This document shows positions 1 to 36,596 of a DNA stretch of 36,596 nt, in pieces. This DNA is from Thiomonas sp. FB-6 (GTDB lineage Bacteria; Pseudomonadota; Gammaproteobacteria; Burkholderiales; Burkholderiaceae_C): contig NZ_KB898503.1 of NCBI RefSeq assembly GCF_000377645.1, positions 1-36,596 of the forward strand, in the 5' to 3' direction. Within the stretch, counting starts at the first letter, position 1. Each line of letters begins with the position of its first letter. A program made the position numbers and the translations under genes. The notes beneath the pieces are model-generated. The model searched no databases. It was not told the origin of the DNA and was given only the letters and a program-made list of their open reading frames with translations.

Positions 1-515
1 GCCAGCGCGACCTCGTTGACCATGGGCGCCGACACCAGGAAGGAGAAGGTCACGCCCAGCGGTACGCCGGCGGTGAGAAAGCCGATGAACAGCGGCACCG
101 CCGAGCAGGAGCAGAAGGGCGTGACGATGCCCAGCGCCGCCGCCAGCACGTTGCCGGCGCCCTGGCGCCTGCCGGCCAGCAACGCGCGGGTCTTCTCAGG
201 CGTGAAAAAGCTCTGCAGCACGCCGACCGCGAACACGATCAGGGCCAGCAGCATGAGCACCTTGGGCACCTCGAACACCAGGAAGGCCAGCGCGGAGTAC
301 AGGTGACTGGTCGGTGCGATCCGGGCCACTCCCGCGACCCAGTGCGTGAAGGCGGCGGTGGCAGGCTCCAGCGCCCAGTACAGCGGGAACCAGGCGCCGA
401 CATACAGCAGCGCCGGCAGCCAGGCACGCCAGACGGGGATCGAGGAGCCGCGTACGGGCGATGCGGCGACAGGGACGGGCGCAGGATCGGGTGCGAGGGA
501 AGCGGGGGTGTTCAT
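1..515 (-). CDS. ArsP/YraQ-like permease (DUF318/UPF0718), N-terminal part, cut by window edge
   Basis: Reading leftward from an ATG at 513-515, an open frame of 171 codons continues past base 1. A Pro/Ala-rich cytoplasmic start (about residues 1-25) is followed by hydrophobic segments near 32-48, 72-100 and 120-170. The motif TPFCSCSAVPLFIGF near residue 130 is the signature of the DUF318/UPF0718 permease family, which includes ArsP, an exporter of organoarsenicals, and YraQ. The stop codon lies outside the window, so total length is unknown. GAGG sits about 6 bases upstream of the ATG. A sigma-factor scrap lies just upstream in the same direction, a pairing that suggests a former metal or stress-response locus. 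Family is secure; substrate is not. Confidence 0.85.
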   Translation of the reverse strand, partial: MNTPASLAPDPAPVPVAASPVRGSSIPVWRAWLPALLYVGAWFPLYWALEPATAAFTHWVAGVARIAPTSHLYSALAFLVFEVPKVLMLLALIVFAVGVLQSFFTPEKTRALLAGRRQGAGNVLAAALGIVTPFCSCSAVPLFIGFLTAGVPLGVTFSFLVSAPMVNEVAL

Positions 516-642
516 CGTGGCCTCGGGACAGGAACTCTCTGTCCTTGAAGACGAACAAGGGCCGAAAAGGATGCAGCCTCCTTCGAGGCCCCCGATCAAG
601 CCCCGGCCGAGGAGCAGGCCAGGGCCGCTCCGCGGGCTTCGG

Positions 643-870
643 TCAGGCGCCGTCCGCCCCGGCGTGGCAGCGCGCGCTGCCGTGGTGGTCGAAGCGCACG
701 CCGCAGCGCTGGACCAGGGTGTCGCGCAGGCGCTTGCGCGCGCGCAGCAGGCGCGCCTTGGCCGCCGGCAGGCTCAGTCCGGCGGATTCGGCGTAGGCCC
801 GCACGGTCAGCCCGTCGAGATCGCAACGCTGCACGATGTCGCGGTCCCGCTCACCGAGCAAGGGCAGGTT
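643..870 (-). pseudogene. ECF sigma factor (SigZ-like) C-terminal fragment
   Basis: Only the last ~75 residues of an RNA polymerase sigma factor remain. They hold a region-4 helix-turn-helix: LPLLGERDRDIVQRCDLDG, then AYAESAGLSLPAAKARLLRA and the tail CGVRFDHHGSARCHA, a Cys/His-bearing end typical of SigZ-type ECF factors. Homology stops near 870, where an IS3-type orfA begins on the other strand, so region 2 is missing and the protein cannot bind core polymerase normally. It reads toward the permease at 1-515 and was probably its upstream neighbour before the insertion or rearrangement. Confidence 0.75.
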
Positions 871-876
871 GCAGAC

Positions 877-1075
877 ATGAGCAAGAGGACGCGCCGCAAC
901 CACTCACCGGGGTTGAAGGCCAAAGTGGCCTTGGCGGCGATGAAGGACGACAAGACGATGGCCGAGGTCGCCCAGCAGTTCAAAGTCACCCCACGCGGGT
1001 CAGCGAGCGGCGCCGGCAAATGCTGGAGCGTGCCGTCGACGTGTTCGGCTCGCGCGGTGCACCGACACCCTGCCG
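877..1075 (+). pseudogene. IS3-family transposase orfA remnant, frameshifted
   Basis: The ATG at 877 opens a frame MSKRTRRNHSPGLKAKVALA, the usual start of IS3/IS911-group OrfA with its helix-turn-helix (MAEVAQQFKV). Near 990 the frame breaks: homology resumes one frame over with RQMLERAVDVFG, the matching OrfA C-terminal part, so about one base has been lost. The leucine-zipper end, all of orfB and the inverted repeats are absent. It abuts the truncated sigma-factor gene on the left and an SDR fragment on the right, so this is a dead scrap left by rearrangement. Confidence 0.75.
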
Positions 1076-1087
1076 CGGCTCCCCAGC

Positions 1088-1519
1088 TCAGTCGGCGGAG
1101 AGCGCCGATTCACGGATCGCCTCGAGCAAGGCTGGACGTTTCGAAAGATCTGCAGTCACGTGGTCGAAAGCAGTGCTCCCCAATGGAAGGCGGAATGGCG
1201 CTTCCTGAAGGTCGGCGGCGGCGATCATCGCTTCGACCGTGCGCCCGGCTTCACCCCTTATCGCGAAGCTTCCGCCGGTAAGCTCGCGCCGGATGACTCC
1301 GACGGGCGTGTGTTCATAGACCTCCATGGGCGGGGGGGAAACCACGTTGGCGCCGAAACGGGTTGCGGTCGGACCGGGTTCTGCGATCATGAAGTCGATC
1401 CCGAAGGGGGCGACCTCCTGGGCAACGGCCTCGATGAAGCCCTCGATGCCCCATTTGGTTGCGTGATAAAGGCTGAAGCTGGGGTACGCGACCTGACCGC
1501 CCTCCGACCCGATGCATCC
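1088..1519 (-). pseudogene. Short-chain dehydrogenase (SDR), C-terminal fragment
   Basis: The reverse strand encodes the second half of a classical SDR oxidoreductase. It starts abruptly near 1519 with a GGQVAYPSFSLYHATKWG stretch containing the catalytic YxxxK (YHATK), continues with GFIEAVAQEVAPFGIDFM and the post-active-site IAEPGPTATRFG, and ends at a normal stop at 1088. The NAD(P)-binding N-terminal half (TGxxxGxG) is missing, so the product would be inactive. A LysR-type fragment runs divergently from almost the same point, so the pair looks like two gene ends fused by deletion. Confidence 0.75.
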
Positions 1520-1663
1520 GGCAGCGCCTGCCGAGCGGGGAGCCCTATCGCTGGGAGTTCGCCAGGCACGGGGAGGAGATCGCCGTCGATCCTCCAGGAG
1601 TCCTGACGCTGGACGACAACGATCTCATGGTCGAAGCCGCCGTCGACGGGCTCGGCATAGTGA
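1510..1663 (+). pseudogene. LysR-type regulator, substrate-domain fragment
   Basis: A stretch of about 50 codons reads RLPSGEPYRWEFARHGEEIA, then DPPGVLTLDDNDLMVEAAVDGLG. This matches the central effector-binding domain of LysR-type regulators, where an RLPSG.iYRWEF segment and a LTLDD..LMv.AALdGLG segment are common. It has no start, no DNA-binding domain and no natural end: similarity is lost after GLG. The short gap to the neighbouring SDR fragment suggests the original regulator-SDR pair was destroyed by deletion. Confidence 0.6.
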
Positions 1664-1757
1664 AATTCGGTTCGACCCCAACATTCGTTGGGTGAACGGA
1701 CAGCGCGTGGAGGCTTCGGGGGGAATGTTCCTGTAACTTCGGTGACGCCTCGAAGCG

Positions 1758-1787
1758 AGGGCCCGGCAGCCGCGGGCGCTGGGCCCT
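1758..1787. terminator. Possible stem-loop terminator after the TetR gene
   Basis: AGGGCCC (1758-1764) and GGGCCCT (1781-1787) form a perfect 7-bp stem with a 16-base GC-rich loop. It lies about 70 bases beyond the stop of the leftward TetR gene. There is no long T-run, so termination is only a possibility. Apart from this hairpin, nothing recognisable lies between 1664 and 1859; a short frame ending at 1736 could be one more gene scrap. Confidence 0.3.
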
Positions 1788-1859
1788 TGCTTGGGCGCGC
1801 GGCCTGCCGGTGGCCAGCTTGCCGGCGTATCCGTCGCGATGAGCAGGGCCGTGAAGGGT

Positions 1860-2426
1860 TCATTCGAACAGGCCATGGACCAGCAATGCTACCCGCGCGA
1901 GCCGGGTGCCGTGCTTGATCCGTCCCGAGCTCTCGAGCTGTGCCAGCCCATGAAGGGCCGCCCAGAACGTCTCGGTCGCCACGTCGACATCGCGGCACGA
2001 CGGCGGCACGACAGCGGCGAGGACCTGGAAAGCCTCTCTCAGTTCCGATGGGGTGTCGGCTTCAGCGAACTGCAAGTCGGTCGACATCGTGAACATGGCT
2101 TCGTAAAGGGCTGGATGGTCACGAGCGAAGTCGAGGTATGCGATGGCAACGTCTTCGCGTGCATGACGTGAATCGGTCGGTCCCTGCGCGGCGTGTTGAA
2201 GGACCTTTTTGATTTCCCGAAAGCCTTCGAGCGCCACGGCGCCGACGATCGCGTCCCTGTTCTTGAAGTGGGAATAGAGCACGGGCTGGGTGTACTCGAT
2301 CTCGTCGGCCAGGCGACGAACAGTGACGGCACTCCATCCCTCGGCCTCCGCGATCTGCCGGGCCGCCGAGGTAATGCGCCGTTCGCGCGCTTCCCGTTCC
2401 CTGTTCTTGCGTTCGGCAACACCCAT
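1860..2426 (-). CDS. TetR-family transcriptional regulator
   Basis: This is a 188-residue TetR regulator of normal length. The N-terminal helix-turn-helix covers about residues 15-60, with AARQIAEAEGWSAVTVRRLA and then EIEYTQPVLYSHFKNRDAIV, the hallmark recognition-helix region (yShFkn). The remaining all-helical half is the ligand-binding and dimerisation domain, with a WAALHGL motif (WHG-type C-terminal domain) near residue 156. The ATG at 2426 is used because the HTH follows at the usual distance. It is divergent from a SnoaL-like gene, and the intergenic region holds two CTAGC-N3-GCTAG palindromes that are the obvious operator candidates, implying repression of the neighbour and probably of itself. 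The ligand is unknown. Confidence 0.9.
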   Translation of the reverse strand: MGVAERKNREREARERRITSAARQIAEAEGWSAVTVRRLADEIEYTQPVLYSHFKNRDAIVGAVALEGFREIKKVLQHAAQGPTDSRHAREDVAIAYLDFARDHPALYEAMFTMSTDLQFAEADTPSELREAFQVLAAVVPPSCRDVDVATETFWAALHGLAQLESSGRIKHGTRLARVALLVHGLFE

Positions 2427-2472
2427 TGCGGATTCCCTCGAAAGCTCACACGAGTTGGAATGATATCGCCGC

Positions 2473-2515
2473 TTGTTGATCTAGCGATGCTAGATTATGA
2501 TACTAGCGCTGCTAG
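2473..2515 (+). promoter_or_regulatory. Promoter with tandem TetR-type operators
   Basis: A rightward promoter can be read: -35 TTGTTG (2473-2478), a 17-bp spacer, -10 TATGAT (2496-2501). The spacer (2479-2495) is itself a palindrome, ATCTAGCGATGCTAGAT. A second palindrome, CTAGCGCTGCTAG (2503-2515), follows with centres 22 bp apart, about two helical turns, on the same DNA face. Placing an operator between -35 and -10 is classic for TetR-family repression. The sites lie between the divergent TetR gene and the SnoaL-like gene and could control both. Binding is inferred. Confidence 0.7.
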
Positions 2516-2592
2516 AAGATCTTGCGATGATGCGATCTCGAGACAGGCAGTGCTCCGATCCGATGAACCCAGACCGCCCAAGGACTACCTCC

Positions 2593-3030
2593 ATGAACAG
2601 CGCTGTTTCCTTCGCCCTCGTGAAGCTCGGCCACCTCTTCGCCGAGATCATGTCCAGCCACGACGTGTCGCGCCTGGACGAGATCAAGGCCGCCAACTAC
2701 GTGAACCACAACGCCTTCGCCGAGCCAGGACTGGAAGGTTCCAAGAAGGTACTCGCAGCCATCATCGCGGGCGTTCCCGACCTCAAGGTCACCGCGGAGG
2801 ATGTCTTCGTCTCGGCAGACGGCTCCCGCGTGGTCGGTCGCTATCGTTACGAAGGCACCCACGCGGGCAACCTTCTCGGCTACCCCGCCACGGGCAGGCC
2901 CTTCCTCATGCGCTCCATCGACATCTGGCGGGTCGAACATGGTCGCTTCGTCGAGCATTGGGACGAGCTCAACACCCTCGATGTGTTCGTCCAGATCGGC
3001 GCCGTCCAGCCTCCCGGGCAGCCTGCCTGA
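2593..3030 (+). CDS. SnoaL-like / ester cyclase family protein
   Basis: This 145-residue protein has the single-domain alpha+beta cone fold expected of SnoaL-like polyketide or ester cyclases (NTF2-like). Family hallmarks are an early helix followed by NYVNHNAF (the yv.Hn motif), GSKKVLAAIIAGVPDLKVTA, a central strand VVGRYRYEGTHAG, and the end segment IDIWRVEHGRFVEHWDELN. The ATG at 2593 is chosen because the domain begins there; in-frame ATGs at 2497 and 2563 would add a non-conserved tail, and 2497 overlaps the -10 box. It is the only gene facing away from TetR and is probably controlled by it. Related proteins are often small detoxification or unknown-function proteins; the substrate cannot be read from sequence. 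Confidence 0.8.
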   Translation: MNSAVSFALVKLGHLFAEIMSSHDVSRLDEIKAANYVNHNAFAEPGLEGSKKVLAAIIAGVPDLKVTAEDVFVSADGSRVVGRYRYEGTHAGNLLGYPATGRPFLMRSIDIWRVEHGRFVEHWDELNTLDVFVQIGAVQPPGQPA

Positions 3031-3102
3031 CTCGACAGGGGCGAGAAGCTGACCGAAGACGCTCCGGCCTTCCATCTCGGCAGGGCGGGACATCGGGCGG
3101 GG

Positions 3103-4359
3103 TCACCGCAAGTCGTTCCCTTCGAATAGATCCACGCGTGGCCGGCGCGCATGTTGCGCCATGGCGTGCACGGCGACCAAGGCCGCGGCAAATCCTGACG
3201 CCGCGCCGACGCCGAGCGCCCAGCGCGGGCCCAGGTGGTTGGCCACCCAACCCACCAGCGGTGCTCCGATCGGCGTGGCGCCGAGCGCGACGGCCACGCG
3301 CAGAGCCATCACCCGTCCCCGCATGGCCGGCTCGCTCGTGAGCTGCATCAGGCTGTTGGTCGCGTTGGTGAAGATCAGGGTAGCAGCACCGATGACCACC
3401 AACGCGCCCGCGAACGACCAGTAGCCCGGAGCAATGGCGGCCAGTGTGCAGCCGATTCCGAACATCGCCACTCCGATCGACAGGGACATGAACCGTGGCC
3501 GATCACGGCCGGCGGAAAGCAGCGCCCCGGAAATGGTCCCGATGGCCATGATCGACGAAAGGAGGCCGAAGCCACGTGCGTCCGTGTGGAAGACACCGAC
3601 AGCCATGGTGGAGATGAAAATCGGAAAATTCAGGCCGAAGGTGCCGATCAGGAAGAGCATGACGAGGATCGCCTTGAGGTCGGGCCGGGACCATGCGTAG
3701 CGCCATCCCTCCGTGAGGCTGCCCTTGGTCCGGTGCGCTCGTGCGTTCGCTCGCAGAGCGCCGACCCGGAGCAGAAGCAGGGAGCCCAGCACCGCTGCGA
3801 AGCTGGCGCCGTTGAGCACGAACGCCCAGCCCGTACCGATCGAGGCGATGACCAGGCCGGCCACCGCCGGGCCGATCATCCGCGCCGCGTTGAACGAAGT
3901 GGAGTTGAGCGCGACCGCGTTCGGCAGATCCGCATCGCCGACGAGTTCGGACACGAAGGTCTGACGTACCGGGGCATCGAAGGCCGAAGCGCAGCCCGAC
4001 AGAAGGGCGAACACGTAGACGTGCCAGAGCTGCACGATGCCGGCAACCGTGAGTAGACCCAGCATCAGCGCCAGGATGCCCATCACCGACTGGGTTGCCA
4101 TCAGGAGCCTGCGCTGGTCGTAGTGATCGGCGGCGAATCCCGTCCAGGGCAGCAACAGGAGCTGCGGCCCGAACTGCAGCGCCATGACCACGCCCACGGC
4201 CGCCGCGTCGTGATGTGTGAGTTGGGTCAGCACCAGCCAGTCCTGCGCCGTGCGCTGCATCCACGTGCCCACGTTGGAAACCAGCGCGCCGACTGCCCAG
4301 ACGCGGTAGTTGCCGATTCTCAGCGAACGGAAGACCCCTGCGGGACGAGCCGCACTCAC
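3103..4359 (-). CDS. MFS exporter (MFS_3 / EntS-like)
   Basis: A 418-residue major facilitator protein with about 12 membrane segments. The start FRSLRIGNYRVWAVGALVSN followed by TWMQRTAQDWLVL is characteristic of the MFS_3 (enterobactin-exporter-like) group, and the loop between TM2 and TM3 carries GFAADHYDQRR, the MFS motif A (GxxaDrxxrr). ARMIGPAVAGLV is the antiporter-type motif typical of drug or siderophore exporters. It is the last gene of a leftward set with an isochorismatase-like hydrolase and a MarR regulator, and its start overlaps the end of the preceding membrane-protein gene by 4 bases, so translation is probably coupled. Efflux of a small aromatic or toxic compound is likely; the compound is unknown. 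Confidence 0.85.
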   Translation of the reverse strand: MSAARPAGVFRSLRIGNYRVWAVGALVSNVGTWMQRTAQDWLVLTQLTHHDAAAVGVVMALQFGPQLLLLPWTGFAADHYDQRRLLMATQSVMGILALMLGLLTVAGIVQLWHVYVFALLSGCASAFDAPVRQTFVSELVGDADLPNAVALNSTSFNAARMIGPAVAGLVIASIGTGWAFVLNGASFAAVLGSLLLLRVGALRANARAHRTKGSLTEGWRYAWSRPDLKAILVMLFLIGTFGLNFPIFISTMAVGVFHTDARGFGLLSSIMAIGTISGALLSAGRDRPRFMSLSIGVAMFGIGCTLAAIAPGYWSFAGALVVIGAATLIFTNATNSLMQLTSEPAMRGRVMALRVAVALGATPIGAPLVGWVANHLGPRWALGVGAASGFAAALVAVHAMAQHARRPRVDLFEGNDLR

Positions 4360-4685
4360 GAATGCTTCTGCCCGTTTCCGCCGTGGAAGCGACCGAAAAG
4401 CCGCGCGGAGAGCAAGCCGATGGCCAGGATGCCGAGCGCCAGGGAGGCGGCATCGCTCGCGCTTCTCAGATCGAAATCACCGACGTGGCAGACGAGCACG
4501 TAGCCGACGACAAGATTGGCGAAACCCCAGAGCACGTTCACGGTCGATGACGACAACCCCTCGCCCGGCGGTTTCGCGAACGGACTCTGGAACGGCGCGC
4601 CCATGACGCCGGCGACGAAGTGGGGCACGGCGTTGGTGCAAAAGGCCCCGCCGAAGAACCAGGACACAAGATGAAGCCATTGCAT
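4356..4685 (-). CDS. Small three-segment membrane protein
   Basis: A 109-residue hydrophobic protein with three probable transmembrane segments, around residues 5-27 (WLHLVSWFFGGAFCTNAVPH), 46-67 (STVNVLWGFANLVVGYVLVC) and 79-97 (ALGILAIGLLSARLFGRF), and a charged C-terminal tail (RFHGGNGQKHS). I do not recognise a named family. It lies 2 bases after the isochorismatase-like gene and overlaps the MFS gene by ATGA, so the three are almost certainly cotranscribed. A role alongside the exporter is inferred from position only. Confidence 0.75.
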   Translation of the reverse strand: MQWLHLVSWFFGGAFCTNAVPHFVAGVMGAPFQSPFAKPPGEGLSSSTVNVLWGFANLVVGYVLVCHVGDFDLRSASDAASLALGILAIGLLSARLFGRFHGGNGQKHS

Positions 4686-4687
4686 GG

Positions 4688-5251
4688 TCAGCCTCCCCTC
4701 GTTGCCAGCAGATCGATGATGTCCTGTGCCGTGCCGGTCTCGCCCAGCCTCGGAAAGACGTTCCTGACGCTGTAGTCGTGGGCCTCGGCGCGCGCGTCGG
4801 TCATGGCGTCGAGGGCTAATGTGACGTGGAAGCCATGTTCGTAGGCCTGGCGTGCGGTCGACTCGACGCCGGTTCCGGTGGCCACACCGGTCACGACGAC
4901 CTGGGTCACGCCCAGGGACTTCAGCCTCCTCTCGAGGCCCGTGTCGGTGAACGCGCCCCAGGTCCTCTTGGTCACGACGATGTCGCCAGACTGCTGATCA
5001 AGCTCGGGGATGAAATCGGTCCACCCGGCCGGGTACGGTTCGCCGTGGCGCTGCCGCTCGGTGCGGCCGGGCGCTGCCCCGGCAACGTTGACCAGCACCA
5101 CCGGCAGGCCGCGTTCGCGAAACGCGTCGAGCAGCGCGCGCGAGCGATCCACGATGCCGTCGATGGGATGGATGAAGGAGGAACCGACGATGCCTCTTTG
5201 CAGGTCCACGATGATGAGGGCCGTGTTCGGATCGAGCGCGGTGACAGCCAT
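4688..5251 (-). CDS. Isochorismatase-family hydrolase with Cys-to-Gly at the nucleophile
   Basis: A 187-residue protein of the isochorismatase/cysteine-hydrolase fold. The aspartate of the usual triad is visible in ALIIVDLQRG (D16) and the lysine in VVTKRTWGAF (K95). The loop that normally carries the nucleophilic cysteine (GVAT-x-x-C-V) reads GVATGTGVEST, so the position is Gly128. Non-cysteine members such as PhzD hydrolyse isochorismate-type vinyl ethers without a covalent cysteine, so a hydrolase of that sort, or a non-hydrolytic role, is more likely than an amidase. It follows MarR by 29 bases and precedes the membrane protein and exporter in the same direction. Confidence 0.85.
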   Translation of the reverse strand: MAVTALDPNTALIIVDLQRGIVGSSFIHPIDGIVDRSRALLDAFRERGLPVVLVNVAGAAPGRTERQRHGEPYPAGWTDFIPELDQQSGDIVVTKRTWGAFTDTGLERRLKSLGVTQVVVTGVATGTGVESTARQAYEHGFHVTLALDAMTDARAEAHDYSVRNVFPRLGETGTAQDIIDLLATRGG

Positions 5252-5280
5252 GGAATCTCCTGGGATGGACCGGGAATGGA

Positions 5281-5733
5281 TCAGAACTCGGCGAGCCGCT
5301 CAAAAAGTGCGACCGCGGCCATGAGCTGGCCTTGCTCCTGGGGGGAGAGTTGGGCCTGGAGGGCGCGGACCAGCCAGTCCTCCTTGGCGGCCCGGCTCGC
5401 CTTGAGGTGTTTGCGGAAGCTGGGGGTCAGCTGGATCAGCGTCTGACGGCCATCGGCCGGGTCCGGCTCGCCGCGGACGGCCCCCATCGCCTCCAGACCG
5501 GCGACCGTCACGCGCATGGATTGAGGACGCACGCTTTCTGCCCGGGCGAGGGCGGAGACGGTTACGGGACCGTCGCGATCCAGACGAAGCAGGACCGACT
5601 TCTGGGCGGAGGTGAAATCCCCCGGGTGCGCTTGCTCTCGCAGCCGTCGGATCAGTTTGCCCAGGGAAATGCGCAACTCGCCGGCCAGGACGGCCAACTC
5701 GGGAGGCTCGGGCGGGTTCCGTTGCTTGGTCAT
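5281..5733 (-). CDS. MarR-family transcriptional regulator
   Basis: A 150-residue winged-helix regulator. The core has the MarR order: helix 1 (LAVLAGELRISLGKLIRRLR), TSAQKSVLLRLDRDGPVTVS, recognition segment ALARAESVRPQSMRVTVAGL, and a wing with EPDPADGRQTLIQLT (the DxRxxxxxLT motif). The ATG at 5733 is preferred over an upstream in-frame start that would read through the palindrome at 5749-5784. It is the first gene of a leftward set with the isochorismatase-like hydrolase, small membrane protein and MFS exporter, a common arrangement for phenolic or antibiotic-responsive efflux. The palindrome 15 bases upstream is the likely autoregulatory operator. Confidence 0.9.
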   Translation of the reverse strand: MTKQRNPPEPPELAVLAGELRISLGKLIRRLREQAHPGDFTSAQKSVLLRLDRDGPVTVSALARAESVRPQSMRVTVAGLEAMGAVRGEPDPADGRQTLIQLTPSFRKHLKASRAAKEDWLVRALQAQLSPQEQGQLMAAVALFERLAEF

Positions 5734-5748
5734 GATGAGATGGTAGCA

Positions 5749-5784
5749 ACTACACAGCCAAACTGTGCAGTTTGGCTGTGTAGT
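5749..5784. promoter_or_regulatory. Perfect 36-bp palindrome, probable MarR operator
   Basis: Arms 5749-5765 and 5768-5784 are exact reverse complements (left arm ACTACACAGCCAAACTG) around a central TG. The site ends 16 bases before the marR start codon, where it would cover the transcription or translation start region. MarR dimers bind palindromes of about 16-20 bp; this one is twice that length and could hold two dimers, or act as a cruciform or hairpin in the leader. No inverted repeats of a mobile element were seen around it. Confidence 0.75.
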
Positions 5785-6254
5785 GACGGAGGGCCTGGCT
5801 CGCATTCGACGCACGTCGTCGCTGCTCGATAGCGACGATGCGACTCACTCGAAAGCGAAGAAACGCCTTTTGGATCAAGCGCGTGTGTCTATGCGTCTCA
5901 AGTGCCGTGCGTCAGGGTTGGGGTCGACTCCGGATCGCTCTGCTCCAGGAAGGCTTCATTCCATCCTCCGCTTTCGAAGCACAGGCTGGACAGCTCAGGG
6001 CAGCAGCAGCCTGACCTTCGCGCCCGCGTCGAGCGTGCATCGGGTCGTGACGGATGTGAACTTGGAAACCGCGCGGGACAACCTCGACCAGCCGACTGCC
6101 CAAGTCGGGCCGACATTGGGCTATGTTTTGATCGCATTGCACGCGATGGCTGCGCCTTTGCACCACGACCTCATGCGCGACAACACACTGGTTCGCATGC
6201 TTCCCGGTCATGGCCCCTGATGTGCCGGAAGCTTCACATGGATTCGAATCTCCA
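5785..6254. other. About 470 bases without a recognisable gene
   Basis: Several short open frames cross this interval on both strands, but none has a recognisable domain or convincing ribosome-binding site. The longest rightward frame ends at 6220 and reads through the MarR palindrome; it looks accidental. The interval probably includes the VIT gene's promoter, but no clear -35/-10 pair stands out. Confidence 0.4.
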
Positions 6255-6962
6255 ATGACCAAATTTCACCATCGAGCCCACCCTGAAAGTCACCGCACTG
6301 AACATATCGGATGGCTGCGCGCCGCCGTTCTGGGTGCCAATGACGGAATCATTTCCACGGCCAGCCTGATTGCCGGCGTGGCTGCGGCCCATGCAAGCCA
6401 TGCCAGCATCATGACCACGGCCATCGCGGGGCTGGTAGCCGGCGCTATGTCCATGGCTGCCGGCGAGTTCGTGTCGGTCTACTCACAAGCCGATACTGAG
6501 AAAGCGGACTTGGCGCGGGAACGTGATGAACTGAAAAACAGTCCGGAATCGGAGCATCGGGAACTAACGGCCATCTACGTCCGGCGTGGTCTGGATCATC
6601 GGCTCGCGGATCAGGTCGCCACGCAGCTGATGGCGCATGATGCGCTGGGCGCGCACGCGCGCGATGAACTGGGCATCTCTGAGGCGTTGAGCGCTCGCCC
6701 GCTGCAAGCTGCAATGGCGTCCGCTGGGAGTTTCGCCGTGGGTGCGGCCATGCCGCTAGCTGTGGTTCTATTGGCGCCGGAGCAGGGCCTGTTCTATTGG
6801 ATCGTAGCGACGGCGATTGTCTTCCTGGCCCTGCTTGGCGCTGCCGCCGCGGCCGTGGGCGGCACGTCGCCTTTTAAAAGTGCGCTGCGCGTAGCGTTCT
6901 GGGGGATGGTTGCCATGGCGGTGACAGCGGGTGTGGGAGCCGTGTTCGGGACCGCTGTGTAG
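6255..6962 (+). CDS. VIT1/CCC1-family Fe2+/Mn2+ transporter
   Basis: A 235-residue membrane protein of the vacuolar iron transporter family. The conserved start HRTEHIGWLRAAVLGANDGI, then STASLIAGVAAA, AGLVAGAMSMAAGEFVSVYS and the cytoplasmic stretch QADTEKADLARERDELKNSP are family hallmarks; the Gly/Met-rich AGAMSMAAGE segment lines the metal path and the acidic helical loop after it is the metal-binding domain. Three more hydrophobic segments complete the usual five. There is no N-terminal ferritin-like domain. The ATG at 6255 is chosen because homologues begin just before ...HRtERIGWLRAAVLGANDG; an upstream ATG at 6210 is in frame but non-conserved. In bacteria such proteins export or sequester iron or manganese. 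Confidence 0.9.
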   Translation: MTKFHHRAHPESHRTEHIGWLRAAVLGANDGIISTASLIAGVAAAHASHASIMTTAIAGLVAGAMSMAAGEFVSVYSQADTEKADLARERDELKNSPESEHRELTAIYVRRGLDHRLADQVATQLMAHDALGAHARDELGISEALSARPLQAAMASAGSFAVGAAMPLAVVLLAPEQGLFYWIVATAIVFLALLGAAAAAVGGTSPFKSALRVAFWGMVAMAVTAGVGAVFGTAV

Positions 6963-7638
6963 ATGACGATAGTGCTGGGTCAATCTCAAAGCAGCGGTTG
7001 CCGCAGGCCAAGCCGCGCGGACAACACTGACGATCTCGCTATGCGAAAGTTCGTCGCTCTGCCGGGGTCGATGTTCGATCTGAGGTCGGGAGTCGGGTTC
7101 GCGCGCAGTACCGATGAGACCGTCGAAGGAAACGAGACGCATTGAGGGAAGGGGCGGACCCGAAGGGGACTCGCGCCAGTTGAGCCAGGGCCGGACACAG
7201 ACCCGGAGCGCCGCCGCGAAGCACCCGCGGCCCGTGCACAATGCTCAGTCGGATCAACGCCCCTCGAAACTCTGTCGTCAGCCCCTCGGGCGCCGGCCCT
7301 GCGGTTTCGAGACTTTGTTGTCTCTTTCTACACTTTGTTGTCCGAAACCTCCCTCATTGCGCACCGCTCTCTTCGTTCCGGGTCCCCGCGATTCCGTGAA
7401 GAACCTTTTTTTGGGGGAGGCGGGAGACTTCCTTTGAGCTCCAGATGCAATGCACCCTGAAGCAGGGTGGCGGTGTCGTTTGGGTCGAGGTCCGACTCAA
7501 GCCGATCCGACGAGCAGACAGGTCTTGCCGAGCTGTCGCCGAGGTATTCGAGAATGCGATGGCTTCGATGATTTTCGTATTGGACGCGACGAACATGCCC
7601 TTGCTACCTTGTTCTCAAAACCAGCAAGGAGACAGGAC
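6963..7638. other. About 675-base intergenic stretch with a motif pair
   Basis: No gene with a recognisable domain lies here on either strand. Its one structured element is the ACTTTGTTGTC repeat pair at 7303-7349, described separately. Small frames around 7114-7437 and 7354-7596 have no recognisable features. The last 15 bases hold the AAGGAG ribosome-binding site of the next gene (near 7626-7631). Confidence 0.4.
7303..7349 (+). repeat. Two direct ACTTTGTTGTC motifs inside an inverted GGTTTCG/CGAAACC
   Basis: GACTTTGTTGTCTC (from 7311) and ACACTTTGTTGTCCGA (from 7330) are direct copies about 20 bp apart, enclosed by GGTTTCG (7303-7309) and CGAAACC (7343-7349). The same core, ACACTTTGTTRTCCGA, recurs at 12343-12363 and 29711-29734 and in reverse near 12381, 12493, 12696, 29751 and 29863. 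The 7303 copy faces right. Arrays of short repeats at element ends are typical of Mu/Tn7/Tn5053-type transposons, but no such transposase is in the window. Confidence 0.6.
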
Positions 7639-8988
7639 ATGCTCGAGACGACGGCTGATCCGCGACGGCGCATCCATGCCACGGACGGCAGGGGAGAAGC
7701 AGTGCGCGTTACGCCTGCCATCGTGGCCGCGGTGGCTGCCGGCAACGCAATCGAGTACTTCGACTTCCTCGCCTACGCGATTTTCGCAATCTTCATCGGC
7801 AAGGCCTATTTCCCCGCGGACAGCGCGCTGAACAGCCTCCTCGTGTCCCTGGCTGTATTCGGCGTGGGATTCCTCACGCGGCCGATCGGTGGCGCGCTGT
7901 TCGGCATCATTGGCGATGTGGTTGGTCGCCGTAGCGCACTCCTATGGACGTTGGGCCTCATCGCACTGGGTTCGCTGGGCATTGCGCTGACTCCCTCTTA
8001 TGCCAGCATCGGACTACTCGCTCCCATCGTGGTGGTGGCCTGCCGATTGCTGCAAGGGCTGGCCCTTGGCGGTGAAATGGGGCCTTCCAGCGCATTCCTG
8101 ATCGAAATCGCCCCGCCCCACCGGCGCGGTCTGTATCAAGGATGGCAACTGGCGAGCCAGGGCCTAGGTATCGCGCTGGCTGGGGGCGCGGGGTTAGTGA
8201 TCAGCGAAATACTGAGCCCCCAGGAATTGCATGCTTGGGGATGGCGCATTCCTTTCGTGCTCAGCGCGCTGCTGGTTCCATTGATGGCGCTGTTGCGCCG
8301 TGCGATGCCTGAGACTGCCGTTGCGCATCCGCCTCGCGGTACCGCAAGCGAGTCCTCCGGGCTGGGGGTCGGCGCGGGCATCTTCGCCGCGGCTACGGTG
8401 GTCATTGCCGGCGGCGCCGTCACGGCCTACCTGGGGCTCTACATGACAACCTACGCGTTGCACACGCTCAAGATGCCCGTTCAGGTTGCTCTGGCCGCCA
8501 CGCTCGTGGTTGGCGTCGTGCTTTTCGTCTTCGCCATGCTGGCCGGCGCAATGTGCGATCGCTACGGACGGCGAGCGCTTATGGTCTGGCCGAGACTGCT
8601 ATCCGTCGTGCTTTTGGTCCCTGCCTTCGAGTGGCTCGTCCGTGCACCGAACGCTCTGACGCTGTTCTCGGTGTCGGCCGGCATCGCCATCATCAACGCG
8701 CTCTCCGGCGGCGCATCCCTCATTGCGATTCCAGAGCTCTTCCCTCCGCGCACGCGCTCGCGTGGCACGGGGATGATCTACGCCTTGGGCGTCGCGTTGT
8801 TCGGCGGTACGGCCCAGTTCGTGGCAACCTGGCTCCTGCATGCGACGCACCAAGCCACGGCACCGGCTTGGTACGTGGCGGGCATCAGTCTCATCGCGGC
8901 AATAGCTGCACTGTTCCTCCCGGAGACGCGCGGCGCGCTGCCCGAGCACCGCGATGCCGGCCCCGGCGCACCAGAGCGCCGGCGTTGA
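7639..8988 (+). CDS. MFS transporter, metabolite:H+ symporter (MHS) type
   Basis: A 449-residue transporter with about 12 membrane segments. The first segment, NAIEYFDFLAYAIFAIFIGK, is the signature start of the MHS group (citrate, alpha-ketoglutarate, shikimate and aromatic-acid proton symporters). FLTRPIGGALFGIIGDVVGRR (first loop), GWQLASQGLGIALAGGAGL and AGAMCDRYGRRALM (repeat of motif A in the second half) also fit. The ATG at 7639 has AAGGAG 8 bases upstream. It ends with TGA immediately followed by the lyase ATG, so the two are coupled; the pairing suggests uptake of the lyase pathway's carboxylated substrate. The specific substrate is unknown. Confidence 0.9.
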   Translation: MLETTADPRRRIHATDGRGEAVRVTPAIVAAVAAGNAIEYFDFLAYAIFAIFIGKAYFPADSALNSLLVSLAVFGVGFLTRPIGGALFGIIGDVVGRRSALLWTLGLIALGSLGIALTPSYASIGLLAPIVVVACRLLQGLALGGEMGPSSAFLIEIAPPHRRGLYQGWQLASQGLGIALAGGAGLVISEILSPQELHAWGWRIPFVLSALLVPLMALLRRAMPETAVAHPPRGTASESSGLGVGAGIFAAATVVIAGGAVTAYLGLYMTTYALHTLKMPVQVALAATLVVGVVLFVFAMLAGAMCDRYGRRALMVWPRLLSVVLLVPAFEWLVRAPNALTLFSVSAGIAIINALSGGASLIAIPELFPPRTRSRGTGMIYALGVALFGGTAQFVATWLLHATHQATAPAWYVAGISLIAAIAALFLPETRGALPEHRDAGPGAPERRR

Positions 8989-10368
8989 ATGTCGCCCAGG
9001 TCTGATTTTCGAATGTTCGAGCATCGAGATACCCTGGATCCCTGTGGCGTGCGCGCGAAGATCGAGCACATTTTCTCCGAGCGCGCCACCGTGGCACGGG
9101 TGCTGCAATTCGAAGCGGTGATCGCCGCGGCACAGGCACGGAACGGGCTCATTCCCCGGGAGGCAGCCGAGGAAATCCAGATCCGCGCGCACGAGCACAT
9201 GGTGCCCGCCGAGGCCGTGCAGCGCAGGCTGCTGGATGCTGGTCATCCCATGGTGGCGATTCTCGACGCGTGGGCCGAGTGCCTATCGCCAGCGGCCGCG
9301 GAGTGGATCCACTTTGGAGCAACGACTGCCGATGTACTGCGTACGGTGCAAGGTATGCAGTTGCACGATGTCGTCGATGCGCTGGAGCCCGCCATGCGAA
9401 GCGTCGAGTCCATGCTCGCCGCCCTGGCGATCAGGCATCGGGCTACGCCAATGATCGGACGCACGCTCGGGCGCCATGCGTTGCCTATCACCTTCGGCTT
9501 CAAGGTGGCTGTGTGGTTGGCCGAGAATCGGCGCAACCTGGACCGCTTGCGCGCTTGGCGCGTCGGGGCCAGCTGCGGCGTGTTCAGCGGCGCCGTCGGC
9601 ACCTACTCGATTCTCGGAAGTCACGGGCCGCGGGTCGAGGTGGAGGTGCTGCGCGAGCTTGGGCTCGGATCTCCGGAGGTGATCGACCCCAAGGGAAGCT
9701 TCGACCGCTATGCCGAATTCGCGTCGATTCTCGCTATTGCGGCGAAGAGCTACGGGCGCATCGCACAGGAAGTCTTCCTGCTGCAGGGCGATGACATCCG
9801 CGAACTCGGCGAGTCCAGCTCGGCCGTCGGGTCGTCCACGATGCCGCACAAGAGCAACCCGACCCTGAGCATCGAGGTGTTGTCTCGCTCGCGTGAAGTA
9901 GGGGCCATGCTTGACGTGATACTTGACTGGATGCTGGTCGTGCACGAACGCGACTCCGCCCATCACGATGGCACGCTAACTCGCATGTGCATCGATTTCG
10001 GACAACTCCTCTCGTGCATGTGCGCGCTGCTCGGACGGCTGCAGATCTTTCCCCAAAACATGTTGCGCAACATCGGCCGCACTCACGGCATGGTTTTTGC
10101 CGAGGCGCTCACGCAGCGCCTAGCTCCGCTTATCGGTCGGCGTACCGCACATAGCCGGCTGCACGCCTTGGCCGTGGAGGCGGCCGAGCGCGGACAGGAT
10201 CTGTTCGATGCGGTCGCACAGGACCCGCATCTGGGTCCCTTGCTGGGCGAAGATATTCGGGCCACGGTGACCGCCGATCAAGGTGAGACCGCGCGAACGG
10301 TTGATCGTGTCCTTGCAAATCTGGGGCTGGAACAGGCCGAAGCGCCGGGGCACGATCAGTCCGCTTGA
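8989..10368 (+). CDS. 3-carboxy-muconate cycloisomerase-like lyase (fumarase/aspartase superfamily)
   Basis: A 459-residue member of the argininosuccinate/adenylosuccinate lyase superfamily. The superfamily signature GSSTMPHKSNP is at residues 281-291, with the catalytic serine loop, and HFGATTADVLRT is at 108-119. The second active-site segment reads GRTLGRHALPITFGFK; it lacks the His of adenylosuccinate lyases (GRTHgq) and resembles the carboxymuconate cycloisomerase pattern (RTwlQ.A.P.TFG). It may therefore cycloisomerise a carboxy-muconate or cleave a related substituted succinate. ATG 8989 abuts the transporter stop; a second in-frame ATG at 9013 is also possible. Downstream is a convergent LysR gene. 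Family is secure; reaction is inferred. Confidence 0.8.
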   Translation: MSPRSDFRMFEHRDTLDPCGVRAKIEHIFSERATVARVLQFEAVIAAAQARNGLIPREAAEEIQIRAHEHMVPAEAVQRRLLDAGHPMVAILDAWAECLSPAAAEWIHFGATTADVLRTVQGMQLHDVVDALEPAMRSVESMLAALAIRHRATPMIGRTLGRHALPITFGFKVAVWLAENRRNLDRLRAWRVGASCGVFSGAVGTYSILGSHGPRVEVEVLRELGLGSPEVIDPKGSFDRYAEFASILAIAAKSYGRIAQEVFLLQGDDIRELGESSSAVGSSTMPHKSNPTLSIEVLSRSREVGAMLDVILDWMLVVHERDSAHHDGTLTRMCIDFGQLLSCMCALLGRLQIFPQNMLRNIGRTHGMVFAEALTQRLAPLIGRRTAHSRLHALAVEAAERGQDLFDAVAQDPHLGPLLGEDIRATVTADQGETARTVDRVLANLGLEQAEAPGHDQSA

Positions 10369-10388
10369 GGCCGAGCTCGTCTCGGCCT
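10368..10388. terminator. Bidirectional stem-loop terminator
   Basis: AGGCCGAG (10368-10375) and CTCGGCCT (10381-10388) form a perfect 8-bp stem with a 5-base loop, starting at the last base of the lyase stop codon. A GTTTTT run follows at 10399-10404, some 10 bases downstream. It separates the rightward transporter-lyase pair from the convergent LysR gene. Confidence 0.65.
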
Positions 10389-10417
10389 GGCGCAGCAAGT
10401 TTTTGGGGGGGCGGCCT

Positions 10418-11395
10418 TCAAGTGGCTTGGCTTGGATGTTGCGCCATCTTGCCCGCAGTGCGCCGCAAGGTGGCGACCAGGTGCTGTGCCGCCTCGCTGG
10501 CCTCGGGCCCCCTCCACAACAGACCCATTGGTCCAAGCCCACGTAGGCCCGGGAAGCGCAGCTCGGTCAGCGTGCCAGCCTCAAGCGAGGGGCGCGCGAT
10601 GGTGAATGGAACCAACGCGATCAGTTCGAGTTGATTGACCAATTCGGCGATCAGCAGCGGCGAACGCGTGCTCACCTTGCACACATTCGGCGCGGCGGCA
10701 CCAGAGGCGGCCCATAGTTCCTCGAAGATCTGTCGCGCCGGGATGCCGCTGGGAGGCAGCAGCCATTCGAATCGTGCGAGGTCATCAAGGGTCAGACTGT
10801 TCATGCGGGCAAGCGCGTGTGTTATGGGCACCACCAGCACATGGGCATCGTCGACCAGGGCTTCGAAGACATAGCCCTGAGGCACCTCCCCGGGATGGCG
10901 ACATACGAACAGGTCGGCGCCATCCTCGGCGATCAGTGCGGACAGGGAGAAAATGTCCACATCGAGCACGTCGACGCAAATGTCCGCGTGCCGTCGGGCG
11001 AACTCCCCCAGGCCGGCCGCCAGGACGCCGGAAACCCCGGCGGCGACCGAGGCCAAGCGCAGGCTGGCACTGGCTCCAAGGCGTTGTTGCACGGCACGCT
11101 CAGCGCATCGGCGAGTGTCATCGATCAGGCGCCTGAGGAGCGGGAGGAGTTCTCGGCCTGCAGGTGCCACCCGCATGCCGCGGGCGTGGCGCTCGAACAG
11201 CGGAATGCCCAGTTGCGCCTCGAAGTCGGCGATGGCCTTGGTTGCTGCCGGCTGGGATATGCGCAGCGCCTGCGCGACCTTTTGCAGACTGCCCAGCTCT
11301 GCGGCGAGGGCCACGACTTGCAGGTTACGTAAGCGGGTGCCCCTCATCAGTCGGGAGAACAGTGCTTCGGTTGCGTCGGACGGGGGCTTGGGCAT
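10418..11395 (-). CDS. LysR-family transcriptional regulator
   Basis: A 325-residue LysR regulator. The winged helix at about residues 18-75 contains LRNLQVVALAAELGSLQKVA, QALRISQPAATKAIADFEAQ and LGIPLFERHARGMRVAPAGR. The C-terminal effector domain is of the GbpR/galactose-binding-regulator kind (RLRNLQ start, GVLAAGLGEF, LFVCRHPGEVPQGYVFEALV, LDDLARFEWLLPPSGIPARQ). ATG 11395 is chosen; an in-frame GTG at 11422 would add nine residues, and neither has a clear ribosome-binding site. It is convergent with the transporter-lyase pair and may regulate it, although LysR targets are more often divergent. A GTTCCA-N4-TGGAAC palindrome lies upstream at 11471-11486. Confidence 0.85.
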   Translation of the reverse strand: MPKPPSDATEALFSRLMRGTRLRNLQVVALAAELGSLQKVAQALRISQPAATKAIADFEAQLGIPLFERHARGMRVAPAGRELLPLLRRLIDDTRRCAERAVQQRLGASASLRLASVAAGVSGVLAAGLGEFARRHADICVDVLDVDIFSLSALIAEDGADLFVCRHPGEVPQGYVFEALVDDAHVLVVPITHALARMNSLTLDDLARFEWLLPPSGIPARQIFEELWAASGAAAPNVCKVSTRSPLLIAELVNQLELIALVPFTIARPSLEAGTLTELRFPGLRGLGPMGLLWRGPEASEAAQHLVATLRRTAGKMAQHPSQAT

Positions 11396-11470
11396 GGCTG
11401 GCAGCAGGCGAGTAGTGGGCACGGGCGTATCGTGCCCGCCGCGAGTAATTGAGGGCGCAGGGCTGCTTAT

Positions 11471-11486
11471 GTTCCATTTTTGGAAC
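11471..11486. promoter_or_regulatory. Palindrome upstream of LysR gene
   Basis: GTTCCA (11471-11476), TTTT, TGGAAC (11481-11486): a perfect 6-bp inverted repeat 76 bases before the ATG at 11395. The spacing and T/A-rich centre fit a LysR half-site pair, so it may be an autoregulatory site. It also lies only 10 bases from the broken end of an IS21 remnant, so the upstream control region may be truncated. Confidence 0.4.
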
Positions 11487-11495
11487 GGCGTCGTC

Positions 11496-11692
11496 CTACC
11501 TCGCTGTAGGTCAAGCCAGCCTGCAGATGCAGGCGCAATGTCTCGCGGATCTGGCGCATCGTGATTCTTGTTGTGGGCATCGGCGTCGCTCGCAAAAAGC
11601 GAGCAGCCTATGCCGGCTCAGGGAATCACTTGCCGCCCCCCGATCGTCCACGATCACGCTGAAATGCCGTCCACGATGGGCTGAAATACGCA
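11496..11692 (-). mobile_element. IS21-family element remnant (left end and istA start), inverted
   Basis: The reverse strand here closely matches the left end of the complete IS21-type element at 13140. From 11692 leftward come the terminal GCGTATTTCAG, two units of the ATCGTGGACG terminal repeat, the pre-istA leader and an ATG at 11580 encoding MPTTRITMRQIRETLRLHLQ and about eight further istA residues. Similarity ends near 11496 and the frame then hits a stop. It differs from the intact copy by point changes and has two rather than five terminal repeats, so it derives from a separate insertion. Its outer end lies directly downstream of the orphan antitoxin and cuts that operon. Confidence 0.85.
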
Positions 11693-12530
11693 GCCGCCCA
11701 AGCGAGCGAGCCTGACGGGCTGTCATCCCGCGAAGCCGGAGGCGACGGATTCGAGATAGGCGATCGCGTCGTCTGTCCGGCCTTCTTGGACGACTTGCAG
11801 CAGGGTCTTGTGGCGGAACGCAGCAACGGGTTCGTTCTTGATGAAAAAGGCGAGTCGCTGCCGATCGGTTTGAATGGCCGCCGCGGCCGACAACAGCCTT
11901 ACGAGGTCGCGCAGCGTGGCCTGCAGGCGAGGCGACTCCGAGTGCATTCGCAAGGTGTTCCGATGCACGCCTGCAAGGGCCGCCAGCTCCTGCTGCCGCA
12001 TCTCGAGCAGCTCGGCGAGCCTGGAGGGGGACAGCCGGGAGGTGCCCGGCTCGCGCATGGACTCGAGCACATCAGCCGAAAGCGCTGGCATCGGGAGCCC
12101 CTTGGTGGATCTCAATGAGCACATATTACGCACAGAACACGCATACCGTGAGTCCATTCCCTTGGCCAATGGCGCTGGGCTCGCTCGATGCGCGGGCCGG
12201 CGCCAAGCAGACCCGACGGTCTCGAATGCGGCGTCAAGGGCGCGACCCGGCATCCTCAGCACCGGACAGGCAAAATCTCCCTATCGAACAACGCGCTTCA
12301 ACACTCTGTTCCCTCCCCGCAGGCGGAAAAAGAAGAGGCGTTTGACACTTTGTTATCCGACACCTTCCCGGAGGCGTCGCACAACAAAGTGTAGAAACCG
12401 CTTCAGAGGGGCTGGCGCCTCTCCGCCAGAGCTACAGGCCTGGCAGAGTTTGAAAATTCGCGGGGCGATGTGGGCGGCGGTCGCGGGGTACTGGACAACA
12501 GAGTGTCGAACGTCAGCGTCGGCATTGAGG
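11688..12530. repeat. Duplicated antitoxin/motif module, copy A
   Basis: This segment and 29036-29900 are alike throughout at roughly 85-90 % by eye, in the same orientation. Each carries the antitoxin gene, its promoter region, a segment with CAGGCAAAATCTCCCTATCG, and a convergent array of ACACTTTGTT motifs. Copy A begins at the IS21 remnant and fades after about 12530, although GCTATTGGAGTTCT at about 12721 also matches about 30029 in copy B. Boundaries are approximate because no alignment was run. Confidence 0.8.
11723..12091 (-). CDS. Orphan Xre/MbcA/ParS-family antitoxin, copy A
   Basis: A 122-residue protein. Residues about 20-60 form a Xre-like helix-turn-helix (SPSRLAELLEMRQQELAALA, GVHRNTLRMHSESPRLQATL) and residues about 65-120 a ParS/MbcA toxin-binding domain (DUF2384), ending FRHKTLLQVVQEGRTDDAIA, YLESVASGFAG. 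Such antitoxins normally precede a RES-domain NAD-degrading toxin and neutralise it. Here the frame that overlaps the stop (ATGA) is cut after about 12 codons by the IS21 remnant and no RES gene follows. AAGGGG precedes the ATG. A near-identical copy lies at 29072-29440. Family is confident; an orphan state is what is seen; present function is unknown. Confidence 0.85.
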   Translation of the reverse strand: MPALSADVLESMREPGTSRLSPSRLAELLEMRQQELAALAGVHRNTLRMHSESPRLQATLRDLVRLLSAAAAIQTDRQRLAFFIKNEPVAAFRHKTLLQVVQEGRTDDAIAYLESVASGFAG

Positions 12531-12712
12531 TTTTTCGTAGTAGAGCTCAGGGGAAAGCGAGCGAGTCGGAACGAGGCATTCGGCGTGCCCGCGAGACCGG
12601 AAGTCTCGCCATCCAGCTGCCGCATCATGCCTTGGTCGGCCACCACCTGCCGCGACTTCAGGCGCGCGTGGTCTGCAATCGTTGGGGTTGGCGGGCCAAC
12701 AAAGTGTCGAAG
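12297..12712. repeat. Array of ACACTTTGTT motifs, copy A
   Basis: Rightward copies: 12297-12314 (degenerate, ACACTCTGTT) and 12343-12363 (GACACTTTGTTATCCGAC). Leftward copies: 12381-12398 (ACAACAAAGTGTAG), 12493-12511 (ACAACAGAGTGTCGAAC) and 12696-12712 (CAACAAAGTGTCGAAG). The inner pair converge on an imperfect stem, CGACACCT (12358-12365) and AGGCGTCG (12372-12379), making a roughly 21-bp-armed palindrome from 12345 to 12394. The same order and hairpin recur at 29648-29883, but the sequences between differ more. No coding gene is recognisable from 12092 to 12825. Confidence 0.7.
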
Positions 12713-12825
12713 ATGTCCGCGGCTATTGGAGTTCTACTCGGCGGCTGACGCCGGGCAGTTTCGCTGCGATTCGACGTTAGGCTACCGCAGCCTCGTACAG
12801 GTCGAGCAAGCTCTGAAGGCGTAGG

Positions 12826-13139
12826 TCGGGGTAATGTCCCACCGAGTGGTGTAAGTCTTTGGCGCGGCGAGCTGCGAAGGGCGTAGCCCGGAGCAGCTCG
12901 CCGCGCGCCGGTCGTCCCTGGAGATGGGGGTGGCCATCGTGAAGTCCGGATAAGGTTGAGGTGCGACCCACCAATCCTTGTCTGAAGGAAACCACGATGA
13001 CCAACGCCACTATCGCATTGACCGAGCTCGCTGAGAAGGGGGCCGATGTCGACGTGCTGCGCCAGATGGTGCAGTTCATGGCCCAGCGCCTCATGGAGAT
13101 CGACGTGGAGGGGCGCTGCGGCGCCGGCTACGACGAGAA
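12826..13139 (+). mobile_element. IS256-family element, left part only
   Basis: The stretch GGGGTAATGTCCCACCGAGT at 12826 followed by GGTGTAAGTCTTTGG resembles an IS256-group terminal inverted repeat. About 150 bases of leader, including an internal inverted GCGGCGAGCTGC/GCAGCTCGCCGC pair, lead to a transposase start at 12997. The element is broken at 13139 by the IS21-type element. The missing part does not resume on the far side at 15877, so the right part was deleted or moved. Confidence 0.7.
12997..13137 (+). pseudogene. IS256-family transposase, first 47 codons
   Basis: The ATG at 12997 follows GAAGGAAACCACG. The product MTNATIALTELAEKGADVDV then LRQMVQFMAQRLMEIDVEGR and CGAGYDE is the conserved N-terminus of IS256-type (Transposase_mut) enzymes, whose full length is about 400 residues. 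The frame runs into the IS21 end at 13138-13140 and stops in the terminal repeats. The DDE catalytic domain is missing, so it is inactive. Confidence 0.85.
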
Positions 13140-13256
13140 TGCGTATTTCAGCCCATCGTGGACGGCATTTCAGGCTGATCGTGGACGGGCTTTCAGCGTG
13201 ATCGTGGACGGCGTTTCAGGCTGATCGTGGACGCTGTTTCAGCGTCATCGTGGACA
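13140..13256 (+). repeat. Five tandem 23-bp subterminal repeats of the IS21 element
   Basis: Five units of about 23 bp, each with TTTCAG near its start and ATCGTGGAC near its end, run head to tail; the middle bases alternate between GCTG and CGTG types. These are the transposase-binding terminal repeats of IS21-type elements. Similar units at 15743-15763 (direct) and 15813-15876 (inverted) form the other end. There are no spacers, so this is not a CRISPR array. Confidence 0.85.
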
Positions 13257-13320
13257 CCGGGAGGCGCGCAAGTGATTCCTTGGCCGGGCCTAGGCTGGTC
13301 GCTTTTTTCGAGCGACGCCG

Positions 13321-14862
13321 ATGCCCACAACAAGAGTCACGATGCGCCAGATCCGAGAGACGTTGCGCCTGCATCTGCAGGCTGGGCTGACCTACAGCGA
13401 GGTAGCCGGCGCGCTCAAGATTTCCAAGAGCGTGGTGGGCAAGTACGTGTTGCTGGCCCGGGTGGCCGGGGTGGACTGGGCGGTGACCCAGGCCCTGACC
13501 GACGCCGAGTTGGAGTCGCGGCTGTACCGCCCGCCGGTGCCGCGCGCCAGCTATCAGCTCGCGCCCGATTTCGCCGTCATCCACCAGGAGCTCAAGCGGC
13601 CCGGCGTGACGCTGATGCTGCTGTGGGAGGAGTACGCCCAGGGCAACGCGCTGGCGTACAAGTACACCAGCTTTTGCATCAAGTACCGCGAGTGGGCACA
13701 GACCCTCAAGCGCTCGATGCGCCAGGTGCATGTGGCCGGCGAGAAGCTGTTCGTCGACTACGCCGGGCAGACGGTGCCGATCACCGACCCGACCACCGGC
13801 GAGATCAGCGCTGCGCAGATCTTCGTGGCCACGCTGGGGGCGTCGACCTATACCTACGCCTTCGCCACGCCGCGCCAGACCACTGCCGACTGGATCGGCG
13901 CGCAGGTGCAGGCGCCGGAGTTCTTCGGCGGCGTGCCGCGGCTGATCGTGCCCGACCAGGCGCGCGCCCTGATCAAACACCCCGACCACTACGACCCGCT
14001 GCCCAACCGCACCTACGAGGAGTTCGCCAACCATTACGGCTGCGCGCTGCTGGCCGCACGCCCGGCGCATCCGAGAGATAAACCCAAGGTCGAAGGCGCC
14101 GTGCTCCTGGTCGAGAGGTGGATTCTGGCTCGGCTGCGCAACCGCCGCTTCTTCAGCCTGGTCGAGCTCAACGCGGCGATCGCCGCGCTCATTGCCGATC
14201 TGAACCTGCGCCCGTTCCAGAAGCTGCCCGGCTGCCGCCGCGACGCCTTCCTGGCCCTCGACGCCCCGGCGCTGTCGCCGCTGCCAGCCACGCGCTATGC
14301 GCTCGGAAGCTGGAAGCAGGCCAAGGTCCATGTCGACTACCACGTCGAGTTCGAGGGCCATTACTACAGCGTGCCGCACCGACTGGTCGGCAGCACGGTG
14401 GAGATGCGCGCGGGCGCCGGGCTGCTGGAGGTCTTCCACGCCAACCAGCGCGCGGCCTGTCACGCCCTGGACGCCCGGCGCGGCAAACACACGACCTTGC
14501 CCGAGCACATGCCGGCGTCGCACCGCGCGCACCTGGAATGGACCCCGGCCAAGCTCATCCAGTGGGGCCGCAGCGTCGGCGTGGCCGCCGCCGGCCTCGT
14601 GACCTGGCAGCTCGAGCACCGCCCGCATCCCGAGCAGGGCTACCGCGCCTGCCTGGGCCTCAAGCGCCTGGCACGCGAGTACACGCCGGCTCGCCTGGAA
14701 GCCGCCTGCGCCAGGGCTCTGGCGATCCGCTCGCCGACCTACGCCAGCGTGGCCTCGATCCTCAAGAGCGGACTGGACCGCCAACGTCCCTCGACCCCCA
14801 CGGCGGCGTCCACCGCCTTGCCCGAGCACGACAACGTGCGCGGCCCTGATTACTTCCACTGA
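13321..14862 (+). CDS. istA: IS21-family transposase IstA
   Basis: A full-length 513-residue transposase. It opens with an N-terminal helix-turn-helix (TMRQIRETLRLHLQAGLTYS, EVAGALKISKSVVGKYVLLA). The integrase core carries the DDE residues in LFVDYAGQTVPI (first Asp), GGVPRLIVPDQARALIK (second Asp; the usual VPDN is VPDQ here) and DKPKVEGAVLLVERW (Glu). The C-terminal part (WKQAKVHVDYHVEFEGHYYS) is the Mu-type beta-barrel DNA-binding region. ATG 13321 matches the ATG retained in the remnant at 11580. IstA catalyses strand transfer together with IstB, encoded 12 bases downstream. Confidence 0.95.
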   Translation: MPTTRVTMRQIRETLRLHLQAGLTYSEVAGALKISKSVVGKYVLLARVAGVDWAVTQALTDAELESRLYRPPVPRASYQLAPDFAVIHQELKRPGVTLMLLWEEYAQGNALAYKYTSFCIKYREWAQTLKRSMRQVHVAGEKLFVDYAGQTVPITDPTTGEISAAQIFVATLGASTYTYAFATPRQTTADWIGAQVQAPEFFGGVPRLIVPDQARALIKHPDHYDPLPNRTYEEFANHYGCALLAARPAHPRDKPKVEGAVLLVERWILARLRNRRFFSLVELNAAIAALIADLNLRPFQKLPGCRRDAFLALDAPALSPLPATRYALGSWKQAKVHVDYHVEFEGHYYSVPHRLVGSTVEMRAGAGLLEVFHANQRAACHALDARRGKHTTLPEHMPASHRAHLEWTPAKLIQWGRSVGVAAAGLVTWQLEHRPHPEQGYRACLGLKRLAREYTPARLEAACARALAIRSPTYASVASILKSGLDRQRPSTPTAASTALPEHDNVRGPDYFH

Positions 14863-14874
14863 AGGAGATGACCG

Positions 14875-15612
14875 ATGATCAAGGAACACACGCTCAACCA
14901 ACTGCGCGAGCTGCGCCTGGACGGCATGGTCCACGCCCTGACCGACCAGGCCAGCAGCACGGCGGCCGCCGCGCTGGGCTTCGACGAGCGGCTCACGCTG
15001 CTCGTGCAAAGCGAGATCGTCTGGCGCGACGACCGCCGCTTGCAGCGCCTGCTCAAAGCCGCCAAGCTCAAGGTCTCCGCGGCCTGCGTGGAGGACATCA
15101 ACTGGCGCGTCAGCCGCGGCCTGGACCGCCACCTCGTCGCCAACCTGGCCGGCGGCGACTGGCTGCGCCACGCGCAGAATTTGCTCATCACGGGCGCCAC
15201 CGGTTGCGGCAAGACGTGGTTGGGTTGCGCCCTGGCGCATCAGGCCGCGCGCTCGGGCTTCAGCGTGCTGTACACGCGTGCCGGGCGCCTGTTCGACGAG
15301 CTGCAGGTCGCCCACGGCGACGGCAGCTATGCCCGGCGCATGACGCAGCTGGCCAAGCTTGATTTGCTGCTGATTGACGATTTCGCGATCGCGCCTATGG
15401 GTGCGGCCGAGCGCAACGACCTGCTGGAGCTGCTCGACGACCGCGTCGGCAGCCGCTCCACGCTGATCACCAGCCAGCTTCCGGTGAAGGCCTGGCATAC
15501 CTACCTCGACGACCCCACGCTGGCCGACGCCATCCTCGATCGCATTGTGCACAGCAGCCACAAGATCGAGCTCAAAGGCCCATCGCTGCGCGAGAAGGAC
15601 AAAGACCAATGA
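14875..15612 (+). CDS. istB: IS21-family helper ATPase IstB
   Basis: A 245-residue DnaC/IstB-type AAA+ ATPase. The N-terminal helical region (TLNQLRELRLDGMVHALTDQ) precedes the ATPase domain with Walker A GATGCGKTWLG (near residue 106) and Walker B LDLLLIDDFAI (near 160), then sensor-1 LITSQLPVKAWH and an Asp-Arg finger region ILDRIVHSS. It assists IstA in target selection and strand transfer. GAAGGAGATG lies just upstream of the ATG, and the gene is cotranscribed with istA. The length is normal and no damage is seen. Confidence 0.95.
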   Translation: MIKEHTLNQLRELRLDGMVHALTDQASSTAAAALGFDERLTLLVQSEIVWRDDRRLQRLLKAAKLKVSAACVEDINWRVSRGLDRHLVANLAGGDWLRHAQNLLITGATGCGKTWLGCALAHQAARSGFSVLYTRAGRLFDELQVAHGDGSYARRMTQLAKLDLLLIDDFAIAPMGAAERNDLLELLDDRVGSRSTLITSQLPVKAWHTYLDDPTLADAILDRIVHSSHKIELKGPSLREKDKDQ

Positions 15613-15755
15613 AGACCGAGACCGCCACCGTGCACGTCGCCGAACACGCCTTACCCACGGCGGCGGCCGGTCCGTCGCAAGCGCCGTCCGCCGCCGTGGA
15701 TAAGGCTGCGCAGAACCCCATCACGAAACGCTTCGCGACAGCCGTTTCAGGCTGA
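15609..15755 (+). CDS. Possible small IS-borne ORF overlapping istB stop
   Basis: ATGA overlap: the ATG at 15609 lies in the istB stop region and opens 48 codons (MKTETATVHVAEHALPTAAA..., rich in Ala, Thr and Pro) ending inside the right-end repeat at 15755. Coupling by overlap is plausible, but I recognise no domain and the composition is what GC-rich filler would give. It may be only a read-through frame. Confidence 0.25.
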   Translation: MKTETATVHVAEHALPTAAAGPSQAPSAAVDKAAQNPITKRFATAVSG

Positions 15756-15876
15756 TCGTGGACGACTGACTAATATTGAACCCATCGCTTGCGCGCACCC
15801 CCGGCGCGTCCTCGATCGCGCTGAAACGCCGTCCACGATCAGACTGAAACAGGCGTCCACGATCGCTGAAATGCGC

Positions 15877-16338
15877 AGACGTCACACCGGTCATCAGCGA
15901 CCGCATGGCTGGCACCGGCAGCGAGCTCGCGCTGTAGACATCCGCTCAGCGCGCCGACGATGCCGGCGACCGTCGGGTGCAGTATTCCGGGCGCCGCCCG
16001 TCAGGCGGTGCAATGCCCGTTTGCCCAATCGTCAGCCTTTGGGCCAACGTCGTCACCTCGGCCGGAACAGCCCTTGGGCATGATCAACTGTGACGATCGC
16101 TATGTATGGGCCAGCGGTCATCGGCAACAACCGGGGCCTGAGCGTAGGCTTCCAGCGCCTGCGAACTGGCGCTCTGGGCCCTGAGGCGCCACACGTCGAC
16201 GTAATCGCGTGCCTTAAAGTTCTCGCTTGTGCGCGGACACAGCCATCTGGAGGACGATCACAGCGGAGCACACGCGTCGGTGGGGGGACCTCATGCCGAT
16301 TGAGGCGAGGAGCACGGGCAAAGGCTGGATCTGGTGGA
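15877..16338. other. About 460 bases without a recognisable gene
   Basis: Between the IS21 right end and the stop of the HEPN-motif gene, short frames exist on both strands but none has a recognisable domain. A rightward 212-codon frame from 16090 runs opposite the HEPN-motif gene and is treated as its shadow. The first bases should be the flank originally interrupted by the IS21 element; they do not continue the IS256 transposase. Confidence 0.4.
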
Positions 16339-17691
16339 TCAGACAGGCTCAAGGAGATCAACACAAGAAACGGCGGTCTGCCTGTTGATCAGTGCGATCG
16401 ACAGGTCGGCTCGAGCGACCAGCTCAAGCGGTCGTGCGGCCTGCACATAGCGCCCGTGTGTAATGCGGTCTATGCCGGCGCCAGCGAGCCGCGCTACGGT
16501 TCGCAGACTCGCTTTCAGCGCCACGCTATTAAGCCGTCCACCATGGAGAATGAGATTGCGCTGACGATAGAGGCGATGGAACGCCTCGGCGATCGCTTCC
16601 TTGATCGTCGTGAGCTCCGACGACGGATCCTGCAAAAGCTTTCGTACGCGTGCCACTGCGGCCTTATCGGCCCATGCCTGCATGGTGGGGAATTGGTTTT
16701 GCAGGATCAACTGTGCTGTAGCACGTGAACGTTCGCGATTAGAGGCTAGACCGGCAAGCTGTGCGGCCACCGCGGCGTCTGCTTCCGCTGCCCGATAGGA
16801 CAGAGCGGTCAGTTCTGCGCGCGGGAATGAACATGCGACGAGAACCGCCAGGTTGTCAGCAGCCGTTGCGCGGTCGCCGGGATCTGCCAATAGGCCTTCG
16901 ATCGCACCCCACCCGCCGGCGATTGCCGCGGGCGGAGAACTCTCATCAAGATGCGCCAACAGTTCGATCGCAGCATCCAAACTATCGCTCGGGGTCACGG
17001 AGAATATGCGCCCCTCGCGATCCAGCTCCTTGACCCTGACGCCCCGAGATTCGCTAGCGTGCCTCACGCGTTGTGGGTCGCCGGCGACCCATAGCCAGGG
17101 CAGCCGTTCAAGTGGCTTGCCGAGCGCGATGCGCGCGCGAGCCGCGAATCGGTCGGAAATCTCGCGTGCCGCCTGCGCTGCACCGGTTCCGTCTCTAGCT
17201 TCGACGGAGAGAAGGATGCCGACAGACGCCCTGACATCTGAGGTGTCGAACCCATGCGCAGTGAGCCAGCCGGTCACGGCGCGGCCCTGAAGCCAATCTC
17301 CCGGAATGCCATGCGCGAGCGTTGGCTTGCGTCGGAACGCCAGCAGCACTTCGAAGGAGCGTGGAGGACTGCGCGTCAGCTCAGCATGCAGATCCTCGCA
17401 AATGTCGGCGAGCATCACACCATGCGCCGACGTATTGTGGCGCCGGATGAGGCCATGAAGATGCTCGGATGAGAAGCCAGCATCAAGCATATGCGAGGCG
17501 ATGCTGCGTCCGAAGCGCTCGACCGTAAAGTTCGGCGTCGTCACGACCCTGGCCCACCGTTGCATGTAGCTCGCCTCCAACAGCTCGGCGACCTGGGCCA
17601 CGGCGTAGTGCGCCGGTCCGTCTGCCTTGGGAACGTTCGTGATCTGTTGGCGAAGGTGCCCCTTCTCTGCCGTGCTAAGCGCAGGGTCCAA
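16339..17691 (-). CDS. Large HEPN-motif protein, main (C-terminal) part
   Basis: From a TTG at 17689-17691 the frame encodes 450 residues with no signal peptide or membrane segment. Near residue 376 it has RQRNLILHGG, the R-N-x3-H motif (R378, N379, H383) at the core of HEPN RNases and ApeA-type C-terminal domains, inside helices FHRLYRQRNLIL and SVALKASLRTVARLAGAG. The rest is mainly helical and unrecognised. In the same frame the upstream 68 codons (17701-17907) are separated only by one TGA and three sense codons, so this is probably the bulk of a ~520-residue protein split by a nonsense change. HEPN proteins often act in anti-phage defence; that role is inferred. The neighbours are mobile elements. 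Confidence 0.6.
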   Translation of the reverse strand: MDPALSTAEKGHLRQQITNVPKADGPAHYAVAQVAELLEASYMQRWARVVTTPNFTVERFGRSIASHMLDAGFSSEHLHGLIRRHNTSAHGVMLADICEDLHAELTRSPPRSFEVLLAFRRKPTLAHGIPGDWLQGRAVTGWLTAHGFDTSDVRASVGILLSVEARDGTGAAQAAREISDRFAARARIALGKPLERLPWLWVAGDPQRVRHASESRGVRVKELDREGRIFSVTPSDSLDAAIELLAHLDESSPPAAIAGGWGAIEGLLADPGDRATAADNLAVLVACSFPRAELTALSYRAAEADAAVAAQLAGLASNRERSRATAQLILQNQFPTMQAWADKAAVARVRKLLQDPSSELTTIKEAIAEAFHRLYRQRNLILHGGRLNSVALKASLRTVARLAGAGIDRITHGRYVQAARPLELVARADLSIALINRQTAVSCVDLLEPV

Positions 17692-17700
17692 GCCAGCTTT

Positions 17701-17907
17701 TCATTGAAGGGCGCTGCAGATTTTGCGGACTGCCCCATCACTGAGCGTTCCTTCACGCAACACTGCACACGCCTCGTGTAGTTCATGCAGTCCGAGGACC
17801 AAGCCGATGCTCCAGAGCGATCGATTCCAAGGCGGTGGGTTGGGCGAGAGAAATTCGAGTAGCCGGCCCAGGGCCAAGGCGTCTTGCGGATTGACAGAAG
17901 TGAGCAC
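17701..17907 (-). CDS. N-terminal part of the HEPN-motif protein, before an in-frame TGA
   Basis: A GTG at 17905-17907, after an in-frame TAG, opens 68 codons: LTSVNPQDALALGRLLEFLS, then PNPPPWNRSLWSIGLVLGLH, ELHEACAVLREGTLSDGAVR and KICSALQ, then TGA. The next codons, KAGLDPALSTAEKGHLRQQ, continue naturally in the same frame, so both pieces look like one helical protein broken by CAA-TGA-AAA. No good ribosome-binding site precedes either the GTG or the TTG beyond the stop. It could instead be a real small protein translationally coupled to the larger one across 9 bases. A sequencing error at 17701-17703 is also possible. Confidence 0.5.
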   Translation of the reverse strand: MLTSVNPQDALALGRLLEFLSPNPPPWNRSLWSIGLVLGLHELHEACAVLREGTLSDGAVRKICSALQ

Positions 17908-17976
17908 GATGTCGTACTATTGCGACCAAGGCTTTCGATGCCAACAGTCTAAGGGGCAATGACCCGCTGACGCGAG

Positions 17977-17992
17977 AGAACTTAAAAGTTCT
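17977..17992. promoter_or_regulatory. Palindrome upstream of the HEPN-motif gene
   Basis: AGAACTT (17977-17983), AA, AAGTTCT (17986-17992) is a perfect 7-bp inverted repeat, 70 bases before the GTG at 17907. It is A/T-rich in a GC-rich setting, so it could be an operator or part of a promoter for the HEPN-motif gene. No clear -35/-10 pair was fixed. Confidence 0.35.
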
Positions 17993-18022
17993 TACGCCCT
18001 GCGGCTCTGCGCCCCAACCTTC

Positions 18023-18050
18023 AATCGGCCCTGCACATGCAGGGCCGATT
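18023..18050. terminator. Strong 13-bp perfect hairpin
   Basis: AATCGGCCCTGCA (18023-18035) and TGCAGGGCCGATT (18038-18050) are exact reverse complements around CA; TCATTT follows on the plus strand. It has the form of an intrinsic terminator working rightward, yet no rightward gene ends here. It may end an unannotated small RNA starting near 17960, block read-through into the HEPN-motif gene from the right, or be left from a mobile element. Confidence 0.6.
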
Positions 18051-18275
18051 TCATTTCGACAGGTGTCGCGACTTAGACGCCCTGGCCATGGTTCTACTGT
18101 CCAACGTGACGGTGTTCGGCAGGGCGATCGCGCAACAACCGGCACTAAGAGACTTCAGGGACTTTCTCCTCGCGCGGATGCTGACAGTCAAGTTGGGCGA
18201 ACCGTCGCCTATCGATGCGACTCCCGACATCCCATTGACCAGCAACGCCCACCTTCTCCTGGTGCCGCACCCTCA

Positions 18276-18409
18276 GGTGCGGTCACGGCCCGCACGCGGG
18301 CGCGGCTTCAGTTGCAAGGATGCCTGCTGCGCCACGACATTCGCTACCCCGGCAAGACGGCGTGGACCAAGACCATTGGGCGCCGGCTGGCAACAGTGGG
18401 CTTCGAGGT
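18276..18409 (+). pseudogene. IS110-family transposase fragment
   Basis: About 45 codons read AVTARTRARLQLQGCLLRHD, then IRYPGKTAWTKTIGRRLATVGFE. This matches the segment of IS110-type (DEDD/serine) transposases where a R.RaqlqLk.fLLRhg.rYpGkt.Wt motif leads toward the central coiled part. Both ends of the gene are missing. The surrounding 17908-18776 interval otherwise holds no recognisable gene, apart from a weak leftward frame at 18526-18780. Confidence 0.65.
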
Positions 18410-18525
18410 AAGTCGATCACGGGGCCTCAATCTTCTGGCGGTTTGACCGGTCGGACCTCAGGAGACTGGTCGTCGGCCAAAGCGAGCACTGGCCGCCGCG
18501 TGTGGCAACGACGGCAATGGGATGG

Positions 18526-18780
18526 TCAGGCGTCACTGAGGCGGTCCGCCTCTGAGCGGCTTCGTTCCGCGCTGGCCGGGCGCATCTCATGCCCCTTGCG
18601 CATAGCGGTGTCACTTGGTTCTCGAAGTGAGGTACAGACGTCGACGCGGAAGCCAATTCGCTGCATCATCGGCGGGACGCCCTTATCGTCGCCATGCAGC
18701 ATGATATTCGCGGGGCGCAACGCAAACTCAAGCCTTGGCGCCATGCGCTCGATGTGCTTCAGCTGGCACGTCGCGCTCAC
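18526..18780 (-). CDS. Weak ORF after the LysR gene, unknown
   Basis: A GTG at 18778-18780 overlaps the LysR stop (GTGA) and opens 84 codons beginning SATCQLKHIERMAPRLEFAL and RPANIMLHGDDKGVPPMMQR. The first 65 residues look protein-like (regular hydrophobic spacing) and the overlap suggests coupling, but I recognise no family and the last 20 residues are Arg/Ser/Glu-rich as in random frames. It may be a fragment or an accident. Confidence 0.25.
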   Translation of the reverse strand: MSATCQLKHIERMAPRLEFALRPANIMLHGDDKGVPPMMQRIGFRVDVCTSLREPSDTAMRKGHEMRPASAERSRSEADRLSDA

Positions 18781-19682
18781 CCGCCCGCGAGCAAGTGGCG
18801 TAGATCGATCCCGCGAATCAGCTCGATGGTCTCTCGCACAAGGCGCGTGGCCGGGCGCGCATGGGGAACCGCCAACACCAACCGGTTGCGGATCTCCGGG
18901 TGGGAAATGCGCGCGCTGCGCAAGCCGACGTGCTGTCCGTCGGCGGCGCGCACTGAGCTCTGGGGCAGCACCGAGTAGCCGAGCCCGCGCGCCACGAGCG
19001 CCAGAGCTGTTTGCACCGCTCCGACCTCGGCGACCACTTTCAGCTCGATCCCCAGTGGCCGCACCTTGGCCTCGACTAGGTTACGGATCGCATTGGGGGC
19101 GCTGGGCAGCACCAGGGGATAGTCGCTGAGTTCGCGCAGCGCAAGCTTCGCGGGCAGCTCGGGCGCCTGTGGCGGGCCGATGAGCAGCAGGGGCTCGCGC
19201 AGCAACAGTTCTAGATCAAGGCGTGCGGAGTGATGGGGGTCGAACAGCACGGCGACGTCCAAGCGCCCGGCGATCAGCCCCTCCTGCAGCGAGTGGCTCA
19301 TGCCTTCGGCGATGGTGATCAGCGCGCGCGGGAAGCGCTCGCGGAATCCCTCGACCAGTGGGGCCGCCAGCAGAGGGGCCAGGCGCGGAGGCAGGCCGAC
19401 TAGCACCCTGCCGCGCGGGCTGATCTGCATCGAGCGTAGTTCGTTGCGCGCGACCTCCGCCTGCTCCAGCAGTGCCTTGGCATGTGCTAGCAGTGCCAGA
19501 CCTGCCTCCGTGGGAGCGACGCCACGCCCGGTTCGCTGCAGCAGGCGCTGGCCGAGGTCGGATTCGAGCTGCGCCAGGTGGCGGCTCAGACTGGGCTGGG
19601 CCAGTCCAATCTGCGCGGCGGCGCGACTGAAGCCACCGGCCTCCACCACTTGAACGAAATAGTGCAGCTTGAGTAGGTCCAC
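18777..19682 (-). CDS. LysR-family regulator beside the CoA-transferase genes
   Basis: A 301-residue LysR protein of normal length. The HTH (MDLLKLHYFVQVVEAGGFSR, AAAQIGLAQPSLSRHLAQLE, SDLGQRLLQRTGRGVAPTEA) is a textbook N-terminus; the PSLSRHLAQLE recognition helix and GVLVGLPPRLAPLL-type entry to the effector domain resemble the Nac/CynR/CatR group. The GTG at 19680-19682 is used because the HTH starts immediately; no ATG fits this frame. It lies 42 bases downstream of the CoA-transferase B subunit on the same strand and could be cotranscribed with it. Its target is unknown; a second regulator (IclR) heads this locus. Confidence 0.85.
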   Translation of the reverse strand: MDLLKLHYFVQVVEAGGFSRAAAQIGLAQPSLSRHLAQLESDLGQRLLQRTGRGVAPTEAGLALLAHAKALLEQAEVARNELRSMQISPRGRVLVGLPPRLAPLLAAPLVEGFRERFPRALITIAEGMSHSLQEGLIAGRLDVAVLFDPHHSARLDLELLLREPLLLIGPPQAPELPAKLALRELSDYPLVLPSAPNAIRNLVEAKVRPLGIELKVVAEVGAVQTALALVARGLGYSVLPQSSVRAADGQHVGLRSARISHPEIRNRLVLAVPHARPATRLVRETIELIRGIDLRHLLAGG

Positions 19683-19724
19683 GGTGCAATGCCTCGCTTA
19701 GCCCGGCCGCCGCGTACCCGGAAC

Positions 19725-20363
19725 TCAGGCCGGGTGCAGCGTCACCGCCGTGACGCGTTGCAGCGCTTCCAGGGTTCCCGGCTCAGCCAGTTCGAGCACA
19801 CGCAGTCCGCCGTCGGCGATCTCGAGCACGGCCAGATCGGTGTAGATGCGATTCACGCAACCAACCGCGGTCAGCGGGTAGCTGCACTCGCGCACGACTT
19901 TACAGTGCCCGTCCTTGCCCAGGTACTCCATCATCACCCAGGTGTTGCGGGCGCCTACCGCCAGATCCATCGCGCCGCCCACCGCAGGGATCGCTCCCGG
20001 CGCGCCGGTGTGCCAGTTGGCCAGGTCGCCGCGAGCGGAAACCTGGAAAGCTCCGAGCACGCAGTAGTTGATGTGCCCGCCGCGCATCATTGCGAAGCTG
20101 TCGGCGTGGTGGAAGAAGCAGGCTCCCGGCAGCGCGGTCACCGGCTGCTTGCCGGCGTTGATCAAGTCGGGGTCTTCCTGGCCCGGCGCGGGCGCAGGAC
20201 CCATGCCGAGAAGGCCGTTCTCGGTGTGCAGGATGATCTCCCGATTCGGGTCGACGTGGTTGGCCACCAGCGTAGGCAGGCCGATCCCAAGGTTGACCAC
20301 TGCGCCCTCGGGAATGTCGGCGGCCAGGCGCCGCGCCATCTGTTCACGCGTCCATTTCGGCAT
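19725..20363 (-). CDS. 3-oxoacid CoA-transferase, subunit B
   Basis: A 212-residue beta subunit of a two-chain CoA-transferase (PcaJ/ScoB/AtoA type). The catalytic glutamate is E48 in IILHTENGLLGMGP, the conserved SENG-type motif. VNLGIGLPTLVANHV near residue 23, FAMMRGGHINYCVLGAFQV and WMMEYLGKDG-like (NTWVMMEYLGKDGHCKVV) are standard landmarks. Such enzymes move CoA from succinyl-CoA to a 3-oxoacid such as 3-oxoadipate or acetoacetate. Its start overlaps the end of the A subunit by 20 bases, so the two are coupled. Gene symbols pcaJ or scoB cannot be separated by sequence alone. Confidence 0.9.
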   Translation of the reverse strand: MPKWTREQMARRLAADIPEGAVVNLGIGLPTLVANHVDPNREIILHTENGLLGMGPAPAPGQEDPDLINAGKQPVTALPGACFFHHADSFAMMRGGHINYCVLGAFQVSARGDLANWHTGAPGAIPAVGGAMDLAVGARNTWVMMEYLGKDGHCKVVRECSYPLTAVGCVNRIYTDLAVLEIADGGLRVLELAEPGTLEALQRVTAVTLHPA

Positions 20364-21048
20364 CTCGCCCTCCCGGAATGTGGTGTCGCGGCAGATGCAC
20401 GACGTGGTCGACGTAAAGGCCCGGCGTGACCACGCATTCGGGGTCGATGGCGCCGAGTTCGGCTACCTCGTGCACGGCGGCCACGGTCAGGCGCGCCGCG
20501 GCGGCCATGATCGGCCCGAAATTGCGCGCGGTCTTGCGATAGAGCAGATTGCCCCAGCGGTCGCCGCGCTCGGCCTGGATCAGCGCCAGGTCCGCGTGCA
20601 GCGGATACTCGAGCACGTACATGCGCCCGTCGATCTCGCGGGTTTCCTTGCCCTGGGCGAGCGTCGTGCCGTAGCCGGTGGGGGTGTAGAAGGCGCCGAT
20701 GCCGGCGCCCGCGGCGCGGATGCGCTCGGCCAGGTTGCCTTGCGGCACCAGTTCGAGTTCGATGCGCGCGCTGCGGTAGAGCTCGTCGAACACCCAGGAG
20801 TCGGTCTGGCGCGGAAAGGAGCACACGATCTTGCGCACGCGGCCCGCAGCGAGCAGCGCGGCCAGTCCTGTGGATCCGTTGCCGGCATTGTTGTTGACCA
20901 CCGTGAGGTCCCGCGCGCCATGCGCCAGCAGCGCGTCGATCAACTCCACCGGCTGGCCGGCGCTGCCGAAGCCGCCGATCATCACAGTGGCGCCGTCGCG
21001 CACGGACTGCAGCGCCGCCTCGGCCGAGGTGGCGAACTTGTCGATCAT
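20344..21048 (-). CDS. 3-oxoacid CoA-transferase, subunit A
   Basis: The 234-residue alpha subunit matches PcaI/ScoA. The family signature GGFGSAGQPVELIDAL (residues 25-40) is complete; NNNAGNGSTGLAALL, VPQGNLAERIRAAGAG, FYTPTGYGT and ADLALIQAERGDRWGNLLYR follow in order. ATG 21048 is chosen, 7 bases after GGGGGT, because MIDKFATSAEAALQSVRDGA is the conserved start; a longer in-frame ATG would cross the operator at 21067-21103. It is divergent from IclR with the operators between. With subunit B it forms the active heterotetramer. The substrate may be 3-oxoadipate given the catabolic neighbours, but that is inference. Confidence 0.9.
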   Translation of the reverse strand: MIDKFATSAEAALQSVRDGATVMIGGFGSAGQPVELIDALLAHGARDLTVVNNNAGNGSTGLAALLAAGRVRKIVCSFPRQTDSWVFDELYRSARIELELVPQGNLAERIRAAGAGIGAFYTPTGYGTTLAQGKETREIDGRMYVLEYPLHADLALIQAERGDRWGNLLYRKTARNFGPIMAAAARLTVAAVHEVAELGAIDPECVVTPGLYVDHVVHLPRHHIPGGRDAEMDA

Positions 21049-21066
21049 CGGGACCCCCGGGGTAAA

Positions 21067-21103
21067 ATGTTCGAAATCCGAACATATGTTCGTTCCAAGA
21101 ACA
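21067..21103. promoter_or_regulatory. Two IclR-type palindromes between scoA-like and iclR genes
   Basis: ATGTTCG-N5-CGAACAT (21067-21085) is a perfect 7-bp inverted repeat. TGTTC-N7-GAACA (21087-21103) follows immediately; AACATATGTT sits between them. GTTCG...CGAAC repeats resemble known IclR-family operators. They fill the space between the divergent start codons (21048 and 21104), so IclR could control the transferase genes, itself and perhaps the rightward catabolic genes. The second palindrome touches the IclR start codon. Confidence 0.7.
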
Positions 21104-21934
21104 ATGTACCCCAGCACAAGCCGAATCTCAACGCACGACCATGCCGACGGCGCGCCCGTGCCGGGCGACGCCTACGTGCAGTCCTTCGCGCGAGGCATCG
21201 CGGTGATGCGCAGTTTCGGCGCGCAGTACCCGCGCCAGACCATGAGTCAGGTCGCGCAACGCACCGGTCTGACCCGCGCCGGCGCCAGGCGCATCCTGCT
21301 GACCCTGCAGCAACTGGGCTACGTGCGATGCGACGGGCGCTGGTTCGAACTCACCGCAAAGGTGCTGGATCTGGGCTTCGCCTACCTGAGCTCGCTCGAT
21401 CTGTGGCACCTGGCCGAGCCGCTGATGCAGGAGTTCTCGCGCGAGGTCGGCGAGTCGTGTTCGGCCGCCACGCTGGACGGACACGACATCGTCTACGTGC
21501 TGCGCGTGGCCTCGCACAAGATCATGTCCCTGAACCTCGGCGTGGGCAGCCGGCTGCCCGCGTGGTGCAGCTCGATGGGCCGGGTGCTGCTGGCCGGCCT
21601 CGGCGACGACGAGGTGGCCCGGCTGCTCGCGCAGGCACGGCCGCTGGCGCGCACTCCACGCACCGTGCACCAGCCGGACGCGCTGCTCGAGATCGTGCGC
21701 ACCGTGAGGCAGCAGGGCTGGGCACTGGTGGACGAGGAACTCGAGGAGGGGCTGATCTCGCTGGCGGTGCCGATCCGCGCGCGCGACGGTCGGGTGCTGG
21801 CCGCCATCAACGTCAGCGGCCAGGCCCGTCGCACCCCGCGCGCGGTGATGCTCGAGGCCATGCTGCCGCGCCTGCGGCACACCGCCGGCGCGATCGAGCA
21901 GTTACTGGCCTCGCGCTCCGGGCCGGGCGCATGA
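21104..21934 (+). CDS. IclR-family transcriptional regulator (PcaR/PobR-like)
   Basis: A 276-residue regulator. The winged helix is at about residues 25-85: YVQSFARGIAVMRSFGAQYP, TMSQVAQRTGLTRAGARRIL, LTLQQLGYVRCDGRWFELT. The IclR effector domain follows (LVLDLGFAYLSSLDLW-like segment, SCSAATLDGHDIVYVLRVAS, SRLPAWCSSMGRVLLAGL, GLISLAVPIRARDGRVLAAI). SFxRGLxVL and the AxCxSxGxxLLA pattern are typical of the PcaR/PobR/CatR-like subgroup that senses aromatic acids or oxoadipate. ATG 21104 directly follows a palindrome; a leader upstream is therefore very short. The longer open frame back to 20831 lies over the scoA-like gene and is not used. Confidence 0.9.
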   Translation: MYPSTSRISTHDHADGAPVPGDAYVQSFARGIAVMRSFGAQYPRQTMSQVAQRTGLTRAGARRILLTLQQLGYVRCDGRWFELTAKVLDLGFAYLSSLDLWHLAEPLMQEFSREVGESCSAATLDGHDIVYVLRVASHKIMSLNLGVGSRLPAWCSSMGRVLLAGLGDDEVARLLAQARPLARTPRTVHQPDALLEIVRTVRQQGWALVDEELEEGLISLAVPIRARDGRVLAAINVSGQARRTPRAVMLEAMLPRLRHTAGAIEQLLASRSGPGA

Positions 21935-22039
21935 CCACGCGCGCCTGCCTTGCGGCTTCAGCAGCCATTCGGTTGGAACATAGCTGATATAGGGCGTATG
22001 CGCTTTTTCGCGCATGACAAAGCCGGAAGAATGGGCGGC

Positions 22040-22879
22040 ATGCACCTTGAACTGCCCGCCCTGGCCTGCAACGCCCATTGCCATGTGTTCGGCCCGCGCG
22101 AACGTTTTCCCTATGCGGCCGACGCAGCCTACGTGCCGCAGGCGGACGCTCCGGCCGAGGCGCTGATCGCGCTGAACGATTCGCTCGGCCTGCAGCGCTG
22201 CGTGGTCGTGCAGTCGGCCTGCCACGGCTTCGACAACCGTGCCACCGCCGACGCGCTGCTGCGTCGCCCGCAGGGCTACCGCGGCGTCGCGCTGCTGCCC
22301 ACCGACACGCCGCTCGCCGAGTTGCGCCGACTGGACGCGCAGGGCTTTCGCGGGGTTCGATTCAACTACTACCGTCACCTCGGCGCGGAAGCCGGGCTGG
22401 ACGAGGTGCTTGCCATGTCGCATCGCCTAGCCGACGTCGGCTGGCACCTGCAGATCCACGCCAGCAGCGACCGCTTGGCCGAGATCGGCGCCACGCTGCG
22501 CGACGCCGCGGTACCGGTGGTCGTCGACCACATCGGTCGCGTCGGCGCGTCGCTGGGGCCGCGGCACGAGCACTTCCTCGCCCTCGTGGATCTGCTGCGC
22601 GACCGGCGCTGGTGGGTCAAGCTCAGCGGCATCGACCGCATCAGCGCGCTGGGCCCGCCCTACGACGACGCCATCGGCTTCGCCGGCCTGCTGATGCGTG
22701 ATTTCGAGGACCGGGTGCTGTGGGGCAACGACTGGCCCCACCCCAACCACGCCGGGCCCATTCCCGACGAGCGTCAGTTGGTCGACTCCATCGCCCGCTT
22801 CGCTCCGGACGAGACACAGCGTCGCAGCCTGCTCGTGTCCAACCCGCAACGTCTGTATCGCTTCGGCGATGCCGTCTGA
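22040..22879 (+). CDS. LigI-like amidohydrolase (2-pyrone-4,6-dicarboxylate hydrolase family)
   Basis: A 279-residue amidohydrolase_2 protein. ACNAHCHVFGPRERFPYAAD matches the start of the 2-pyrone-4,6-dicarboxylate lactonase LigI (A.CHVFGP...fP), with the two metal or substrate histidines (H13 and H15). GFRGVRFNYYRHLG, VPVVVDHIGRVG and WGNDWPHPNHAGPIPDERQL (with the catalytic Asp region) complete the barrel. LigI opens the pyrone ring in syringate/protocatechuate degradation without metal. ATG 22040 is preferred (GGAAGA about 11 bases before); an ATG at 22031 is also possible. Start of a rightward operon with the SDR and TctC genes. Pyrone, or another lactone, as substrate is inferred. Confidence 0.8.
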   Translation: MHLELPALACNAHCHVFGPRERFPYAADAAYVPQADAPAEALIALNDSLGLQRCVVVQSACHGFDNRATADALLRRPQGYRGVALLPTDTPLAELRRLDAQGFRGVRFNYYRHLGAEAGLDEVLAMSHRLADVGWHLQIHASSDRLAEIGATLRDAAVPVVVDHIGRVGASLGPRHEHFLALVDLLRDRRWWVKLSGIDRISALGPPYDDAIGFAGLLMRDFEDRVLWGNDWPHPNHAGPIPDERQLVDSIARFAPDETQRRSLLVSNPQRLYRFGDAV

Positions 22880-22904
22880 TTCGTATCGATTCCCCGCGCC
22901 GGCC

Positions 22905-23723
22905 ATGCACTCCGAAACTTCCCAGCACCCACGATTCGAAGGAAAGGTCGCGATCGTCACCGGCGCCGGCTGCGTCGGTCCAGGTTGGGGCAACGGGCGC
23001 GCGATCGCGGTCCGCCTGGCGCAGGAGGGTGCCAGGGTGTTAGCAGTGGACCGTCGAATCGAAAACCTTCAGGGCACCCTGGAAATGGCACGCGGCGCGG
23101 CAGGGGACATGCAGGTGCATGCCGCCGATGTGACTTCCTCGCAGCAAGTTGCCGAACTGGTGCGGCGCTGCGAAGAACTGTTCGGCGAGCCCAACGTCCT
23201 GGTCAACAACGTGGGTGGCTCGGCCCACGGCGGACCGGTGGAACTCGATGAAGAGGTCTGGGAGCGCCAACTGGCGCTGAACCTGACCAGCGTGTTCCTG
23301 GGGTGCAAGCACGTGATTCCGCGCATGCAGGCGCGCGGCGGCGGCTCTATCGTCAACGTCGCGTCGACCTCGGGACTGCGCTGGACGGGTGCCGCGCAGG
23401 TTGCCTACGCGTCGGCCAAGGCCGGCGTGATTCAGCTGTCGCGCGTGGTCGCGGTGCAGCATGCCGCGCAGCGCATCCGGGTCAACACCGTCGTCCCCGG
23501 GCAGTTGCATACCCCGATGGTGGAAGCACGCCTGGCCGGACAGCGCGCCGGCGGCGACGTCGACGCGCTGCTGGCCCAGCGTCAGCGCCGCATCCCCTTG
23601 GGCTTCATGGGCGACGGCAGCGACACCGCCGCCGCCGCGCTGTTCCTCGCCAGCGACGAGGCACGCTTCATCACTGGTACCGAAATCGTGGTCGACGGCG
23701 GCATGACCGTGCGCTGCGACTGA
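22905..23723 (+). CDS. Short-chain dehydrogenase/reductase (SDR)
   Basis: A 272-residue classical SDR. The cofactor loop is VAIVTGAGCVGPGWGNGRAI (TGxxxGxG with a short insertion), then NVLVNNVGGSAHGG (NNxG), catalytic Ser in IVNVASTSGLRWTG, and YASAKAG (YxxxK). C-terminal FITGTEIVVDGGMTVRCD is usual for the family. An acidic residue after beta-2 (VLAVDRRIENL, D) suggests NAD rather than NADP. ATG 22905 lies 26 bases after the LigI-like gene; an ATG at 22869 overlapping that gene is also in frame. It may oxidise a hydroxy intermediate of the pathway; the substrate is unknown. Confidence 0.9.
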   Translation: MHSETSQHPRFEGKVAIVTGAGCVGPGWGNGRAIAVRLAQEGARVLAVDRRIENLQGTLEMARGAAGDMQVHAADVTSSQQVAELVRRCEELFGEPNVLVNNVGGSAHGGPVELDEEVWERQLALNLTSVFLGCKHVIPRMQARGGGSIVNVASTSGLRWTGAAQVAYASAKAGVIQLSRVVAVQHAAQRIRVNTVVPGQLHTPMVEARLAGQRAGGDVDALLAQRQRRIPLGFMGDGSDTAAAALFLASDEARFITGTEIVVDGGMTVRCD

Positions 23724-23791
23724 ATCCCCAACGCGCCTCGCAGGGGCTCGAGGCGCGAACTCTTACCCATATAGCCTCCGGGAGACAAACC

Positions 23792-24754
23792 ATGCCAAGG
23801 ATCATCCGATTCGCACTGTGCGGCCTTGCCGCCTTTACATTGTTCGCGGCTTCGGCGCAGGCGCGCGTTGTGCACATCATCGTGGCCTTCAGCGCCGGAG
23901 GCCCCGTGGACACGGTCGCGCGAGCGCTGGGCCAGGAGCTGGCGAGCAAGCTCGACTGCACCGTGGTGGTGGATAACAAGCCCGGCGCCAATGGCGCGAT
24001 CGGCGCGCAGGCCCTGCTGCAAGCGCCGGCCGACGGCAACACGCTGTGGCTGACCAGCGTGGGCGCCGCGGCGATCAATCCTTCGCTGTACCCCCACCTG
24101 GGCTACAACATGCGCAAGGATTTTGCCCCGGTGTCCCTCGTCGTCGACAACAACGAACTCCTGGTGGTCAACAAGAACAACCCGGCGCAGAACATCGAGC
24201 AGTTCGTCGCCGAGACCAAGAAGCGCGCCGAGCCCACCCCGATGGCTTCCTCGGGCGTGGGCAGCGTGCCGCACCTTGCCATCGAGCAATTGCGCGAAGC
24301 GACCGGGGCCAAGCTCCTCAACGTGCCCTACCGCGGCGCGGCGCCGGCGATCAACGCCGTGCTGGCCGGGCAGGCTGCCGGCTTCTTCGGCGACATCCCG
24401 GGCCTGATGAGCTTCGTGCGCGCCGGCCAGCTCAAGGCCCTAGGCCTGGCCGCGACCAAGCGCACCCCGGTGCTGCCCGAGGTCAAGACCCTGGCCGAGC
24501 AGGGTGTCAAAGGAGTCGACACCGACAACTGGTACGGTCTATTCGTCGCGGCCAAGACCCCGGCGGCCACCGTCGAGGCACTGAACAAGGCCGTGGTGGA
24601 ATCGCTGGACGATCCGCAACTGCACACCAAGCTGCTCGCCCTGGGTGCGGTTCCGGCGCCGTCGACTCCGCAGCACCTGGAGAAGCTGCTGGCCAGCGAT
24701 GCCGCGAAGTGGGCCAAGTTGATCCACCGCGAGCACATCACTCTGGGCAATTGA
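23792..24754 (+). CDS. Bug/TctC-family periplasmic solute receptor
   Basis: A 320-residue tripartite tricarboxylate transporter receptor. Residues 1-24 are a signal peptide (MPRIIRFALCGLAAFTLFAA then SAQA, cleaved before RVV). Mature IIVAFSAGGPVDTVARALGQ, VVVDNKPGANGAIGAQALLQ, YRGAAPAINAVLAGQ (the substrate-binding loop) and KTLAEQGVKGVDTDNWYGLF are diagnostic of the Bug family greatly expanded in Bordetella-like Burkholderiales. GGGAGA lies 7 bases before the ATG. Cognate membrane subunits are TctB and TctA at 25926-27915. It probably binds a carboxylate, likely an aromatic or lactone-derived acid in this locus. Confidence 0.92.
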   Translation: MPRIIRFALCGLAAFTLFAASAQARVVHIIVAFSAGGPVDTVARALGQELASKLDCTVVVDNKPGANGAIGAQALLQAPADGNTLWLTSVGAAAINPSLYPHLGYNMRKDFAPVSLVVDNNELLVVNKNNPAQNIEQFVAETKKRAEPTPMASSGVGSVPHLAIEQLREATGAKLLNVPYRGAAPAINAVLAGQAAGFFGDIPGLMSFVRAGQLKALGLAATKRTPVLPEVKTLAEQGVKGVDTDNWYGLFVAAKTPAATVEALNKAVVESLDDPQLHTKLLALGAVPAPSTPQHLEKLLASDAAKWAKLIHREHITLGN

Positions 24755-24767
24755 GGACGAGCCGGCC

Positions 24768-25295
24768 ATGAGTTCCTCCACGCCGCGCGTGACCCCGGTG
24801 GTGCCGGGGACCGACCCTGGGCGCGCTGAACTCGAACAGCGCATCGCCCGCCAGCGCGGGCGTATCTCGCCGCTGTACCAGGTGCTGCTGCACAGCGAGC
24901 CGATCGCCTCGGGGTGGGAGAGCATGCTCACTGCGGTGCGCAATCACACCTCGATTCCCGCCGACGTGCGCGAACTCGTGATCCTGCGCGTGGCCGTGCT
25001 CAACCGAGCCGACTTCGAATTCGAGGCCCACCTGCCGCATGCGCAGGCCGCAGGATTGGACGATGCGCTGATCCGTTCCACCCGCGACCCCGGGCCCGTC
25101 ACCCACGGCACGCCACTACAGTTGCTGGCGCTTCGCCTGACCGACGCGATGACCCGCGACATCGAGGTTCCCGAGGAACTGATCGGGCAACTGCGCGCCC
25201 TGCTCGACGAGCGCGGCCTGGTCGAGCTGTGCGCCACGGTCGCGGCCTACAACATGGTGTCGCGGTTCCTGGTCGCCATGAATATCGTGCACTGA
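24768..25295 (+). CDS. Carboxymuconolactone decarboxylase (CMD)-family protein
   Basis: A 175-residue CMD/AhpD-fold protein. The core IPADVRELVILRVAVLNRAD, FEFEAHLPHAQAAGLDDALI and LLDERGLVELCATVAAYNMV matches the CMD domain; the E..L...HL position fits the active-site Glu/His of decarboxylases, and the CxxC of AhpD peroxidases is absent (RADFEFEAH). That absence favours PcaC-like decarboxylation or an unknown role rather than peroxidase. It lies 13 bases after TctC and is likely in the same operon, splitting the transport genes. True PcaC proteins are about 130 residues, so the 40-residue N-terminal extension is unusual. Confidence 0.85.
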   Translation: MSSSTPRVTPVVPGTDPGRAELEQRIARQRGRISPLYQVLLHSEPIASGWESMLTAVRNHTSIPADVRELVILRVAVLNRADFEFEAHLPHAQAAGLDDALIRSTRDPGPVTHGTPLQLLALRLTDAMTRDIEVPEELIGQLRALLDERGLVELCATVAAYNMVSRFLVAMNIVH

Positions 25296-25332
25296 GCCAC
25301 GGGCCGGCATCCATTCTCGGGAGGCACAGCGC

Positions 25333-25863
25333 GTGCACACCATCACCCTGTTCAAGCTCGACGAGGCGGCCTGGCACGCCCTGCGTGCGAAGTTGGCCGC
25401 GCGGGCACCGGCCGCGCGTGCCTGGCGCGCACGCGACGAGAATCTCATGTACGTCTACGTCGAAGCCGCCGAGGCGGAGCTGCTGCCGAGGGAGCTTCCG
25501 CGCGGCGCCACGCGCATCGAGCTGCTGCGACATTCACGCGTGGACGGAGCAGCCGCCGGACAGCAGGCACGTGTGCACTACGTGGTGGAGACCGATGTGG
25601 AGCCCGGGTACGAGGATGAGCTCAACGCCTGGTACGACCGGGAGCACCTGCCCGGGCTGGCGGCGGTCGCGGGCACCGCGCTGGCCCTGCGCTACGTGGA
25701 CCCCATCGGCTCGCCCCGGTATTACGCTTGCTACGACCTGGCTGACGAGCGGGCCTTCAACAGCCCGGCGTGGCTGGACGTGCGTGCGACGCCCTGGAGT
25801 TCCCGGGTGCGTCCGCGTTTTCGCAATACCCGGCGCACCATGTTCGACCCCGTGCTCGCCTGA
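25333..25863 (+). CDS. EthD-like / dimeric alpha-beta barrel protein
   Basis: A 176-residue protein from a GTG at 25333, preceded by GGGAGG. The second half (residues about 80-160) contains ARVHYVVETDVEPGYEDELN, AWYDREHLPGLAAVAGTALA and LRYVDPIGSPRYYACYDLAD, a dimeric alpha-beta barrel pattern with the Trp-Tyr-x-x-Glu-His segment seen in EthD-like and related small oxygenase or isomerase-type proteins. The first half (TITLFKLDEAAWHALRAKLA) may be a degenerate second barrel. Function is unknown; its place among pathway genes suggests a catabolic accessory or isomerase step. It is followed by TctB after 62 bases. Confidence 0.75.
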   Translation: MHTITLFKLDEAAWHALRAKLAARAPAARAWRARDENLMYVYVEAAEAELLPRELPRGATRIELLRHSRVDGAAAGQQARVHYVVETDVEPGYEDELNAWYDREHLPGLAAVAGTALALRYVDPIGSPRYYACYDLADERAFNSPAWLDVRATPWSSRVRPRFRNTRRTMFDPVLA

Positions 25864-25925
25864 GCACACGGCAGGGCGAGCCGACGCAGAAGCGGCACGC
25901 TGGGACCACTGGAGAGGAGATCATC

Positions 25926-26381
25926 ATGCGCATTCTCCGCATGGGCAGCCAGGACCGCTTGTCGGGCCTGCTGCTTGTCGTGCTCGGCGCCGCCGTGGCC
26001 TGGCGCGGGCGCAGCTACGGCCTGGGTTCGCTGTCGAGCATGGGGGCCGGCTATTTCCCGGCTGCACTGGGCGTGATCCTGGTCGCGCTGGGGCTGGGGG
26101 TCGCGGCGATCGCCGACCCCGAGGTCATGCCGCACCTGCCGTCGCGCGCCGCCTGGCGCGGAGGCCTGCTAGTGCTGGGCTCGGTGTTCGTGTTCGTCGT
26201 CGTCGGGCAGCACGGCGGGCTGCTGCCGGCGACCTTCGGCTGCGTATTCGTCGCGGCGCTGGCGGACCGCCGAAACAGCCTGCGCGACGCGCTGCTGCTG
26301 GCTGCCGCGATGAGCCTGGTCAGCGTGCTGCTGTTCCATTGGGCGCTGCACGTGGAAATCCCGCTGCTGCGCTGGGAGTGA
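25926..26381 (+). CDS. Tripartite tricarboxylate transporter, small membrane subunit TctB
   Basis: A 151-residue membrane protein with about four hydrophobic segments: residues 11-27 (RLSGLLLVVLGAAVAWRGRS), 43-63 (YFPAALGVILVALGLGVAAI), 78-100 (GGLLVLGSVFVFVVVGQHGG) and 118-140. MGAGYFPAALG is the usual TctB motif and residue order. GGAGAGG precedes the ATG. It pairs with TctA, 4 bases downstream, and with the TctC receptor at 23792. Function: small subunit of the Na+- or H+-driven carboxylate importer. Confidence 0.88.
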   Translation: MRILRMGSQDRLSGLLLVVLGAAVAWRGRSYGLGSLSSMGAGYFPAALGVILVALGLGVAAIADPEVMPHLPSRAAWRGGLLVLGSVFVFVVVGQHGGLLPATFGCVFVAALADRRNSLRDALLLAAAMSLVSVLLFHWALHVEIPLLRWE

Positions 26382-26385
26382 GGCG

Positions 26386-27915
26386 ATGCACCAGACCTTG
26401 ATGGACCTGTGGTTCGGCTTCGGCGTGGCGCTGCAGCCCACGCACCTGATGTGGTCGGTGTTCGGGGTGCTGATGGGCAACCTGATCGGCGTGCTTCCCG
26501 GCATGGGCGCGCTGACCACGATTTCCATCCTGCTGCCGCTGACCTATTTCATCGCCCCGGTGCCGGCCATCCTGATGCTGGCAGGGATCTTCTACGGCTC
26601 CCAGTACGGAGGGGCGATCGGGGCCATCCTGCTGAACCTGCCCAGCCATCCGCCGCACGCTGTGACCTGCATCGACGGTTATCCGCTGACCCGCATGGGC
26701 AAGGGCGGCTCGGCGCTGGGAATCGCCATGCTGTCGTCCTTCGTCGCCGCGTCGGCGGGGATCCTGATGATGATCTTCCTGTCTCCGCTGCTGGTGCGCG
26801 TGGCGTTCAAGTTCGGCGCGCCGGAGATCGCCTCGATCATGATCCTCGGCCTGGTCGCGGGCTCGACCATGTCGAGGGGATCGCCGCTCAAGGGCATGGC
26901 GATGACCTGCTTCGGGTTGCTCTGCGGTTGCGTGGGAACCGACCTGAGCACCGGCATGTTCCGCTTCACCTTCGGCCTTTCGGGCCTGAGCGACGGTGTC
27001 GAACTCGGCGCGCTTTGCATGGGCGTCTTCGGCATCGCCGACTTCGTGCTGCAGGCCAACCGGGCCACCGCGCCCCTGCCGTCGGCAAAGGTGCGCATGC
27101 GCGACATGCGCCCGTCGCGCGAGGAATTGCGCCAGTCCTTCTGGCCGATGCTGCGCGGCACCCTGGTGGGGCTGCTGTTCGGTGCGATGCCCGGCACCGG
27201 GCCGACCATCACCACCTTCATCGCCTACGCCGTCGAGCGGCGCGTGGCGAAGGACCCGTCGCGCTTCGGCAAGGGGGCCATCGAGGGCGTGGCCGCGCCT
27301 GAGGCTGCCTCGCATTCCAAGACCCAGGTCGACTTCATTCCCACGATGACCTTGGGCATTCCGGGCGACGCGGTGATGGCACTGATCCTGGGAGCGCTGA
27401 TCCTCAAGGGAATTCAGCCCGGTCCGCTGCTGATCACGGAACACGCGGACATCTTCTGGGGCCTGGTGGCCAGCTTCTGGATCGGCAACGCGATCCTCAT
27501 GGTGCTCAACATCCCCCTCATCGGCGTGTGGGTCAAGCTGCTGCGCGTACCTTACCGGCTGATGTTCCCAGCTGCGGTGTTCTTCATATGCATTGGCGTG
27601 TACAGCGTGCGCAACGAACTGTTCGATGTCGGGGTGGTGGCCGTGTTCGGCGCGCTCGGCGCGCTGTTCATGAGCCTCGACTTCCCGGTCGCGCCGATCA
27701 TCCTGGGCTTCGTGTTGGGGCCGATGCTGGAGGAGAATTTCCGTCGTGCGCTGCTGTTGTCCTACGGCCACCTGGACGTATTCGTGAGACATCCGATCAG
27801 CGCCGTGGTACTGGGTATCGCCGGGGTAATCCTGCTGGTCCAGGTCAGCTCCTCGGTGCGCGCCTCGCTTCGTGGCAGGCACCGCATGGCGAGGCGGGTG
27901 CAGCGCCCGGCCTGA
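26386..27915 (+). CDS. Tripartite tricarboxylate transporter, large membrane subunit TctA
   Basis: A 509-residue permease with about 12 membrane segments. The family signature GVLPGMGALTTISILLPLTY lies near residue 37-56 and YGSQYGGAIGAILLNLPSHP near 70; a second inverted repeat has GAMPGTGPTITTFIAYA (near 266) and IPTMTLGIPGDAVMALILGA. These paired P-G-x-G loops are substrate and ion sites. It lies 4 bases after TctB. Together with the TctC receptor it imports a carboxylic acid. Nothing convincing follows before the TA pair at 28211. Confidence 0.93.
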   Translation: MHQTLMDLWFGFGVALQPTHLMWSVFGVLMGNLIGVLPGMGALTTISILLPLTYFIAPVPAILMLAGIFYGSQYGGAIGAILLNLPSHPPHAVTCIDGYPLTRMGKGGSALGIAMLSSFVAASAGILMMIFLSPLLVRVAFKFGAPEIASIMILGLVAGSTMSRGSPLKGMAMTCFGLLCGCVGTDLSTGMFRFTFGLSGLSDGVELGALCMGVFGIADFVLQANRATAPLPSAKVRMRDMRPSREELRQSFWPMLRGTLVGLLFGAMPGTGPTITTFIAYAVERRVAKDPSRFGKGAIEGVAAPEAASHSKTQVDFIPTMTLGIPGDAVMALILGALILKGIQPGPLLITEHADIFWGLVASFWIGNAILMVLNIPLIGVWVKLLRVPYRLMFPAAVFFICIGVYSVRNELFDVGVVAVFGALGALFMSLDFPVAPIILGFVLGPMLEENFRRALLLSYGHLDVFVRHPISAVVLGIAGVILLVQVSSSVRASLRGRHRMARRVQRPA

Positions 27916-28210
27916 AGCCGACGAAACTGCGGCAAACAATTACGAGGCCGCCGCGTCCGGCGACGGCCTGCCCGGGCGGCTCAACTCGCTCGAGCCACCT
28001 CAGGGCGACGGCGTGCTTGTCGGCCTGAGCGGGCGCTGGGCGCAGGTTGTGGCGGCGACCGCAATGCCGCAGGCAACGGTCGCCGACATCAGCAGCCCGA
28101 TGAGCAACAGCTTTCAGCGCTCGCGGCCTGGTGCTTTCGACCCTGAGCGTTCATTGCTGCGGGAGCGCAACCCTGCGCAGCGGATCCTTGGCGCTTGACA
28201 GCATCTCGAC
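27916..28210. other. About 295 bases without a clear gene
   Basis: One leftward frame, 28000-28107 (TTG start), encodes 35 residues MLIGLLMSATVACGIAVAAT with a lipobox-like TVAC; it could be a tiny entericidin-like lipoprotein but starts with no charge and has no clear ribosome-binding site. No other feature is recognisable here. Confidence 0.3.
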
Positions 28211-28501
28211 CTATGCAGCTTCGGCATGCAGCTTCATCCCCAACGCGCGCAATACTTTCAGCAGCGTTGACAGTTCGGGATTGCCATCCGCGGAAAGTGC
28301 CTTGTACAAACCCTGCCGGGTCATGCCAGTCTCGCGTGCCACGCGCTCGATGCCGCGCGAGCGTGCGATGTCACCGAGGACCTGAGTGATGAAGGCGGGG
28401 TCGTCGCCGGCCTCGTCAAGCGCGGCATTCAGATAGGCAACGCGATCGTCGTCAGACCCGAGGTGCTTGGCTGAATCCCACGGCAGCGTCTTGATGGTCA
28501 T
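28211..28501 (-). CDS. HigA-type antitoxin (HI1420 family)
   Basis: A 96-residue antitoxin. WDSAKHLGSDDDRVAYLNAA at the N-terminus and the HTH in GIERVARETGMTRQGLYKAL, then SADGNPELSTLLKVLRALG, match the addiction-module antidote family HI1420 (HigA-like). It binds DNA and neutralises the partner RelE-fold toxin. Its ATG overlaps the toxin stop by 4 bases (ATGA), the toxin gene lying upstream, an order seen in HigBA modules. It probably represses the promoter at 28794-28838. Confidence 0.92.
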   Translation of the reverse strand: MTIKTLPWDSAKHLGSDDDRVAYLNAALDEAGDDPAFITQVLGDIARSRGIERVARETGMTRQGLYKALSADGNPELSTLLKVLRALGMKLHAEAA

Positions 28502-28791
28502 CCCAGTTCCTTCACCATTCGCAGAGCGGTTCGGATGTCCTCTTGTTGCGAAGACTTGTCCCCGCCGATCAGGAGCAGAATCAGCTCCGAGCCTCGTGAC
28601 GTGTAATAGACGCGATACCCGGGGCCATAGTCAATCTTCATTTCCACAACACCACCGGGCAACACACGGTGTTGACCAGGGTTGCCCATTCCCAAGCGCC
28701 GCACTCGCACGTCGATGCGGGCGCGCGCCTGTCGATCTCGCACGCGGTCGAACCATTGCGCATACTCGATCGTCTGGCGGATCAATCGCAT
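28498..28791 (-). CDS. HigB/RelE-type toxin (HI1419 family)
   Basis: A 97-residue addiction-module killer protein. It has the family order MRLIRQTIEYAQWFDRVRDR, ARARIDVRVRRLGMGNPGQH, VLPGGVVEMKIDYGPGYRVY, YTSRGSELILLLIGGDKSSQ, QEDIRTALRMVKELG. The E-M-K-I-D-Y-G-P-G-Y-R-V-Y stretch and GGDKSSQ are conserved in this ribosome-dependent mRNA-cleaving RelE-fold group. It is first in a toxin-antitoxin operon transcribed leftward, coupled to HigA. Both genes are full length, so the module may stabilise this region. Confidence 0.92.
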   Translation of the reverse strand: MRLIRQTIEYAQWFDRVRDRQARARIDVRVRRLGMGNPGQHRVLPGGVVEMKIDYGPGYRVYYTSRGSELILLLIGGDKSSQQEDIRTALRMVKELG

Positions 28792-28793
28792 GC

Positions 28794-28838
28794 GTCAACG
28801 ATAGTTGACAAGCCTGGTGCTGTCAACCATAGTTGTCA
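28794..28838 (-). promoter_or_regulatory. HigBA promoter with two operator palindromes
   Basis: Reading leftward, -35 TTGACA (28821-28826 on the plus strand as TGTCAA), a 17-bp spacer, and -10 TATCGT (plus 28798-28803, ACGATA). The two operators GTCAAC-GATA-GTTGAC (28794-28809, perfect) and TGTCAAC-CATA-GTTGTCA (28821-28838, one mismatched pair) cover the -10 and -35 boxes. This is a standard autorepression layout for a toxin-antitoxin operon. The leader to the toxin ATG at 28791 is very short. Confidence 0.75.
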
Positions 28839-29000
28839 TCACGGCGTGGCCTCTCCTGAACGCCGGCCTCGCTGTGACTACCTCATCGACCGCTGAGCAC
28901 ACCAGGGCCGTCATTGCCGCGGCGGGGTGTCAGTGCCCGCTCAGGCCGAGGTCCTGCCGCTCATGGCACCCATCAAGCGATCGCTCGACCGCTAAACTGG

Positions 29001-29075
29001 TCATTGGCCCCTTCCTCCGATGCTTGCGCGCAGGTTACGCAGCCGCCCAAACGAGCGAGCCTGACGGGCTGTCAT
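29001..29075 (-). pseudogene. Severed start of the gene after antitoxin copy B
   Basis: An ATG (29073-29075) overlaps the antitoxin stop (ATGA) and opens 24 codons, MTARQARSFGRLRNLRASIG then GRGQ, ending TGA. The same start, MTARQARSLGRLR, exists after copy A, where it is cut by the IS21 remnant. The overlap and position are where the RES-domain toxin normally begins. Nothing RES-like continues, so this is the broken start of a lost toxin or a chance frame. Confidence 0.4.
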
Positions 29076-29440
29076 CCCGCGAAGCCGGAGGCGACGGATT
29101 CGAGATACGCGATCGCGTCGTCTGTCCGGCCTTCTTGGACGACTTGCAGCAGGGTCTTGTGGCGGAACGCAGCAACGGGTTCGTTCTTGATGAAAAAGAC
29201 TAGTCTCTGCCAATCGGATTGAATGGCCGTCGCGGCCGACAACAGCCTTACGAGGTCGCGCAGCATGGCCTGCAGGCGAGGCGACTCCGAGTGCATCCGC
29301 AAGGTGTTCCGATGCACGCCTGCGAGGGCCGCCAGCTCCTGCTGCTGCATCTCGAGCAGCTCGGCGAGCCTGGAGGGGGACAGCCGCGAGGTGCCCGGCT
29401 CGCGCATGGACTCAAGCACATCTGCCGAAAGCGCTGGCAT
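29072..29440 (-). CDS. Orphan Xre/MbcA/ParS-family antitoxin, copy B
   Basis: A 122-residue near-copy of the antitoxin at 11723-12091, with the same Xre-like HTH (SRLAELLEMQQQELAALAGV) and ParS/MbcA toxin-binding domain (AFRHKTLLQVVQEGRTDDAI). Differences include SD for TD and LV for LA. AAGGAG precedes the ATG at 29440 by 7 bases, a better ribosome-binding site than in copy A. It lies about 280 bases downstream of HigBA's promoter, on the same strand. No RES toxin is present next to either copy, so both are orphans and could neutralise a toxin encoded elsewhere or compete for its operator. Confidence 0.85.
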   Translation of the reverse strand: MPALSADVLESMREPGTSRLSPSRLAELLEMQQQELAALAGVHRNTLRMHSESPRLQAMLRDLVRLLSAATAIQSDWQRLVFFIKNEPVAAFRHKTLLQVVQEGRTDDAIAYLESVASGFAG

Positions 29441-29476
29441 CGGGAGCTCCTTGGTGGATCTCAAGGAGCACATATT

Positions 29477-29492
29477 ACGCACAGTACACGCA
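29477..29492 (-). promoter_or_regulatory. Direct ACGCA repeats upstream of antitoxin copy B
   Basis: ACGCA at 29477-29481 and 29488-29492 are spaced one helical turn apart (11 bp) next to a TAATAT that could be a leftward -10. The same arrangement occurs upstream of copy A (ACGCAcagaacACGCA, near 12130). Conservation in both copies suggests an autoregulatory operator of the Xre/ParS antitoxin. No -35 is clear. Confidence 0.4.
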
Positions 29493-29647
29493 TACCGTGA
29501 GTCCATTCCCTTGGCCGATGGCGCTGGACTCGCTTGATGCGCGGGCCGGCGCCAAGCAGGGACCCGATGGTCTCGAGTGCGGCGTCACCGGCGCGACCCG
29601 GCATCCTCAGCACTGGACAGGCAAAATCTCCCTATCGAACAAGGCGC

Positions 29648-29883
29648 TTCAACACTCTGTTCCCTCCCCGCAGGTGGAAAAAGAGGAGGTGTTTGACACT
29701 TTGTTCTCGGTTTCGACCCTTTGTTATCCGACACCTCTCGGAGGTGCCGCATAACAAAGTGTAGAAATCGCATCAGAGGAAGAAGCACTGATCCGTCACA
29801 GCTACGGGCTCGGCAGAGTTTGAAATTCTTCGGGCCGCTGCGCGCTACAGACGCGCGAGGTAGGACAACAAAGTGTCGAAAAC
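29648..29883. repeat. Array of ACACTTTGTT motifs, copy B
   Basis: Rightward: 29648-29665 (ACACTCTGTT), 29693-29710 (GACACTTTGTTCTCGG), 29711-29734 (TTTCGACCCTTTGTTATCCG). Leftward: 29751-29768 (ATAACAAAGTGTAG) and 29863-29883 (GGACAACAAAGTGTCGAAAA). Between the inner motifs is a perfect stem CACCTC-TCG-GAGGTG (29732-29746). The arrangement, three rightward then two leftward around a hairpin, parallels copy A. The remaining 29884-30120 stretch has no recognisable gene. Confidence 0.7.
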
Positions 29884-30120
29884 GCCTGTCAGCGTTGAAT
29901 ATTTTTGCCGCTGCAGCTTGCGCAAATCGGGCAGTTCCGTATGCGCCCCGTTTGACCTCAACCGGGCCGCGACGTCGCCGATTGATGACGCCGCGATGAT
30001 GCCTGGACCCCACTGCGCTTCGCCGCCATTGGAGTTCTGCTCCATGGCTTAGGCCCTGTTCGGGGCCATCGATGAACGCATCGTTCGCGCAGTCTGACAA
30101 AGGCGATTCGTCGCAAGCCT

Positions 30121-31062
30121 TCAGCCGGCATCCCGCTTCCTGTGGCGGGGTGCCGATTCGTGCGTTGACTCGGCGCCGAAAAGACTCACAAGCAGATGCC
30201 GTGCCCAGCGCAGCATGGGTGCGTGTTCGTGCCGTCGACTCCAGTGCAGGGCTACGGTGAAGTCGTCCGTCGGTAGTCGTGCGTCGATGAGTTGATATCG
30301 GGATCTTGGCTCAAATTCCGCGGCGATCGCACGTGGCATCAGCACCGCGAGATCCGTAGTGGTCACGATCGACGGTAACGCGAGAAAGGTCGACGTCATC
30401 AGGCGGATGCGGCCGCCGAGATTCAGCGAGTGGAGAATGTTCAAGGTCTGTGCATGGCTCTGGACCGCGACCAGGTCCAGGCTACGCAGCTGCAAGGGAT
30501 CCAGGGTGCGACGGCTCAAGGGTGTCGCCAGCGGATGCCCCGCGCGCATGACCAGCACATAGCGATCGGTCAGCAGGTCAGTCCTGACCGTGCTTTGTAC
30601 TTCGGGAAGAAATCCGATCGCGAAGTGGATTCGTCCGTTGTCGAGGGCCTGCGCGATGCGCTCCTTGGGCCAACTCCTCGTCTGCACGCGCAGTTGGGGA
30701 GCTTCGCGGCGCAACGCTCGCATCAATGGCGGCAGGAACCTGGCCTCCCCGATGTCCGTGAGGTGGATGCGCAGCTCTTCCGTCGAGACGGCAGGATCGA
30801 AGCCGGCGTCGTCTTCGACCCCGGCTTCCAGCAAGGCCAGTCCCGCCTGAACGGAATGTGCCAGGCGATCGGCCCGCGCGGTGGGGGCGACACCGCCTGG
30901 CACGCGTTCGAACAACGGGTCGCCCACGGCCAGCCTCAGGCGCGTCAGCGCCTGGCTGGTCGCCGGTTGGGACATGCCGAGTTGCTCTGCGGCCCGGCTT
31001 ACGTTGCGCGTTCGGTAGACCGCGTCGAACACCCGCAGCAGGTTGAGGTCTAGCTCTTTCAT
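30121..31062 (-). CDS. LysR-family regulator of the mandelate-type operon
   Basis: A 313-residue LysR protein. MKELDLNLLRVFDAVYRTRN, VSRAAEQLGMSQPATSQALT and RLRLAVGDPLFERVPGGVAP are the HTH and its wing. The effector half contains ELRIHLTDIGEARFLPPLMR and RYVLVMRAGHPLATPLSRRT, a NodD-like/ LysR pattern. ATG 31062 is chosen; a longer frame to 31140 lacks conservation. It is divergent from the benzoylformate decarboxylase operon (start 31162), the usual place for its activator. The effector is probably a pathway intermediate. Confidence 0.9.
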   Translation of the reverse strand: MKELDLNLLRVFDAVYRTRNVSRAAEQLGMSQPATSQALTRLRLAVGDPLFERVPGGVAPTARADRLAHSVQAGLALLEAGVEDDAGFDPAVSTEELRIHLTDIGEARFLPPLMRALRREAPQLRVQTRSWPKERIAQALDNGRIHFAIGFLPEVQSTVRTDLLTDRYVLVMRAGHPLATPLSRRTLDPLQLRSLDLVAVQSHAQTLNILHSLNLGGRIRLMTSTFLALPSIVTTTDLAVLMPRAIAAEFEPRSRYQLIDARLPTDDFTVALHWSRRHEHAPMLRWARHLLVSLFGAESTHESAPRHRKRDAG

Positions 31063-31161
31063 ATGCGCAAGATGGATAACGCTTAGTAGCGCCATGTTAT
31101 TGCGATATGACCTGCAAGCGCACAAACTCTCACCGGCCAACTACCTTCACGGCGAGACATC

Positions 31162-32784
31162 GTGCGTACCTCAGCCTTCACACACCCGCCCGAGACCCAT
31201 CGGCCCACTGTCCGCGAAGCCGCTATGCGGCTGATGCGCGAGCTCGGGATAGATACCGTGTTCGGCAACCCCGGGTCGACCGAGCTCCCCATGTTCCGTG
31301 ACTTTCCAGCAGACTTCCGGTACGTGCTCGGCCTTCAAGAATCCGTGGTCGTGGGCATGGCCGACGGCTATGCCCAGGCGGAACGGCGCGCGGCCCTCGT
31401 GAATCTGCACTCCGCCGCTGGAGTCGGCCATGCAATGGGCAATATCTTCACAGCCTTCAAGAATCAGACGCCGCTGATCGTCACAGCCGGACAGCAGGCC
31501 CGCTCCATCCTGCCCTTCGACCCCTTTCTTTCCGCGGCGCAGGCGACGGAACTTCCGCGTCCCTACGTGAAGTGGGCCTGCGAGCCGGCCCGCGCAGAGG
31601 ACGTTCCTCTTGCCCTGCTTCGCGCGTATCACATGGCCATGCAGGCCCCGCGAGGGCCAGTATTCCTGTCCATTCCGGCGGACGACTGGGATCGGTCCAC
31701 CGATTGGGTGTCGACCCGCGATGTGAGCCATACCTGCGCGCCCGAACCGAAGGCCATCGCGGAGCTGGCAAGGGCTCTCGCCGACAGCGAGCGCCCAGTC
31801 ATCGTCGTGGGCGCCGGAGTGGATCGCGACAACGCGGTCGGCCAGGTCGTGGAACTGGCCCAGCGGCACAGCGCAGCCGTATTCGCCGCGCCGATGAGCG
31901 CGCGCTGCAGCTTCCCGGAGCGTCACCCGCAGTTCCAGGGTTTCCTGCCCGCCATGCGCGAGCGCATCGTAGATGCCCTTGAGGGCCACGACCTGATCGT
32001 CGTGTTGGGTGCACCCGCGTTCAGCTATCACGTCGAAGGCCAGGGCCCGCATGTTCCGCCAGGCGCCCGTCTCTGGCAAATCGTCGACGACCCGCAGGTC
32101 GCGGCCTGGACGCCTACGGGGCAAAGCGTGGTCTGCAGCATCGATCTCGCGCTGGACGCACTCCTTCAAGGCCCCTCTCCCAGCGGCAAGCGCAAACTGC
32201 CTCAGCCGCGCCCCGTCCCCGCCGTTGCCGAGGCGGGCGATCCGATGAGCACAGCCTTCGCTTTGCAGTCGCTTAATGCCGCCCGGCAGCCGCAGGATGT
32301 GGTGGTCGAAGAGGCCCCCGGCGCGCGTTCGGAGATTCAGCGTCACCTGCCCATGGACGGTGCTGAGACCTTCTACACCATGGCTAGCGGGGGCCTGGGA
32401 CATGGCATGCCCGCCGCAGTCGGCATTGCGCTGGCGCGTGCTCGGCAGCAGCGCGAGGGGCGGGTCATCGCGCTCATCGGCGACGGCTCAAGCCTGTATT
32501 CCATCCAGGCCCTGTACAGCGCTGCGAGGCTGGGATTGTCGATGACCTTCGTGATTCTCAACAACCGGCGCTATGCGGCGCTGCAGGACTTCGCGCCTGT
32601 ATTCGGCTATGCGCCAGGCAGCAAGCCCGAGGGGACGGACCTGCCCGATCTCGACTTTGTTGCGCTGGCGCGCGGCTACGGGGTGGGCGCTGCGCGGGTG
32701 CAGGAGCCTCAGGAGCTGGCGCCAGCCCTGTCTAGCGCCTTGCGCGAGAGCGGCCCCAATCTGGTCGAGATCGTCGTGGCCTGA
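31162..32784 (+). CDS. mdlC: Benzoylformate decarboxylase-like ThDP enzyme
   Basis: A 540-residue thiamine diphosphate enzyme. Key benzoylformate decarboxylase residues are all in place: S39 in FGNPGSTELPMF (S26 in Pseudomonas MdlC), E60 in LGLQESVVVG (E47), H83 in NLHSAAGVGHAMGN (H70) and H290 in APAFSYHVEG (likely H281). GDGSSLYSIQALYSAARLGL at 440 and ILNNRRYAALQ at 465 form the ThDP/Mg site. It converts benzoylformate (or a ring-substituted analogue) to benzaldehyde and CO2. A GTG at 31162 with GGCGAGA upstream is the start. The next gene is an aldehyde dehydrogenase, strongly supporting the function. The exact aryl substituent is unknown. Confidence 0.88.
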   Translation: MRTSAFTHPPETHRPTVREAAMRLMRELGIDTVFGNPGSTELPMFRDFPADFRYVLGLQESVVVGMADGYAQAERRAALVNLHSAAGVGHAMGNIFTAFKNQTPLIVTAGQQARSILPFDPFLSAAQATELPRPYVKWACEPARAEDVPLALLRAYHMAMQAPRGPVFLSIPADDWDRSTDWVSTRDVSHTCAPEPKAIAELARALADSERPVIVVGAGVDRDNAVGQVVELAQRHSAAVFAAPMSARCSFPERHPQFQGFLPAMRERIVDALEGHDLIVVLGAPAFSYHVEGQGPHVPPGARLWQIVDDPQVAAWTPTGQSVVCSIDLALDALLQGPSPSGKRKLPQPRPVPAVAEAGDPMSTAFALQSLNAARQPQDVVVEEAPGARSEIQRHLPMDGAETFYTMASGGLGHGMPAAVGIALARARQQREGRVIALIGDGSSLYSIQALYSAARLGLSMTFVILNNRRYAALQDFAPVFGYAPGSKPEGTDLPDLDFVALARGYGVGAARVQEPQELAPALSSALRESGPNLVEIVVA

Positions 32785-32825
32785 GCGGTACTGCGAATCG
32801 AGACATCTTCTCCAGGAGACAAACC

Positions 32826-34277
32826 ATGCAAACGATTTCCATGCTGATCGGCGGGGAGCAGGTTCCCGCGCGCTCGGGTAAGACCTTCAGCCGTGCCAAC
32901 CCGTTGGACGGCGAGATCTCCACAGTGGCACCGGCGGCCTCTCCCGACGATGCGAGGGCCGCCGTGGACGCGGCGGCGGCGGCGTTCCCCCAGTGGTCGG
33001 CCACGGGGCCGGGCGAGCGGCGTGCCCTGCTGTTGAAGGCCGCTCAGGCCCTCGAGGCGCGGGGCGCGGATCTCGCTCGCAGCATGGCGGCCGAAACCGG
33101 TGCCTCCGCGATCTGGGCCGGGTTCAATGTTCACCTGGCCGCCGGCATGCTGGTTGAGGCCGCGTCGCTGACGACCCAGATCGACGGGCAGGTGATTCCC
33201 TCGGACGTCCCCGGAAGCCTTGCCATGGCTGCGCGCCAGCCGGCGGGTGTCGTGCTCGGCATCGCGCCGTGGAACGCCCCGGTCATCCTGGGGGTTCGCG
33301 CGCTTGCCGTGCCGCTGGCCTGCGGCAATACGGTCGTGTTCAAGGGCAGCGAAATGTGCCCCGCCACGCACGGCTTGATCGTGCAGGCGCTGCAGGAGGC
33401 CGGGCTGCCGAAGGGGGCCGTCAATTTCGTGACCAATGCCCCTGCCGACGCGGCCGCGGTGGTCGAGGCGATGATCGCTCATCCGGCAGTGCGTCGGGTG
33501 AACTTCACCGGATCCACACACGTGGGGCGCATCATCGCGCAACGCTGCGCGGAGCACCTCAAGCCTTCCGTGTTGGAGCTGGGCGGAAAGGCGCCCCTGG
33601 TGGTTCTGGATGACGCGGACCTGGACGCTGCGGTCAACGCCGCCGCCTTCGGCGCCTTCGCCAACTCCGGGCAGATCTGCATGTCGACGGAGCGCATTGT
33701 GGTCGATGCGGCTGTCGCCGACGCCTTCGTCTCCAAACTCGCCGCGAAGGCCACGGCGCTTCCCCTGGGCGATCCGCGCAAGGGTCCCGTGGTCCTGGGC
33801 TCGGTGGTAGACATGAGCGCGGTGCGGCGGGTCAACGAGCTGATCGACGATGCGCTTTCCAAGGGTGCGAGTCTGGTCTGCGGAGGCAAGGCCCACGACA
33901 CGCTCATGCCCGCCACGCTCCTCGATCGCGTGACGCCGGCCATGCGCATCTACCGCGAGGAGACCTTCGCTCCCGTGAAGGCCATTGTGCGCGTCGAGGG
34001 TGAGGAAGCGGCGATTGCCTGCGCGAACGACAACGAATTCGGACTGTCCTCGGCCGTGTTCACTCGCGATGTGGCACGGGGGCTGCGCGTGGCTCGGCGC
34101 ATCGAAGCCGGCATCTGCCATGTGAACGGTCCGACGGTGCACGACGAGGCGCAGATGCCCTTTGGCGGCGTGAAGTCCAGCGGGTGGGGGCGCTTCGGCG
34201 GTCGTGCGGGCATCGAGGCCTTCACGGAACTGCGGTGGATCACCCTGCAGACCACGGACCGCCACTATCCCTTCTGA
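32826..34277 (+). CDS. Aromatic aldehyde dehydrogenase (benzaldehyde/vanillin-type)
   Basis: A 483-residue ALDH. N150 (GIAPWNAPVIL), K173 (VVFKGSEMCP), FTGSTHVG near 227, E251 (LELGGKAPLVV) and nucleophile C285 (NSGQICMSTERI) are all present, as is the end EAQMPFGGVKSSGWGRFGGR. PWNAPVILGVRALAVPLACG and SGQICMSTERI are typical of benzaldehyde, salicylaldehyde and vanillin dehydrogenases. It should oxidise the aldehyde made by the decarboxylase to benzoate-type acid with NAD(P)+. GGAGACAAACC precedes ATG 32826. It lies 41 bases after mdlC in the same operon; MdlD-like in position although mdlD is a distinct subgroup. Confidence 0.9.
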   Translation: MQTISMLIGGEQVPARSGKTFSRANPLDGEISTVAPAASPDDARAAVDAAAAAFPQWSATGPGERRALLLKAAQALEARGADLARSMAAETGASAIWAGFNVHLAAGMLVEAASLTTQIDGQVIPSDVPGSLAMAARQPAGVVLGIAPWNAPVILGVRALAVPLACGNTVVFKGSEMCPATHGLIVQALQEAGLPKGAVNFVTNAPADAAAVVEAMIAHPAVRRVNFTGSTHVGRIIAQRCAEHLKPSVLELGGKAPLVVLDDADLDAAVNAAAFGAFANSGQICMSTERIVVDAAVADAFVSKLAAKATALPLGDPRKGPVVLGSVVDMSAVRRVNELIDDALSKGASLVCGGKAHDTLMPATLLDRVTPAMRIYREETFAPVKAIVRVEGEEAAIACANDNEFGLSSAVFTRDVARGLRVARRIEAGICHVNGPTVHDEAQMPFGGVKSSGWGRFGGRAGIEAFTELRWITLQTTDRHYPF

Positions 34278-34300
34278 ATCAACGCAGCAGGAGATCCGGC

Positions 34301-35230
34301 ATGCGCATCACCATCCTCGGCGCCGGCGCCATGGGTTCGCTGTTCGGCGGCTTGCTGGCCGAACAGGGGCACGACGTCGAACTCCTTGACGTCAACCCGA
34401 CGCACATCGAGAAGGTACGCAATCACGGTCTCACGCTGGAGACCGAAGGCAAGGGCGCGCGCGTGGTTCGCCTGCCCATCGCCAGGCCGCAGGCCGCCGC
34501 CAGTGGACCGGACTGCCTGATCCTGTTCACCAAGACCTTGCACACCCAGGGGGCCATGGAATCGGTGCGCCACGTGCTGGACGACCGGGTTCTGGTCTTG
34601 ACCCTGCAGAACGGCCTCGGGAACGCCGAGCGCGTGGCGGCCTTTCTCCCCATGTCCCGCATCGCCGTGGGGGTCACGACCGTACCGGCCGACATGATCG
34701 AGCCCGGGCATGTCCATTCCCACGGTGCGGGGCACAACCGCATGATGATGGCCGACGGCAGGCCGAGCGACGCCCTGCAGGCATTGGCCGAGGCGCTCAC
34801 GCAGGCCGGTCTGCCGAGCACCCTGGATGCGACCGTGCAAGCGGCGATCTGGCAGAAGGCCGCATTCAATGCCGCGCTGAACACGGTATGCGCCGTGACC
34901 TGCGCGACCGTCGGCCAGGTCGGCAGGCAGCCTCAAGCGAGGGAACTGGCTCACGACATCGCCACGGAAGTGCTGGCCGTGGCGAGCGCCAACGGGATCG
35001 CGGTCGATGCAAAGGGTCTGCACGACACGTTGGACCACGCGTTGGACCATCACCTTCAACATAAACCTTCCATGCTCCAGGACCTGCTTGCGGGGCGTCG
35101 GACGGAGGTGGATGCGATCAACGGCGAGGTCTTGCGGGTCGCGCGCTGGCTAGGCATCGACGCGCCGCGTACTCAGGCCCTGGATGCGTTGATCCGAGTT
35201 CGGGAGGTTCTGGTACTCAACTCACGGTAG
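34301..35230 (+). CDS. Ketopantoate reductase-family 2-hydroxyacid dehydrogenase
   Basis: A 309-residue PanE/ApbA-family protein. The Rossmann motif ILGAGAMGSLFGG (GxGxxG, G7-G12) leads to an Asp at the end of strand 2 (VELLDVN, D30). PanE proteins using NADPH usually carry Arg here; Asp favours NAD+. Catalytic Lys is K186 in AAIWQKAAFNAALN, and TLQNGLGN near 101 is conserved. It closes an operon with benzoylformate decarboxylase and an aldehyde dehydrogenase. D-mandelate dehydrogenases of enterococci belong to this family and use NAD+, so oxidation of (R)-mandelate (or analogue) to benzoylformate is a fitting role. True pantoate synthesis is less likely given context and D30. AGGAGA precedes ATG 34301. 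Confidence 0.8.
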   Translation: MRITILGAGAMGSLFGGLLAEQGHDVELLDVNPTHIEKVRNHGLTLETEGKGARVVRLPIARPQAAASGPDCLILFTKTLHTQGAMESVRHVLDDRVLVLTLQNGLGNAERVAAFLPMSRIAVGVTTVPADMIEPGHVHSHGAGHNRMMMADGRPSDALQALAEALTQAGLPSTLDATVQAAIWQKAAFNAALNTVCAVTCATVGQVGRQPQARELAHDIATEVLAVASANGIAVDAKGLHDTLDHALDHHLQHKPSMLQDLLAGRRTEVDAINGEVLRVARWLGIDAPRTQALDALIRVREVLVLNSR

Positions 35231-35361
35231 ATGTGCCAGTGGCGGTGCCCGACGGCTGCGAGCGCGCGCTTGCTGGTGCATCAGCCCGAGTCCTTCTATA
35301 CAGCTTCCCAGCAGTGAAACCGCGGTTACGGCGGGCACACCGCGCACGTTTCATGCTCTAA

Positions 35362-36593
35362 GGAAGCACTGAAGAAATGACCTCTTGGGCGAAGCCGCTT
35401 GTATCCATGGTCGCGAACTGTGCGAAAAACGGGCGTTTCGCGGTCAGGAGGTCCGAAGCGCGGCCGAAAATCGGCAGCGGACGCCGCCCTTTGCCCCATT
35501 TTTCACACTGCGGACGCACCTCGGGTGTCGGAGTTCCAAACCAGCCTGCGCGCCAGCATCAGATTGGCCATGGCGAACAGCGTGTGCAACTGCGCCGTGT
35601 TCTTCGCCAGGCCGCGGTAGCGCGCCTTGCGGTGCCGAAAGAGGTTCTTCACGACGTGGAACGGGTGCTCAACCTTGGCGCGGATGCTGGCCTTGATCTG
35701 CTCGATCCACTCCAGCTTCTGCGCCCAGCCGTGCCCGGCCAGCGCGCGGCGCTTGCCGGGGCGCATGGCCACATGCCAGTTGACCGGAACACCGATGTTC
35801 TCCTCGCGCTTGGCCACGCCCTGGTAGCCCGCATCGGCGAAGACATCCTCCTCGTCGCCATGCAGCAGATCTTGTGCCCGGGTCACATCAGCCACATTGG
35901 CGGCGGTGCCGACCACGGTGTGCACCAGCCCCGATTGGGCATCGACGCCGATATGGGCCTTCATGCCGAAATGCCACGCGTTGCCTTTCTTGGTCTGGTG
36001 CATCTCGGGGTCGCGATCCCCCTTGGCGTTCTTGGTCGACGGCGGCGCCTCGATGATGGTCGCATCCACCACCGTGCCGCGCCGCAGGAACAGCCCCTTG
36101 GCCGCCAGGTGCGCGTTGATGGTCGTGAAGATGGTTTCGGTGAGCTGCTTGTCTTCGAGCAGGCGGCGGAACTTGAGCAGCGTCGTGGCGTCGGGTGCCG
36201 ACTCGCGGCCCAGATCGATGCCAACGAAGCGCCGGATCGCCTGGCTGTCGTAGATGGCATCCTCGATGCCTTCGTCCGACAGCCCGAAGCAGTTCTGCGC
36301 GATGTACATGCGCAGCATGCGCTCCAGTCCGATCGGCGGGCGACCGCGGCCACCGCCCTTCGGATAGTGGCGCTCGATCGCCGCGACCAACTCGCCCCAC
36401 GGCGTCATCGCTTCGATCTCGGCCAGGAAGCGGTCGCGTCGCGTCTGCCGCTTCTTGCTCCCGTACTCGTACTCGGAAAAGCTCGTCTGCATCGTCGTTC
36501 CTCGCGCTCTCGGACGTTCAGGACCATTGTTCCAGTTCACGCCCCGCTCGGCCAGCGTGCGATGCCAGCCGCCCCGAATTGATCAGTGTTTCC
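35362..36593 (-). mobile_element. Complete IS5-family insertion sequence
   Basis: Ends GGAAGCACTGA (35362) and, reversed, GGAAACACTGA (ending 36593) are imperfect terminal inverted repeats. The left flank is CTAA (35358-35361) and the last three bases of the window are CTA (36594-36596), so a 4-bp CTAA target duplication is likely but its last base lies outside. The size, 1232 bp, and one transposase gene fit the IS5 group. No damage is visible, so it may be active. It lies 131 bases after the mandelate-type operon. Confidence 0.88.
35503..36492 (-). CDS. IS5-family DDE transposase
   Basis: A 329-residue transposase. It has an N-terminal DUF772-like domain (MTPWGELVAAIERHYPKGGG, LERMLRMYIAQNCFGLSDEG) and the DDE core: GTVVDATIIEAPPSTKNAKG (first Asp), VFADAGYQGVAKREE (second Asp), and a third acidic residue near HPFHVVKNLFRHRKARYRG (IS5 Y-2-R-3-E type region RAKVEHPF). 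ATG 36492 is chosen with GAGGA about 6 bases before; a longer in-frame ATG at 36540 is less conserved. It is the sole gene of the element at 35362-36593. Confidence 0.92.
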   Translation of the reverse strand: MQTSFSEYEYGSKKRQTRRDRFLAEIEAMTPWGELVAAIERHYPKGGGRGRPPIGLERMLRMYIAQNCFGLSDEGIEDAIYDSQAIRRFVGIDLGRESAPDATTLLKFRRLLEDKQLTETIFTTINAHLAAKGLFLRRGTVVDATIIEAPPSTKNAKGDRDPEMHQTKKGNAWHFGMKAHIGVDAQSGLVHTVVGTAANVADVTRAQDLLHGDEEDVFADAGYQGVAKREENIGVPVNWHVAMRPGKRRALAGHGWAQKLEWIEQIKASIRAKVEHPFHVVKNLFRHRKARYRGLAKNTAQLHTLFAMANLMLARRLVWNSDTRGASAV

Positions 36594-36596
36594 CTA

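Follow-up and report, generated by a model that had tools for sequence, protein, structure and literature searches.

Convergent motif arrays in a Thiomonas accessory region read as junctions of Tn7-like transposons stacked before an MBL-fold hydrolase gene

Motif arrays and their neighbours in the window

The window, by which is meant the whole stretch of DNA analysed, is 36,596 nt from Thiomonas sp. FB-6 (GCF_000377645.1, NZ_KB898503.1, positions 1-36,596, forward strand; contig label C33). By Pfam, run over part of the ORFs, its recognised cargo comprises an MFS transporter, a lyase, LysR, CoA-transferase, IclR, amidohydrolase, SDR, TctC/TctA, a TPP enzyme, an aldehyde dehydrogenase and a ketopantoate-reductase-like product, together with istAB and an IS transposase. 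If as many as two mismatches are tolerated, the motif ACTTTGTTRTCCG occurs 10 times in the window against 0.58 expected, a number reached in none of 100 shuffles. At 12298-12710, and again at 29649-29879, these motifs form arrays that converge on a palindrome, so that the preliminary description was accurate in placing motifs in rightward and then leftward order around a stem at 12297-12712. Its further claim that the module is present twice, the other copy being at 29036-29900, was confirmed by alignment, with the second module 89% identical to the first over ~0.8 kb. A third array, left-only, at 7264-7343, came from scanning with a weight matrix that was built from the motifs of the window and of another contig of the same genome, C18, was later extended with motifs of related loci, and was run over the retrieved loci.

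To the left of each of the two converging arrays is an orphan antitoxin-like gene (Table 1). Such a gene had been reported in the preliminary description, as of ParS/MbcA type, and is there at both; the sole Pfam match of the protein at E<=0.001 is to Xre-like-HTH (E=2.2e-4), under the curated cut-off. Beyond the two module copies on C33, the FB-6 genome has the antitoxin gene and the left half of the module once more, on C18. Is the arrangement more widespread? In a collection of genome contigs the doubled motif was found in six stretches, two from Thiomonas (one being T. delicata NZ_LT592170.1) and four from MAG contigs; there were no matches to it in viral contigs, and a distant search of a plasmid collection gave no match to the array region, 12230-12760. 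A scan of the genus with one mismatch allowed yielded some match in 25 of 28 genomes, single matches being at the level of a reversed-pattern control.

Table 1. Features of the window; ends and elements are named as in the text
Feature	Position	Strand	Remarks
Element Z left end	7264..7350	+	Motifs 7264-7280, 7307-7323, 7327-7343; inferred terminus 7350; located by weight matrix, the motifs being spaced 43/20 bp as in other left ends
Orphan Xre/DUF2384-type antitoxin-like gene by element A left end	11723..12091	-	122 aa; 207 bp left of array
Element A left end	12298..12365	+	Motifs 12298-12314, 12342-12358; inferred terminus ...CGACACCT at 12365
Target duplication CCCGG between elements A and B	12367..12371	.	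Identical to the C18 5-mer between left end and MBL gene, on a different contig
Element B right end	12372..12710	-	Inferred terminus 5'-AGGCGTCG at 12372; motifs 12379-12395, 12493-12509, 12694-12710
Element B	12372..29736	.	17.4 kb, with a right end and a left end; cargo (Pfam, part of ORFs) IS21-type istAB, CoA-transferase, IclR, amidohydrolase, SDR, TctC/TctA, toxin-antitoxin-like pair, antitoxin
Second orphan antitoxin-like gene, by element B left end	29072..29440	-	122 aa; 207 bp left of array
Element B left end	29649..29736	+	Motifs 29649-29665, 29693-29709, 29713-29729; inferred terminus 29736
Target duplication CTCGG	29737..29741	.	One mismatch to CCCGG
Element C right end	29742..29879	-	Inferred terminus 5'-AGGTGCCG at 29742; motifs 29749-29765, 29863-29879; third motif not found here; element C runs from 29742 to the contig end

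Geometry of the ends and the gene that they face

What are these arrays? Very probably each module is where two Tn7-like transposons meet in a stack at a single attachment site, a reading for which the conserved geometry of the ends, 5-bp duplications, linked tnsABC and tniQ genes, use of the same target gene in other genera, and loci of that gene without arrays are the grounds. The window is made up of parts of four stacked elements, Z, A, B and C, with B complete, and what looked like a hairpin is two inverted termini meeting. As to the preliminary assertion that the hairpin keeps its stem, a palindrome is present in both window arrays, but in some junctions elsewhere (G308a, G414c; judged by eye) the pairing is mostly gone.

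In the left array (L) as many as three motifs point the same way, at offsets of ~0/-20/-64, and in the right array (R) as many as three point the opposite way, at 0/+114/+~313, with both spacings fixed across the Thiomonas loci; the 114/~200-bp spacing of R is common to the window, G407, G414 and G032. Frequently L occurs without R. In eight Thiomonas junctions, the two of the window, two in G414 and one each in G308, G403, G407 and G032, R is 33-38 bp from L, and judging from spacing three of the eight have lost one inner L motif, among them the element A left end, where the 44-bp spacing points to loss of one of the two inner motifs. After the Z left end no right end belonging to a following element could be recognised; it may have been lost or have diverged. 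Each of the three L ends in the window has the octamer KGCAMAAT (at 7235, 12269 and 29620) exactly 29 bp ahead of its first motif, and by a post hoc count a slightly wider pattern occurs upstream of the gene considered next at 13 of 24 loci versus 8 of 1610 tiles, 12 of the 13 being 124-129 bp before the ATG; the octamer may be an outward -10 box or a further protein site.

The gene in question encodes a gloB-like MBL-fold hydrolase, with hydroxyacylglutathione hydrolase its best NCBIfam match, below the cut-off of that family. It is present in 24 of 28 Thiomonas genomes at 26 loci, two of them cut by contig ends, leaving 24 that can be evaluated. At 21 of these a motif is found <=120 bp upstream of the ATG, versus 7 of 1140 control tiles, a comparison in which the matrix was partly trained on MBL-upstream sites and the control stretches include two arrays; two loci with a different array type, G411 and contig C82 of G158, contributed no motifs to the training set. 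Nineteen of the 21 have two or three L-spaced motifs facing the gene, G399 has a single motif and G401 has R spacing, and with the exception of G399, a misfit, the inferred terminus is 7-12 bp before the ATG at all (20/21). Genes on the array side differ between most genomes, though a left flank is common to G413, G420 and G399, with ~7.7 kb between it and the MBL gene in G399. The region before the MBL gene is an insertion hot spot. The array-less loci of G413 and G420 fail to align over the last ~200 bp, and that they provide no clean empty site with a single target copy counts against the reading of stacked transposons. When nucleotide identity was followed along the MBL gene, the 5' coding region did not stand out as a recognition site. 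Two assemblies, G412 (L130, L148) and G158 (L133, L149), have two MBL genes each with its own array, the second of G158 being cut by a contig end, and either true duplication or mixed bins could be responsible.

Could the array simply belong to the host, as an operator or promoter of the MBL gene that was duplicated together with its neighbourhood? At most Thiomonas loci it is conserved immediately ahead of the MBL start codon, and the octamer, interpreted post hoc as an outward -10 box, could be fitted to such a role. That reading is nevertheless highly unlikely, as there is no motif within 120 bp upstream of the gene at 3 of the 24 loci (G413, G420 and G419), the neighbours on the array side mostly change from genome to genome, arrays of different sequence type occupy the same site, a right-type end is in that place in G401, and both the 5-bp duplications and the tnsABC/tniQ genes described below are linked to arrays. 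The second array type (e.g. TTTTGAGACTTTGTTTCGC), with an L spacing of 0/-19/-63, is at the MBL gene in G411 and G158 (L159, L160) and is also present behind the G032 R (L170:5584-5663), from which it follows that several element types share the site. In G401 (L158), where it is the R-type end that faces the MBL gene, neighbouring ORFs match by eye those near the G032 R.

Both ends of a single element were located in G032. Its L is at the MBL gene (C4:566731-566807), and a matching R with the same 114/198 spacing is 79 kb away, so that the pair bounds a 79-kb element; scanning revealed no R in the first 40 kb from L, and it was a single-motif match 79 kb off that located it. This R abuts the L array of another element type. 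At several L-MBL loci no R was found in the retrieved stretches, which was counted against the stacking of Tn7-like elements.

Target duplications, transposition genes and other genera

If two termini meet in each junction, is the DNA just outside them duplicated? In G032 the 5 bp outside R and the 5 bp outside L are both CCTCT. In all, eight genomes have both sides readable, and exact agreement of the 5-mers in seven of them (G032 CCTCT, G308 CTTGC, G403 TCCAC, FB-6 itself CCCGG, G264 TATAA, G383 ACACC and G187 CCTGG) is to be set against none in 56 cross-genome pairs. The FB-6 pair consists of the 5-mer left of R at 12372 and that right of the C18 L. Not counted were G407, in which no MBL gene was detected, G401, of which one end was read, another G414 junction (likewise no match) and the FB-6 junction at 29737 (4/5). 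The boundaries were fixed after the first cases had been seen, with one rule, that L ends CCT and R begins AGG, fitting all Thiomonas loci and one rule fitting G383 and G187. Three points were counted against stacked Tn7-like elements: in G414 neither junction (TCCCC, CCACT) equals the MBL-side 5-mer CCTGC, in FB-6 and G403 the two duplication sides are on different contigs, and the duplication of element B itself agrees at four of five positions (CCCGG/CTCGG).

The position of the repeats bears on another possibility, that the module of 0.4-0.85 kb is itself a small non-autonomous, MITE-like element, bounded by the outer motifs and with the antitoxin gene as passenger. There are two full copies in the window, 89% identical, and convergent arrays do resemble the two ends of an element. 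However, the breakpoints and 5-bp repeats are between L and R, not outside them, L arrays without R are found at MBL loci, and the antitoxin gene is absent beside most L arrays, any homologue being detected in only 7 of 28 genomes, all of which makes a MITE-like unit very improbable. The preliminary notion of a mobile ~0.85-kb unit, or of a non-autonomous element with antitoxin cargo, thus has to be given up, as left ends exist without right ends, the duplications are between the arrays and the antitoxin gene is part of the left element. The other option raised there, two abutting ends of larger transposons with the character of Tn7-type transposase ends, is strongly supported by geometry, duplications and linked tnsABC/tniQ genes; the 5-bp duplications and tnsB-like neighbours that it was suggested be looked for are both present, the former exact in seven of eight genomes and the latter accompanied by TnsA, TnsC and TniQ/TnsD genes linked to the ends, and rather than being a segmental duplication without parallel the copies have many other occurrences, with the motifs at transposon ends.

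Of the 28 Thiomonas genomes, 9 have TniQ matches. C18 has, ~11 kb from L and on its element side, a partial tnsB, tnsC and tniQ, the contig starting inside tnsB and having no tnsA; in G032, ~8-15 kb away on the same side, are tnsA, tnsB, tnsC and tniQ, and in G158 a tniQ is 3.5 kb from L. The operon is directed towards L in C18 and away from L in G032, which was counted against the stacked-transposon reading. The G032 TnsB matches Tn7 TnsB (7pik) at E=2.4e-19 over residues 135-582, and the C18 partial TnsB is 77% identical to it; TnsC matches Tn7 TnsC (8glu) at E=8.8e-25, with Pfam AAA_22, and TniB in G264; TnsA of G264 matches Tn7 TnsA (1t0f) at E=1.5e-9, with a homologue common to G032 and G383. 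For the TnsA and TnsB proteins scanned there was no Pfam match. TniQ, whose homology between G032, C18 and G264 (37-81% identity) extends over the whole protein, matches Tn7 TnsD at E=2e-5, with Pfam TniQ over cut-off in all three and a TnsD domain just over cut-off only in G264. Within the window, element B included, no tns gene was recognised; this was counted against stacked Tn7-like transposons, and it follows that the window elements are decayed or, as is inferred, mobile in trans.

The window does have genes of another transposon, istAB at 13321-15612, where istB is confirmed by Pfam and istA by Mu-transpos_C_2. A fragment at 12961-13224, which we take to resemble the N-terminus of an IS256-type transposase, stops just before the istAB element. 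Ends of IS21-family elements can bear repeated motifs, and the arrays might be imagined to be such ends. This is extremely improbable, in that different repeats, belonging to the istAB element itself, are close by (seen by eye) and the arrays elsewhere adjoin tnsABC/tniQ and the MBL gene.

Use of the same target extends beyond Thiomonas. A TnsB search of 399 genomes of the family gave matches in eight, two of them Thiomonas, and in two other genera a TnsB ~33-39% identical to that of G032 is encoded by elements that end at the MBL gene. One such element, in G264, carries tnsABC and tniQ; it ends at the MBL orthologue and has TATAA as its duplication. In G383 and G187, which share a genus, the array that ends at the orthologue is spelled differently, the other end is ~49 and 64 kb away, respectively, and the TniQ gene adjoins the TnsC gene. 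Close to their tns genes (L174, L178) there are ORFs of 99-124 aa that by eye resemble the start of the DNA polymerase beta clamp, and these may be carried by the element. G375 has tniQ 0.4 kb from the MBL gene and no motif recognised upstream of that gene. Counted against stacked Tn7-like insertion were the TnsB relatives G078 and G332, with no motif in the retrieved stretches (the MBL start in G332 could not be placed), and G075, G047 and G325, with no array or motif before the MBL gene and with TniQ relatives far away or on another contig.

Insertion beside the MBL gene, known relatives and the orphan antitoxin

How could several elements come to accumulate at one spot? TnsB would bind the ~17-bp motifs, of which each end has three, and a selector of TniQ/TnsD type would send insertion to a position 7-12 bp before the start codon of the gloB-like MBL gene, the element being oriented left end towards it. 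The sequence recognised is presumed to be on the gene side and so to outlast each insertion; because it is kept, the next element would again insert beside the MBL gene. The expected outcome is a left end, a 5-bp duplication and a right end in succession, hairpin-like and with convergent arrays. Stacking of this type before one conserved gene explains the pile-up of accessory-gene islands at a single spot: the variable region before the MBL gene in Thiomonas is attributable to Tn7-like insertion, and the presence of the window's catabolic genes in stacked units to the stacking of elements. As the junctions mark boundaries, they allow islands to be delimited, and perhaps put in order, also after loss of the transposase genes.

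The machinery is of a known kind, to which this lineage, together with its attachment site, appears to add new members. Shared with Tn7 and Tn7-like transposons are homologues of TnsA, TnsB, TnsC and TnsD, asymmetric arrays of ~20-bp sites at both ends, a 5-bp target duplication, oriented insertion beside one conserved gene, large varied cargo and adjacency of elements. Termini are a point of difference, the inferred ones being 5'-AGG...CCT-3' in Thiomonas in contrast to TGT...ACA, which is usual, though not universal, in Tn7-like transposons; that they start AGG (Thiomonas, G264) or TGG, and not TGT, was counted against assigning the stack to Tn7-like elements. TnsA endonuclease is a feature of Tn7 itself and not of all its relatives. 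With the Tn5053/Tn402 family (TniABQR) there is likeness in the Rve-type transposase, AAA+ regulator, TniQ and repeated end motifs, but whereas the features of that family include the TniR resolvase, TGT ends and insertion into plasmid resolution sites, the lineage here has a TnsA homologue, a chromosomal gene as target and termini that are not TGT.

That some Tn7-like elements have non-TGT ends is recorded in PMC11406308, which also covers the 5-bp duplication and the known att genes; the latter, in its Table 1, are glmS, yhiN, comM, parE and tRNA genes, and attachment immediately before the start of an MBL-fold gene of gloB type differs from these. Insertion just 5' of a start codon makes this an unusual-looking site. 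Arrays of ~20-bp repeats at both ends are treated as a general Tn7-like feature, and adjacent insertion is mentioned, in PMC8649781 (section 6 for the latter). No MBL or gloB-like att site for Tn7-like elements was found in the main-text portions that made up the literature searched, and the words 'metallo' and 'hydrolase' are absent from the available parts of PMC8649781 and PMC10293859. A term search of the text of two Thiomonas papers, PMC4589449 and PMC2829063, found no mention of Tn7 or tns.

There remains the orphan antitoxin. At E<=1e-10 its homologues number 10 matches in 7 of 28 genomes. Seven are close (76-100%): five full-length ones (two in the window and one each in C18, G032 and G414) and a truncated one in G418 are beside L ends, and one, in G415, is not. 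The three weaker homologues are in G416 (~3 kb from its L), on C3 of FB-6 (elsewhere) and in G410. In the window each antitoxin belongs to the element on the left of the junction. For relatives in other genera a RES-domain gene follows (by Pfam for one, by tblastn for three more): with the G292 RES protein as tblastn query at E<=1e-3, a homologue was found in all three other-genus relatives searched (L021-L023), and in none of five Thiomonas sequences (the window, L112, L113, L094 and L100). The relatives L020-L023 are in Xre-RES pairs; no array was seen by eye in L020 and L021, and the other-genus relatives are of no help in explaining the arrays. Type I-F3 CASTs with the Xre regulators RtaC/RtbC are similar in that the element carries an Xre-type gene, but the Xre-like protein here is more like an orphaned antitoxin of the Xre-RES type. 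According to PMC11406308, some of the CRISPR-associated Tn7-like elements are regulated by Xre proteins, and a comparable regulatory role for the orphan antitoxin is, by analogy, only a suggestion.

A bolder proposal, tentative and on present indications rather unlikely, would combine these strands: that a Tn7-like lineage homes to the translation start of the gloB-like MBL gene and inserts between gene and promoter, that the L end gives the gene a new promoter, that the orphan Xre-RES-type antitoxin 0.2 kb from the L end has been co-opted as a regulator of transposition, and that the stacked ends record the order in which islands arrived. Close to the element B left end there is, in addition, a toxin-antitoxin-like pair (28211-28791), of which the HI1420-type antidote is over cut-off and the Gp49-like member below it.
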